Source: Metaphire vulgaris | Lineage: Eukaryota; Annelida; Clitellata; Crassiclitellata; Megascolecidae | Direction: 5' to 3' | Length of the DNA stretch: 64,000 nt | Assembly: GCA_018105865.1 (NCBI GenBank) | Contig: CM030859.1 | Span: 3,366,097-3,430,096 of the forward strand | Shown: positions 1 through 64,000 of the stretch, in pieces | Layout: each line of letters begins with the position of its first letter | Numbering within the stretch: position 1 is the first letter of the stretch | Program-made: the position numbers and the translations under genes | Notes under the pieces: generated by a model | What the model saw: only the letters and a program-made list of their open reading frames with translations | Told to the model about the DNA's origin: nothing | The model's database searches: none

Positions 1-1
1 C

Positions 2-763
2 AGATTTCACCTGAGTGATAAAGTGTCTTGCTACTTCTAAAACTTTCTTTCTGGTTTCCTTAATTTCAACCAAATATTTTGATAAAACGTTTGCTTCATC
101 CTTTATCTTTGTGGAAAAGTTAGTGAGGTGTTTTTGGGCATCTAAGATCTTGTGCAAATTATGTTTCTCAACAAAGCACAGAGGACAGATGACCACATCA
201 CAATCTTCACAAAATAACAAACGCACCTTCTTGTGGATATCACAAATTTCTGGTTGAAACTTTGGCAACAATGTCTGACGTGGTTCAGAACCGATTGAAA
301 CAACAGTGTGCAGTTTGGTCATCTTGTTTTTTCTGTGATGCACTGTACACTTCTCACACAATTTCTGTTGACAATCAGCACAAAACATTTCTGCACAAGA
401 AACTGAAACGTGCAACTCAGGATCTGTTGGCTCAAGGCACGAGTCACACAAGTCCTCTGGCCTGCCAGCAGAGTTCACTCCCTGAGCATGCAACATCTCA
501 ATGAATCGCATCATAGAAAAGTTCTTCGGCAACGCTGCTAGTCCAGCAGCAGGAGTCGTATATTCCTGTCGGCAGATGGAACATGACAGCTTCTGAGAGG
601 GATCGTTTTTTAGTGCGGCGTCGGTGATGAGGCACTTAAGGCAAAACGTGTGATGACAAGGCAGGAAGCGAGGGTCCGAATAAACCTCGGTGCAAATGCA
701 GCATTCAGTCTCGCTCCTGAGTTTCTCCAACAGTAGATCAGGATTTTGATCGCCAGAACTCAT
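2..763 (-). CDS. TRIM-type RING/B-box protein, N-terminal part (open at window edge)
   Basis: A continuous frame starts at the ATG at 763 and runs 254 codons off the left edge without a stop. Residues 21-64 form a C3HC4 RING (C21-x2-C24, C36-x-H38-x2-C41-x2-C44, C61-x2-C64). Residues 106-152 form a Cys/His-rich B-box 1. Residues 174-205 form a B-box 2 (C174-x2-H177, C185-x2-C188, C193-x2-C196, H201, H204). From about 206 the sequence turns Lys/Glu/Leu rich, as expected for the TRIM coiled coil. RING-B-box-coiled-coil is the TRIM signature, so a cytoplasmic E3 ubiquitin ligase is the likely role. The C-terminal domain that would set the subfamily (NHL, SPRY or filamin) lies outside the window. 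A stop-free frame ending inside the coiled coil suggests an intact gene. It is the only TRIM here, and it lies near receptors whose tails carry an NHL propeller, the domain that TRIM-NHL proteins use. Confidence 0.93.
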   Translation of the reverse strand, partial: MSSGDQNPDLLLEKLRSETECCICTEVYSDPRFLPCHHTFCLKCLITDAALKNDPSQKLSCSICRQEYTTPAAGLAALPKNFSMMRFIEMLHAQGVNSAGRPEDLCDSCLEPTDPELHVSVSCAEMFCADCQQKLCEKCTVHHRKNKMTKLHTVVSIGSEPRQTLLPKFQPEICDIHKKVRLLFCEDCDVVICPLCFVEKHNLHKILDAQKHLTNFSTKIKDEANVLSKYLVEIKETRKKVLEVARHFITQVKS

Positions 764-1789
764 TTCTTTAGACTTTTCTTCGACCGTTGAACCGTTAACA
801 AAAGCACTCTCCGGGCGATTATCAAGCGAATAAACCCAGTTACTATTAAATTTTTACTTATTATCAAATTTAATCCGAAACATACAGGCAAATCAAACAG
901 TGATTTAGCAAAAGTTTTATTAAACAATCTGCTTAAATATCAGAAAATCAAATTAAACAGACAAAGGGCTTCCTAATTAAAGTCCTAAAAACGCCAAGAG
1001 GCAATAACGAAAGCAAGTAAGCCAGTCGACGTCACCGCTTATTTCTATTTCAGGCGCGACATTCAAAGCATTTCAGAGTTTAAAAATCTTCAGTAAAAAT
1101 AATACCGCATTATTTGGATTCTTCGTTTTGATTTTGCAGTAATTACATTTCATTAATTTGTTATGGTGTATTTGAAGGCGATAGATCAATGGCTTTGTAA
1201 GGGCGTTTAACGGTCCCACCATAAATAAACATAGTCGCAATATCAATATTAGCCTATAGGCCTACCGAAAATGGAACTAGGGAGGGGATAGAAGCTGGGT
1301 AGACCGTAGAAGTCGAGTAGTGAAGTTGAGTTATGGAAGCCTAGATTAAGCACTGCTGCACTTGGAGGTTAAGCGGCAGTGTTGTTATTGCTTGGCCTTG
1401 TGCTTGGACTTGTACTGTGCTTAAGTACCAAAGAGCAAGTGCTTGTGCTTGGCATTGAAGGTTGAGTACTTGTGCTTGTGGCTGGCATTGAGGATTGGGC
1501 AGGGCGCGATTTGTAGGGGAATGGAGAATTCCCCCTGCCCAACTGCATCCCCCTACTGCTACATCCCCACCACTAGTCTACATCCCCCACTGCTACACTT
1601 CCCAAACAACTATATCCTCCAAGCTCGACATACCCCCCCCCCCCACTGCTCCAGGTCACAATTCGAGCCCTGGGATTGGGTACTGTAACTTGGACTTGTA
1701 GTTTGGCCTTGAGGGTTAGGCCTGCAGTACAAAGTTTAATAACAAAGTTACCAATTTTGCAAATTAAGGCATTATAGTGCGCTTATACG
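764..1789. other. Non-coding stretch upstream of the TRIM gene
   Basis: No convincing coding frame. It holds the presumed 5' flank of the TRIM gene, AT-rich DNA around 840-1180, and a degenerate run of GTGCTTG-like repeats at about 1375-1500. A pyrimidine-rich patch with a C homopolymer lies near 1540-1640. Short frames here have no domain or codon signal. Confidence 0.5.
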
Positions 1790-1960
1790 CAGTGGCGGCT
1801 TTATTCCAGCCCCCTATTGAGTGTCTGTCCTCCTCAGTCCCCCAGTTGGGACCCTATACTTAATGCTACATACATTAAACAACAAATGGTTAGCCCCATG
1901 ATGGAAATTGCCACCCCAACGCCCCCGCCCCACGAGGGGCCAAGTTCAGAGCCGCCACTG
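1790..1960. repeat. hAT-like MITE, CAGTGGCGGCTC family, copy 1
   Basis: Begins CAGTGGCGGCT and ends GAGCCGCCACTG, an inverted terminal repeat of the CAGTG type typical of hAT elements. The interior (gagtgtctg, gttgggaccctatacttaatg, acaacaaatggtt) matches the copies at 7599-7780 and 32358-32536. Flanking TSDs are no longer clear, so this is an old copy. Confidence 0.75.
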
Positions 1961-2559
1961 CGTAGGCTATACGTTATATGCAGGAGCCAGAGAGTAAATA
2001 AGTATAGGGCCTAAAAGTCTTTGCGTCAGTATTACTGTGTGTGATGAAACAGTTATAATTAGGCCTATTACATAATTATCTTACACCATTGTTTTCGAGC
2101 ACCTTCTGTTCACCAGCTAGTACAGCCCCTGTTATCTCACAGTGGGTTGATAATGATCGAGACTAAATCGTGTTCGTACGACTGATAGCCTACGTTACTG
2201 GAAAGGTTCGTTTATCTGAAGTGCAAATTGCAATCCAAATGTTCTGGACAAATAGCAGCTATAAGTGTAGCGATTGACAGGCATTTAAGATTTGGTCTGT
2301 ATTAGTTACAGTGTAGTTAGTTATTAAGCCAATTTACACAGCGCTCCTGTCATAGCAGGCCAAGATCAAGAGCGCTTTACACATTGCACTTAAATGAGAT
2401 ATTGAACAAAAGGTCTTTAGTCTGGTTTATTTCAAGACTAGTCCGTTGGTCACAATGTCGGGCAGCGAATTCAAGAGGAAGGTATTCCCCGGGTGAAAGA
2501 CCTTGTCAAATTTCACTGTCAGACGGAGGAGTTAACCAATTGGACCCGATTACGTCAAA

Positions 2560-2850
2560 AACGAAGCTGCCGCCGACAGTCATTAAGCAGGGGCCTGTGC
2601 ACAAGTTCCGCTTATTATGCTGGGCAGGAGGATCATTGAGGGCCCGGAATGTTTTGCAGCATCTCTTGTAGACGATGCGTTCGTGATGCAGCCAGTGCAG
2701 TTTGTCCATTGTAGTAAGGGGGTGACGTATCGCCCCGTCTGGCATGAAATTTGGGCAGAATTTTTTGATTATTTGCAAACGGCTCAGTTGGGCGTCTGGT
2801 AGACCGAGGAGGATGCTATTACAATAGTCGATCCTAGTAGTATTGACTAG
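2560..2850 (-). mobile_element. LINE reverse-transcriptase C-terminal fossil
   Basis: Reading the minus strand from about 2850 gives the pattern of the end of a CR1/L2-like non-LTR RT: RIDYCNSILLGLP, then QLSRLQ, then LHWL..ERI.YK, then TFRALND. The frame is short and has lost its flanks. Only a fragment remains, with no function expected. Confidence 0.7.
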
Positions 2851-2879
2851 CTATTGTAGTTGTAGGCTATAGCCAGTGT

Positions 2880-3800
2880 TGTAAAGTATTTAAATACCCG
2901 GGAACGGTTGTCCCTGTCACCCTCTAGCTACGTCTCTGACATCACGCTATTTTTGACAATTTTTCACCTCCAATACCCCTTGCCACAACCTGTCACAAAT
3001 CACGAACTCTTTCACCCCTCCCCTCAAAGTACGGCACAGATCTCGGACCCCTCACTTAAAGTGTCCTCCTAGATATTATAAAGATCCGCTATTCCAGTGT
3101 TTCCCAAACATTTTAGAACCGCGGCCCACTCCAGCGGTTTCGTAACGTGCCGAGACCCTAATCATAGCATGTAATATCAAAAATACTGCATTAGGCCATC
3201 TGGCGAACGTTAGTTGAAAAGAATCTTCTGAGTTTTGAATAAATGGCGAAACAAATGCTCTGATTTAATTCGAATGAAAATATGACAAATATACTATAAA
3301 AACTTACAGTGTATTCATATTTTGCCAAATAAAACAAATGAGATAAATGGTTATTTACATTTATTGAAAATTATCTTTTTATAATTTTGCCAGGAACATA
3401 CCTTTGTTACGTGTCTTAAAAATCCTATGAGTAGAGCAAAATCGCTTAACCGCCAGTTCTTAACTGTACAGTAGAGATTTTCTATTGTTAGTGGAGTTTC
3501 AGAGCAAAATGGTCGGAATACTCTTTCCTTGCGTTATTGCGAAATAAGATTAATTAATTTCTAAAATGTACTATATTCGTATAGTTTCCCAAACTTGTTG
3601 GAATTGAGGCCAACTTCAGCGGCTTGGATAAAACACAATCATTTTAACATAAGCCTTGTATGGAGGATTGCAGGTATATAAATGTCTTAAAACCTAAGCC
3701 TACTTGCAACTTTCAAGGCTCGTGACATTGTGGTATTGGTTAGAAAATAACATTTTGTAATCTAATTTCGACCTACTAAACTGACCTCACGACTAGACTG
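2880..3800. other. AT-rich non-coding DNA with a hAT-like end
   Basis: No gene seen. A terminus starting CAGTGTTTCCCAAAC at about 3094 followed by a GCGGCCCACTCC stretch looks like a hAT MITE end, but I could not find its partner. 2900-3060 has a clustered pyrimidine/CACAA composition like other short palindromic repeats in the window. Confidence 0.4.
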
Positions 3801-3830
3801 AACCTCGTGACCACAGTTTGGGTCACGAGG

Positions 3831-3831
<1 letters not shown>

Positions 3832-3868
<37 letters not shown>

Positions 3869-3887
3869 TCAAAATCAATCAATCAAA

Positions 3888-3929
<42 letters not shown>

Positions 3930-3990
3930 CCAATCAACCAACCAACCAATCAATTAATCAAGCAATCAAGCAATCAGTCAATCAACTTCT
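3832..3990. repeat. (CAAT)n microsatellite
   Basis: Long tetranucleotide run of CAAT with drift to CAAC and CAAG at the right. It is followed by a block (ctatcgcgccactatcataa) that recurs near 40750, which suggests the 3' end of a retroposed repeat. Confidence 0.9.
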
Positions 3991-4089
3991 ATCGCGCCAC
4001 TATCATAATGCCCAGGACATCATCCGATGGCGCATCAGGCCAATTTGAATTAAATCCAGGTCAAGCCGGAAAGTTCAGTCAGTTTCCAG

Positions 4090-4376
4090 CAGCGGCGGTT
4101 CCACGTGGGGGATGAGTGGGGATGCATCTCCCCACCGGACTTCCGGACATTTTTTCGCTTGTGAAACCTATTTTTGGGTAAAAGTCTAGTAGGCCAAAAA
4201 CTGCGGATGATTTTTTTGCTTGTCAACCTATTATTTTTTGGTAAAATTGTAGTAAAATTAGGGAAAAAATTCCCCGTTGTCAGTATTTTCCGATAAAGTT
4301 TATTGATTTTTCCTTTTCATCACCCCACCAACTTCCTTTCACCCCCCTCCACCAAGAAATCCTGGAACCGCCACTG
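4090..4376. mobile_element. hAT-like MITE with 8 bp TSD
   Basis: Left end CAGCGGCGGTTCCA, right end TGGAACCGCCACTG. Flanks are gtttccag (4082-4089) and gttcccag (4377-4384), a 7/8 target-site duplication. Non-coding interior. It lies about 70 bp beyond the stop codon of the type I receptor tail exon. Confidence 0.85.
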
Positions 4377-4444
4377 GTTCCCAGTTCAGCGATTCTGCAC
4401 ACCCATGTTCAATGTCTATGATTTTTACAGCGCCGTCTTGATTG

Positions 4445-4597
4445 TTAGATAGACGTTGTAGCAGTGTGATTGATGTTGGCGTAGATGGATCGGTCGAACA
4501 TCGACGGTCTGGTTGGCACTTGAGCAATCGGTATCGTATTCGTTGTTTCGTTCTGCTTGTTCATCAACGCGTAAACCGTTCCATCGGCTCCAGTGTA
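4445..4597 (-). CDS. Type I receptor gene 1, last tail exon (ITIM-like/Grb2-like motifs)
   Basis: The acceptor ttttattctgcag precedes TAC ACT GGA, and the frame stops at TAA (4447-4445) after 50 codons. Two tyrosine motifs are seen: TVYALM and, near the C-terminus, SIYANI. The latter fits [SIVL]xYxx[ILV] and also YxN, the usual Grb2 SH2 docking pattern. It joins in phase 0 to 5691-5615. This argues that the whole frame is a real cytoplasmic tail. Confidence 0.72.
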   Translation of the reverse strand, partial: YTGADGTVYALMNKQNETTNTIPIAQVPTRPSMFDRSIYANINHTATTSI

Positions 4598-4667
4598 CTG
4601 CAGAATAAAAAAGATCTACGTCGTAACATGAAACCAGAGGAAGACCTCAGGTTTTCTTACTTGAGCG

Positions 4668-4898
4668 CAGTGGCGTAGTCAGGATTTTCTGAAGGGGGTT
4701 ACGAACTGCAGATCAAGTGTGGAAACTGGTGATGACCATTTTTGATTGCCAGTCTTTTTGATAAGTGGAAAAGGTTATATATATATATATATATAGGACA
4801 ATATATACAATATATATATATCAGACAATATATATTTATAAATATATATATATATATGCCAATTTTGATAATATATAAAAGACAATATATATATCAGG

Positions 4899-4934
<36 letters not shown>

Positions 4935-4947
4935 GACAATATATATT

Positions 4948-5035
<88 letters not shown>

Positions 5036-5364
5036 TATATATAGAGAGAGTCCTGATATATATAACCTTTTCCACTTATCAAAAAGATTGGCAATATATA
5101 TATATATACAGTATATAACTATATATATATATATATTCATATATTCAATGTCTTAATTTATATATATATATATTCCATGTTTTAAATATTTTCATTTAAC
5201 AAAACATCAAAATTTACAGAGAATTCAATGCAATGATACTTTATGTCTGTATATAGCTATTAGAGCACACTCAGCACAGAATAATAGGTAATACGCGATA
5301 AAATAAATTTTGTGTCGGCCAACCCAGGGTCTTTAACCCCAAACCCCTCTTGGCTACGCCACTG
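4668..5364. mobile_element. hAT-like MITE carrying a (TA)n hairpin
   Basis: Ends CAGTGGCGTAG and CTACGCCACTG. Flanks are cttgagcg (4660-4667) and ctagagcg (5365-5372), a 7/8 TSD. Inside, a second inverted pair (tttttgataagtggaaaagg at about 4755 and its complement at about 5068) encloses a (TA)n-rich core, so the element could fold into one large hairpin. The TA-rich reading frames are not genes. Confidence 0.85.
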
Positions 5365-5614
5365 CTAGAGCGAAAGCATTTCTTAGAAGTGTTTCAGTGA
5401 TTTTGTAAGTATGCGAGTTAGTTATGAGTCAGAGACAAAGACAACACAGTTCCGAATAGGCCTAGGCTATTTTTATATTTGAGATGATTTTCAGGACAAT
5501 AACTTTTCTCATAGATGAAAGCGAATCCATACAATGCATCAGATTTACATTTCGAAACCTAAATCTGAAGAAACCCGAGCCCATCGAAGACCTAGTTTTG
5601 AAATCGCTGTCTAC

Positions 5615-5691
5615 CTCTGATGTCTTCCTGTCGTCGATTAAGCCTGTTCCTTGTTGAGATTCATTGTTGGCAGGTGAAATTTCGTCGGAGT
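5615..5691 (-). CDS. Type I receptor gene 1, juxtamembrane tail exon
   Basis: The acceptor attgcag precedes ACTCCGACG; the donor is CAGAG|GTAGAC. The 77 nt take phase 1 in and phase 0 out, as needed between the TM exon and the last exon. The product is acidic and polar (SDEISPANNES, then IDDRKTSE). Alternative longer readings past the donor are possible. Confidence 0.6.
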
Positions 5692-6182
5692 CTGCAATAT
5701 TTAAATGTCACTTTTTGTAATTGGTTTAATGGTCATAGAAAGTCACTTGCTGTCTCGCATTGACAGACACTATAATGAAAAACGAAATCGATAGGGACCC
5801 TAAAGTTTCTCTAGCCATGAATTATATAACCGCTTTCCATTTGCGTTCTCGCTTTCTTCTGATTTTATTTCGACTGCATCAGGCACAAATGTCGCCATTA
5901 ATAAAAACAAAAATTTTAATTGGCTTCAGCTAAGAAAGTCTAAAGAAAGGTGCGAGAAATATTATGAATGGTTTGTTTTCAATAGTAGACCAAATAGTTC
6001 ATGGCTATCAGCGGGGGAGAAAGTATTGAAAATGTGCATTTTGATTATGTAATTTATATGGATGAACCACTGAGGGTAGGGGTCGAATTTTGGAGATATT
6101 TTCCCAATAATAATATGTGCATAATAGGGTTGAAATGTGCCAGTAGTATGTAGTATATGGATGAACCTTTATCAACTAATAA

Positions 6183-6360
<178 letters not shown>

Positions 6361-6453
6361 GGCATACTTGATTCGGTATTCTTTTAACTGGCATGTGTTT
6401 CAGAACAGAGTTAAGTCGATTTTAAAAAGCATTATGAAAGCAATTCAGCTTAC

Positions 6454-6576
6454 TCCTATTTTGTTTTCGTGAGACTTTTGGAATGAATTTTAGAAGCAGA
6501 AGAACGACCAGCAAAGCGAAGAGAGTCACTGCTAGTATAATGACGATAATCAACATTTGGGAATCAGTGCCAGTAC
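6454..6576 (-). CDS. Type I receptor gene 1, transmembrane exon
   Basis: Acceptor ttgtgcag|GT and donor A|GTAAGC match exactly the phase and sequence style of the TM exon at 37481-37627. It encodes a short linker, a strongly hydrophobic segment (LIIVIILAVTLFALLVVLLL) and a basic stop-transfer (KFIPKVSRKQNR). Confidence 0.85.
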
Positions 6577-6974
6577 CTGCACAAGTACAGTATTGAAATT
6601 TAATAAACAGTGACCGGAACCACCAGGAAATTAAAAATTGAGGGGCCCACCTTTTCTATTAACAATATTCTATGATGAATTTTTATGAGTTATTTGTTTA
6701 AACGGTTTTCTTTTCCGAAATACAACCATTTGTCAAGCAACGTGTCCTGAAAAAAAGAAAAAAAAGATTATCGCCACTATTACTCGTACACCTGATCTGT
6801 AACAATTCCGCCCTTCCGAAATTTTCCCGAGAAAAAAACTTTAAAAACTCGAGAAGCAAAAAGTCATCTTTTCACATTTGATGCGTGACTTTGTAGAAGG
6901 AAGTGTACCGGGGCCTAAACATTGTAAATCCACCACTGCTAATAGAGATGGCACAACATTGATCGGCGCATGGA

Positions 6975-7190
6975 CAGGTAGAATAACCGTTGCCGGACAA
7001 AATGTCCGAGGACAAAATGTCATGGACAAAATGTCATGGACAAAATGTCACGGGTTAGGGTTAGGGTTGAGGTTAGAGTTAGGGTTAGGCTAGGGGTCAC
7101 ATTTTATCCCCATTAAATCTTTTCCGTGACATTTTGTCCTCGTGACATTTTGTCCGTTCCATTTTGTCCTAGGACATTTTGTCCTAGAAA
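6975..7190. repeat. Inverted-repeat element of GGACAAAATGTC units around TTAGGG-like DNA
   Basis: About four GGACAAAATGTC-like units on the left and four complementary units on the right flank 7049-7096, which is TTAGGG-like. It probably forms a hairpin. A MITE with subterminal arrays is likely; the boundaries are not certain. Confidence 0.65.
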
Positions 7191-7598
7191 CAAAATAACT
7201 ACAGTCCATTACAATACCTAATACCATGAAATTGAAGGGAAATGAATCTATATTCGACATTAACACGTTAACGCTTAAAACAGACGACTGCATTGATTTG
7301 GCAATCCGTAGCTACACAAATAAGAATTAGGCCTACTTCTCAAAACTGACATCTATTATGGACCGTCCATAAAATACGTCGCACTCGAGAAAGGGATCTT
7401 ACATGTAGAAAGCATGACAGTTTGTGATAGAGGTGTGGGATACGATATTTGTGATGGATTGTGACAAGGGGTAGTTAGAAAACTAAAGAACTTATCTAAT
7501 TCTCATCTACCACTTATATATACCCAGATGTATTTCACTGCATTTAAAAATATTCTGATTTTCAAATTCAACGCCTTTGCTTGAATAGGTATTCATCA

Positions 7599-7780
7599 CA
7601 GTGGCGGCTCCACAGGGGGCCCCGGGGGGCCCGTGCCTCTATTGAGTGCCTGGCCCCAGTGCCCCCTGTTGGGACCCTATACTTAATGCTACATACATAA
7701 CAACAAATGGTTGCCCCCCGATGATTAGAAGTTGCCACCCCAACGGGCTCCCCACTTGCCAAATCCTGGAGCCGCCACTG
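7599..7780. mobile_element. hAT-like MITE, CAGTGGCGGCTC family, copy 2, perfect TSD
   Basis: 182 bp element from CAGTGGCGGCTCCA to TGGAGCCGCCACTG, flanked by attcatca on both sides (7591-7598, 7781-7788). The perfect 8 bp TSD marks this as the youngest of the three copies here and defines the family ends. Confidence 0.93.
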
Positions 7781-7891
7781 ATTCATCATAGTACATTCAA
7801 TATTTGTTCATAGTGTTCGCTTGCTTACAGTACATTCCTTTGGTTAAATCAACTTAAATGCGTAATATGAAACTAATAGGACACCATTTAC

Positions 7892-8060
7892 TTTGCGTTG
7901 GTGGATATTTCTGATTGGAATTTGTCACTGAAGAAGATTCAGACGGAGTTATCCAAGACGTGAAACCTATGCCACAAGAACAGATATCCCATTCAACAAT
8001 CAACAAACAAATCCAGTGTTTCAAAACACTTAATTCTAAGTCTGAACAAGCTTTGTATAA
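7892..8060 (-). pseudogene. Decayed C2-type Ig exon of type I gene 1
   Basis: Between the second Ig and TM exons, minus-strand fragments in two frames resemble the third Ig exon of the paralogue: an IKC-like Cys strand, a VEW core and a CSDLELS run also seen in the type II C2 exon. A donor-like CAAA|GTAAAT ends it. Multiple stops mean it cannot code now. Boundaries are approximate. Confidence 0.4.
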
Positions 8061-8090
8061 ACTTATCGTGACAAAGTAGTCCATTACCAT

Positions 8091-8299
8091 CATTGGCATA
8101 GCCATGGGGGGGGGCCGGGCCTCCTATTTTTTCCGGGACCGCTCGTGGGATTAGCGTAAAACCGTTGAGTCGTTTTTTGGGGGGGGGGGTGGGGTGGGGA
8201 GAACATGAGGTCGATGCGACGAGTTTTTTCCTCCACAGCAGATCTTGGCCTGAAAATGTCGACGTGCCCCCTTATTCTGGAATCCTGGCTACGCCACTG
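8091..8299. mobile_element. hAT-like MITE, CAGTGGCGTAGCC family
   Basis: Left end CATTGGCATAGCC, right end GGCTACGCCACTG. Flanks attaccat and atgaccgt share 6 of 8 bases. Contains a G-run. It lies just 5' of the decayed Ig exon of gene 1. Confidence 0.7.
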
Positions 8300-8519
8300 A
8301 TGACCGTAATTATATTTCAGTTCTTGCTAAAATTAATGATTAATGAACAAACAGAACCTTTCAATCTGAAAACCTTACCTTATGACTAACAATAAGTATA
8401 ACACGAAGAGCTTTAGGCCTGTATCTATTAAATTCGCAATCTAAAATGCGCCTTAAAAGTATCACAATGGATGGATATTACGGTAGTTAGGCTAGTCTGG
8501 TGTTTAGTGCTAGTCTTGG

Positions 8520-8748
8520 CAGTGGCGTAGCCAAGAGGAGTGGGAGTTAAAACACCCTTGGCTGCCGACCCAAAATAATTTCTAAACGCTATCGAATGTA
8601 AAGAAGTAAGGCGACGACCTTTTTAGCACATCTGAAGGGGAAAAGTAAAAGAGGAAGAAGATGATGATGACCTTGTTTTGCTTGTCAAAAGATTTTTCGA
8701 AGTTGGTCATGACCAATCCCCCTTCCGGAAATCTTCGCTACGCCACTG
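8520..8748. mobile_element. hAT-like MITE, CAGTGGCGTAGCC family
   Basis: CAGTGGCGTAGCCAAGAG at the left, CTACGCCACTG at the right. Flanks agtcttgg and cttcttgg share the last six bases. Non-coding. It sits in the intron 3' of the second Ig exon of gene 1. Confidence 0.75.
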
Positions 8749-8911
8749 CTTCTTGGAACATTGATAATTACAATTTTAAAAGTATTTTGACCTGATATTT
8801 TGCAATCGCTGTAAGTTAATTCTCAATTATTGCCTTTTTGACAAAAATGTATTTAAATATTTATATCCAAGTTGTCGATAGTAGTTAATATTTTCATTAA
8901 TTGTTACTTAC

Positions 8912-9258
8912 CAAAGAGTTCAGCAGTGCGAAACACGCGCGAAAAATTGTAATTTGGGACGTTAGTTGCATTTGTCTTCCCCTTTCACAGGAACCTCTGA
9001 GAAAATCATTTTGAAGACATATCTGTCGACAGATCTCAGTGAACTGATAGAATCAGAGAACGTAAGAGTGGTTCAAATTATTATTATTATTGGTGCTGTT
9101 ATTTTCACAAACACTCTCTGCAGCTAAGTTCGAATTTTCATCTTCCGTCGTCATTTTCAGCAATTGCATCGTTGGGGTCCAGTGGCCGTTGTACAGCACC
9201 TCACAACGAATATCGAAATGAGTCTGATTGAAGGTCATATTACAAATAGGTTCAGATT
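8912..9258 (-). pseudogene. Type I gene 1, second Ig-like exon with frameshifts
   Basis: Acceptor cttttttag|AA, donor TTTG|GTAAGT. The opening frame shares RCEV, W.PTMQLLKMT and ATNV.NY blocks with the intact exon at 33724-34068. The frame changes near an (AAT)5 run and again before ATNVPNY. The 347 nt length cannot keep phase 1 on both sides. The (AAT)n suggests slippage as one cause. Confidence 0.75.
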
Positions 9259-9426
9259 CTAAAAAAGTAAAATTCCAAAAGTGAATACTTGAATATTGTA
9301 TTTTCATTTTTTCAGCATATTGCGTTACAAGCAAGTCAGGTGCAAATACGGTTGCAATCAATTGTTGGAGTGCAGTACTGTAGTACAGCCATGCTTAGGC
9401 TAAAAAACGTGAGAAGTGAGAATCAG

Positions 9427-9638
9427 AAGTGCCGTTTTAAGACGTTTGGGGCCCTAGGCATTTTAAAAAAAGTTGCGATGGCCTTTTTGCTTATTCTGCT
9501 TTTGGAGGAGAAAATTAATAAAAATCAAACAAGATAAAGTGGTGATGACATTTTTCCTAATTATTTTTTCACCGGCCTCTCATCTATCGCGGGGCTCTAG
9601 GCACGTGCCTACCATGCCTATGCCTTTAAACGGCCCCA
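9427..9638. mobile_element. MITE with GCCGTTTTAAG-type ends
   Basis: Left GCCGTTTTAAGACGTTTGGGG, right TTTAAACGGCCCCA, with flanks agaatcag and agaatcgg (7/8). Consistent with an old hAT-type insertion in the intron upstream of the second Ig exon of gene 1. Confidence 0.6.
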
Positions 9639-9959
9639 AGAATCGGCTGATAATAACAACTGTGTATTTATGGCTTAACATGCTAGTAATAGCATTTGTT
9701 GGGCTGTCCATTAATTATGTCAACAATTTTAGGCAATTTTTAAACTCCCTTTTGTCAACAACTGTAAAACTGTCGGTGACCCCTAATGAAATTATGTCAA
9801 AAACATTGAACCACCTCCCTTACAAGCCAAAAGTATTTTATACGGCTGGCTTTTATGTTAAATGAGAATTATGGAAATTAATTTCTTGCATTTATTAAAT
9901 TTATTGTAAAAAATGAAATTGCTTACATCAATTTATCTTTACGCCCCTCCCCTATCAAC

Positions 9960-10603
9960 CAGGGGCTTCTATCCCTATTTAAGGCGGGCTCAGTGTGCGC
10001 CCGGAAAAAAAATGGGGGGGGGGAATATTTTGCTTTCAACACCGTTATATAAACTATTAATAAGCTAAATGATGCTACTTATCTTAACTGAACTGACACT
10101 GATATTGAATCAAAATAACACTGATCGTGACGTAATCAGTGGCGTCATTTTGGAGGAGGGGGGCCGTGGCCCCCAAAGAAAATGAACAAATTAATTTATA
10201 ATGTATTAATGCGCAAAATTGCAAAAAATTTCCAAAAAATATAAAAAATTGCTAATTTGCCAACATTGGCCCTAACGTTTGCCAAAATTTTCCAACGTTT
10301 TCCAAAATTTTGCAAAAAAATTTGCAAAAATATGCCTAAGATTTGCAAAAATTTGCAAAAAATTAGCCAAAAATTATCTTGCCACCTCCCCAAGAAAAGT
10401 GTGAAATGACGCTACTGGTCGTAATCAATGGTACATGTTAGCTATGCCTAATACAAAGGATAAAAAGCTGAAAATAATACAAAAGTCTACAAGGGAGCAA
10501 ATTAGCAGGGGTAATTTGTAATTTTTTTATTTGGGGGGGGGGGGAATTTGTAATTTTTTAGGGAGGGATTGAGCCCGGCTTCAAGGGGGGATAGAAGCCG
10601 CTG
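9960..10603. mobile_element. hAT-like MITE nested in the Harbinger-like MITE
   Basis: Left end CAGGGGCTTCTATCC, right end GGATAGAAGCCGCTG. TSD is ctatcaac (9952-9959) and ctgtcaac (10604-10611), 7/8. Its target lies inside the conserved TGTCAACA block of the host MITE. Confidence 0.85.
10137..10417. mobile_element. hAT-like MITE nested at the second level
   Basis: CAGTGGCGTCATTTTGG at the left, GAAATGACGCTACTG at the right. TSD is gacgtaat (10129-10136) and gtcgtaat (10418-10425), 7/8. The core holds degenerate TTGCAAAATTTNC repeats. Confidence 0.85.
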
Positions 10604-10759
10604 CTGTCAACAAGTGTCAAATCCTATCAAACTCCCTACCTTCTATTTTATTGATGTAATTAATGGACATCCCTGTAGTCTTTTGAAGACATAAGCTGTT
10701 GATCAAAACCAGAACATTAAGTCTAAAACAAATGTTCTAAGTGAAGTATTTGCTTCAGT

Positions 10760-11000
10760 TTCTTGATGGTAGAACAGATCAACTGGATAGGACACGTGCT
10801 AAGAGGAGAAACATTGCTTAGAACAGTAATGGAGGAAAGTATATCAGGAAGAAAGACAAAAGGAAGACCAATATGCTATTGGACTGGATGGTGAAAACCG
10901 ATGAACAGCGTCACAAAAAATATGCAGAAATCAAAGAAGAGACAAGACGCAGAGAGGAATGGAAACAATGGAGCCCTGAACTTGGACCAGGACAGAGAAC
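10760..11000 (+). mobile_element. LINE RT C-terminal fossil
   Basis: The plus frame from about 10765 reads QINWIGHVLRGE, TVMEES, GRKTKGRP, then after a frame change EETRRREEWKQW. This is the usual end of an RTE/endonuclease-type LINE RT (W.GHVLR...GRR.RGRP). It abuts the (GAT)n tract. Confidence 0.75.
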
Positions 11001-11147
11001 ATGATGATGATGTTGTTGATGTTGTTGATGATGATGGTGTTGATGATGGTGTTGATGTTGCCGATGATGGTGATGATGATGTTGATGATAATGATGTTGA
11101 TGTTGTTGTTGATGATGTTGTTGGATGATATTGTTGATGTTGTTTGG

Positions 11148-11188
<41 letters not shown>

Positions 11189-11229
11189 GTGATGATGGTG
11201 ATGGCGATGATGATGATAATAATAATGAT
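10999..11229. repeat. (GAT)n/(GTT)n tract next to the gene 1 V exon
   Basis: Trinucleotide tract beginning about 30 bp downstream (minus strand) of the V-exon donor of gene 1. The poly-Asp, poly-Ser or poly-His frames in it are not genes. Confidence 0.95.
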
Positions 11230-11256
11230 GAATCGGTGAAACATAGCATTCTTTAC

Positions 11257-11531
11257 CAAAAACGATCAACTGTGCGTTCAGCGAGTTTCCTTTCGCTGAG
11301 CATTGATAGATTCCAGCGTGTTCCATCTGTGTGCTGTTCAACAGAAGCGTCTGTTGGTCGAGAGAAAACTCAGGCCCAGCGTTTATCTTTTAACTGGTAA
11401 TACTTTTCCATTGCTAAGAACCGAGTTGTGGTGCCAAGCTATAACCGTGCCGTTAGATTCCAAATCACATGTCAGTGTCACCTGATCACCAACTTTAACA
11501 GCCATATTGTTCAGTCCGCCAAGAGATAAAG
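11257..11531 (-). pseudogene. Type I gene 1, V-set Ig exon with a 1-nt frameshift
   Basis: Acceptor tcttatgacag|CT, donor TTTG|GTAAAG. The first half reads GLNNMAVKVGDQVTLTC to W, the second half TLLLNSTQMEHAGIYQC, together the Cys-Trp-(DAGxYxC) V/I-set core. Frames join only if one base is added in the AAAA run near 11391, which would give KKIN as in the paralogue (RKIN). Confidence 0.85.
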
Positions 11532-12592
11532 CTGTCATAAGAACAGACGTAAAATTAAAATTAGGCAGAATTTTCATTTAAAGATTCCTATTTATTTTAC
11601 AGCCCTCCATGGATTTGCCTCGTTTACTTAGATCAAGATCAAAACTTTTATTGGCAATTTGCCATTGACAAGGTTTATTTCTCAACGACATCAGAAAAGA
11701 ACTTAACTATTATAGTTAACAGAGTAAATATCAGCATTATATTATAAACCAAAATTGTCTTAATCTGAACAGTCTTTACTGCACAATATGACACCAGAGT
11801 TGCTATAGTTATTGATAGAATGATAACAACACATTTGACCAGTGCCCATAAAACAATTATAGGGTTCAAAACAGGTGATGTTCCTAAGGAATAGGTCTAA
11901 GGAATAGGTGATGAGAGGGAATATGTGATGTTCCTAAAGGAATAGGTGATGTTCCTAAGGGAATAGGTGAATTTAATTCAGATATCGCACGACTGCGATG
12001 AAATGCGTCATAAAACGATCTTATGAATCTATAGAAACTTTCTCATAATAGGCCTATCGATAACGTAAAAGCGCATAGGCCTACAGTAACTTACTTTAGC
12101 CAACATGCCAACGTTTAACATTCATTTTATGATATTCGACATTAGTCAATCAATCAATCAATGATTTATTTCCAAGCAAAACCATTACATATTGTTTCAA
12201 GGTACTAAGTTACAGAGGGAAGCGCGTAAATTGTAATATTTCAAAGTTCATTGCAGAGACGTCATTTCACTGTTTTTCGGGGGAGGGGAGGCAAGACACT
12301 TTCGATCTGACAAGTTTGCAAAAAGTTGACGACCTTTTTTGCTTGTGTCAGTAATTTTTTATGATTAGTTACTTCAGATTACTCGACACCAAGCCTTCCT
12401 TTAGGGGCTGATGACATTTTTGCTTTTCAGTGTCTTTTACCTATTTAGCCAGCCAATTTACATGTCAAAACTAAATAACACAAACATTGGCGAAAAACTT
12501 TTTCTCCCTAAAAGTCAGGGGGCAACGGCCCCTCCTTCCTTTCGAAATGACGTTCCTGGTTCATTGCAAAGTGCAATATTGGAAATAATATG
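11532..12592. other. 5' flank of gene 1, no signal-peptide exon found
   Basis: I searched the minus strand for a short hydrophobic exon with a phase-1 donor and found none. A hydrophobic frame at 11675-11869 has no homologue in the paralogues. 11880-11980 carries a tandem ggaataggtgatgttcctaa repeat, three to four copies. 12250-12570 looks like another short repeat (gacgtcatttcactg and gaaatgacgttcctgg at its ends). Confidence 0.5.
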
Positions 12593-12600
12593 CTACTAAG

Positions 12601-13480
12601 CAGTGATGGGTAATTGCCCTTTTTTATCTAATTAATTAGAATTAGAATTAGTTGAAATTTGACAATTACAATTAGAATTAGAATTAGCAAAATTTCACAA
12701 CCAATTAATTAGAATTAGAATTAGATACCTTCTAATTTAATTAGAATTAGCAATTAGAAGTGCAGTGATAAAAATTGCAATGCATTTTAATGTAACGGCG
12801 AAAATTAATTTCATCCTCCGTAATCTAGATTATATCAGAATTGCATTTCGCAAGTAAAAGTGACTCAAACAAAGTATCATCTAATCGATTTCATTTTCTC
12901 CTATCATTAAGAATAAATCCAGCTGCACTAAATGATCTTTCAATAGCAGCAGTTTATGATGCTGCAAATGTAGCTGGTATAAACAGGGAAAGTTCAATTT
13001 ATGGTCCTCCCAAAAAGAAATACAATTAGTGTTCATATTGGTTGGAGTATATAAGTAACTTCGGAGCTCTTCAGTTTCTGTTGACGTCAGCAAAGTTTCT
13101 TCCATATATCCAAATAGATCGTTGTAGGACTTAATTTGAGGTGTGACTGATTTGTCATTGTCCATAGCTGGTGTCAAAGGTGTATTGTTTATCTGCTTTG
13201 AGACTGAATTTACTTGACGTTTAATTTGTCCTTGAACAAAATATCTTTCCTCAGCACTCTATCCACTTGAGTTTGAATCGTGGTTCCAAAGCACTTGACA
13301 CAAGCAAGTGTGCTAATTAGGCAACTAATTGTTCTTTTCAATTACAATTAGCAAGCTATTCATTAGAATTAGAATTAGAATTAGCAATATTTTGGAAGTA
13401 ATTGATTAGAATTAGAATTAGACAGATAGCTAATTCATTAGCTAATTAATTAGAATTAGAAATTGAATTACCCATCACTG
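12601..13480. mobile_element. hAT-like element with perfect TSD and TTAGAATTAGAA-array ends
   Basis: CAGTGATGGGTAATT at the left, AATTACCCATCACTG at the right, flanked on both sides by ctactaag (12593-12600, 13481-13488). Both ends contain tandem AATTAGAATTAG arrays; the middle 12780-13310 is unique. Middle frames have no recognisable transposase. Confidence 0.93.
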
Positions 13481-13652
13481 CTACTAAGGGAACCTAATTT
13501 CCAGCATGACAGTTGCACGCAAGTACTAAAAAGCCTCAAATCATTGAAGCAGCAATATAATATTTAAAAAAATAATCATATTAACATAACATAGCTCAAT
13601 ATGTTTAAGGATGTAAACAGAGTGTCAAATGATCACTGATTCAGATTAAAAA

Positions 13653-13814
<162 letters not shown>

Positions 13815-13819
13815 TAGGC

Positions 13820-15200
13820 CTAAATGCACCCATCGTTTGTGGGATACACCTTTTACTCCATAATAATTTAATTTAGTGAGTAAGATATTATGATCTATTA
13901 CATCGAATGCTTTTGATAGATCCAGAAAAATCCCAATAGGGGCTGTCCATTAATTATGTCAACAATTTTTGGTCAATTTTTGACCCTGTCCCCCTTGTCA
14001 ACAACTGTCGTCTTTCAGTTACCCCCTATAATTACGTCAAAACTTTTGACCCCGCTCCCATGATCAATGACAGGTCCCAATAACAAGGTTATTATTTTTG
14101 CGGTGATGACCATTTTTCTCTGTTTTGCTCATCGAGTGTCAAAATGTGGTGGTGATGACCTTTTTTGCCATGCCTTTTTCTATCGTAATAAGTAGTATTC
14201 CATAAAATTTCCTATTTTTTGATTATTTGTAAAACTGAAATTGTTAACGTCAACTTCTCTTGACCTCCTCCCCTGTCAACAACTGCCAAACTTTTTCAAA
14301 CCCCTCTCCGTAAATTGTTGACGTATTTAATGGATAGCCCCATAGTAAATTTATTAGATTCCATGTTTGATGAAATAGTAGCATCAGCTAAATTTAATAA
14401 TGGCATATATGTTGAATAATTTGGTCTGAAACCATATTATTGAGAGGTAGAGAGCATATTAAATTTTTCAAATTATAGGCCTTAGGTGTTTCCTTTTCCT
14501 TAAATTTTATAGAGACATTATTCCAATTTATATAATTTAATTTGTTTATAAAATCCTCCATATTCTTACCTTTTATTACAATAGTTGCCTTAGTTATAGT
14601 TTTAGTTCCTGGTTTAAGTTCTATGGTTAGTGAAATTGGAAGATGATCTGAGATTTTATGGCATATTATTGCTGAGTTTACTTTTTCAAAAGGAAATATT
14701 TTAAAAAATCAACTAAAGTGGCATTGCATGGGGTAACTCTCGTTGGTTTGTTGATGGATGGTAGGAATTTATTTGTCATCAACAGATTATAAAAATTGCA
14801 GTTGATTCATGAGAGTTAGTATTTCAATATATCTATATTGAAGGTACCAGTTATAATTATTTTATTGGTATTGGGCAATTTATCTAAGAGCTTTTGAACT
14901 TCTTCATTGAATGTTTCATTAGCAGATCCAGAAGGACGGTACAGTATATGCATATTATAGTTATATTTTTGTTATTTTCAGTTGAAAATTTAATGATTAG
15001 GCATATATATTCAAAGAGGTTATTTAAGCAAAAATAGGTTCAATGATTTCGTAATTTATATCAGTGTCAATAAAAAAAATTCAACTCCAACTCATCTACT
15101 GGTGTTTGGTCTAGACTTATGCTCAAAATTACATCCTTTAATAGATATTGGATTTGCTATTTCAGCTTCTAACCAGGTTTCCGTGACTGCTAATATTTTA
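13820..15200 (-). mobile_element. LINE fossil (endonuclease and start of RT), interrupted
   Basis: On the minus strand, fragments near 14950-14830 read ILYRPSGS.NE and ITGTFNIDIL, and near 14800-14700 FLPSINKPTRVTPCNATL. These match the C-terminal half of an APE-type LINE endonuclease. At 13936-13830 the frame reads [20 protein letters not shown], the RT core. Many stops occur, and the two parts are separated by the MITE at 13939-14341. The element is dead. Confidence 0.8.
13939..14341. mobile_element. Harbinger-like MITE (GGGGCTGTCC family)
   Basis: Left GGGGCTGTCCATTAATTATG, right complement with GGATAGCCCC, about 30 bp TIRs. The 3 bp flank ata occurs on both sides. The interior carries repeated TGTCAACAACTGTC and TTTTGACCCC blocks. 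It is inserted in the LINE. Confidence 0.88.
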
Positions 15201-15853
15201 GTACTTAATACTTATTTTATAATTTTAATTTAATCTATTTTGCTGAAAATACTACAGCAATTTATATGTGTTATATTAAAAGATGAGTTAAAGTTTATGG
15301 TTTCCAACGAGGATTTGATATTTTCTAGGTTATATTACAGTAATTACTATTAGTATATTTAAGATTATTAAGCAATTTTATACGAGGATCGTGGTTTAAA
15401 AAACTAAGTGTTCAGCAAAGAATTTACCTGCAGCGATTTCAGAGAAGAATATTATGAATAATCCTGCCATTTTGTTTCGAATTTACACGCACAGAGCAGA
15501 ATCATATAAATAATAAACGCAGTCGTCTAAGATACTGTAGGCTAAACGCAGCGTCAGAACCATTTACCAACGGCAGGATGTAGCGATAAACGCGATGGGG
15601 GGCATTCAAACGCTGACGACGTGCATTAGGCCCTATTAGAACAATTATAACCTCATCCACTTGTTATTATTATCGCGCAGAAGAGGAAAATGCAACTGTG
15701 CTGAGTAAATATAAATTATAATTATCTATACTTACTTACTATCTATACTTATAGCCATCATAACAAAGATTTGACTTTGGCAATTGTACAGAAATTTTCC
15801 TAACATTACGTTTAAAACTATGCCCCTACAGGCCTACAATAGATGGACATAAC

Positions 15854-16215
15854 CAGAGGTGTAGCTATCATATAGCAAGAATAAGCAAGGCATTAGGGCC
15901 CAGAAAAACTGGGGCCCTTTTTGACCACCAATTTAAAAGAGAAAGTAAATAATAACAAAAGTAAATAATTAAAAACACATTAAAAATCAGCCTTAAACAG
16001 ATAAATTTGGTAGACATTAAATATGACAGCGCTACAAAAACAAAGTCGTTTTACAGTTTTCATTTTTCGGAATCCGGTGACAGACGACGCGTTATTATTA
16101 AGAGTTAAAATTTTTTTAAGCCTTAGTGCACTGTTCGTCATGTAGTGACTTTTAAGTTGAAGGGGCCCATTAATAATTTTTGCATTAGGGCCTAAAAATT
16201 CTAGCTACGCTACTG
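15854..16215. mobile_element. hAT-like MITE with perfect TSD
   Basis: CAGAGGTGTAGCTA at the left, TAGCTACGCTACTG at the right, flanked by gacataac on both sides (15846-15853, 16216-16223). The interior has GGGCCC motifs near each end and no coding frame. Confidence 0.9.
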
Positions 16216-16873
16216 GACATAACCATTGAATATATTTGACATAACTTCCTTCAGTTAGTGTAAATTAGTGTTAATCTTACAGCAAATACAAGATGGTAAT
16301 ACATAGGCATACTCATCTCTCAAAGCTTTTCCAAATTATGACGCTACTGTAAATTCTAAACGGGATGGTTTAGGTATATACCCACATTGTACGGGTACCC
16401 GCAGGTACGGGTAGGGTAGGGTGCATTGTACGGATACGGGTATAGTGCTACGGGTACGGGTATAGCGCTACGGGTACGGGTACACCGTTTTTACCCGTTA
16501 AAACATATTTTCATTTCTCACTACTATAGCAAATTAGCAATGCAATAATAGAAAAAATATTATAAAGTGTATTAGTGTAACTTGTATATCGCGTTCAGTT
16601 TGTCAGACAGTTATATGCCACTGCATGCATCTTACTTACTGAAAACATAAAGGAAATACAATGACATCGTCTGACGTCATCAGTAAAGTAGCAAACATAA
16701 TAAAACGTAAAATCATTGTAATGGCGTCCTGCAGTGATAATGTTCCTTTGACAAATCGTTTTGTTGTTTAATTAACTTCAGCTCCAATGCCTTCTCATAG
16801 CTAAACTATATCTACTAAATAATTTAAACAGGCCCATCGAGTCTTCTAGTCCTTGTCCGACATTCATGTAGGC

Positions 16874-17676
16874 CAGTGGTGCACAACGTCCGGCCCGCGG
16901 GCCGCATCCGGCCCGCGACGACTCGCCATGTTGGCCCGCGAGAACTAGATGAAAATACCAATATGTCATGCGGCTCATGCCTTCTCTCAATGCCGTTCGC
17001 GACGGCTTTAGAGCCCAGGATGTTGGTAAAATTTAAATCTATAGTGGCGAATATCTCTAAATTTCGCTGTGGTAATGACAGTGGACTGAGCTCTGTTGTT
17101 TGCTTTGCTATGTCATCATTGACATCTGTAAGCTGGTTGCAGAGGTGCAAACACAGTCATCACTTCCTGGTTTCAATCTTTCAAAGCTAAAACTGATAGT
17201 GACAGATACAATAGTCCGATGTGTGACGTTTATTGTACACTAAGTTTATAACTTTATATTATGAACTTTTTATATAAGTCTTAGTCTGACTTCCATTTAG
17301 TCTGGACTATTACGATCATTATTTCATTGATGGAACTGTCAAGATTGCACATACTTTTTAATATCAACTGTTTTAGACGTTCTGCCAATGATCTACATTT
17401 GCCATTTAGTCTAAGTATGTTTGACTAGCATATCACATAACTATAAACTTTATGTTTAGAAACTTCTATAAAGGCATACCCACGCCGTACTGTACTGATA
17501 TTGTATAAGACACTCTACAGTAGTGTACAATGTATATCAATCTAAACAGTGATTTTGTATTAAATTATAATAAACTTAAAACAAATACATAATTGGCAGG
17601 CGTCGAATGAGTCTGGCCCCCTAAGGATTCAGAAATAGAACTGTGGCCTGCGGCCGAAAAAGGTTGTGCACCACTG
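16874..17676. mobile_element. hAT-like element, 803 bp, perfect TSD
   Basis: CAGTGGTGCACAAC at the left, GTTGTGCACCACTG at the right, TSD atgtaggc on both sides (16866-16873, 17677-17684). The ends carry GCGGGCCGC/CTGCGGCCG. The short frames inside (for example 16876-17190) have no recognised transposase motif, so it is treated as non-autonomous. Confidence 0.93.
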
Positions 17677-17950
17677 ATGTAGGCTTATAAGGATAGCTGA
17701 CTAGCTGTGTTACACAATGTTACCAATCAGTAGTCCAGTACTCCCAGAAAGAACCCGGGCCTACTATTTGCCAAGTGGATTACCCTGATTCCTAAGTCCT
17801 AGATATGTCCTAATTTAAAGATGTGCCTCTTAAAAAATTCTTGTCAACGTATGACATGTTTTTAAAAATGTGTTTTGCTTTCATTAATACATTAATGTTG
17901 CTGGCTTGCTGCCTCTCTATAGGCTCTAGGAACGGATACGGGTATACGGG

Positions 17951-18287
17951 TAGTGGCATATAGCGTGCACTCGCGCCGCCTATGACTCTTAGCAAAAATG
18001 CCGCCCCAATTTCATTCATATTAGGCCTACAGTGTACATCTGACAAGCAAAAATGATTGTCGCCCCTCTAAATTTGCCGCCCTTCTAAATTTTTCCGCCT
18101 TCGCCAAAACTCTCCCGACAGGCAAAAAAGGTTGTCGCCACTTATTTGCCGCCCCTTCTACACTTTGCCGCCTTAGCTAAAACCTCCCCCGACAAGCTAA
18201 AAAAGGTCGCTTCCAAAATTTGCCGCCCCCGTCATGTGTGCCGCCCATGGCTAAAGCCATAGCAGCCATTGGGACGCTACGCCACTG
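17951..18287. mobile_element. hAT-like MITE, CAGTGGCGTAGC family, perfect TSD
   Basis: Reads TAGTGGCATATAGCG to CGCTACGCCACTG, flanked by tatacggg on both sides (17943-17950, 18288-18295). Internal tandem of TTGCCGCCCNTCTAAA-like units. It inserted into the GGGTAC array. Confidence 0.9.
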
Positions 18288-18741
18288 TATACGGGTACGG
18301 GTACAGGTCCTTGTACCCGTACCCGCGGGTACGGGTACGGTAGAGGGTAGGATACACATTTTATGAGTACGGGTCGGGTACAGGTATAGCGCTACGGGTA
18401 CGGGAAGGAAGTTTTTGCACGGGTACGGGTAGGGTAGGCATTTTGCTGTACCCGCACATCTCTAGTTGGTTCGTTTCCGTCGAAGCCTTTGATTGTTGGC
18501 GTTTTGTTAATTCAGATAAAATGTAATGACGTAAATAATATTCATGAATATTATGGATCATGCATAATAATATTAAGAATTAGGATAAGAATTTAAATGT
18601 AATGCAGAGTATGAAATAATCTACAGTGTACGAAACTCAATGGTATTTCATACGTGATCTGTCGACAATAGGCCTATTGAACAGAAAGGCAAGTGATATC
18701 AGATTATAAAAATTAAGTGCTTTATATGTAGGCCTATCTTG

Positions 18742-19030
18742 CAAGTAGGGGCGGGAAGTTAGTAGAGTGGTAACAGCGTTGGACAATTGAGCAGAAGGTC
18801 GCAGGTTCAACTCCCGCGGGAGCTCTAAGATAGACTCAGCCTTATTTCGCCAGATGGCGATGGCAAATGAGTAGCGGATTAATCCGCGAAGTAAACAGGC
18901 GCGTTGCATGAGAACACTGGCCCCGTATCATGTAACCTTGCATCAGTCGCCTGGCTGATGGCCTTGGTAACGGAGATCAGCGACGCTCCCTATAAGCCTT
19001 GAGGTTAGCCTTGAGTGCTCTGGAAGGACT
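18742..19030 (+). repeat. tRNA-derived SINE-like sequence
   Basis: TAGTAGAGTGGTAACAGC resembles a pol III A box, and GGTCGCAGGTTCAACTCCC a B box about 30 bp downstream. A non-tRNA body follows to about 19030. It does not fold into a full tRNA cloverleaf with a plausible anticodon arm, so a SINE is favoured over a tRNA gene. It lies at the left edge of duplication unit A. Confidence 0.55.
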
Positions 19031-19149
19031 TTACTACTTAAATTACTATCTTGAAAGTAAATTGAAATAGCAGACAGTTTGTGTCACTGAATAGGACTAC
19101 GAATATGAATAATGCTTGCGATTGAAGCGTCATGATCGGACCGTTTTAA

Positions 19150-19405
19150 CCAACAGTGCACAATCAAGTGCGCAATATTAGTATGGTTAATATTTTAAAA
19201 AAAAAAAGTTAATCCGTTTAAAATATTTATTGAATCCGTTTAACATATACAGTATATTGAATGTCAAAACTTGAGCAGAGCAATAACCAACAGTGCACAA
19301 TCATGTGCGCAATATTAGTATGGTTAATATTTTTAAAAAATAAAAGAAGTTAATCCGTTTAAAATATTTATTGAATGTCAAAACTTGAGCAAAGCAATAA
19401 CAATT
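19150..19405. repeat. Local tandem duplication inside unit A
   Basis: The block aaccaacagtgcacaatc...ttgaatgtcaaaacttgagc occurs twice in a row here (about 19149-19280 and 19286-19395) but once in unit B, so it duplicated after the units separated. Confidence 0.75.
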
Positions 19406-19484
19406 AGAGTAAGTTAGATGTCATAAACAAGCAGTTCACGATTCATCTGTTATTCAATATGCAGATAATGGAATCATCTGCAGG

Positions 19485-19666
19485 CAGTGTTTTATACAGG
19501 CCTGTTAGGGGGAGATTTTCCCCAAACCTCAACATTCCCCCCACACACAAATCCCAGCACTTACACAAAATTTGCATTGAACTGTGTGTCTTCCCTCCAG
19601 CCAAGTCAATTCCCCCTCCCCAAGGTCTCAATTTTCTCCCAAAGGCCTGGCTTCTGGATAAAACTG
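19485..19666. mobile_element. hAT-like MITE present in unit A only
   Basis: CAGTGTTTTATACAGGC at the left, GGATAAAACTG at the right, TSD tctgcagg/tctgcaga (7/8). Unit B reads straight through the empty site (atctgcaggtgtaggcc near 43245). A truncated inverted copy starts at about 40317. Confidence 0.88.
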
Positions 19667-20349
19667 TCTGCAGACGTAGCCTAGTAACGACGCATAAGTA
19701 AGTAAGTCTTGTAAAGTAAAACACTGCCTGGAAAGCAGCACAACAGTAGCTGCTTATTCTTAGGCGCTTAGCCTCTCTTAAAATGTAAGATGTAAAATGC
19801 ATATGTAAGACAGGCCATACATTGGCTGCAAATACACTGAGTAATTGAGTAACGACTCTAATACGTAACAAATAATTGTGAACATAAATCAAAATAATAT
19901 GCCTTTCGAAAGATGCTTTAGTGCTTAAACTTCCACAAATGGAAGAAACGAAAATGTCGTGCAGAAAGTGTTTTCATTGTTTTCAGAAATATTGTTAATA
20001 GTATCAATATGCATCATCGTCTGAATTCATACACAATATTATAGGCAGCTGTTGGCTGGCTACAAATAATTTCTTTCACAGTTTTCAACTTATTAGGAGT
20101 ATTGCTTTAGTTAGTTATTTTGACAATTTATATAGCGCTATGCCCAAGGCGAAGCTTAAGTTGAGAACGGTTAACACCTATAACGATTTAACGATTTGCA
20201 GTCATTCTTGCCAGCGTACATGTTACGTGGTGACTCTGAAAGGCGAAATGAAAAAATCATTCACTTACTATAAGTAGGGCCTATTCTTTCAAGTTGTTTG
20301 ATGGAAATATGGGTAGATCCAAGGAGGTTACAATTACAGTGTCTTCTTC

Positions 20350-21060
20350 TTCTTTAGGTGCTGTATATTTCTACGTTAGCGACCATGGATTTCCAATTTG
20401 TTCGATCTTGACATCCTCTTATTAATTCGATGTTGTTCTTTACTCCCTCAATTCCTTCTCATAGACAGTCTACATAGGTTTTTCTCTACCTTCCTCTTGC
20501 TCTTTTCCCATCCACTTTTCTGGTTATTGCCAAATGCTCCAGCCTTCCTTCCTCATTATATGTCCAAAGAAGGAAAGCTGCCTTTTTAATGGTTACCATC
20601 AGACTTCGCTTTATTCCAAATTCATTTAAGATCTCTTTATTGGGTTTCTTTTCCATCCACGAAATCTTCAGCATCCTTCGTAAAAACCACATTTCTGTGG
20701 CTTCCGATTTCTTCTGCATGGCCTCGGATATAGTCCATGTCTCTGCTTCATACAAGAAGAGGACTGACCAAACGTAGCTTCTGAGCACTCTTAATCGTAT
20801 CTCGTAAGATAGACGCCTATTTGTAGGTATCGTTTTGAGTTACCAGAATGCTGCCTTGGCCATTTCTATTCTTCATGTAATGTCTTTTTCACATGTCCTG
20901 TCACTGGTTATCATAATTGCCTGTAAAATGTCGCCCATGGTTTTCTTGGCACATACAGCAGTAGTTTGCCGTTTTCTGTTTACACCCATTTCGCAGTTTT
21001 ATGGCCCTTAAAGAAGATGCACCCATGCCCTTTGATGTCTGTGACAGAACCTTGCTGATG
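20350..21060 (-). mobile_element. LINE RT C-terminal fossil (RTE-like)
   Basis: Minus frame 20788-20486 reads SYVWSVLF, EAETWTIS, EMWFLRRMLKISW, TIKKAAFLLW, GKRARGR, the standard tail of an RTE-type RT. Upstream fragments to about 21060 belong with it. Stops and a frame change show it is dead. Confidence 0.8.
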
Positions 21061-21315
21061 TCAATCATCTATAGCCTCTGTCCAGTACTTGGTAGTGCTG
21101 CTGCCCATACCTAGGACTTTGTATCGACTAGTCAAGTCTAGATCCGCCGTGTTTTGTTAATAATAGTGGCACCTCGTAAAGGATGTGACTCTTCGTCACG
21201 CACGGACGGTCCTGACAAAAGGTAAGGCCAAGCATCCAATAATGTATCTATATTGCGCATCATTTTGCCCTGGAAGTGGTGAGGAACAGTCTCTGTACTT
21301 TCGTACAGTGAAAGA

Positions 21316-21570
21316 CAAGGCCTTTTTGGGCCGGAACGAGGCGGAATGGCGTTCCGGAAAATCCGGACCGCGTTCCGAAAAATCTGAAGACTTTTTTTGC
21401 AAAATTAAATTATTAAATAGAAAATTTAGAACTATATCTATTGTCCCTATCATTTTTCAAATTTCTGATTACAAATGTGGCATGACTGATGATTTTGTTA
21501 GGGTTAAGGTTAGGTTAACCCTAACCCGACTGTTGCGTTCCGGAAAATATTTGTTCACAAAAAAGCCCTG
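21316..21570. mobile_element. hAT-like MITE with TTAGGG-like core
   Basis: CAAGGCCTTTTTGGG at the left, AAAAAAGCCCTG at the right, TSD gtgaaaga/gtgaaagg (7/8). Subterminal GTTCCGGAAAAT blocks are inverted. The core at 21498-21530 reads gttagggttaagg...taaccctaaccc. Confidence 0.82.
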
Positions 21571-21843
21571 GTGAAAGGTACTACCTCTCCCACTCCCTTG
21601 CCACCAATTATTGTGTAAATTATTGTAGAAAATGGGAAAATGTATAAAAAGTTACCATTCCCTGAAAATCTCGAGTACACCAATCCTGCAATTGCTGCCT
21701 GAAGATTAGATGTAAATAATAAAAGTCTATACATATCATACATGATTACAAAATCAAACTGTCTGGTTAAAAATCTGATTTTCAGCATTATAAAGTAATC
21801 TGGTTGGGATTTTTGCAAAAATATCGCTTCCTGCGGAATCCAA

Positions 21844-22721
21844 TCACAATGTCAAGTTAAAAATACGAATTTTACTCTCCACCAATTTCTCATCTGCGTT
21901 TTTGTTGTCGGCCACTAGCAGTCGGACTGAACTCTCTGATTCACACAGACAGATTCTTAGTGGACCACTTAAATTTTGCCTCATTTTTGTATTGGAGATA
22001 TTCTCTTTCCATTCCAGTCGATTACTGAATGAAATGATTTTGCTGCTGAATGGAGGGTCATCGTTTCCGGCGGCGGACAAATATATGTTTCCTTTGCTGT
22101 CGACTGCAAGTGATTTTGGCGTTGAAAACGATCGATCGGATATATAGGCTGGATCATTCTTGACCCTATTCGACATAGGCCTATCTCCGCTGCTATCGAA
22201 CATGATTATCTCATGGTATTTGGAAATTTTGTCTTCAAAACATGCCACAAAGTTTCCACTTTCTAACTTGATAGCATGGCATATCATCAAATCTGATACT
22301 TTAGGATGTGTTGTGCGTAAGAGGTGACCATTAAACGTATACTCATAGACTGCGCTTTTCTTTCCATCTGTAATTAGTAGGCGTTCTTTTGTAATCGATA
22401 TTCTTCCCATTTCTCCTTCACAACGCCATCTGTTGTGGAGCATTCCAGTCTTATCCAAGATGAAAATCTCTTCCTCTTCCACACCTTCCTCTTCCACACA
22501 GTTCTTCCAATCACATATGAATATGAGTTCCGTTTTTGGACATGCTGTCATGTCATTTGGATCAACTAATCCGTTCACTTTCCATTGTCTTTTGTAAATG
22601 GCGCTTTGGAGATCAAAAACCTCAACATTGGTCTTATTTTTCGTCACTATGAAAACCTCATTGTCCAGAATGGCCAGTCCGAAAATGGCATCGCTTCTGG
22701 TCTCTGTGAAAGTAGGAACCG
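21844..22721 (-). CDS. Gene A NHL-like beta-propeller exon (intact)
   Basis: A single 878 nt exon (acceptor gatgtctttag|CG) gives 291 residues to a TGA at 21846. Repeated blade-like units are visible: VFIVTKNKTNVEVFDL, DPNDMTACPKTELIFICDWKN, GRISITKERLLITDG, CHAIKLESGNFVACF, PKSLAVDSKGNIYLSAAG and SVRLLVADNKN. These match the NHL/SBBP-type propeller repeated in invertebrate proteins and at the C-terminus of TRIM-NHL proteins. Such propellers bind proteins or RNA. Placing it after a transmembrane exon makes it cytosolic if the gene model is right. It is longer and better conserved than the matching exon of gene B, which implies longer selection here. Confidence 0.82.
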
Positions 22722-23067
22722 CTAAAGACATCAAAAATACATTTTAAGATCGTTTAAGGCTGACTAAAGTTTGTTTTAATCATAGAAAAAAATGCCTAAG
22801 GCATGCTCACCATTCTGAAATCATTTTCTTAATACTGCTATTCAAAATATTAACAGAAATCCGCTTGAAATGACCGCTGTTGCTTATTATTCGCTTTATT
22901 AAAATATTGACGAACAAGATACATTGAAATGAATATATAAATGCTGTAACTGCCATTGAGATAAACCTATTGCTTTCTGTACTTTATTATTCGCTGCAAT
23001 TCAACTTTTTGCTAAAATATTTCAAACAAATGCACAAATTAGAAACTGATATTGTAAATCGTAGGTC

Positions 23068-23490
23068 GTGTTCACTTACAAGGTGCGTTGTCCAATAGTC
23101 CAATACCGTGTTCGAGCAAGGCGTCTTTTTCTGAAGAAAGAGATAAAGGCTTTAGAAATAGTTCAACACGCAGCAACAAAGCGGATTCAAGTGTGTCAAA
23201 AGACTAAACTACGAAGAAAGGCTAAAATGCCATGGATTAACGACTTTAATTGAGACATATAAAATACTAATAAACATAGTGGACGTCCAAATTTAAAGGT
23301 TTTTCGCCACAAAACAGTGTGACTGAACCCGAGGACATAAAATGAAACTGCTTAAGAAACGGGTTGGGAGACACAAGCAACATTTTTAGTGCTAGAGTGG
23401 TTGATAGGTGGAATTAATTGGATGAAAAGATAATAATGGTTACTAGTGTAAACGCTTTTAAAATAAACCTAAATACTATGGATGCTGTAT
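23068..23490 (+). mobile_element. LINE RT C-terminal fossil in unit A
   Basis: Plus frames read LKKEIKALEIVQHAATKRI, then in the next frame YEERLKCHGL.TL.ETYKI, then FSARVVDRWNELDEKI and NAFKINL, the end of a CR1-like RT. The first part is also in unit B (45161-45350), so it inserted before the duplication. It lies in the intron between linker and NHL exons, antisense to the gene. Confidence 0.82.
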
Positions 23491-23728
23491 TATCCCTGTA
23501 TAACTATTACACTGCAGATAAAATATTGTGCAGTTATACAGTAACTGAATGAGGTATTCATGCCAGTGCAACGTTTTCTATTTGTAGTTGCAAAGAAGAA
23601 TACAGAAACAAACCTGCTAGAGAACAAGAGGGCACAGAATGAGAGTATACAGCAAGACCATAATGGTTGAAACACAGCGATTATTACACATGGCAGAACC
23701 TGCTGAATCACTTTAAACTTTGCTGTTA

Positions 23729-24141
23729 GGGGCTGTCCATTAATTATGTCAACACATTTTGGGCAATTTTTGACCCTCTCCCCCTTGTCAACAACTGTCA
23801 ACTTTCAGTTAACCCCTCCCATAATTACGTCAAAAACTTTTGACCCCCCCAGATCAATGAAAGGTCCCAATAACAAGGTTAATATTTTTGCGATGATGAC
23901 CATTTTTCTCTTTTTTGCTCATCGAGTGTCAAAATGTGATGGCTATGACCATTTTTGTCATGCTTTTTTTCCATTATAATAAGTAGTATTCCATGAAATT
24001 TCCTAGTTTTTGATTATTTGTAAAAAAAATGAAATTGTTGACGTCAACTTCTCTTGACCCATCTCCCCCTGTCAAGAACTGTCAAACTTTTTCAAAACCC
24101 CTCTCCCCCCTAAATTGTTGACGTAATTAATGGACAGACCC
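23729..24141. mobile_element. Harbinger-like MITE with TTA target-site duplication
   Basis: GGGGCTGTCCATTAATTATG at the left, complement ending GGACAGACCC at the right, flanked by tta on both sides (23726-23728, 24142-24144). About 413 bp. Its right end lies 13 bp from the donor of the gene A linker exon. Confidence 0.9.
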
Positions 24142-24154
24142 TTATTATTACTAC

Positions 24155-24238
24155 CTGTACGTAGTGGGGCTGTCTCGGCAACATGGCCATTCTTTCCCTT
24201 TGATGAGCGGTTGTTTTTATCGTTGACCATTTTCTTGT
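24155..24238 (-). CDS. Gene A cytoplasmic linker exon
   Basis: Acceptor catccaaacag|AC, donor ACAG|GTAGTA, 84 nt, phase 1 in and out. Encodes a basic, polar linker (KKMVNDKNNRSSKGKNGHVA then ETAPLRTG). It fits exactly between the micro-exon and the NHL exon. The copy in gene B has lost both splice sites. Confidence 0.72.
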
Positions 24239-24632
24239 CTGTTTGGATGAGCATATATTTCATTTAATGGTTATTTGAGTAAATCGTCAAGTTGAAAATA
24301 AAATAAATTAACATAAATTAAATTCATATCAAAATCAGGCCATATGTTCTCGTGACAATTTCAAGTCATTTACAGTCGTTGCATTTTAAACCTACGTTTG
24401 ATAATTAGGCCTAATCTAGATAGGGTAAAACATGGATGGGCGATCATTCTGGGATCGAGTCGTGGTACCGGCGGCCAACGAAATTTAGTAGGCCTACAAG
24501 AAGATCAGAGTCGAACTCTACGCTCGTTCGAGTACGAAATTACCTTTCCCTTTACCTCTAAGCCTAGTCGTAATAACAGAACTGATAAGATCTGTATGCA
24601 GTGATTTGCAATTTTTGCAGAAAAACACAGAC

Positions 24633-24670
24633 CTGTTGTGGCAGGATTGTCTCCAGGCATTCGTGATTTT
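24633..24670 (-). CDS. Gene A 38-nt juxtamembrane micro-exon
   Basis: Acceptor ttgtttctttcag|AAAATC, donor ACAACAG|GTCTGT. It converts phase 2 (TM exon) to phase 1 (linker) and encodes RKSRMPGDNPATT. Same length and splice sites are kept in gene B at 45834-45871, despite replaced residues. Confidence 0.78.
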
Positions 24671-24814
24671 CTGAAAGAAACAAGGTGCTATGCAACATAC
24701 AGTCCATCGCTGTAGGTTGAAGCTAATTCATTCTACGTCAATGAAGGAAGCAATTTATTCTCAAGCGATTTTTAAATTGATATTCTACTGTCAATCTGAA
24801 TGCCACGGTTGATC

Positions 24815-24905
24815 ATTCGTCAGAGCGTCAGTCCTGTCGTCTCTAGGGAAGCGGTCGCCAGGGTTCGATTCTCGCTGCAGTCAAATGTTCACCGACGCGG
24901 AGAAG
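24815..24905 (+). repeat. tRNA-like SINE remnant (both units)
   Basis: Contains GGGTTCGATTCTCGC, a B-box-like block, with an A-box-like stretch about 50 bp upstream. The same sequence is at 46015-46095 in unit B. No full cloverleaf. Confidence 0.4.
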
Positions 24906-25227
24906 CATTTTGGGTGATGATTAACTATTGCAATAAGAGCTCAATATATTTTGAGCATTTGCAAGTAGGGGCCAACAATCTCATTGTCCCGTGGCAGTTG
25001 TCTCTTGTCGATTGCACTGCATTTCGGCCTAATTTAAATAGATTCTGCGATACAAGTTCAAATATAAATGCGACAGTGACATGATAATACCAATGCCATG
25101 TATGCTCACTAAAGAAAGAATAGGTACAGTTGAGCTTCGTTATAGCAGACTAGGTTAAAGCGTATGCTCTTTTCAACATACCCACGTGGTGCACTACCGT
25201 ATTGGATGGTATTTGATAAATCGTACT

Positions 25228-26042
25228 GTGACGAACCGGGCCTATGACTTTAACTCTATATCTCTCAGAATGACTGTGGCCCAGTTGGGTACAAGGGGGT
25301 TAACCTCACTATAAGACACGTGGCAATTCGACCTCGCTTTTTGGCATAGAGTTTACTCGCAAACTTGACAAGGGGACTGTAATGACTCTCTTCCTAGCTC
25401 TACTATCTAATCTCTTACTCTTTCAGCTATTAATCTCTGCTAGAAAGGTATCTAATACTCTACTCTCTATTTACCCTCTGCTCTGCGACGTACTCGGCGG
25501 GTGTACCTCTAGCCATTATCTCACTTGCTATTGAGTTTTGGACATTACTGTACATCGTACGTCGTCCTAGCTACCTTTCGTGCACCCGTGTACCCGTGTA
25601 CCGAGCATCTTAGATATCTCCGTGTATCCGTGCGCCGTTTACCTTAGCTATCTCCGTCTACCCGTACCTTTCTGATACCAGATACTACCAGTCCTCTTCC
25701 CATACATTTTATCGTTGGGGCAGTCCACCCCTTGGGTACCGCTAGTGCGGTGATTGATGCTCTTCACTAAGAAAGAGGGTACATGCATGCACCTACTAGC
25801 TAATCCAAGTAAGAACTCAGTTCACCCGTCCCGCTGCCTCTCATGGGCCTCTATTTAGAGGGTTTTAATGCTACCTTTTAGAAGGTGTACTACATGTAAA
25901 CCTCAGCTATCTATCGGCTTATAACTCAAAGACGCCTGGTGCCACCTATTGAATATCTTAGATTTAAGCTCTCTGGACTTTTTACTTATTGCTCAGGCAG
26001 TTATTATTATCACTAAAGGACATCGTCTATTATTATTATTGA

Positions 26043-26098
<56 letters not shown>

Positions 26099-26100
26099 TA
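25228..26100. repeat. Pyrimidine-rich ~0.9 kb interspersed repeat, copy 1
   Basis: Starts TGTGACGAACCGGGCC and contains CCACCCCTTGGG.ACCGCT, ATCGGCTTATAACTCAAAGACGCC and TATCACTAAAGGACAT. The same blocks are at 34420-35315 and 63391-64000. The body is rich in ctacctcag-type pyrimidine runs and ends in an (ATT)n tract (26026-26095). No ORF. Confidence 0.7.
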
Positions 26101-26230
26101 TTCATTTTATCAACTATCAAGTTAGCAATTAATTTTGCAGACCCGCTAAGTACGTTATAAGGTAGTTCTACTGCAGTAATAATAGACTTGGTTTAGATTG
26201 TCACAGCATCAGTTTAAATAAACGAAGTAC

Positions 26231-26384
26231 CTTTTGTTCCTCCTTATGTAAAACAAAAATATTGAAATTGTTGAAACAAGAGCTACGATGGCGATGACGA
26301 TCGCTGCAACAAAGGCACCGACTGGAACCGTCTTCTTCTGCTCTGGTTGCTCTGTTGTGGATGCTACGAATGGAGTTTTTTCTT
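26231..26384 (-). CDS. Gene A transmembrane exon
   Basis: Acceptor gtctatttag|AA, donor AAAAG|GTACTT. Encodes an EQPEQKKTVP stalk, a hydrophobic pass (VGAFVAAIVIAIVALVSTI then SIFLFY) and a basic IRRNKR stop-transfer. Identical length (154 nt) in gene B. Confidence 0.88.
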
Positions 26385-26499
26385 CTAAATAGACTTAAGT
26401 AACAATAATTTTGATAAATCAGATGCAGACAACCGTTTGATTTAATAGATAAAAGAATGTTGTTAAATAATCATTAATCAATTGCCGAAGAGAGAAATA

Positions 26500-26935
26500 A
26501 AATCCTGTTGTTTACTGAGTTTAATTTCGATCAGAGTTGAGTTTCGTGTGTTGAGAGCGGTTGCACCCTCTCTTTTTGGTGCCACTCCATCTTACCTATC
26601 AGAGCTAATCCATCCTTTTAGCTCAAACCCTGGTTGGCCAACTTGGCCATGTCTTCGGTCCACAACCCATGGCTTCATCAGTATGCCGCAAACACGAACC
26701 TCCTTGTTCCCGAAACGAGATTTTGAATCAGTTGGCCCTAACCTTTGGAATGCTCTTGACACCAGTATGCGTGGCTTAGCAACTCCTAATTCTATGGCTC
26801 TCTTTTGAAACGACTTAAAATTATCTCTTTGTCAATTTCCAGTTATTGCAGCGGGAGCGCTTCTGAGTGATTCTTCATAAGAGGCGCTATACAAATATTT
26901 TGTTACATTACATTACATATATTGAACCTAGTTTG
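26500..26935 (+). mobile_element. LINE RT C-terminal fossil in unit A only
   Basis: Plus frame: APSLFGATPSYLSELIHPF, later RDFESVGPNLWNALDTSMR, an L2/CR1 RT end, then a 3' tail with aggcgctatacaaatatttt. There is no counterpart in unit B, so it inserted after duplication into the intron between C2 and TM exons. Confidence 0.8.
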
Positions 26936-26949
26936 AAGCGGTAATAATA

Positions 26950-27020
26950 TAATATAATATAACAAGGTTTAAAGTGGTTCAGTAGGGACTGCCCTGTGTG
27001 AGAACCACTGTACGTCTACT
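26950..27020. repeat. ATAAT run plus aacaaggtttaaagtggttc short repeat
   Basis: The constant block aacaaggtttaaagtggttcagtagggactgccctgtgtgagaaccact follows an (ATAAT)n-like run. It is near-identical to 29733-29785, where the run is (TA)n. This is consistent with a short retroposon with a variable simple-repeat tail. Confidence 0.75.
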
Positions 27021-27424
27021 TACAATAACTATTGACACTTGAGAACACATCATTGAATTAACTTTGAACTAATTGAGATGATGTCCTCGAGGAGTGTTTA
27101 GAATCAAGATAATTTATTATCTCTACAACTGAAGTGTATCTCATATAATAGCGTAGTCATTGAATTTTTTTCTTATAGGACCTTGTCACCATGGTGCAGA
27201 CCTATGCATGCCTAAGAGAGAATCTCAACGGACCAATAGTGAAGCCTGTTTGCGCTGAGTTACCTTGCCGTCTCGGGTTCCAATCTGGAGTGGACATTCT
27301 GAGAAATACGCTTCGCTGTTAAAGTATTTTTAATAAGTAAGTAAGTAATGAAATAAGCAGATCGCTTCTAACGAGAACAATATTTCATATGCACATAATA
27401 CCAAAGTGATTGAGTTGTATTTAC

Positions 27425-27710
27425 CTGGCACAGAGTAAGACCACATATATTTGGATGATAAAGGACCTGGAAGGATATTTCACTTGGCAGATATAGGTTA
27501 GAGGCTGCAGCGCAATCACCTTTATATGAACTGTGGACGTGGTTTTGTCGTCGCTAAGAGTTGAATTCAGTCGTTTCCCATTACTGTCATTCCACTCCAT
27601 AATGGGATGAAGGTTTCCGTAGGATTGCATAGCACAGGACAGTTCCAAATCGTTACATGTCGGAGCACATGTGATTTTTGCGGCGCATGTTTTGTCTGAT
27701 GGAAATTTTT
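27425..27710 (-). pseudogene. Gene A C2-type Ig exon, 2-nt deletion
   Basis: Acceptor ttattag|AA, donor GCCAG|GTAAAT. It reads KTCAAKITCAPTC, LELSCAMQSYG, IMEW, TYICQVKYPSRS: the Cys-Trp-(YxC) Ig core plus an extra Cys pair. Gene B has tcgtct where A has tcct after PSR, so A leaves the frame 16 codons before the donor. Confidence 0.82.
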
Positions 27711-28306
27711 CTAATAATCGACAAAAACAATAAGTTCATAGCAAAAGTTCGTTTAATCGTTATGTTTTCAATAGTTATTTTCAGTCTCGTTTTGTGCTTT
27801 GCAAAAGATACATTTAATTATCCAAAAACCGTTTAGATTTGTTGGCGTTATCATAATCTAAATTGACAATGTATTGCAGATATGGGTTTCAAGAGGCTAC
27901 TTCAGGTGTTAAAATTTTCTCGTAGATTTGATTTATTTGACTGCAATGCCCAGAATTTACTTATTTAAGGATCTGAGTATTTCTGCTCAATAAAACCAAA
28001 CTTTCAGTTAACCAATACTTTCCAAATAGTTTAGGATTGCTCCAGAACCCGTAACTGCTAATTTCCCCCGTTGCCTTCGATGCGTTAACGATGTAATCTG
28101 TAATACATTTGAAGTTTTGCATTAACTATTTCCTTATGCTTAGCATTTGTTTAGAAAATCTTATTCCCTTCTGCCTTAGATTGTTGTCCATTCATTTTTT
28201 GTTTTGTTTTTGATGACTGCTGTTCTATTTATTTCTATTGGACTCTGTAATGTGCCCTTGCTCCTGACATTTTGGTAATACAGCGCAAACGAAATTATCC
28301 GTTTAA

Positions 28307-28392
<86 letters not shown>

Positions 28393-28470
28393 ATACTAAT
28401 AATAATAATAACTACTACTACCTAAACACAATGAGTTCTACTACTACTACTACTACTACTACTCTGTGTA
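28307..28470. repeat. (ACT)n tract directly 3' of the gene A V exon
   Basis: Two (ACT)n blocks (28307-28392 and 28437-28462) separated by a stray copy of the V-exon end (aacacaatgagttc). The tract starts about 20 bp beyond the V donor. Confidence 0.92.
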
Positions 28471-28488
28471 ATAATAATTGATGTTTAC

Positions 28489-28786
28489 CAAACACAATGA
28501 AACAGTCGTCTGTGTTGCCTGTTTTGATTTGACGTGAACAGTCCTGCGTCTTTATTTGAGACGTTCTCTATCTGTAGATTGCACGCATTGCCGTTCTCTG
28601 TAACACTGAATCTTCCCTTGTATCCGTTGTAGATGTAACCTCCTTGATAGAGGATTTCGTGACCATTGGCTCCAATTGGCAGATGATACCATTCACAGCG
28701 TCCAAGGCTGCTGGTGCAGTACAGCGTTGCATTGTCGCCAACTGCTGCTTCAGTGTCACGTGGAACGACGATGAACTCTGCCTCAA
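28489..28786 (-). pseudogene. Gene A V-set Ig exon, 11 nt shorter than in gene B
   Basis: Acceptor gcgtttttcag|TT, donor GTTTG|GTAAAC. Opens VEAEFIVVPRDTEAAVGDNA, then LYC, RCEW, GRFSVTE, LQIENVSNKDAGLFT. Bases lost right after FT remove the second core Cys (FTC in gene B) and shift the frame. Confidence 0.85.
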
Positions 28787-28828
28787 CTGAAAAACGCAGC
28801 AATAATATGCGTTGAACATGAAATATTA

Positions 28829-29220
28829 GGGTAAGTAGGTAAATAAGTAAGTAAAATCTCGTGGTTTTATATAGCGCTTGGAAAGCATCACAGCGGTAGC
28901 TGCTTACTCTTAGGCGCTTAGCCTTTTTAAAATAGCTATGGGAAAGGCACATGATCAGCCAGGCAATAGTCAATATCCGAAGGGCAGTGAGGCTAGGTTG
29001 TCACAGTTATGGAGGAAATGATTTCAGAAAAAGAAAGGATTTAAGCTTTGACGTCACGTGAAGACTTGAGGATATAATGCAGGAATTATAGGAAATGAGG
29101 ATTCAGATTTTATTGTTTGAAAGTGTCCAAGTCTGCGGAGGGAAGCTGGGATCGAGTTCCAAAGTTCAGGTGCAGCGTATGAAAAGACACGGTTGCAGAT
29201 TTCCAGGGAGATTACGATAA
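28829..29220 (-). mobile_element. LINE 3' end, unit A only
   Basis: Minus frame reads NRVFSYAAPELWNSIPASLR then a 3' untranslated tail with gcgcctaagagtaagcagct and gcgctatataaaacc. Unit B reads through without it (gtgatatcggtaataattaagg). The same 3' tail is at about 19685-19790. Confidence 0.78.
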
Positions 29221-29678
29221 TAATAATTAAGACTGGATGTTTGCCCGTCAAGTATGACACAGAAAGCTATACTGTTTTCTTAAAGGCGGAGGTTACCCAT
29301 ACTCGATTTCCAGCTTTGGGGCGTGGGCGCTGATCTCCGGCTTCTGTAGCATACAGTGAAGCAGGTGCTTACACCATTAATCTAGAATAGGTTGCCAGCC
29401 AAACGTCTAGACCTACGCTTTACCTCACAGCTAAACGCTACTCCTCATTTTCTTTACAACCCCATCTAGCGAGTAAGACTGAGTCGACTTTAAAGGCTCC
29501 AACGGGTCTAGAGCCCGTCGTCAGCGTGCCTGCCGCCAAGATTTTATTCAGCCTATAATGCTTTCCGATATAGGTCTAATACTCATTTTCGACATGTTCT
29601 AGCATTTTGTCCAGGAACTTGTCATAAAAAGCAACATAGCTTGATGAGCAGTTTGATGTTTGCCGGGTTTCTCATTCG

Positions 29679-29679
<1 letters not shown>

Positions 29680-29734
<55 letters not shown>

Positions 29735-29785
29735 CAAGGTTTAAAGTGGTTCAGTAGGGACTGCCCTGGGTGAGAACCACTGTTG
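29680..29785. repeat. (TA)n plus aacaaggtttaaagtggttc short repeat
   Basis: A (TA)n run (29680-29733) fused to the same constant block seen at 26962. Absent from unit B, where ttctcattcgccataatgcaac is continuous. Confidence 0.78.
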
Positions 29786-30814
29786 TTCCCGTCTAATGCC
29801 ACATACAGTTGACCATGGGTAAATAATGGTTAACTTAAACACTGTATAATTCAACATGTTTCCGTATTTACCCTGCAGTGTTTCGATGGTCACTGCAAAT
29901 GCAGGGATCATTGGAAATGGGCGGAGTTTCAAAATGAACTTCAAATTCCCGTCATCGAAAATCGGTTATTTGAATTGTAGCCAATTCGCCTGGCTTGTTT
30001 TCTGATAGGATTATTATGTATGCAAACTTTTTGTGACAATCTCTCACAATCAGTCTCGTTCGGTTGATCTGCCCTTTCTTCAGATTCTTGTTACGAAGAA
30101 GCAACGCAATGGTTACTATTTGAGAGATGTGAGATGGATGGGAAGAGGAACATAGCGGAGAAGGGGATAAAGAATGTGGGGGAGAGGAAAAGAGAGGAAA
30201 GGCAGATAAGAGGAGGGAGAGGAGAAGGGAGATGAAAGGTGAGGAAGATATACAATATATATATATATATGCTTTATATACACATTGCATATATATGCTT
30301 TATAGATATAAATATATATGAAAGGTGAGGAAGGTATATATATATATTATATTTATATATGATGTCAGAATTGCGTTTTGATACAGGCATATTAGAAACC
30401 ATATGCCATCATTGAATGACAGTGACTAAGATGGTCATCGTATAGTCTTTCTCGCATTCAATTAACACCTTCGCTGTGGTTGCGACACAATGCATTGGAT
30501 CAGGTTCGAACGAACTGCGCTTCGATTGCATAACGCAAACTCTTTCCATAAACTGATTCAGAGCGTTCATCTAACTAGACATATTACCCGGACTTAGTCA
30601 AATTCAATATTGGTGTCTCTAGGAAAACCTTCATCGAGACGTTTAACTGCTACACCCGCAGCATAAGCAAGCTTTGCGCAGTTGATAATTGGTTTCGATT
30701 GCTTTCACTTTCTCATTAAACTGAGGTACCTGGTCATGAACCTAAGAGTTACACTGTACTTCCTTGATCTTAGAATTAATACAGGTCTTTGTCTTAGAAC
30801 GCGTGAATACTTAC

Positions 30815-30875
30815 CGCTAGAAATAAAGATGAGGGTCACAATAATATTCAAATATTTCTTGTTAAAACTCAACAT
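30815..30875 (-). CDS. Gene A signal-peptide exon
   Basis: ATG at 30875, 20 codons plus 1 nt, donor AGCG|GTAAGT. MLSFNKKYLN then IIVTLIFISS is a typical short signal peptide (basic n-region, hydrophobic core, small residues). Phase 1 joins the V exon to give ISS-VEAEF. Confidence 0.82.
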
Positions 30876-31791
30876 TTTTACGCCATAGTTTAAAGTAAAA
30901 TTAATACGCAGCAAACCGCCACAAAAACATGGCGAATGCTCTAAAGTTTACTTTGCACTGACACCACAGATCATCAGAGCGTGTCCAGACGTGCCCTCTT
31001 ATTAGTCGCTATTCAAAACTTGTTTGAAGAGGCTCATAATACAAGTGGACTATATACTCTAGTCGATGGGACTAAAGGATTAAACGCTTGAGAAGGTCTA
31101 GTGTAAGTCGACGTTCTTATTCGCAGCCTATATGCGTTTTATATTGCAAATACTTACACTAGTATACGTGATGGCAAAGCAGGCATGAATAATTTCAGCC
31201 AAAGTCAGTTGTTCCTGGTAGGACTTTTCAGCAGAGATAACAGAAATACAGTATAAGTGACCAGAGGAAGTTGGTTTTTGAGTAGGGTTGCAAAAGTCTT
31301 TTTAGAACCATTCAGAGGTTTCTGTGGTCTATAAATTCTTCAATCCGCTGGGTATAAACATGGACTAACTGTATGTGTATAGGCCTGTGAATGGTCACGA
31401 ATTAAAATATTCGAAGAACAATGGCTCCTCCTAGTCACAATGGACTTCATTTCAGGGATTCCAGATGTCTCTAAAATTGTCCAAAAATAATTAATTTAAC
31501 TGATAATGACCTCGAACACATAGGCGATGTTGCATTAATATCTCGATGTCCATTTATTGGTTTAAAATGAAATCCGCTTTTCATTTAAGCTGCTGAAAGA
31601 CTTCCGTCATTAAGAACGATTAGCAAACACCGGAGATCGCATCAATGTTTATATTTAATGTTCATCGGGAACCCCTATGTTTAACCATTGCTAGCTTGCT
31701 ACTTGTGTTTCATTGCTTGCTACTTGTGTTTAGAATTAGATATCAAAGTGTGAGATCAGTGTTACCAATTTTGACTCATGTTCAAAACACA
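30876..31791. promoter_or_regulatory. Bidirectional intergenic region between gene A and the type I gene
   Basis: 916 bp between two divergent start codons. Blocks near each start are shared with the B locus (53912-54305 and 61460-61642), which suggests conserved promoter or 5' UTR sequence. No clear TATA box was recognised. Confidence 0.55.
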
Positions 31792-39260
<7,469 letters not shown>

Positions 39261-39336
39261 ACGACGACGAAGGACAGAATCTTATACCGAAATGCTAACT
39301 AATACTGTTCTAATTACCATTATTACCAGAACAATT

Positions 39337-39413
39337 TACAGGGTTGCGCAAAAACCGGACTACATTAATGCAAACCTAAATGTGACTAGTCCGGTTTTTT
39401 GCGCCACCCTGTA
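39337..39413. mobile_element. 77 bp mariner-type mini-MITE
   Basis: TACAGGGTTGCGCAAAAACC at the left, complement GGTTTTTTGCGCCACCCTGTA at the right, bounded by TA on both sides. The arms cover nearly the whole element. It lies about 75 bp 3' of the type I gene 2 stop codon and could be in its 3' UTR. Confidence 0.85.
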
Positions 39414-40316
39414 TAGTGTATATAGCTTTGCAGCAAATACTATACTATGAAAATACTAGTCAGAAGCGATTTTGACAGCGCTGAATATGTCAATGAAGGT
39501 CGGAAAGTGGCGATGTTACATATTAGGCTCAAAATTTTTTTAGGTCTCTGGGCTCGAGCCCCCAGCCACCATCCCCTTTTGAGAGGCCACCATAGGGAAG
39601 AGGGAAGCTATAGGAGTTTGGCCCAACGCGTTTTCATTCAAGTTTATGCCAATGATTATTATTTGCGAGAGTAATTTTCTGGCGCTGATGTTGTAGATAT
39701 TACAATATCCCAGTTTAAGCATGCTTAACAAACGATTTTCTGCTTTGGCTGAGCTGCAATATTCGGAATTAGATTAATTAGTGATCCATCTTTGGTGTAA
39801 AGATCTGATGTGTTATTTTTCGGAGGCGTTTTTATCATCCGCTCAGAATTTATTTAATACAAGAATTCTTTCCGATTGTTTTATGGTGATGAGTTAAAAC
39901 AGTGAACTAACAACAGTAGAGGTTGATACTTTCCTAAGTGAGAGACGTGGTGGTGTCATTAATTATAAGCAAAACCTTTTAGTTGAGTACCAATTTGTAA
40001 GTAATTAAAGAGACTATCTTGAGGCAACAGTTAACCTTTGTATCGTAAAATTGTGTATTGTAACGACGTCTAATGTTATTGTCTCTGTCCTGTGTTCTCA
40101 GTGATGTGATAAATTCTGATAAACTGGTCTAGCAGCATCATCCATCGATGTTTGCGTTCTGATATTTTGTTAACTCTTCAGCTGAGATCATCACGTTTTC
40201 TCGACTTGCCAATACATTCACCGACAAACGTTCAGAAGCTTTGCCGATTTAGGAAAAGACAAATAATTACTTGTTTTAAAATGATTTCGAACAAAGAAAT
40301 GTCTGAGAGTTGATGT

Positions 40317-40600
40317 CCAGTGTTTTATCCATACTCCAGGCTTTGTGGAGAATTGAGATCTGGGGGGGGGGCGAATTGACTTGGCTGGAGGGAAGACACA
40401 CACACTGCAACTCGCTGTTCCACAATCTTCCAAAAGTATCCTTATGTAAACTCCAATCGATTCAAAATGCCTTAGCTCGTGCAATAACTAAATCACCTAA
40501 ATTTTGCCACATTATACACCATTACTCAAATCTCTCCACTGGCTCAAAATAGCAGAACGCATTGAATATAAAATAATATCGACGACTTATACTTGACAAA
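40317..40600 (+). mobile_element. Truncated hAT-like MITE joined to a LINE RT fossil
   Basis: 40317-40405 repeats one end of the 19485-19666 MITE in inverse orientation. 40410-40600 reads LPKVSLCKLQSIQNALARAI then, after a frame change, YSNLSTGSK-like sequence, an L2/CR1 RT end. Confidence 0.65.
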
Positions 40601-41004
40601 TCTAACTTCAAGTTTACATTTAATGACATAGAAATTGCAATAATCACTTGTTGTTAAATGTTGCATTAAGCTCACTGTTATATTGTTCTGCAATGGTTTT
40701 TTGTTACTCATCCTCGTACATTCATTGGCGTTGGTTTCTCAATTAATTTCTATGGCGTCACTATCATAATGCCCAGGGCTCCAGCCGATGGCGCACCAAA
40801 TCCAAATTGAGCTAGAGCTAGGTCAGTTAATTATCAGTAAAAACTAGGAAACTTGCAGGGTCCATTGAGGATATATATACTTTATTGGCTCCTTCACTGT
40901 ATATAACTGTTTAGGGATACCAGATCAGTTGGAAAAAATTTAAGGACTAAACTTTCCTACTTATTTAAAAATAATTATATAGCCTGCCTACTGCTGGTAA
41001 GGAA

Positions 41005-41440
41005 ATAAAATGACAACCGAAAATAAATTTATTACAGGCTATAATTTTATTTCCCACAAACAGTAGGCCATATAGTAGATAGGTAGAAAATAAATATTAT
41101 TTTTATCAATAGGATATGATTTATTTCCAACCAATGCTTTACACAGGTTTAGATAGGGAGGTGGACTAGTAAATAAATTTATTACCGGTTATAATTTTAT
41201 TTCCCCACCAACAGTCGGTTATATAGGCCTAGATATAAGTATGAAATAAATTTATTACCTGCTACCAACTGTATGCATTAAAGTGATTAAAGCTATATTT
41301 AGATGTTATGTTAATAGGAGGAAATAAATTTATACAGAAATAGATTTATACAGAAATAAATTTATACGTATACCGCATGATTTTATTTCCCTGGCAACTG
41401 CAGGCTCCGCCTAGGAAATAATTTTATGGGGAAAATAAAT
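41005..41440. repeat. Cluster of inverted GAAATAAATTTAT / ATAATTTTATTTCC subrepeats
   Basis: At least seven copies of a GAAATAAATTTAT-like motif and four of its partner ATAATTTTATTTCC, alternating in orientation over about 430 bp, without coding potential. Probably the core of a palindromic MITE. Confidence 0.65.
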
Positions 41441-41745
41441 TTGTACGACCGTAAATGACGTCACGCGATTTTGGCAGTTTTTTACCCCACCTCTCTTCCC
41501 AGTCACAAGTCGTCACAATAAGTCAGACCCCCTAAAAATGACGTCACAACGCGTTGACTCTCCACCCCCATCTTTTTAATGTCAAAATTAATGTTTCAGT
41601 TCACGTATTTCTTGAATGAAGCGGATATCGCAATCAATTCGTTTGAAAATACCCATTTGTAGGTCTCCAATTATAACTTCGGGCGCGTAATTGCCGAAAT
41701 AAGCAGCGTAAGTCAGCTGAATTTTAGCTCTGTATAAATAGTGTA

Positions 41746-42090
41746 GGGGCCGTCCATTAATTACGTTAACAAATTTTGGCCAATTTTGCCCTCCTCCCCC
41801 TTGTCAACAACTGTCAAACTTTCTGTGACCTCCCCTATAATTATGTCAAAAACTTTTGACTCCCCAATAAGATCAGTGACAAGTGTCCCTAAGAAGTTTA
41901 GAAGGTTATTATTCTTGCGGCGATGACCTTTTCTCCTTTTTGATCATCAAGTGTCAAAACGTGGTGTGGTGAGAACCATTTTTTGCTGTCTTTTGCAATA
42001 AATAGTATTCCATATAATTTCCTATTTTCTGATAATTTAGAAAAAAATGAAACCGTTGACGTCAACTTCTCTTGACCACCTGTCAAAAAC
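41746..42090. mobile_element. Harbinger-like MITE, 3'-truncated
   Basis: Starts GGGGCCGTCCATTAATTACG and matches the family through the gttgacgtcaacttctcttgacc block, then loses the right TIR. Confidence 0.82.
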
Positions 42091-42254
42091 TGCTGACGCC
42101 AGATGAATTTTACCCTTATCAGTTTAGATTAAATGCATTCATCTGTCCACGGAGGGCCTCGTGGTAAGTGAAACTGTGCAACTACTGTAGATACAAGTAG
42201 AATTTTTAATTTGAATGGATTCGAGAAGTTGTAAAAAGTGTTGACATCTATTAA

Positions 42255-42286
<32 letters not shown>

Positions 42287-42340
42287 CTGATATATATATA
42301 GTTATATACTGATATATATATGCATATATATATATCAGTA
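42255..42340. repeat. (TA)n with CATA/GATA interruptions
   Basis: Simple repeat; the IYIYI frames are artefacts. Confidence 0.9.
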
Positions 42341-42359
42341 TGGGCCTGTATGGCAGCCT

Positions 42360-42850
42360 GCACATGTTGTGTGTGCCTCGTTTCGTCGTCGTTTTTCGGC
42401 ATTTGCTGACGCTCTGTCCGTGAATTTTGCGCGGACATGAGGACTGATTCTTGTTCGTCGGTTTGCTGAGGAGTTTTAGCCGTCCTCTTCTGTTTCGCGT
42501 CGTTCTGGAAGTATCCAGTCGGTCTCACCGCTGCGGGCTGGACGCCGCCATGTTGGCTATTGTCGTAGCGCTAGGCGGCGGCGATCGACTGCGTTCTGGA
42601 CGTCGCTGGAGTCTCCATCTACGTGAGGACTGCGTTCCGCTCTTCAGTTTCCGACGTGTCTCGTGCCGTCCTCTACATTCCACGTCGGTCTGGAAGCTTC
42701 TGCTGCTAACATAGGTCCTGAATATCCTAATGCTATAGGCAGCTAATTGCATGTCAATATTTGCCCCAAAGGCCAATATTTGCTGAGGCGAATACTTGCA
42801 AAAAACGTGATACTCGGTCGAGGCGAAAGTCCGGGGCGATTTCCGGTTGA
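42360..42850. other. GC-richer unassigned block left of unit B
   Basis: More GC and CpG than its surroundings (gtcgtcgtttttcggc, ggcggcgatcgactgcg) but no frame with a recognisable product in either strand. Could be part of a repeat or a small CpG-rich regulatory region. Confidence 0.35.
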
Positions 42851-44035
42851 TCCCTAATTTGAAGTGTCATTGATCGATATCCTCGGGTATTAGAAATGGT
42901 GCTACAGAAGTGCATAATTATTATTATCATAAGAATTAAGTGCCTTCACTGAGAGTAAATTGAAAGAGCAAACAGTTGATGGCATTGAGCAGGCCTATAT
43001 AGCACTAAATATGAATAATGCTTGCGATTGAAGCGCCATGATTTTACCGGTTTGACCGGCAGTGCACAATCATATATGCAATATTAGCATGGTTAATATT
43101 TTAAGAAATAAAGGAAGTTAATCCGCTAAACATATTTATTGAATGTCAGAATCCGAACTGAGCAATAACAATAATTATTAACATAGATGTCATAACAAAC
43201 AGTTCATGATTCATCTCTCAGTTCAATCTGCAGATAATGGAATCATCTGCAGGTGTAGGCCAATAACGACGCATACAAATAGGTTTAATTAAATAGCCTT
43301 TTGTACATTTGGCTACAAATACACAGAGTAATTGAGCAACGACCCTAATACGTAAAAAATTGTGAGCATAAATCAAATATGTCCTTCGAAAGATGCTTTA
43401 GTGCTTAAACTTCCACAAATGGAAGAAACGAAAATACAAAAACTGTTATCACTGCTTTCAGAAATATTGTTCATAGTAGCCTATTATTATGCATGATCGT
43501 CTGAATTCATACACAATCAGGAGCTGTAGGCTACAAAATTTAATTCCAATCGCAGTTATCGATTTATTACGAGCATTGCTTTGTAGTAATTCTTGCCGGA
43601 CTGCATGTTAGTGTGGTGCTTAAGAATTGTGCTTCTGACAGGCGAAATGAAATAATCATGTTATTAACTGTAAGCATTCTTTCAATGATAGGCGCGCGCA
43701 GCCAAGGTGTTCGATGGAAGTAGGCGTAGGTCCAACGAGATTTAAATTAGGCCTATTATGTACATTTTTGCAAACAATGTGAAAATGCAGAAAAGTTACC
43801 ATTCCTGGAAAATCTCGACTACACCAATGCTTTCAACTGCTGCCTGAAGAGAAGATGTAAATAATTCTATGCTTGTTGCAAATGCATGATGCATTCTATG
43901 CAGTTGCAAATAAGTCTATGCATGATTTCAAAAGCAAATTGTCGGTCTACAAATTTAATTTTCAACATCAGACAGTAATCTGGCTGCGATTGATGAAAAT
44001 ATATCGTTTCCTGCAGAATCCAATCAGAAGATCAA

Positions 44036-44830
44036 GTTAAAATACAAATTTTACCTTGCACCAATTCCTCTTTCGCGTTTTTGTTGTCGGCCACTAGCAG
44101 TCGGACTGAACGCTCTGTTTCAAAAAGACAGAATCTGAGTGGACAACTTAGACTGTGCCCTGTTTTTGTACTGAGGCTTTTCTCTTTCCATTCCGGTTGG
44201 GGGCTGAATGAAATGGTCTTGCTGCCGAAGAGAGGTTCATCGTTTCCTGCGGTGAACAAATAGATGTTTCCTCTGCTGTCGACTGCGAGTGATTTTGGCG
44301 TTTAAAACAATTGAGGCGATGTATAGGCTGGATCATTTTTGACGCTATACAATATACAACATGCCACAAAGTTTCAACTTTCTAACTTGATAGCATGGCA
44401 TATCATCAAATCTCGTACTTTAAGAAGTGTCGGGCTTAAGAGTTGACCATTAAACTTGTACTCATAGACTGCACTTTTCTTTCCATCTGTACAGTAATTA
44501 GTAGGCATTCTTTTGTAACCGATATTCTTCCAAGTTCTCCTTCACAACGCCATCTGTAGTGGAGCATTCCAGTCTTATCCAGGATGATAAGTTCTTCTTC
44601 CACACAGTTCTTCCAATCACATATGAATATGAGTTCCGTTTTTGGATATGCCGTCATGTCATTTGGATCAACTAATCCGTTCACTTTCCATTGCCTTTTG
44701 TAATTGGCGCTTTGGATGTCAAACACTTCAACATTGCTCTTATTTTTCGTCACTTTAATAAAAACCTCATTGTCCAAAACGGCCAGTCCGAAAATGACAT
44801 CTCTTCTGGTCTGTATGAAAGGAGGAACCG
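44036..44830 (-). pseudogene. Gene B NHL exon, frame-disrupted
   Basis: Acceptor ataccgttag|CG. The first 115 codons match gene A closely (DPNDMTAYPKTELIFICDWKN, GRISVTKECLLIT), then the 4-nt insertion shifts frame. A downstream segment (LLVADNKN, reading at 44090-44060) survives in another frame. Confidence 0.85.
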
Positions 44831-45160
44831 CTAACGGTATCAAAAATACCTTTCAGATCGTTTAAGGCTGACTAAAGTTTGTTTTAATCATAGAAAAATA
44901 CCTAAAGCGTTCTAAACTCATTTTCTTAATACTGCTATTTAATATTTCAAATGGAATCTTCTTCAAATGACTGTTGTTGCTTATTCTTTTCGTTGAAATA
45001 ACAACGAACAAGTTACATTGAAAAGAATATAAACGTTATAACTGCCATTGAGATAAACCTATTGCTTTCTGTACTTTATCATTCGCTGCAATTCAACTTC
45101 GTGCTTTAACTATTTCACAGAAGTGAGCAATTTAGGAACTGATATTATAAATCGTAGGTC

Positions 45161-45352
45161 GTGTTCACTTACATGCTGCTTTGTCCAATAGTCCAATACC
45201 GTGTTCGAGCGTGGCGTCTCCGTCTGAAGAAAGACATAAATGCTCTAGAAATAGTTCAAAACGGAGTAACAAAGCTGATCCAAGTGTGTCAAAAGACTAA
45301 ACTACGAAGAAAGGCTAAAATGCCATGGATTAACGATTTCAATTGAGACATA
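45161..45352 (+). mobile_element. LINE RT fossil in unit B, right side deleted
   Basis: Same LKKDINALEIVQ..TKLIQ segment as unit A at 23068. Sequence after acatataaaattctaataacatagtgg jumps directly into the linker-exon region, where unit A has about 0.9 kb more. Confidence 0.82.
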
Positions 45353-45833
45353 TAAAATTCTAATAACATAGTGGGATTATCTCGGCAAAATGGCCATTCT
45401 TTTCAGTTGGTGAGCGATTGTTTTTTTTTACCGTATACCATTTTCTTTCACATTTCAACGAGCATTTATTTTATTTAATGGCGGTTTGAATGATTTGAAA
45501 ACTTTAAAATAAAATTAATTAACACAAAGTTAAATTCATATCAAAATCATATCATATATTCTCATAACAATTTCAAAATCATTTACAGCCGTTGCACGTT
45601 AAAGTTGCGTTTGTTGATTACTCTAGATCGGTAAAACTTAGATGGGTGATCATTCTGGGATCAATTCGTGGTAGGCCTTCCAGAGGCCAACGAAATTTTG
45701 TAGGCAGACACGGAGATATGAGTCAGACCCTACGCTCGCTCGAGTACGAGACTACCTTTGCCTTTACCTTTAGTCGTAATAACAGAACTGATAAGATACA
45801 GTGATTTTGCAATGTTTGAAGTAATGGACAGAC

Positions 45834-45871
45834 CTGCTATGGACAGATCTTTCTCACGCATTCTTGATTTT
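45834..45871 (-). CDS. Gene B 38-nt juxtamembrane micro-exon
   Basis: Acceptor ttgtttctttcag|AAAATC, donor ATAGCAG|GTCTGT. Encodes RKSRMREKDLSIA; length and phase as in gene A. Confidence 0.72.
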
Positions 45872-46185
45872 CTGAAAGAAACAAGATGCTACTCAACGTG
45901 CAGTCCATCGATGTAACGTAAAGCAATTCATTCTACGTTAACGAAGGCAGACGTTTATTCTAAAGTGATTTGTCAATTGATATTCTGCTGCCATCTGAAT
46001 GCTACGGCTGATAATTCGTTAGAGAGTCAGCCCTGTTGTCTCTAGAGGATCCGTCAGCCAGGGTTCGATTCTCGCTGCAGTCAAATGTTCGCCGATGCGG
46101 AGAAACACTTTGAGCGATGACTCTACTGTAGCAATAATAAACTTGGTTTAGATTGTTACAACATCAGTTTAAATAGGCGAAGTAC

Positions 46186-46339
46186 CTTTTGTTCCTCCTT
46201 ATGTAAAGCAAAAATATCGAAATTGTTGAAACATAAGCTAAGATGGCGACGACGATCGCTGCAACAAAGACGCTGACTGGAACCGTCTTCTTCTGCTCTT
46301 GTTGCTCTGTTAAGGATGCTACGACTGGAGTTTTTTCTT
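46186..46339 (-). CDS. Gene B transmembrane exon
   Basis: Acceptor gcctatttag|AA, donor AAAAG|GTACTT. EQQEQKKTVP stalk, hydrophobic VSVFVAAIVVAILAYVSTI, basic IRRNKR. 154 nt as in gene A. Confidence 0.86.
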
Positions 46340-46827
46340 CTAAATAGGCTTAAATAACAAGAATTGTGAGAAATCAGATGCAGACAACCGAGTGCTGTAA
46401 TTGGTAAAAGAAGGTGGTCAAGTAAGTAAAAATGTAAAAAAACAACTGTTTGTTCTAATTCCATTCTGAACTTTGAAGACATGGCAAACCAATTAGACCA
46501 CAATTTATTCCAGGTAATTGAAGACAACGGTCTGCGGAAACGGTCCACCTAAGGCAACCTCTCAACAGAACTACAACCTTAGACCAAGAGGAGACAGCCT
46601 GAATTTTCCTCGCCGGATTAATATTTTGACTGATAAAAACTATTATAAGATCATTGTATTCGGGACGACAATGCAAAAATAGTCTTATTTCCGATAACTT
46701 TCGATTTGTATTTGATACGTAAGGTATGTATTATGTATTATTATATATTATTTATTATATTTTCACCTTGCGTTTTGCCAAGGTCGATTTAATAAAGCGA
46801 CCTTGTATTAATTGTTATAGTTTAATC

Positions 46828-47869
<1,042 letters not shown>

Positions 47870-48341
47870 GTTTAATCCTTTGCGAAAATAAAGTAAATCC
47901 CGCTGTCTACTGTGTTGTATTTCGATCTAATATATTGAACCAGATTTGAAATTATAATTGACGCTTAACTTTGAGCTAATTGATATGGTGCCTTCAAGTG
48001 CTTAGATCCAAGACGATTAAATTTATTATATCTAAAACGTTTTTAGAGATAGCGTGAAGTGTATCTCATAATAGCGTAGTCACTGAAATTCTTGTAGCAC
48101 CTTGTCACTATGGTGCATACCTATGCATTTCTAAAAGCGAATCTCAATGGACCAGTGGTGAAGCCTCTTGGCTGTGCACTGAGCTACCGTGCCGACTCGG
48201 GTTCCAATCTGGAATTCAGACAAATACTATTCGCTGTTAAAATATAATTAATAAGGAAGTAAGTAAATTAATAAGCAGGTCGCTATATACGAGAAAATAT
48301 TGCACAGGCACTTATTAGCAAAGTGATTGAGTTGTATTTAC

Positions 48342-48629
48342 CTGGCACCGAATAAAACCACACATATTTGGATGATAAAGACGACCTGGAAGGATATTTC
48401 ACTTGGCAGATATATGGGATAGTCTGCAGCGCAATCACCTTTAGATGAACTATTGACGTGGTTTTGTCTTCGCTAAGAGTTGAATTCAGTCGTTTCCCAT
48501 TACTGTCAATCCACTCCATAATGGGATGAAGGTTTCCGTAGGATTGCATAGCACAGGACAGTTCCAAATCGCTACATGTCGGAGCGCATGTGATTTTTGT
48601 GGCGCATGTTTTGTTTGATGGAAATTTTT
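48342..48629 (-). CDS. Gene B C2-type Ig exon (intact)
   Basis: Acceptor cgattgttag|AA, donor GCCAG|GTAAAT, 288 nt. KTCATKITCAPTC, LELSCAMQSYG, IMEW, PYICQVKYPSRS, YVWFYSVP. Four Cys near the start suggest an extra disulfide. Confidence 0.86.
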
Positions 48630-48931
48630 CTAACAATCGACAAAAACAATAAGTTCATAGCAAAAATTCGTTTTATCGACGTGATTAACTTTCAATGACT
48701 ATTTCCAGTCTTATTTTGTGCTTTGCAATAGATTCATATCATTTGCTAAAAACTGTTAAGTTTTTTGCTTTATAATGATCTAAATTGTCAAAGTAATGCA
48801 GATATGGGTCTCAAGAGGCTATTTCAGAGATTGACATGTTCTCGTGAATTTGATTTATTTGACTGTAATGCTCAGAATTTTACTTATTTAAGGATCTGAG
48901 TCCTTCTGCTCAATAAAACTAAACTTTCAAT

Positions 48932-49220
48932 CAGTGGCGTAGCGTGACTTTTGGGGGCCCGGGGGGCATCTTTGCCACGGGGGCCCTAAAGTTCCAAAGT
49001 TTCGTGCTGACGAGCAAAAAAAAAACGTCATCACCTCCTTTCCTTTTTTATCCTGACGAGCAAAAAAAAAAAAAAAAAAAAAAAAGGTCGTCAGCACGTT
49101 CATTTCTAGGATTATTAGGGTTAACCCTAACCTAACCCTAGCTTAGACCCCTCTTTGGGGCCCCAGCCAGGGCCCGGGGGCAGTCAACAAAGTGCCCCCG
49201 CCCCCCACGTTACGCCACTG
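48932..49220. mobile_element. hAT-like MITE, CAGTGGCGTAGCG family, perfect TSD and empty paralogous site
   Basis: CAGTGGCGTAGCG at the left, CGTTACGCCACTG at the right, TSD ctttcaat on both sides. Unit A has the unfilled site (accaaactttcagttaacc near 28005). Includes an A run (49061-49086) and a ttagggttaaccctaacc core. Confidence 0.95.
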
Positions 49221-49519
49221 CTTTCAATTGACCAATACTTTGCAAATAGTTTTGGAATGCTCCAGAACCCGTAAATGCTTATTTCCTCGAAGACTTCTAT
49301 GCGTTAACGATGTAATCTGCCATACATTTGAAGTTTTGTATTAACTATTTCCTTCTGCTTAGCATTTGTTTAGAAAATTTTATTCTCTTATGCCTTAGAT
49401 TGTTTTCCATTCATTTTTGTTTTGTTTTTGATGACTGCTGTTCTATTTATTTCTATTGACTCTGTAATGTGCCCTTGCTCCTGACATTTTGGTAATACAG
49501 CGCACAAGAAATTATCAGT

Positions 49520-49521
<2 letters not shown>

Positions 49522-49570
<49 letters not shown>

Positions 49571-49586
49571 TTACTTATTATAATAC

Positions 49587-49645
<59 letters not shown>
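49522..49645. repeat. (AAT)n/(ATT)n tract directly 3' of the gene B V exon
   Basis: Starts 13 bp from the V-exon donor. AAT units then ATT units, an inverted arrangement. Confidence 0.95.
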
Positions 49646-49657
49646 ACAATGACATAC

Positions 49658-49966
49658 CGAACACAATGAGTTCAGCTGTCGTCTGAGTTCCCTGTGTTGA
49701 TGGTTCTATGCACGTAAACATTCCTGCGTCTTTAATTGAGACGTTCTCTATCTGTAGATTGCACGTATTGTTCTTCTCTGTAACACTGAGTCTTCCCCTG
49801 TATCCGTTGTAGATGTAACCTTCTTGATAGACAATTTCGTGACCATTGGCTCCGATTGGCAAATGAACCCATTCACAGCGTCCAAGGTCGCTGGAGCAGT
49901 ACAGTGTTGCATTGTTGCCAACTGCTGCTTCGGTGTCACTTGGAACGACGATGAACTCTGCCTCAA
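49658..49966 (-). CDS. Gene B V-set Ig exon (intact)
   Basis: Acceptor gcgtttcag|TT, donor TTCG|GTATGT, 309 nt. VEAEFIVVPSDTEAAVGNNA, LYC, RCEW, GYRGRLSVTEKNNTC, LQIENVSIKDAGMFTC, AELIVF: a full V-set core with Cys-Trp-(DAGxFxC) plus an additional Cys pair (RCEW, NTC). Confidence 0.9.
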
Positions 49967-50173
49967 CTGAAACGCAACAATAATATGCTTTGAAAACGAA
50001 ACATTAGGGTGATATCGGTAATAATTAAGGCTAGCTGTTGGCCCGTCAAGCATGACGGGAAAAGCTTAGCTGTTTTCTTAAAGGTAAAGGTTTCCCATTC
50101 CCGATTTCGAGCTTTGGGGCGACTCCTGTTCCTGTGGCATACAGCGACGCAGGTGGCTTACACAATCATTGAT

Positions 50174-50577
50174 GTAAAAAGCCTAAATTTTAGAATAAAA
50201 ACATGAAAAACATGTTTTTTAGAAAAATATAAAAAACATTAAAAACATGACCTCGTTTACAGTCCTTTGTTTACCATCCATCCTCGCCTCACATTGGACA
50301 GATATTGAAATAAATTTTCCTGACTTGAATTTGTGATTCCTTGTCCTTGAAGCATTAGTTCTGCAGCATCACCAAGGAGATGAGCCCGAATTCGTTCAGA
50401 ATGAATTGATCATAAAATTTGAGGATGCTCAGGACTAGGAAATTTACATCAATTGATATGCAGGAAATAAGATAAAAACATAAGGAACTTTTAAAAAACA
50501 TTAAAAAATAATGAAATAAAAAGAGCTGTGTTTTTTAATAAAAAATAAAAAACATAAAAACGTTTTTTACATCTATG
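50174..50577. mobile_element. MITE with GATGTAAAAA ends, copy 2, unit B only
   Basis: Left gatgtaaaaagcctaaa, right acgttttttacatc. Flanks acacaatcatt and acacaataatt suggest a TSD. Unit A lacks it (gcttacaccattaatctag). Confidence 0.8.
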
Positions 50578-51075
50578 TACACAATAATTAACGTTATCAG
50601 CCAAACGTGTAGACCTGCGCTTACCTCGCAGCTAAACGCTGCTGCTAATTTTTACCACCGTCACCTAGCGAGTAAGGCTGGTTCGACCAAATTGGGCTCC
50701 AATGGGGCTACAACCTGTTCCGTCACCGTGTCTGTCGCCCAGATTTTATTCGACCAAAAGCTTTCCGAAACAATACTTATTTGTAAATGTCCAAGTATTT
50801 TGTCCAAGAACTTGTCATAGATCGCAACATAGCTTGATGAGCATCTTGATGTTTGCCGGGTTTCTCATTCGCCATAATGCAACATACAGTTGACCATGGG
50901 GAAATACTGCCTCGCTTGCGTGCTGTATATTCCTATAGATGTTCCCGTGTTTGCCCCTGCAGCGTTTTTTATGGTCATTGCAAATGCAAAGATCATTGGA
51001 AATTGTCGGAGCTTCAAAATGAATGGCAAATTCCCGTCAGTTGGCTGAAAATCAATCATTGGGATCGTAACCAAT

Positions 51076-53490
51076 TATACTGGTCAACAAGGTTTTTATT
51101 TCCTGTGCAATTTCTGGTGTTCCAGGTAGATTTTGTCATGCTGATTACAGGAATAATTTTGAAATTTCCTATCACGTAAGTTTTTTGAGAAAAAGCTGAT
51201 TTTAAATTTTAAAATTATAAGAATTTTAAAATCGTGGTTTTCGAGAGTTATCTGAGTTATGGGTATTCAGGTTAGGCAAGAATCTTATGTGACCGCCACA
51301 ACAGATGTAATATGCACTGCTGGCTCACTTAACTACATGGATTTTGAAAATTAGTATAATTAGGCATGTCCAGACATGCCCAGACGTGCCCAAACCTGTC
51401 TTCAAGACTACATGCCTAGCATGTATTGTTGCTATGGTTACGCAGTCCCTATATAAATACCAAGCAGCACTAGGAAGCAGCTGCAGTCTTTCTATTTGAT
51501 GAGATATAACTGTTTAGTTAAAGGCTGTGAATTGAATATATTAACTAATTTAATTAAAGTTTCTGAAATGTCGCGTCGATGTCGCAATAGCAGTGACACG
51601 TTCTGCTACATCTGTGGAGAGTTTACGTTGAAATCACAGAAGCGGAGTATGACAGCAATCATAAAGAAAGGATATGAGTTATACTTTGGATGCAAAATTG
51701 GCGACCAGGACAAAGTATGGGCACCTCATATATGTTGTTCATCTTGTGCTACCAGTCTGCGAGCTTGGCTTGCAGGTAAGCGTCCATCCATGCCATTCGC
51801 CATACCAATGATATGGAGGGAGCAGAATAATCATGTAACGGATTGCTATTTCTGCATGACGAATGTTACAGGATTTTCTTCAAAGAATAGGAAGTCTATT
51901 GAGTATCCCAATCTTGCCTTGGCAATGAAACCAGTTCCACACGACGAGAGTCTTCCTGTTCCAAACCCCGAGTTTTGGACACTAGAGGATGAGGACGAGC
52001 ATGCAGAGACAGATGAAATGCTGCAGATAGTTGATGATTCAGCTACGGAAGACCCAGAGTTTGAGCCATCGACATCCAGCAATCCTCATTTGATTTCTCA
52101 GGCAGAGCTCAATAATCTGGTCAGAGACTTAGATTTGTAAAAAAATCAAGCAGAATTGCTTGAATCTAGGTTGCAAGGATGGAATCTGCCCTCTCCAGGT
52201 ACAAAAATTTCAGTATTTCGTAAACGGCATGAAGACTTGATCGATTCTTCAAAAAAATCGACAGTCTTACTTTTTGCATTGACAATTGATGGATTGCTTT
52301 ATGCTTTCGGCTGTAAGCACAATCCATCCGAATGGCGACTTTTTGTTGACTCTTCGCTGTTAAGTTTAAAGGCTGTTTTGCTGCACAATGGCAATTCATG
52401 CCCTTCAGTACCCATTGGACATGCTGCTTACATGAAGGAAACATGAGAACATGCAGCTGCTATTGAAACACATAGAATACTCGAGATACAACTGGAATAT
52501 ATGTGGAGATCTGAAAGTTGTTGCAATTCTACTCGGTCTGCAGCTAGGCTACACCAAGTACTGCTGCTTTCTTTGCGAGTGGGACAGCCGAGCTAGAGAT
52601 TCACATTACCTGAGAAAGGTCTGGCCACCTCGCAGGGACTTGGTTCCAGGACAGAAGAACGTTAAACATTATCCTCTCGTGGATCCAAAGAACATTTATC
52701 TCCCACCTTTGCACATCAAACTTGCGTTAATGAAAAACTTTGTCAAAGCAATGAACAAAGAAAGTGAAGCCTTTACATACTTACGACAGAGGTTTCCACG
52801 CACCAGTGATGCTAAAATAAAAGAAGGCGTTTTTGTTGGCCCACAGATTCGAGAGATGCTCAAGGACAGTCACTTTGAGGGCCTTCTGCAGGGTGCCGAG
52901 CATGTTGCCTGGACAGCCTTCAGGGATGTTGTTGCTAACTTTCTGGGCAACTACAAGGCGCCAAACTATGTTGAACAAGTTGGAAATCTGCTGCAAGCTT
53001 ACAAGGCAATGAAATGCAACATGTCACTGAAGATACACTTCCTTCATTCTCACTTGGACTTCTTCCCGGACAATTTCGGCGCCGTCAGTGATGAACATGG
53101 TGAAAGATTTCACAAAGACATTGCCAGCATCGGAGACTACTGTTGGTCACTGATACGTGAAGCACAGGACAGTGACTACAAACGAAAATCTACAGCAAAA
53201 CATTTCTAATTTTCTCATGTCTTGTCATTATTGCCTAGATCCTTCTGTAGGATTATGTTGCAGAAGACGTTACAATACTAAATGCTAAATTGTCGATTTC
53301 TTAAAACCCTTACGTGATACAGAAATTCTAATTACATATTTGTGTTCAGCAAGTCAAAATCTATTAGTTTCACCAAAATTTGTAGAGGAAACAAAAACTT
53401 GCATAAAATTTGTTGACCAGTGAATCAGCATGACAAAATCTACCTGGAGCACCAGAAATTGCACAGGAAACAAAAACCTTGTTGACCAGT
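51076..53490 (+). mobile_element. 2.4 kb DNA transposon with ~70 bp TIRs and a large ORF
   Basis: Left end (tat)ACTGGTCAACAAGGTTTTTAT and right end ...CCTTGTTGACCAGT are inverted repeats extending about 70 bp (to catgctgatt and aatcagcatg). gtaaccaat flanks both sides (51067-51075, 53491-53499), a 9 bp TSD. Unit A has the empty site (ttgtagccaattcgcc near 29980). It lies in intron 1 of gene B. The superfamily is not assigned: the TSD length fits hAT, Zisupton-like or Merlin groups, but I do not recognise the protein as any of their transposases. Confidence 0.88.
51568..53209 (+). pseudogene. Transposon-encoded Cys-rich protein, one in-frame stop and one frameshift
   Basis: From MSRRCRNSSDTFCYICGEFT the frame has Cys pairs CYIC, CCSSC and CYFC, an acidic middle, then NLVRDLDL and a TAA (52138-52140). 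The same frame resumes with KNQAELLESRLQGWNLP to HAAYMKET (52443), and a shift near 52445 leads into MQLLLKHIEYSRYNWNICGD. The second part has GDLKVVAILLGLQLGYTKYC, CFLCEWDSR, PLHIKLALMKNFVKAM, SLKIHFLHSHLDFFPDN and SDEHGERFH. Similar proteins recur as multicopy uncharacterised proteins in several invertebrate genomes (from memory). With TIRs and a TSD around it, a transposase role is the best inference. Acidic residues in ICGD, HSHLD and DEHGE could form a DDE-type centre, untested. Few lesions mean recent activity. Confidence 0.72.
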
Positions 53491-53850
53491 GTAACCAATA
53501 AGGATCAAGTAATCAAATAACAGATCGAAACCAAGTATACAAGAAAAACTATCAATTACACATGAAAACTATCAAAGTACACATGATTAGCAACATTAAG
53601 CCTATTGGTCCATTCTCTATGGAAAAATTTATCAAGATAATAAGAAACAAAACAGTAAGTCAATCAAATAAATACCAAATTAGGCAACGGAAATCTCTAT
53701 CAATAAAATTAACACTCGGAGAGAAAAAATTACAGACCTATCCCGATAATTGAAGTACCTGTTCAAGTGTTCATGAACCTAAGAGTTACTTCTTTGATCT
53801 TGGAATTAATACAGGTTAACATCTTTGTCCTAGAATGCGTGAATACTCAC

Positions 53851-53911
53851 CGCTAGAAATAAAGATGACAGTCGCTATAATATTAAAAGATTCCTTGTTA
53901 AAACTTAACAT
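53851..53911 (-). CDS. Gene B signal-peptide exon
   Basis: ATG at 53911, donor AGCG|GTGAGT, 61 nt. MLSFNKESFN then IIATVIFISS; same length and phase as gene A. Confidence 0.8.
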
Positions 53912-54617
53912 TTTAACGCCAGAATTTAAAGCAAAATTATTACGTAGCAAACCGCCACAGAGAAAACACTGCAATGACTCCAAAGTATACTTAACGCCGA
54001 CACCACAGCGCTTAAGCTATAAGCCTACAAGAGAGAGACCTAAGCTGACTATCAGAGCGTGTCACGATATGCCCTCTGAGCAGCTATTCAAATCTTAAAT
54101 ATTTCAAGAAGCTCATAATACAAGTGAGCTACGATTCTGTAGTCGATGTGGCTAAAGATCCTTCGCTTGAGTAGGTCAAGTAAACATTCTTTAAAAAAAT
54201 AGACCTATATGCGTTTTATATTCAACAAATGCTTATTACTATAGGCCCTACTATGTGAAAGCAACTCAGACATGGGTAATTTCAGCCACAGTCAACTGTA
54301 TTGTATTGGACAACTTCTATAGCGCCGTAGCTTAGCATATCAACAAAGTCAAAGGCGCTGTCGACAACGCTGACAAATCAACTTGAAACGGAAGATGTTG
54401 ATCTTGAGGGAAATCCGCTCAGATGGCACGAAAGAGGTCGTTGCCGTGTCGAAATCGGGCAGTGAGCCCTTCAGAAGGCGGTCTTCCGCAAGGAGACGCT
54501 CCGTCGAAGAGTCAGCGAAAAAGCAGAAAGGATGTTAAAGGACCGCATGGATGCTGAGAAAAATTATTCGCGTGGCAAAACCAGACGGCGAATCCTTGAG
54601 GGCAGTCGTCTACACTC

Positions 54618-55587
54618 TACAGGGTGAAAAAGTGAAAACGGCACCCCTTTCTGATATTAAATATCTCGGCTGCGTGTATAGCGATTTCAATGAAATTTAT
54701 AGGCCATATACCTGGGAATGTTTTTGATGCAATTGCCAAATTTCATGCTGATATCTTTAGTGTTTGCTGAAATATGGCCAAAAACTAAAGAGACCCACAT
54801 TTTGAAATTGACATTGGAATATAACGTCATAATAAAATGTATCGTTTTAAAGTCTAAAATAGCGTCGTTGTCATCGCGCCAGACAAGGTCAATGGTTACT
54901 TACGGCCAACAGATAAACACAGCAGCATTATGATTGGCTGCATGACTGTCATGATTTGCTTGGAGAAGATTTTATATTCCAGCAAGACGGAGCACCTGCG
55001 CACTCTGCTTTCAGGACCCAGGATTTTCTGAAGCAAGTGTCCAGATTTCATCAAGAAATATGACTGGCCACCCAACTCCCCAGATATCAATCCACTTGAC
55101 TTCCACGTCTGGGGAATCATGCTCGACAGATATCAAAAGTATCAGCCACAGAACATCACGGAGTTGAAGACTGTGCTGAAGAATATCTGAGAGAGTTTGC
55201 CTGAGAACCAGATCAAGAAGTCGATAGTGTCAGTGAGGAAGCGCTTGTCGGCATGTGTGAAGGCTGAGGAGGGCATTTTGAGCACCTGCTCCCGTAGCAA
55301 ATCATCTGAAACCCTCTTTAAAACGGCCCTTTTCAGGGCCAACAAATAAAAAAAAATGTTTTAGCACTTTATTATGACGTTATATTGCAATGTCAATTTC
55401 AAAATGTGGGTCTCTTTAGTTTCTTGGCCATATGTCAGCAAATACTAAAGATATACAGCATGAAATTTGGTAATTACATCAGAAACATCCCAGGTATATG
55501 GCCTATAAATTTCACTGAAATCGCTATACACGCAGCCGAGATATTAAATATCATAAATGGGTGCCCTTTTCACTTTAACACCCTGTA
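54618..55587 (+). mobile_element. Mariner/Tc1-like transposon with ~215 bp TIRs and a transposase remnant
   Basis: TACAGGGTGAAAAAGTG at the left and CACTTTAACACCCTGTA at the right, bounded by TA. The inverted arms are about 215 bp (54618-54835, 55370-55587). Between them the plus frames read GEDFIFQQDGAPAHSAFRTQ, then DWPPNSPDINPLDFHVWGIM, ITELKTVLK, the C-terminal catalytic part of a Tc1/mariner transposase, with frame changes. The N-terminal DNA-binding domain is missing. Confidence 0.9.
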
Positions 55588-55719
55588 CGATGCAGTAATC
55601 CATGGCCGAACTTGACGGAACCGACCGAAGATAGAATTCCGCGCGCGAACTGAACAGTCTTTCAGCCTTTTCCCTTTATAGTCTGTAGACTACGTCGACG
55701 AGCTGGTGGCTTATAATAT

Positions 55720-56175
55720 CAGCGGATTTCAACCTGTGGGCCGCGGATCACCAGTGGTCCGCGACCACCTGCCTAGTGGTCCGCGAGCAAAGCCTACATT
55801 TTTAAAAATTAAAAATGTGCAGACAAATTTGGGCAATATAAGTTTCTTTTTCTCACTGTTTCTAATAATAATAGTTATTTCTTTTAAATGCGAAGGAATG
55901 TGTGGCGGAAATCTATGCATTATTTTAGGAATAAGTTGACACTAACAATAGGCCAACAGCAGGCTTGATTTAGTCACCTTTTAGTGTCAAATACAACCAC
56001 ATGCGTTGGTGCCTGGGGTTCCCACATAACCCGGTGAGAGAGCTTATGATGCTCTTGCAGGCTCCCTACTCGCGTGAACGAGCGTCTTCGGCACTGCCAA
56101 TGCAGGTGCTCCGCCATGTAAGCTCAATATCTCCAAGTGGTCCTTCACTATAAAAAGGCTGAGAACCTCTGGCTT
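55720..56175. repeat. hAT-like element with GTGGGCCGCGGATCACC end
   Basis: Left TTCAACCTGTGGGCCGCGG, right GGCTGAGAACCTCTG, an imperfect inverted pair of the CAGNGGTTCTCAACCTGTGGG type. A TSD could not be fixed. 56176-56450 is GC-richer, with no gene recognised. Confidence 0.55.
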
Positions 56176-56519
56176 AGATATAATGGCGGAACAACCGCGC
56201 CGACACGGGCAGCATAAATCCGATTCATTCATCGCAGAGAAAGCGCAAAGACGATCGCCGACCGCTTCGAAAACGCGACAGGTAGACGACAATCCATGAG
56301 ATTAGCGCAAAGAAATAAGCGCGAGACGTCGGTAAAAACCGCCAAGAACGGCGATATTCCGAAGCACGTACAGACACGTGCGATCAGCCAAAATGGCGCT
56401 ACCGGAAGCATCAGCCAGTTTTCCCATCCCCTTAACCACGCGACGTAATTTATGGACGGCCCCTATTGCAATGCGCTAAGTTTTTTGTTTGTTTGCTTAT
56501 CACGCATTTTAGTTAGTAG

Positions 56520-57070
56520 ATAATATAATATAATATAATATAATATAATATAATATAATATAATATAATATAATATAATATAATATAATATAATATAATA
56601 TAATATAATATAATATAATATAATATAATATAATATAATATAATATAATATAATATAATATAATATAATATAATATAATATAATATAATATAATATAATA
56701 TAATATAATATAATATAATATAATATAATATAATATAATATAATATAATATAATATAATATAATATATATAATATAATATAATATAATATAATATAATAT
56801 AATATAATATAATATAATATAATATAATATAATATAATATAATATAATATAATATAATATAATATAATATAATATAATATAATATAATATAATATAATAT
56901 ATATATATAATATAATATAATATAATATAATATAATATAATATAATATAATATAATATAATATAATATAATATAATATAATATAATATAATATAATATAA
57001 TATAATATAATATAATATAATATAATATAATATAATATAATATAATATAATATAATATAATATAATATAA
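56520..57070. repeat. (ATAAT)n pentanucleotide satellite
   Basis: About 110 copies of ATAAT, interrupted twice by short (AT)n slips near 56764 and 56898. The 208-residue IILYY frame through it is a repeat artefact. Confidence 0.97.
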
Positions 57071-57292
57071 GGGTGTAGAGGGGTTTCAAAATATCCTTAG
57101 ATTGGGAGTTGTCGGTCTCAGATTGGGGGTACTGGGGTGGTTACGGGGTGTGGAACTGTTTTATATTACTGCTTTTTCCTTTATTTCATTAGATGTTTAA
57201 AAAGTTTTTTGACGTTATTAATGTTGTAGAACTGTTTTATATTACTGCTTTTTCCTTTATTTCATTTGAAATTTAGACAGTTTTTAAAGTTA

Positions 57293-57691
57293 GGGGCTGT
57301 CCATTAATTACGTCAACAATTTAGAGGTGGTTTGAAAAACTTTGACAGTTGTTGACAGGGAGGAGGGGGTGATCAAGAGAAGTTGACGTCAACAATTTCA
57401 CTTTACAAATAATCAAAAACTAGGAAATTTCATAAAATACTACTTATTATAATGGAAAAAAGCTAGGCAAAAAGGTCATAACCATCACATTTTGACACTC
57501 GACGAGCAAAAAAGGGAAAAATGGATCGCCAAATATATTAACCTTGTTATTGAGACCTGTCATTGATCTGGGGGGGGTCAAATGACTTTTTGACGTAATT
57601 ATGGGGGGGTTAACTGAAAGTTGACAGTTGTTGAAGGAGGGAAGGTTCAAAAATTGCCCAAAAATTGTTGACATAATTAATGGACAGCCCC
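57293..57691. mobile_element. Harbinger-like MITE, TTA duplication, opposite orientation
   Basis: GGGGCTGTCCATTAATTACG at the left, complement at the right (TGGACAGCCCC), tta on both sides (57290-57292, 57692-57694). A short flanking block (gtagaactgttttatattactgc) is repeated several times around it. Confidence 0.92.
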
Positions 57692-57899
57692 TTATTAATG
57701 TTGTATAACTGTTTTCTATTACTGCTTGTTCCTTTATTTCATTTGAACTTAATAAAGTTGTTGGCAGTTATTATTGTTTCAGAACTGTTTTATATTACTG
57801 CTTGCAACGTTTAATTTTCAACTCATTTAATTTTTGTTATGTTACAAGTAACTTGACACTTTGGTGCATGCATAGCTCTAGATACAGTGCTATTCCATC

Positions 57900-58060
57900 A
57901 CAGATAAAGATTTCAGGCAAAGTGTGTAGAAAATCTGAGCAAATTTCAGGCATTGTTAAACAATGCCTAAAAATTTCAGTCAATGTTGACATTGCCCGAG
58001 TGAAACGGCTTATGTCGACATTGCCTAAAATTTTCAGGCAATGTCAACATTGCCTGATTT
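57900..58060. repeat. Cluster of inverted ATTTCAGGCAATGT units
   Basis: At least five copies of a TTTCAGGCA(A)TGT-like motif and its complement within 160 bp. No gene. Confidence 0.55.
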
Positions 58061-58172
58061 CACACTTTGACTGTAACATAATATATTATATATAACTCAG
58101 ATAATTAATCCATTGCTTAAACCCGGCTAGAGGTTTCCTTTATTAGCAACATTTTCTTTAACACTGTATATC

Positions 58173-58366
58173 CAGTGTTTATTCTAGGGGGAATCTAGGC
58201 CTTCTCTAGGGGGAATCCCCCCTACTAAAGTTTTAAAATCCCCTCAAAAAATTGTATATGTTGGCTGGGGGATGGAAGTTTCCCCCAAAAGTGTGGAGAC
58301 TCAGACCTTGTCCCCCCTAAACATTTCAAAATCTCCCCAATGTCAAGGTGGCTAGAATAAACACTG
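58173..58366. mobile_element. hAT-like MITE with CAGTGTTTATTCTAG ends
   Basis: CAGTGTTTATTCTAG at the left, CTAGAATAAACACTG at the right. ctgtatatc occurs on both flanks (8 bp TSD within it). The core has inverted GGGGGAAT/CCCCCTA blocks. Confidence 0.88.
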
Positions 58367-58749
58367 CTGTATATCTAAACACACAGTTAATTATTTTAGT
58401 GAATTAGTGTAATCCTTCGTAACATCATATGCCACGTCTCACAACGTGTTCAATGAATGACTTAAGTTTCATGATAGATCACTTAAATAGCCAACACGGT
58501 GCACTTTGGCTGCAACAATTTTTCTAGCAATATCGGCAACATCTATTTTTATAGATTCTTCACTTTCAATTGGGAGAATGGCTGTCAGTTAATCGTTCTT
58601 GGCTCATCGACGACCGTAAGTCTATAATATTAAGATCCTTGCACTGTATGTCTCTTCAAGCGTTCTGATTGGTTGACTATTGGTAGACGGTTTAGTCCTT
58701 ACGTCGCGATGCCTTGGTGGGCGAGCGTTTGACGAAGCGTACGTTTAAT

Positions 58750-60225
58750 TGTTTATTTATTTTTTCAAAAAGCATACAGTAATCATCAATCCGATTATAA
58801 ACATATATATATAATACTTAATTAAAGTGGAAAAAAGAACAATAACATGTTCAAAGTAAATAAAGACAACTGACATTACCATGAGTATAAGGAAACAAAC
58901 AAGATTAGCCTAAGGGATCCTGGAATCCCGATAATTGGTTAATCTATAATGTCACAGTCTAACGTAATCAATTATGAATATGGTCAAGGATCAAGAAAAA
59001 CTTCTATTATTGTCTATGTAATATTTTCAACAACAAAAAACAGGAGATTGTTAACATTGATAAGAGATTAGCATTATAACATTCAAATGAAGAGGTTTGT
59101 ATATGTAGATAAAAAGACAAAAAATTGCCATGAGGAGAAGAGGTTTTGACATTGGTTTAAGCATATTATAAAGTGGGTTAATTGATAAGAATGATTTATA
59201 GAGATCTTGAAACTGGAGAAATTAATTAGATTCTTAATCTCGTGGGGGATAGTTGAAACGATAGGGGGAATCTGCCCCCTTTTGCACCCCAGGACGGCTC
59301 GCTATGTCCCGCGCTCTGGGTTCGGCCTCGACACTTAGAAGGCGAGGTCTTCAGTCCGATGTAGCCTACGTCGTCGATTTAAATGAGCGAACGCTAACAC
59401 GAGTGTAGATTTTCAGTATCGCTTATTCTTATTTCAAATTCACTTCAAATTCACCTTAATATAAAACATTACAACCCAAACAGACTAAATAGAACAAGCA
59501 AATCCAGCAAACTACGGCCCAAAAAGAGCCCACCACCCAAAATGCTCCCGCCGATTCCGCCGAAGAAGGGGAGAGCTTCCGTCCGGCGGCCCTATTTATA
59601 CTGGGCCGCCAGCGCCTCTAGCGGGCAGTATCCGGGGAACTGTGCCCCCTAGCGGCGAATATCGCTTCATAGTATTCCAAATCCTAGTCCCATTGAATTT
59701 GATTGTAAATAACCTAGTATTGGTCGCAGCAAAAGGAATGAAGAGATTTAATCTATTTCTTAATACAGTGTTAGTTTTAATAGAGGCACATTCAAAAAAT
59801 TTGTTAAGATAATATATTGATGGTAAGAGATTATGCAAGTAATTAAAAATAAATAAGGAAACTTGATACTTGTTGATAGATTCTATGTTGAGAAGTTTGA
59901 ATTTCTTATATATAGTTAAGGTGCTTATATATACAGGTTCATTAAATAACAGTCTAACTGCTTTATTTTGTAAAATTTGGATCCTACCTATTATATTTTT
60001 GTAATTGTTACCCCAAATAATATTGCAGTAAGTTAAGTGTGGATAAATAAGTGTAAAATAAAGCTTGTGCCTGACGGCAGGGGTTAAAGAACTGTTAATG
60101 TGTTTGAGAATGTTTATGTTTTTAGATATTTTAGTCGCCAGGTGTTCTGCATTTTCTTTCCAGTTTAGATTTTGGTCCACAATTATCCCCAAAAATTTTA
60201 TGGAGGTAGTTTGTAATTGTTCTGT
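58750..60225 (-). mobile_element. LINE (RT C-terminal part and 3' end)
   Basis: The minus frame from 60225 reads TSIKFLGIIVDQNLNWKENA, ISKNINILKHI, KLYFTLIYPHLTYCNIIWG, RIQILQNKAVRLLF, NRLNLFIPFAATNTRLF, GTRIWNTM: the end of a Jockey/RTE-like RT. A nested insertion at about 59266-59667 interrupts it; the frame resumes beyond as VSTIPHEIKNLINF. The frame is clean until the insertion, so it is relatively young. The 5' end is missing. Confidence 0.85.
59266..59667. mobile_element. Unclassified ~400 bp insertion inside the LINE
   Basis: GC-richer block with CGCTAGGGGGCACAGTTCCCC-like and GCCGCCAGCGCC motifs that splits the LINE frame after GTRIWNT. The short flank ctat is present on both sides. 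No coding frame of its own. Confidence 0.6.
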
Positions 60226-61169
60226 CAACGTCGCGATGCCTTGGTGGGCGAGAAGCGTACGTTAAATTGTTCATTGCAGCGTCATAAGTGTACAACGTCG
60301 CGAGGTTGGAGAGCGAGCGTTTGACGAAGCGTACGTTTAATTGTTCTGTCAACGTCGCGATACGTTGGTGGGCGATGTTCGAAGACGACGTTGCTATTGG
60401 TAACCAAACGGTTTAGTCGAAGAAGCGTTTGACGAAGCGTACGTTCAATTTTTCATTGCAGCGTCATAATGTGTCGCGATGCGTTGGTGGGCGTAGCTTG
60501 GGGAAGTTGCGCAATTTTAACGTACACAAAAAAATACGTGTACAGCGTCACAAATGGTCACAGTTGCGTGATTTTAACGTACATAGGCCTAATTATTACG
60601 TGGCGCAGAGCTTGGCTAGGTGGCGATCATTGAAATGTTGTTCAGCATGAATTCAATGATTGGGTATTAGGTATAGGCATTGGATTAGTATTATCTTGCA
60701 CTGCGAGCGCGAGCGAAGCGAGCATCTTTCTAGTAGTATTTTATAAGTTTTAATCGCGAGAAATTGGCTGGTCTCCGTCGTCATCGATGTTAATGTGACT
60801 AGTGTCACTGGCTGACGATTTCACATTTGGCATAGAGACAGATGCTCATGTGCTCAGTGTGCTGTTGCTGTCAGCATTAGTTTTACTAATTTATAAAAGC
60901 GACTCGCTGTATTTTTTAAATACCCGAGTTTCTTTGGGCTTTGCGTTTGCGATACTCTGCACCGGACAGTTTTTCTGGCTGCATGATTAGAAATTAACTA
61001 AAGTTTCTAACCTTGTAATAAGTTTAATACGAAGTAAATCCGATCTGAAGCATAAGTCTGTAACTGTGCCAACCATCAAACATCAAACCGTCAAAACCAT
61101 CCAAAACCGTCAAAAAACCATCAAACCGTCAAGCATTCAAAGTTAATTTTGTCTTCAACGATTGGCCAG

Positions 61170-61455
61170 AATTAATTTATAGCGTTGCCACAATATTGTG
61201 ACGTCACTAGAATATGCGTCACTGCGTCATTGTCTGACCTTGCTAGGATGCTTGCAGGGCGTTCTGTTGTAGATTTTAGTTTTATTTTCCCAGTTTCTGG
61301 GTCACAACTCACAACATCTTCTGACCAAGTCGGCAATAACACAAGATCAAAGGGAGCTTCAAAATTACTTTGCTATATTTTAGCGACGTCATTTTGCCGC
61401 CTCTGACATTTGCCGCCCTAGGCAGCCGCCTAGTTTGCCTATCACACGAGCCGCC
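61170..61455. repeat. Repeat tagcgttgccacaatattgtg, copy 1
   Basis: The tract with gacgtcactagaatatgcgtc and ctgaccttgctaggatgctt is repeated at 61765-61970. Ends gcggcaaatg...ggcggctcgtg-like (complement), bordering aatccgct, so it probably belongs to a hAT-like element whose other end I did not find. The small frames in both copies are not genes. Confidence 0.6.
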
Positions 61456-61642
61456 CCTGAATCCGCTTTTCATTTAAGTTGCTGAAGCACTCCGTCATTA
61501 AGAACGAATAGCAAACACCGAAGACCATACCAATGTTCATCAGTAGTCCCATGTTTAACCATCGAACTGATGCTTGCTACTCGTGTTTAGATATCAAAGT
61601 GTTAGAGCAAAGTTACTATTTTGGACTCATGTTCTAAACGCA

Positions 61643-61685
61643 ATGGCAGGAGTAGTTCTGACATTCTGCTTCGCTTTCTTCGCTG
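61643..61685 (+). CDS. Type I receptor gene 3, signal-peptide exon (rest beyond window)
   Basis: ATG, 14 codons plus 1 nt, donor GCTG|GTAAGC. MAGVVLTFCFAFFA matches the leader exon of type I gene 2 in length and phase, and the flanks (cactccgtcattaagaacga) also align. No V exon is found before 64000; the intron is enlarged by repeats as in gene 2. Confidence 0.75.
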
Positions 61686-61764
61686 GTAAGCCCTTATTAA
61701 TTAAATTGTCTGTTAAATGCTTCTACTAATCTATAATCTATATCTATATATCTATATATAGATT

Positions 61765-62090
61765 TACAGCGTTGCCACAATATTGTGACGTCACTGGAGT
61801 ATGCGTCACTGCGTCACTGTCTGACCTTGCTAGGATGCTTGCAGGGCGTTCTGTTGTAGGTTTTAGTTTTATTTTCCCAGTTTCTGGGTCACAACTCACA
61901 TCTTCTGACCAAGCCGGCAATAACACAAGATCAAAGGGGGCTGCAAAATTACTTCGCCATACCACTACCTATACCGCTATAATCTATATCTATAATCTAT
62001 AGGCCCTATCTATAATCTATCTATATAATATCTATATAATAATATAACAATCTATATCTATAATCTATATCTATAATCTTGGTATTAGCC
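61765..62090. repeat. Repeat copy 2 with (CTATAT)n-like sequence
   Basis: Second copy of the 61170 repeat, edged on both sides by tatctataatctatatct runs. Inserted in intron 1 of type I gene 3. Confidence 0.65.
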
Positions 62091-62203
62091 TTTATTTTCC
62101 CAACGTTCCCAAATGGGAACATTGGTTTGAAAGCAGTTCAGGCAGTTAACCAAGCTATATCATCCTGATTTTTCGCAGCTTTTGTTTAGAGCACATGTCT
62201 ATC

Positions 62204-62805
62204 CAGTGATGGGCAAGATACTATTTTCAAAATAGTATTTCTATTTTGAAAATAAAAAATACTATTTTATTTTCTATTTTAAAAATACTTTTTAAAATTA
62301 TTTTATTTCATTATTTTCAAAATAGTTTTAAGAAGTATTTGTGACCTTAAGGAAATACTTTTCCAAAATACTTTTTCAAAATAAAAATTTAAGAATTTTA
62401 TCTAAGTTTGTTGTCAACTTGTAAGGCTAACACACTTACACTGTTCTTGTGAGTTGTTCTCGTGTTCAACAGTTCAGGAATTATGCTAACTTTGCCGCGG
62501 AACTGACATTTGCTGTTGGTTTTTTAGTTTTTACTGGCCATAATGGACGATGGACTGTGTTGAATCTGCTGCTGTAGAAAACCTTAATACAATATTGTGA
62601 TGCAATGCAAGAATCAATTTATTGACGTAAGGCAAAGTATTTTACGAAAGTATTTTCCAAAAAGTATTTCGAAAATACTATTTTATTTTGTATTATGCAA
62701 ATACTTTTGTAAAGTATTTCATTTTGTTATTCTCAAAATACTTTTTTTGCACTATTTTATTTTCTATTTTGAAAATACTTTTGAAAAGTATTTTGCCCAT
62801 CACTG
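62204..62805. mobile_element. hAT-like element with perfect TSD and AAAATACT-array ends
   Basis: CAGTGATGGGCAAGATACT at the left, TTTTGCCCATCACTG at the right, TSD tgtctatc on both sides (62196-62203, 62806-62813). Both ends are arrays of TATTTTCAAAATA-type units; the middle 62400-62590 is unique. Confidence 0.93.
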
Positions 62806-63390
62806 TGTCTATCTTTGATTTCTGTATAAAATATTTCTGCTAATTTTTTATACTTTTTGTACAAATTACATTAAAATTCCGAAAATTGCCAAAATCATAG
62901 GTATAGCGGATACATTTTAAAATAAGATCTAAATGTCAACATTTATTTTACCATAATGGCTCATTTTATTCAACTATGACCCCTATGCATGATTTTGAGT
63001 CCGATTGACATGCATGGCCATAGGTTAAATTACAAGACATGTTTGAACAGCCATGTTCCCAATTGGGAACGTTGAGTCAATGTGGCTAATAGGCTGACAG
63101 TTGTTGATATTTCACTAGCATTGGCCATTGGTGTTCCAATACGGCAAATATGTAGGACTAATATGTGTGTATGTTCTGATGATACATTTCATGAATATAA
63201 TGACCTGTTCTGTTGCACACAATTGTCTCTCTAAATGAAGCAGTGAGAAATAAGCCTAAACCTAAAATAATATATTTACTCTAAGGCAAAGTAAATGTTT
63301 AAGTAGGTCTTTCTATCATAAACTTTCTTCGCAAAATAATATTGTCATCTCCTAATAGAGCAACTAAAATATTTGCTATAAGTATGTGGC

Positions 63391-64000
63391 GAACCGGGCC
63401 TTATGTACTACTTTTCCAGGATGGCTGACGCCCGGCCGCTACATAGGATTAGATCTCTTAATTATGGCGTGTGGGTGGTCGAATTAGCTTTTTTTGGCTA
63501 AGGTTTTACTATAAGATGGCTGATTTTTTCTCTCTATCTATCTCTCTATTGAACCTTACCTCTTCTATCTCAGGTACTATACCTCGAATTCTCCTATCTC
63601 GGTACTACCTCGACTGCTATCTCAGCCATTCTCAGGTACTTCCTCTACTTCTTCTATTTCAAGTACTACCCTGTCTTTTCTTACCTCAGGTACTATCTCT
63701 ACTTCTGCTATCTCATGTACTACTTCGCTCTCTTCTACTTCAGGTACTACTTCAACTTCCCAGGTACTACCTTGCCTCGTTTTATATCAGGTAGGGCCTA
63801 CTACCTCAATATCTCTTTCCCAGGTAGCCTACTACCTCTTTTTCTTGGCCGACTCTGGTACTACCTCACGATGGGCAATTCTCTAGGTACTACCTAGGTA
63901 GGGACCTACCTGGCCTTCTACCGGGCTCCTCTCCCTGCCGTCGCGCCTCGACCTCATCTTTCGTGGGGCATACCCATCCCTTGGGGACCGATGACGCGTA
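63391..64000. repeat. Pyrimidine-rich ~0.9 kb interspersed repeat, copy 3 (cut by window end)
   Basis: Begins GTGGCGAACCGGGCC, then ACGCCCGGCCGCTACATAGG, a long run of ctcaggtactacc-type units, and GGGGCATACCCATCCCTTGGGG near the edge. Lies in intron 1 of type I gene 3. Reading frames through the CTACCTC array are not genes. Confidence 0.72.

Follow-up and report, generated by a model that had tools for sequence, protein, structure and literature searches.

Putative membrane receptors joining an immunoglobulin ectodomain to a cytoplasmic NHL beta-propeller: a probable multigene family in the annelid Metaphire vulgaris, with two damaged members in one window

The window analysed in this work (the whole stretch of 64,000 nucleotides) contains two gene copies, hereafter A (30875-21844) and B (44024..53911), both on the minus strand. 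We consider it highly probable (roughly 0.83) that the two copies belong, as damaged members, to a multigene family coding for type I membrane receptors, in which a signal peptide, a V-set Ig domain, a C2-like Ig domain, a transmembrane (TM) segment and a linker are followed by a cytoplasmic NHL propeller of the TRIM2/TRIM3/Brat class. A first-pass annotation of the window had read copy A as an Ig-NHL membrane receptor; the good support for this architecture comes from loci elsewhere in the genome and not from copy A itself, whose ectodomain frame is broken.

In copy A, the exons follow each other in the order signal peptide, V, C2, TM, 38-nt micro-exon, 84-nt linker, 51-nt linker (exon x) and NHL. 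The signal peptide exon (MLSFNKKYLNIIVTLIFISS, 30815..30875, minus strand, as are all exons given here) ends in phase 1 and is 87% identical to its counterpart in B (53911-53851). The V exon (28489..28786) is damaged, with a net loss of 11 nt relative to B that shifts the frame and deletes the second canonical Cys; in its present form, it lacks the Cys pair of a V-set domain. The C2-like exon (27425..27710), which the family C2 HMM recognizes with an E of 5.9e-23, has lost 2 nt relative to B. From the TM exon (26231..26384, phase 1 in and phase 2 out, with a hydrophobic stretch followed by YIRRNKRKSR) onward, the reading frame is unbroken and the phases agree down to the stop, through the micro-exon (24633..24670, phase 2 to phase 1), the 84-nt linker exon (24155..24238, phase 1-1, with an equal-length exon at this place in the diverged C20 loci), exon x (23080..23130, phase 1-1, kept in B with 93% identity over 43 nt) and the NHL exon (21844..22721, phase 1 entry, intact to the stop), giving 400 residues with exon x and 383 without it. 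The first-pass annotation had joined seven exons in exact phase: all of them are present, in that order, on the minus strand and with AG/GT borders, while the exact phase fails at the V and C2 exons, which end in phase 2, and exon x (23130-23080, phase 1) had been overlooked.

The loss of phase in the ectodomain was evaluated with a hand-made donor matrix, covering the GTs from nt 100 of the V exon and from nt 150 of the C2 exon. The best-scoring donors (28489 for V, score 3.4; 27425 for C2, score 8.8) both lead to phase 2 and not to phase 1. The only phase-1 donors in V are 28496 (-0.5), 28607 (-2.9) and 28640/28664 (2.0/1.7), the last three of which would remove the end of the V domain, and the only one in C2 is 27432 (-2.8). 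As it stands, copy A meets a stop after 119 residues.

Copy B is damaged as well. Its exons for the signal peptide, V (49966-49658), C2 (48629-48342), TM (46339-46186), micro-exon (45871-45834), x (45223-45173, the counterpart of exon x of copy A) and NHL (44830-44024) join in exact phase for 431 residues, after which the NHL frame is lost (5 nt inserted, stop codons, about 60 nt missing and a further deletion of a single nt), and neither border of its 84-nt exon survives. The V domain of this copy passes the Pfam V-set cut-off (38.6 bits vs 26). Where they can be aligned, in introns as well as exons, the two copies are about 76-88% identical in DNA, and dN/dS between them is 1.4 over the TM exon, the micro-exon and exon x, a comparison which excludes the damaged V and C2 ends and the 84-nt exon. 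Both copies look decayed, and for A and B themselves a pseudogene reading is likely. A tRNA scan found none.

The NHL part is predicted to be an all-beta propeller like that of the TRIM-NHL proteins. The window exon alone scores 19.6-19.8 bits, just below the Pfam cut-off of 20, and PF01436 is matched at E<=0.01 by 13 of the 16 aligned members (16 of 18 rows, with L024 and L021 omitted and the broken NHL of copy B outside the 18). The AF2 model of the propeller has a pLDDT of 86.9 and a pTM of 0.87, and its best PDB folds in Foldseek are the NHL domains of TRIM2, TRIM3, Brat and Mei-P26 (TM-scores of about 0.64-0.69); the TRIM71 NHL is found among the family profile matches. The appearance of Brat, Mei-P26 and TRIM71 in these searches speaks for a propeller that binds RNA inside the cell in the manner of Brat/TRIM71 and ties mRNA regulation to surface recognition; a protein- or RNA-binding platform had been suggested from the first reading. 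We regard RNA binding as unlikely, since TRIM2 and TRIM3, whose NHL domains act mainly through proteins, come first in the fold search, and the NHL net charge, which is -5 in the window copy and lies anywhere between -16 and +7 in the 16 members, lends it no particular support.

Concerning the remaining parts of the predicted receptor, both canonical Cys are invariant in eight aligned family V domains, and a hydropathy scan, the only method used on this point, shows that the N-terminus is hydrophobic and that a hydrophobic segment has basic residues on its C-terminal side, because of which the propeller is predicted to lie inside the cell. The linker between TM and propeller is short, basic and fast-evolving; its exons were chosen by hand and could be misassigned. 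In A, B and L013, no tyrosine was seen by eye between TM and propeller beyond a TM-proximal one, and the linker of L011 has a single tyrosine, in ESYISQ, which is not an ITIM. The joined proteins of L011, L027 and L028 contain no RING or B-box at a Pfam E<=0.01. Ahead of its NHL, L024 has a Cys/His pattern that resembles a B-box by eye; it matched no Pfam family. Searched against a protein database, the composite receptor gave no match among the 7999 candidates sharing most words, and the NHL exon gave none in 572 candidates; the database probably lacks animal proteins, and the result is no evidence of uniqueness.

The architecture is best preserved at other loci. L011, a diverged member whose propeller is 39% identical, has one intact ORF over seven exons with no internal stops (its TM exon frame was read by eye and then checked), and, as a single protein of 591 residues, it passes the Pfam cut-offs for both V-set (27.7 vs 26) and NHL (28.3 vs 20). 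Like copy A, it has a linker exon of 84 nt and a micro-exon whose length is 2 mod 3. The frame stays open to the NHL stop when read from the V exon in L027 and L028, from C2 in L015 and L016, and from TM in L022; that of L013, whose TM donor is GC, is open over the exons joined. The L028 chain passes the Pfam cut-offs for I-set and NHL (26.7 bits vs 20 for the latter), with a C2 acceptor in the join that ranks third; the L027 chain has Ig matches (V-set at 21.9 bits, below the cut-off, and other Ig models above theirs), but no NHL in Pfam at E<=0.01. Phase 1 is given by the best-scoring acceptor in 12 of the 13 V and C2 exons scanned, by the best C2 donor in six of six, and by the best-scoring NHL acceptor in four of seven loci (in the other three, a phase-1 site ranks second or third).

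These open chains bear directly on whether the family is a decaying relic, its architecture real and its window copies pseudogenes. The frame breaks in the V and C2 exons of A, the several in the NHL of B, and the two loci L030 and L031, in whose 9 kb the V exon (88% identical to A by blastn) is the sole A exon seen, are all in keeping with decay. Against this stand L011, with a frame open throughout, and L013, L027 and L028, in which the exons that were joined contain no break; dN/dS between L011 and L013 is 0.57 (with a dN of 0.09), the 84-nt exon alone giving 2.2. For the family as a whole, we hold decay to be improbable, slightly more so than the RNA-binding module, and prefer a family of receptors with both intact and damaged members.

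Across the 728-Mb genome, there are 70 NHL-exon loci (with fragments merged). In at least 17 of them, on several contigs, a related V exon precedes the NHL by no more than 10 kb and shares its strand; 16 different V exons are involved, one of them common to two loci. Two further V-bearing NHL loci were found by HMM. Among the V matches listed, the V exon is upstream and on the same strand in 17 of the 21 V-NHL pairs within 10 kb and in all ten within 5 kb, pairs which are not independent, the genes being clustered. These counts derive from a union of 131 V matches, for which 150 of 230 and 150 of 176 candidates were scored, and the V counts are thus lower bounds. In a strand-shuffle control at 15 kb, using the V matches from one query only and the 71 NHL loci that preceded fragment merging, 18 of the 71 loci had an associated V, with a shuffle mean of 10.0 and a maximum of 16 in 2000. 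Of 19 NHL propellers analysed together with their flanking DNA, 9 have matches to the V and C2 HMMs upstream. Given this genome-wide family, the Ig-NHL arrangement goes beyond chance. The propeller occurs in other settings too, since for 49 of the 70 NHL loci none of the V matches listed lies closer than 15 kb. Conversely, of the 13 listed V exons closest to B (B included), four have an NHL within 15 kb downstream (A, B and two C20 loci) and nine (on C70, C28:3.57-3.70 Mb, C23 and C50) have none in that distance; in L032, V, C2 and TM are present, with no NHL in its 9 kb.

Ectodomain and propeller have also diverged together. In a Mantel test on eight loci from nine V-bearing ones (A and B entering as one window locus, with the V and C2 of B and the NHL of A), the correlation between V and NHL was r=0.842, a value that 5 of 40320 permutations attained, and that between C2 and NHL was r=0.836 (1 of 40320); without near-duplicates, the values were 0.660 for V (31 of 720) and 0.527 for C2 (12 of 720). 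Domain order, compatible splice phases, same-strand linkage and this correlated divergence can be read in the DNA itself.

The conservation of the micro-exon length had been presented in the first-pass annotation as an argument against an accidental link between TM and propeller. The paralogous exon at 45871-45834 is indeed of equal length, differing by 12 substitutions but by no indel. From A and B alone the argument is weak, because the two are recent duplicates; it gains strength from the diverged C20 loci, in the model of which an 11-nt micro-exon (likewise 2 mod 3) is followed by an exon of exactly 84 nt. The loci without a partner counted above, the stop reached within a few codons (after NKRYF.YLN) when the TM exons of A and B are read past their donors, and the in-frame ATG inside a C20 NHL exon (MEDDV...) would fit two distinct neighbouring genes, one for an Ig receptor that ends in a short tail and an independent one for the NHL; this is the least probable of the explanations considered, given the constant order and strand in those 17 or more loci, the phase-1 entry of the window NHL exon, matching the upstream phase, the NHL exons of A and B, which open with an acceptor and lack an initial start codon, the 84-nt and 2-mod-3 exons kept between diverged loci, and the correlated divergence, which a tandem duplication of two linked genes could produce likewise.

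The proposed Ig-NHL receptors can be compared with several known systems. With the TRIM-NHL proteins (TRIM2, TRIM3, TRIM71, Brat, Mei-P26, Thin), whose NHL chains the family profile matches, they share a C-terminal propeller, and they differ in having a signal peptide, a pair of Ig domains and a TM segment, with no RING, B-box or coiled coil seen. Invertebrate immune-type and allorecognition receptors of the Ig superfamily (IgSF) with tyrosine-motif tails exist, for instance Hydractinia Alr; both groups are clustered multigene families with a V-set and a second Ig domain, a single TM and decayed copies, but here the cytoplasmic part would be a folded propeller, preceded by linkers without tyrosine (A, B, L013) or with a single non-ITIM one (L011). 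The sensor domain of the bacterial kinase PknD, matched in sequence (1rwi), is also an NHL propeller joined to a TM protein; PknD is a kinase of opposite topology and, unlike the present family, has no Ig domains. The NHL of teneurins is extracellular, whereas here it comes after the TM and is predicted to be cytoplasmic, and the other domains differ. Teneurins (PMC5851990 and PMC11058771), which give weak profile matches to the family, are likewise membrane receptors with an NHL propeller. No receptor with an Ig ectodomain and an intracellular NHL was found in the open-access literature searched, in agreement with the first reading, which is not proof of absence.

From this architecture, we infer how Ig-NHL receptors might be spliced, oriented, displayed at the surface and put to work. 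In the likeliest mechanism, the Ig tip would bind a variable ligand (a self marker or a microbe), this binding would cluster the receptor, and the propeller, taking the place of tyrosine motifs, would act as a docking platform that recruits partner proteins from the cytoplasm. The receptors may serve in immunity or allorecognition, as the first-pass annotation suggested. Signalling by immune receptors of the IgSF usually relies on short tyrosine motifs or on borrowed kinase, TIR or death modules. We give an even chance to the broader proposal that a large animal immune or allorecognition family signals instead via a cytoplasmic TRIM-type NHL propeller (and not via tyrosine motifs, kinases, TIR or death domains), with ectodomain and propeller having co-diverged and with the propeller-less ectodomain relatives as possible decoy or paired forms. 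If true, surface recognition would be wired in a new way, through a folded intracellular propeller of the TRIM class, with a route possibly leading straight to the ubiquitin-ligase, vesicle or mRNA machinery, and the family would provide a concrete gene set for tests of self/non-self recognition in Metaphire vulgaris.

Copy A, the minus-strand gene at 30875-21844, carries all seven exons listed in the first-pass annotation, each with AG/GT borders: signal peptide (SP, 30875-30815), V (28786-28489) and C2 (27710-27425) Ig domains, transmembrane (TM, 26384-26231), a 38-nt micro-exon (24670-24633), an 84-nt linker (24238-24155) and the NHL propeller (22721-21844). Its paralogue, copy B (53911-44024, minus strand), was detected by blastn of the copy A exons against the window, and a blastn match between the two copies added a 51-nt exon (x) absent from that annotation (A 23130-23080, B 45223-45173, both minus strand). 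Since exon x enters and leaves in phase 1, the copy A chain from the TM exon is open either with it (400 aa) or without it (383 aa). The further claim that the exons of copy A join in exact phase had to be abandoned, as the V and C2 frames are broken and a straight read halts after 119 aa. Compared with copy B, the V exon is 11 nt shorter (with loss of the second canonical cysteine) and the C2 exon 2 nt shorter; the best donors of both give phase 2, where phase 1 is required. Among the GTs from nt 100 of V and nt 150 of C2 onward, phase could be restored in C2 only by a donor at 27432 and, near the end of V, by one at 28496 (both scoring below 0), and the earlier phase-restoring donors of V (28607, 28640 and 28664, with scores of -2.9, 2.0 and 1.7) would truncate the end of the domain.

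The exons of copy B join in exact phase for 431 aa, from SP into the NHL exon by way of V, C2, TM, the 38-nt exon and x. Farther into the NHL exon the frame is disrupted by an insertion of 5 nt, by stop codons and by deletions of about 60 nt and 1 nt, and the 84-nt exon of copy B has neither border left. Each copy thus retains a half that is missing from the other. If the breaks are not assembly errors, both copies are probably pseudogenes or close to it. Between the two, dN/dS across 521 codons is 0.69 (SP+V+C2 0.67, TM+micro-exon+x 1.44 and, within NHL, 0.42 over the first 108 codons and 0.63 over the later 150).

Joins outside the window were selected by hand from splice-site scores, and linker exons may be absent or misassigned. 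On this basis, locus L011 (contig C20) joins SP (73 nt), V (312), C2 (300), TM (139), micro-exon (11), linker (84) and NHL in a single frame with no internal stops, and the resulting 591-aa protein exceeds the Pfam cut-offs for V-set and NHL together. The micro-exon measures 11 nt there and 38 nt in the window, in each case 2 mod 3, and the linker has 84 nt at both places, although the propellers are just 37-39% identical. Locus L013 has the same exon lengths from V to linker as L011, with a GC donor at the TM exon and one C2 cysteine changed to serine. At more diverged loci on C6, C41 and C22, the TM exon exits in phase 1, making a direct join to the NHL exon possible. The chain is open to the NHL stop from V in L027 and L028, from C2 in L015 and L016 and from TM in L022; no donor was found in the L016 V exon ahead of its stop. 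The L028 chain exceeds the Pfam cut-offs for I-set and NHL, and that of L027 those for Ig models, with no Pfam NHL match at E<=0.01. The top-scoring acceptor is in phase 1 for 7/7 V and 5/6 C2 exons, and for NHL at only four of seven loci, the phase-1 site ranking second or third at the other three.

In the genome searched (728,303,522 bases, with the window at C28:3366097-3430096), the NHL exon gave 72 matches, most of them one open frame of some 300 codons, or 70 loci once fragments of copy B and of one other locus were merged. Two V searches combined gave at least 131 distinct V exons. Single-sequence phmmer, used for the initial detection, found V at all seven loci outside the window and C2 at four of them. 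HMMs built from these same loci placed both V and C2 upstream on the same strand in nine of 19 propellers with flanks (A, B, L011, L013, L015, L016, L022, L027 and L028) and neither in the other ten, within the flanking stretch examined. Among the V matches listed, V lies upstream on the same strand in 10/10 V-NHL pairs within 5 kb, 17/21 within 10 kb (17 NHL loci, 16 V exons) and 21/26 within 15 kb (19 loci); taking pairs as independent, 17/21 against one in four gives a binomial p of 1.2e-7. L022 and L027, where V was detected by HMM, add two loci to these. With one V query, 18 of 71 loci showed the arrangement within 15 kb, against a mean of 10.0 and a maximum of 16 in 2000 strand shuffles.

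Additionally, over eight loci, NHL distances correlate with those of V (r 0.842, as high in 5/40320 permutations) and C2 (r 0.836, 1/40320); with near-duplicates dropped (six loci), the values are 0.660 (31/720) and 0.527 (12/720). This is expected from one gene, although two linked genes duplicated in tandem could also yield it.

Other observations count against uniting the Ig and NHL exons in one receptor. No V lies within 15 kb at 49 of the 70 NHL loci, and nine of the 13 V exons most similar to that of B have no NHL match within 15 kb downstream, in both cases among the V matches listed. Six of these nine, on C70 and at C28:3.57-3.70 Mb, are 80-85% identical; the three on C23 and C50 are 56-61% identical. 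Among the nine are the V exons of L032, L030 and L031 (C28:3.58-3.71 Mb and C70), which by blastn are 88-91% identical to that of copy A; L032 retains V, C2 and TM, and nothing but V was detected within 9 kb at the other two. These three may be decoys or paired forms, or copies that have decayed.

Between copies A and B lies a further IgSF gene with a V exon (32860-39260, plus strand), in which we recognized by eye two more Ig-like exons and a TM, followed by a tail that contains several tyrosines (GVYGTYEDI, SPVYVNSL) and has no Pfam match. Because a V + C pair of this type also adjoins L011 on the opposite strand (L010, 6390-9472), the two gene types are paired recurrently. IgSF fragments occupy 9053-11577 (minus strand; V pieces at 10934-11577, a weak C-like one at 9056-9394), and beyond the edge of the window, 16 kb farther downstream on that strand, is an NHL locus (C28:3360220). 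Two long open frames (51457-53209, plus strand; 227 and 257 aa) without Pfam matches, perhaps transposon-borne, lie antisense within the first intron of copy B. At 54640-55580 lies what resembles, by eye, a Tc1/mariner-type relic with long inverted ends; a histone-type 3' stem-loop (55320-55362, plus strand; Rfam RF00032, 34.8 bits against a gathering score of 34) sits just past its transposase-like 3' end, and the relic might borrow histone mRNA 3' processing.

The Pfam NHL model matches 13 of 16 members, the window copy falling just below the cut-off, and the best 60 of 70 matches of a 16-member profile include Pizza designs, Thin, TRIM71, TRIM2, TRIM3, PknD and Brat. AlphaFold2 on the 16-member alignment predicts an almost wholly beta fold (pLDDT 86.9, pTM 0.87), for which the top Foldseek matches are the NHL domains of TRIM2, TRIM3 and Brat, then Mei-P26 (TM-scores about 0.64-0.69, identity 11-18%). 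In the titles and abstract openings of the open-access papers retrieved, we found no description of an NHL domain inside the cell combined with an Ig ectodomain. A family-wide RNA-binding face is not favoured by charge. The usual motif signalling through the linker is unlikely, since no tyrosine occurs in the linker of A, B or L013 and the single one of L011 is outside an ITIM context. In the proposed receptors, the Ig tip would stand outside the cell, with the propeller inside serving as a docking platform.
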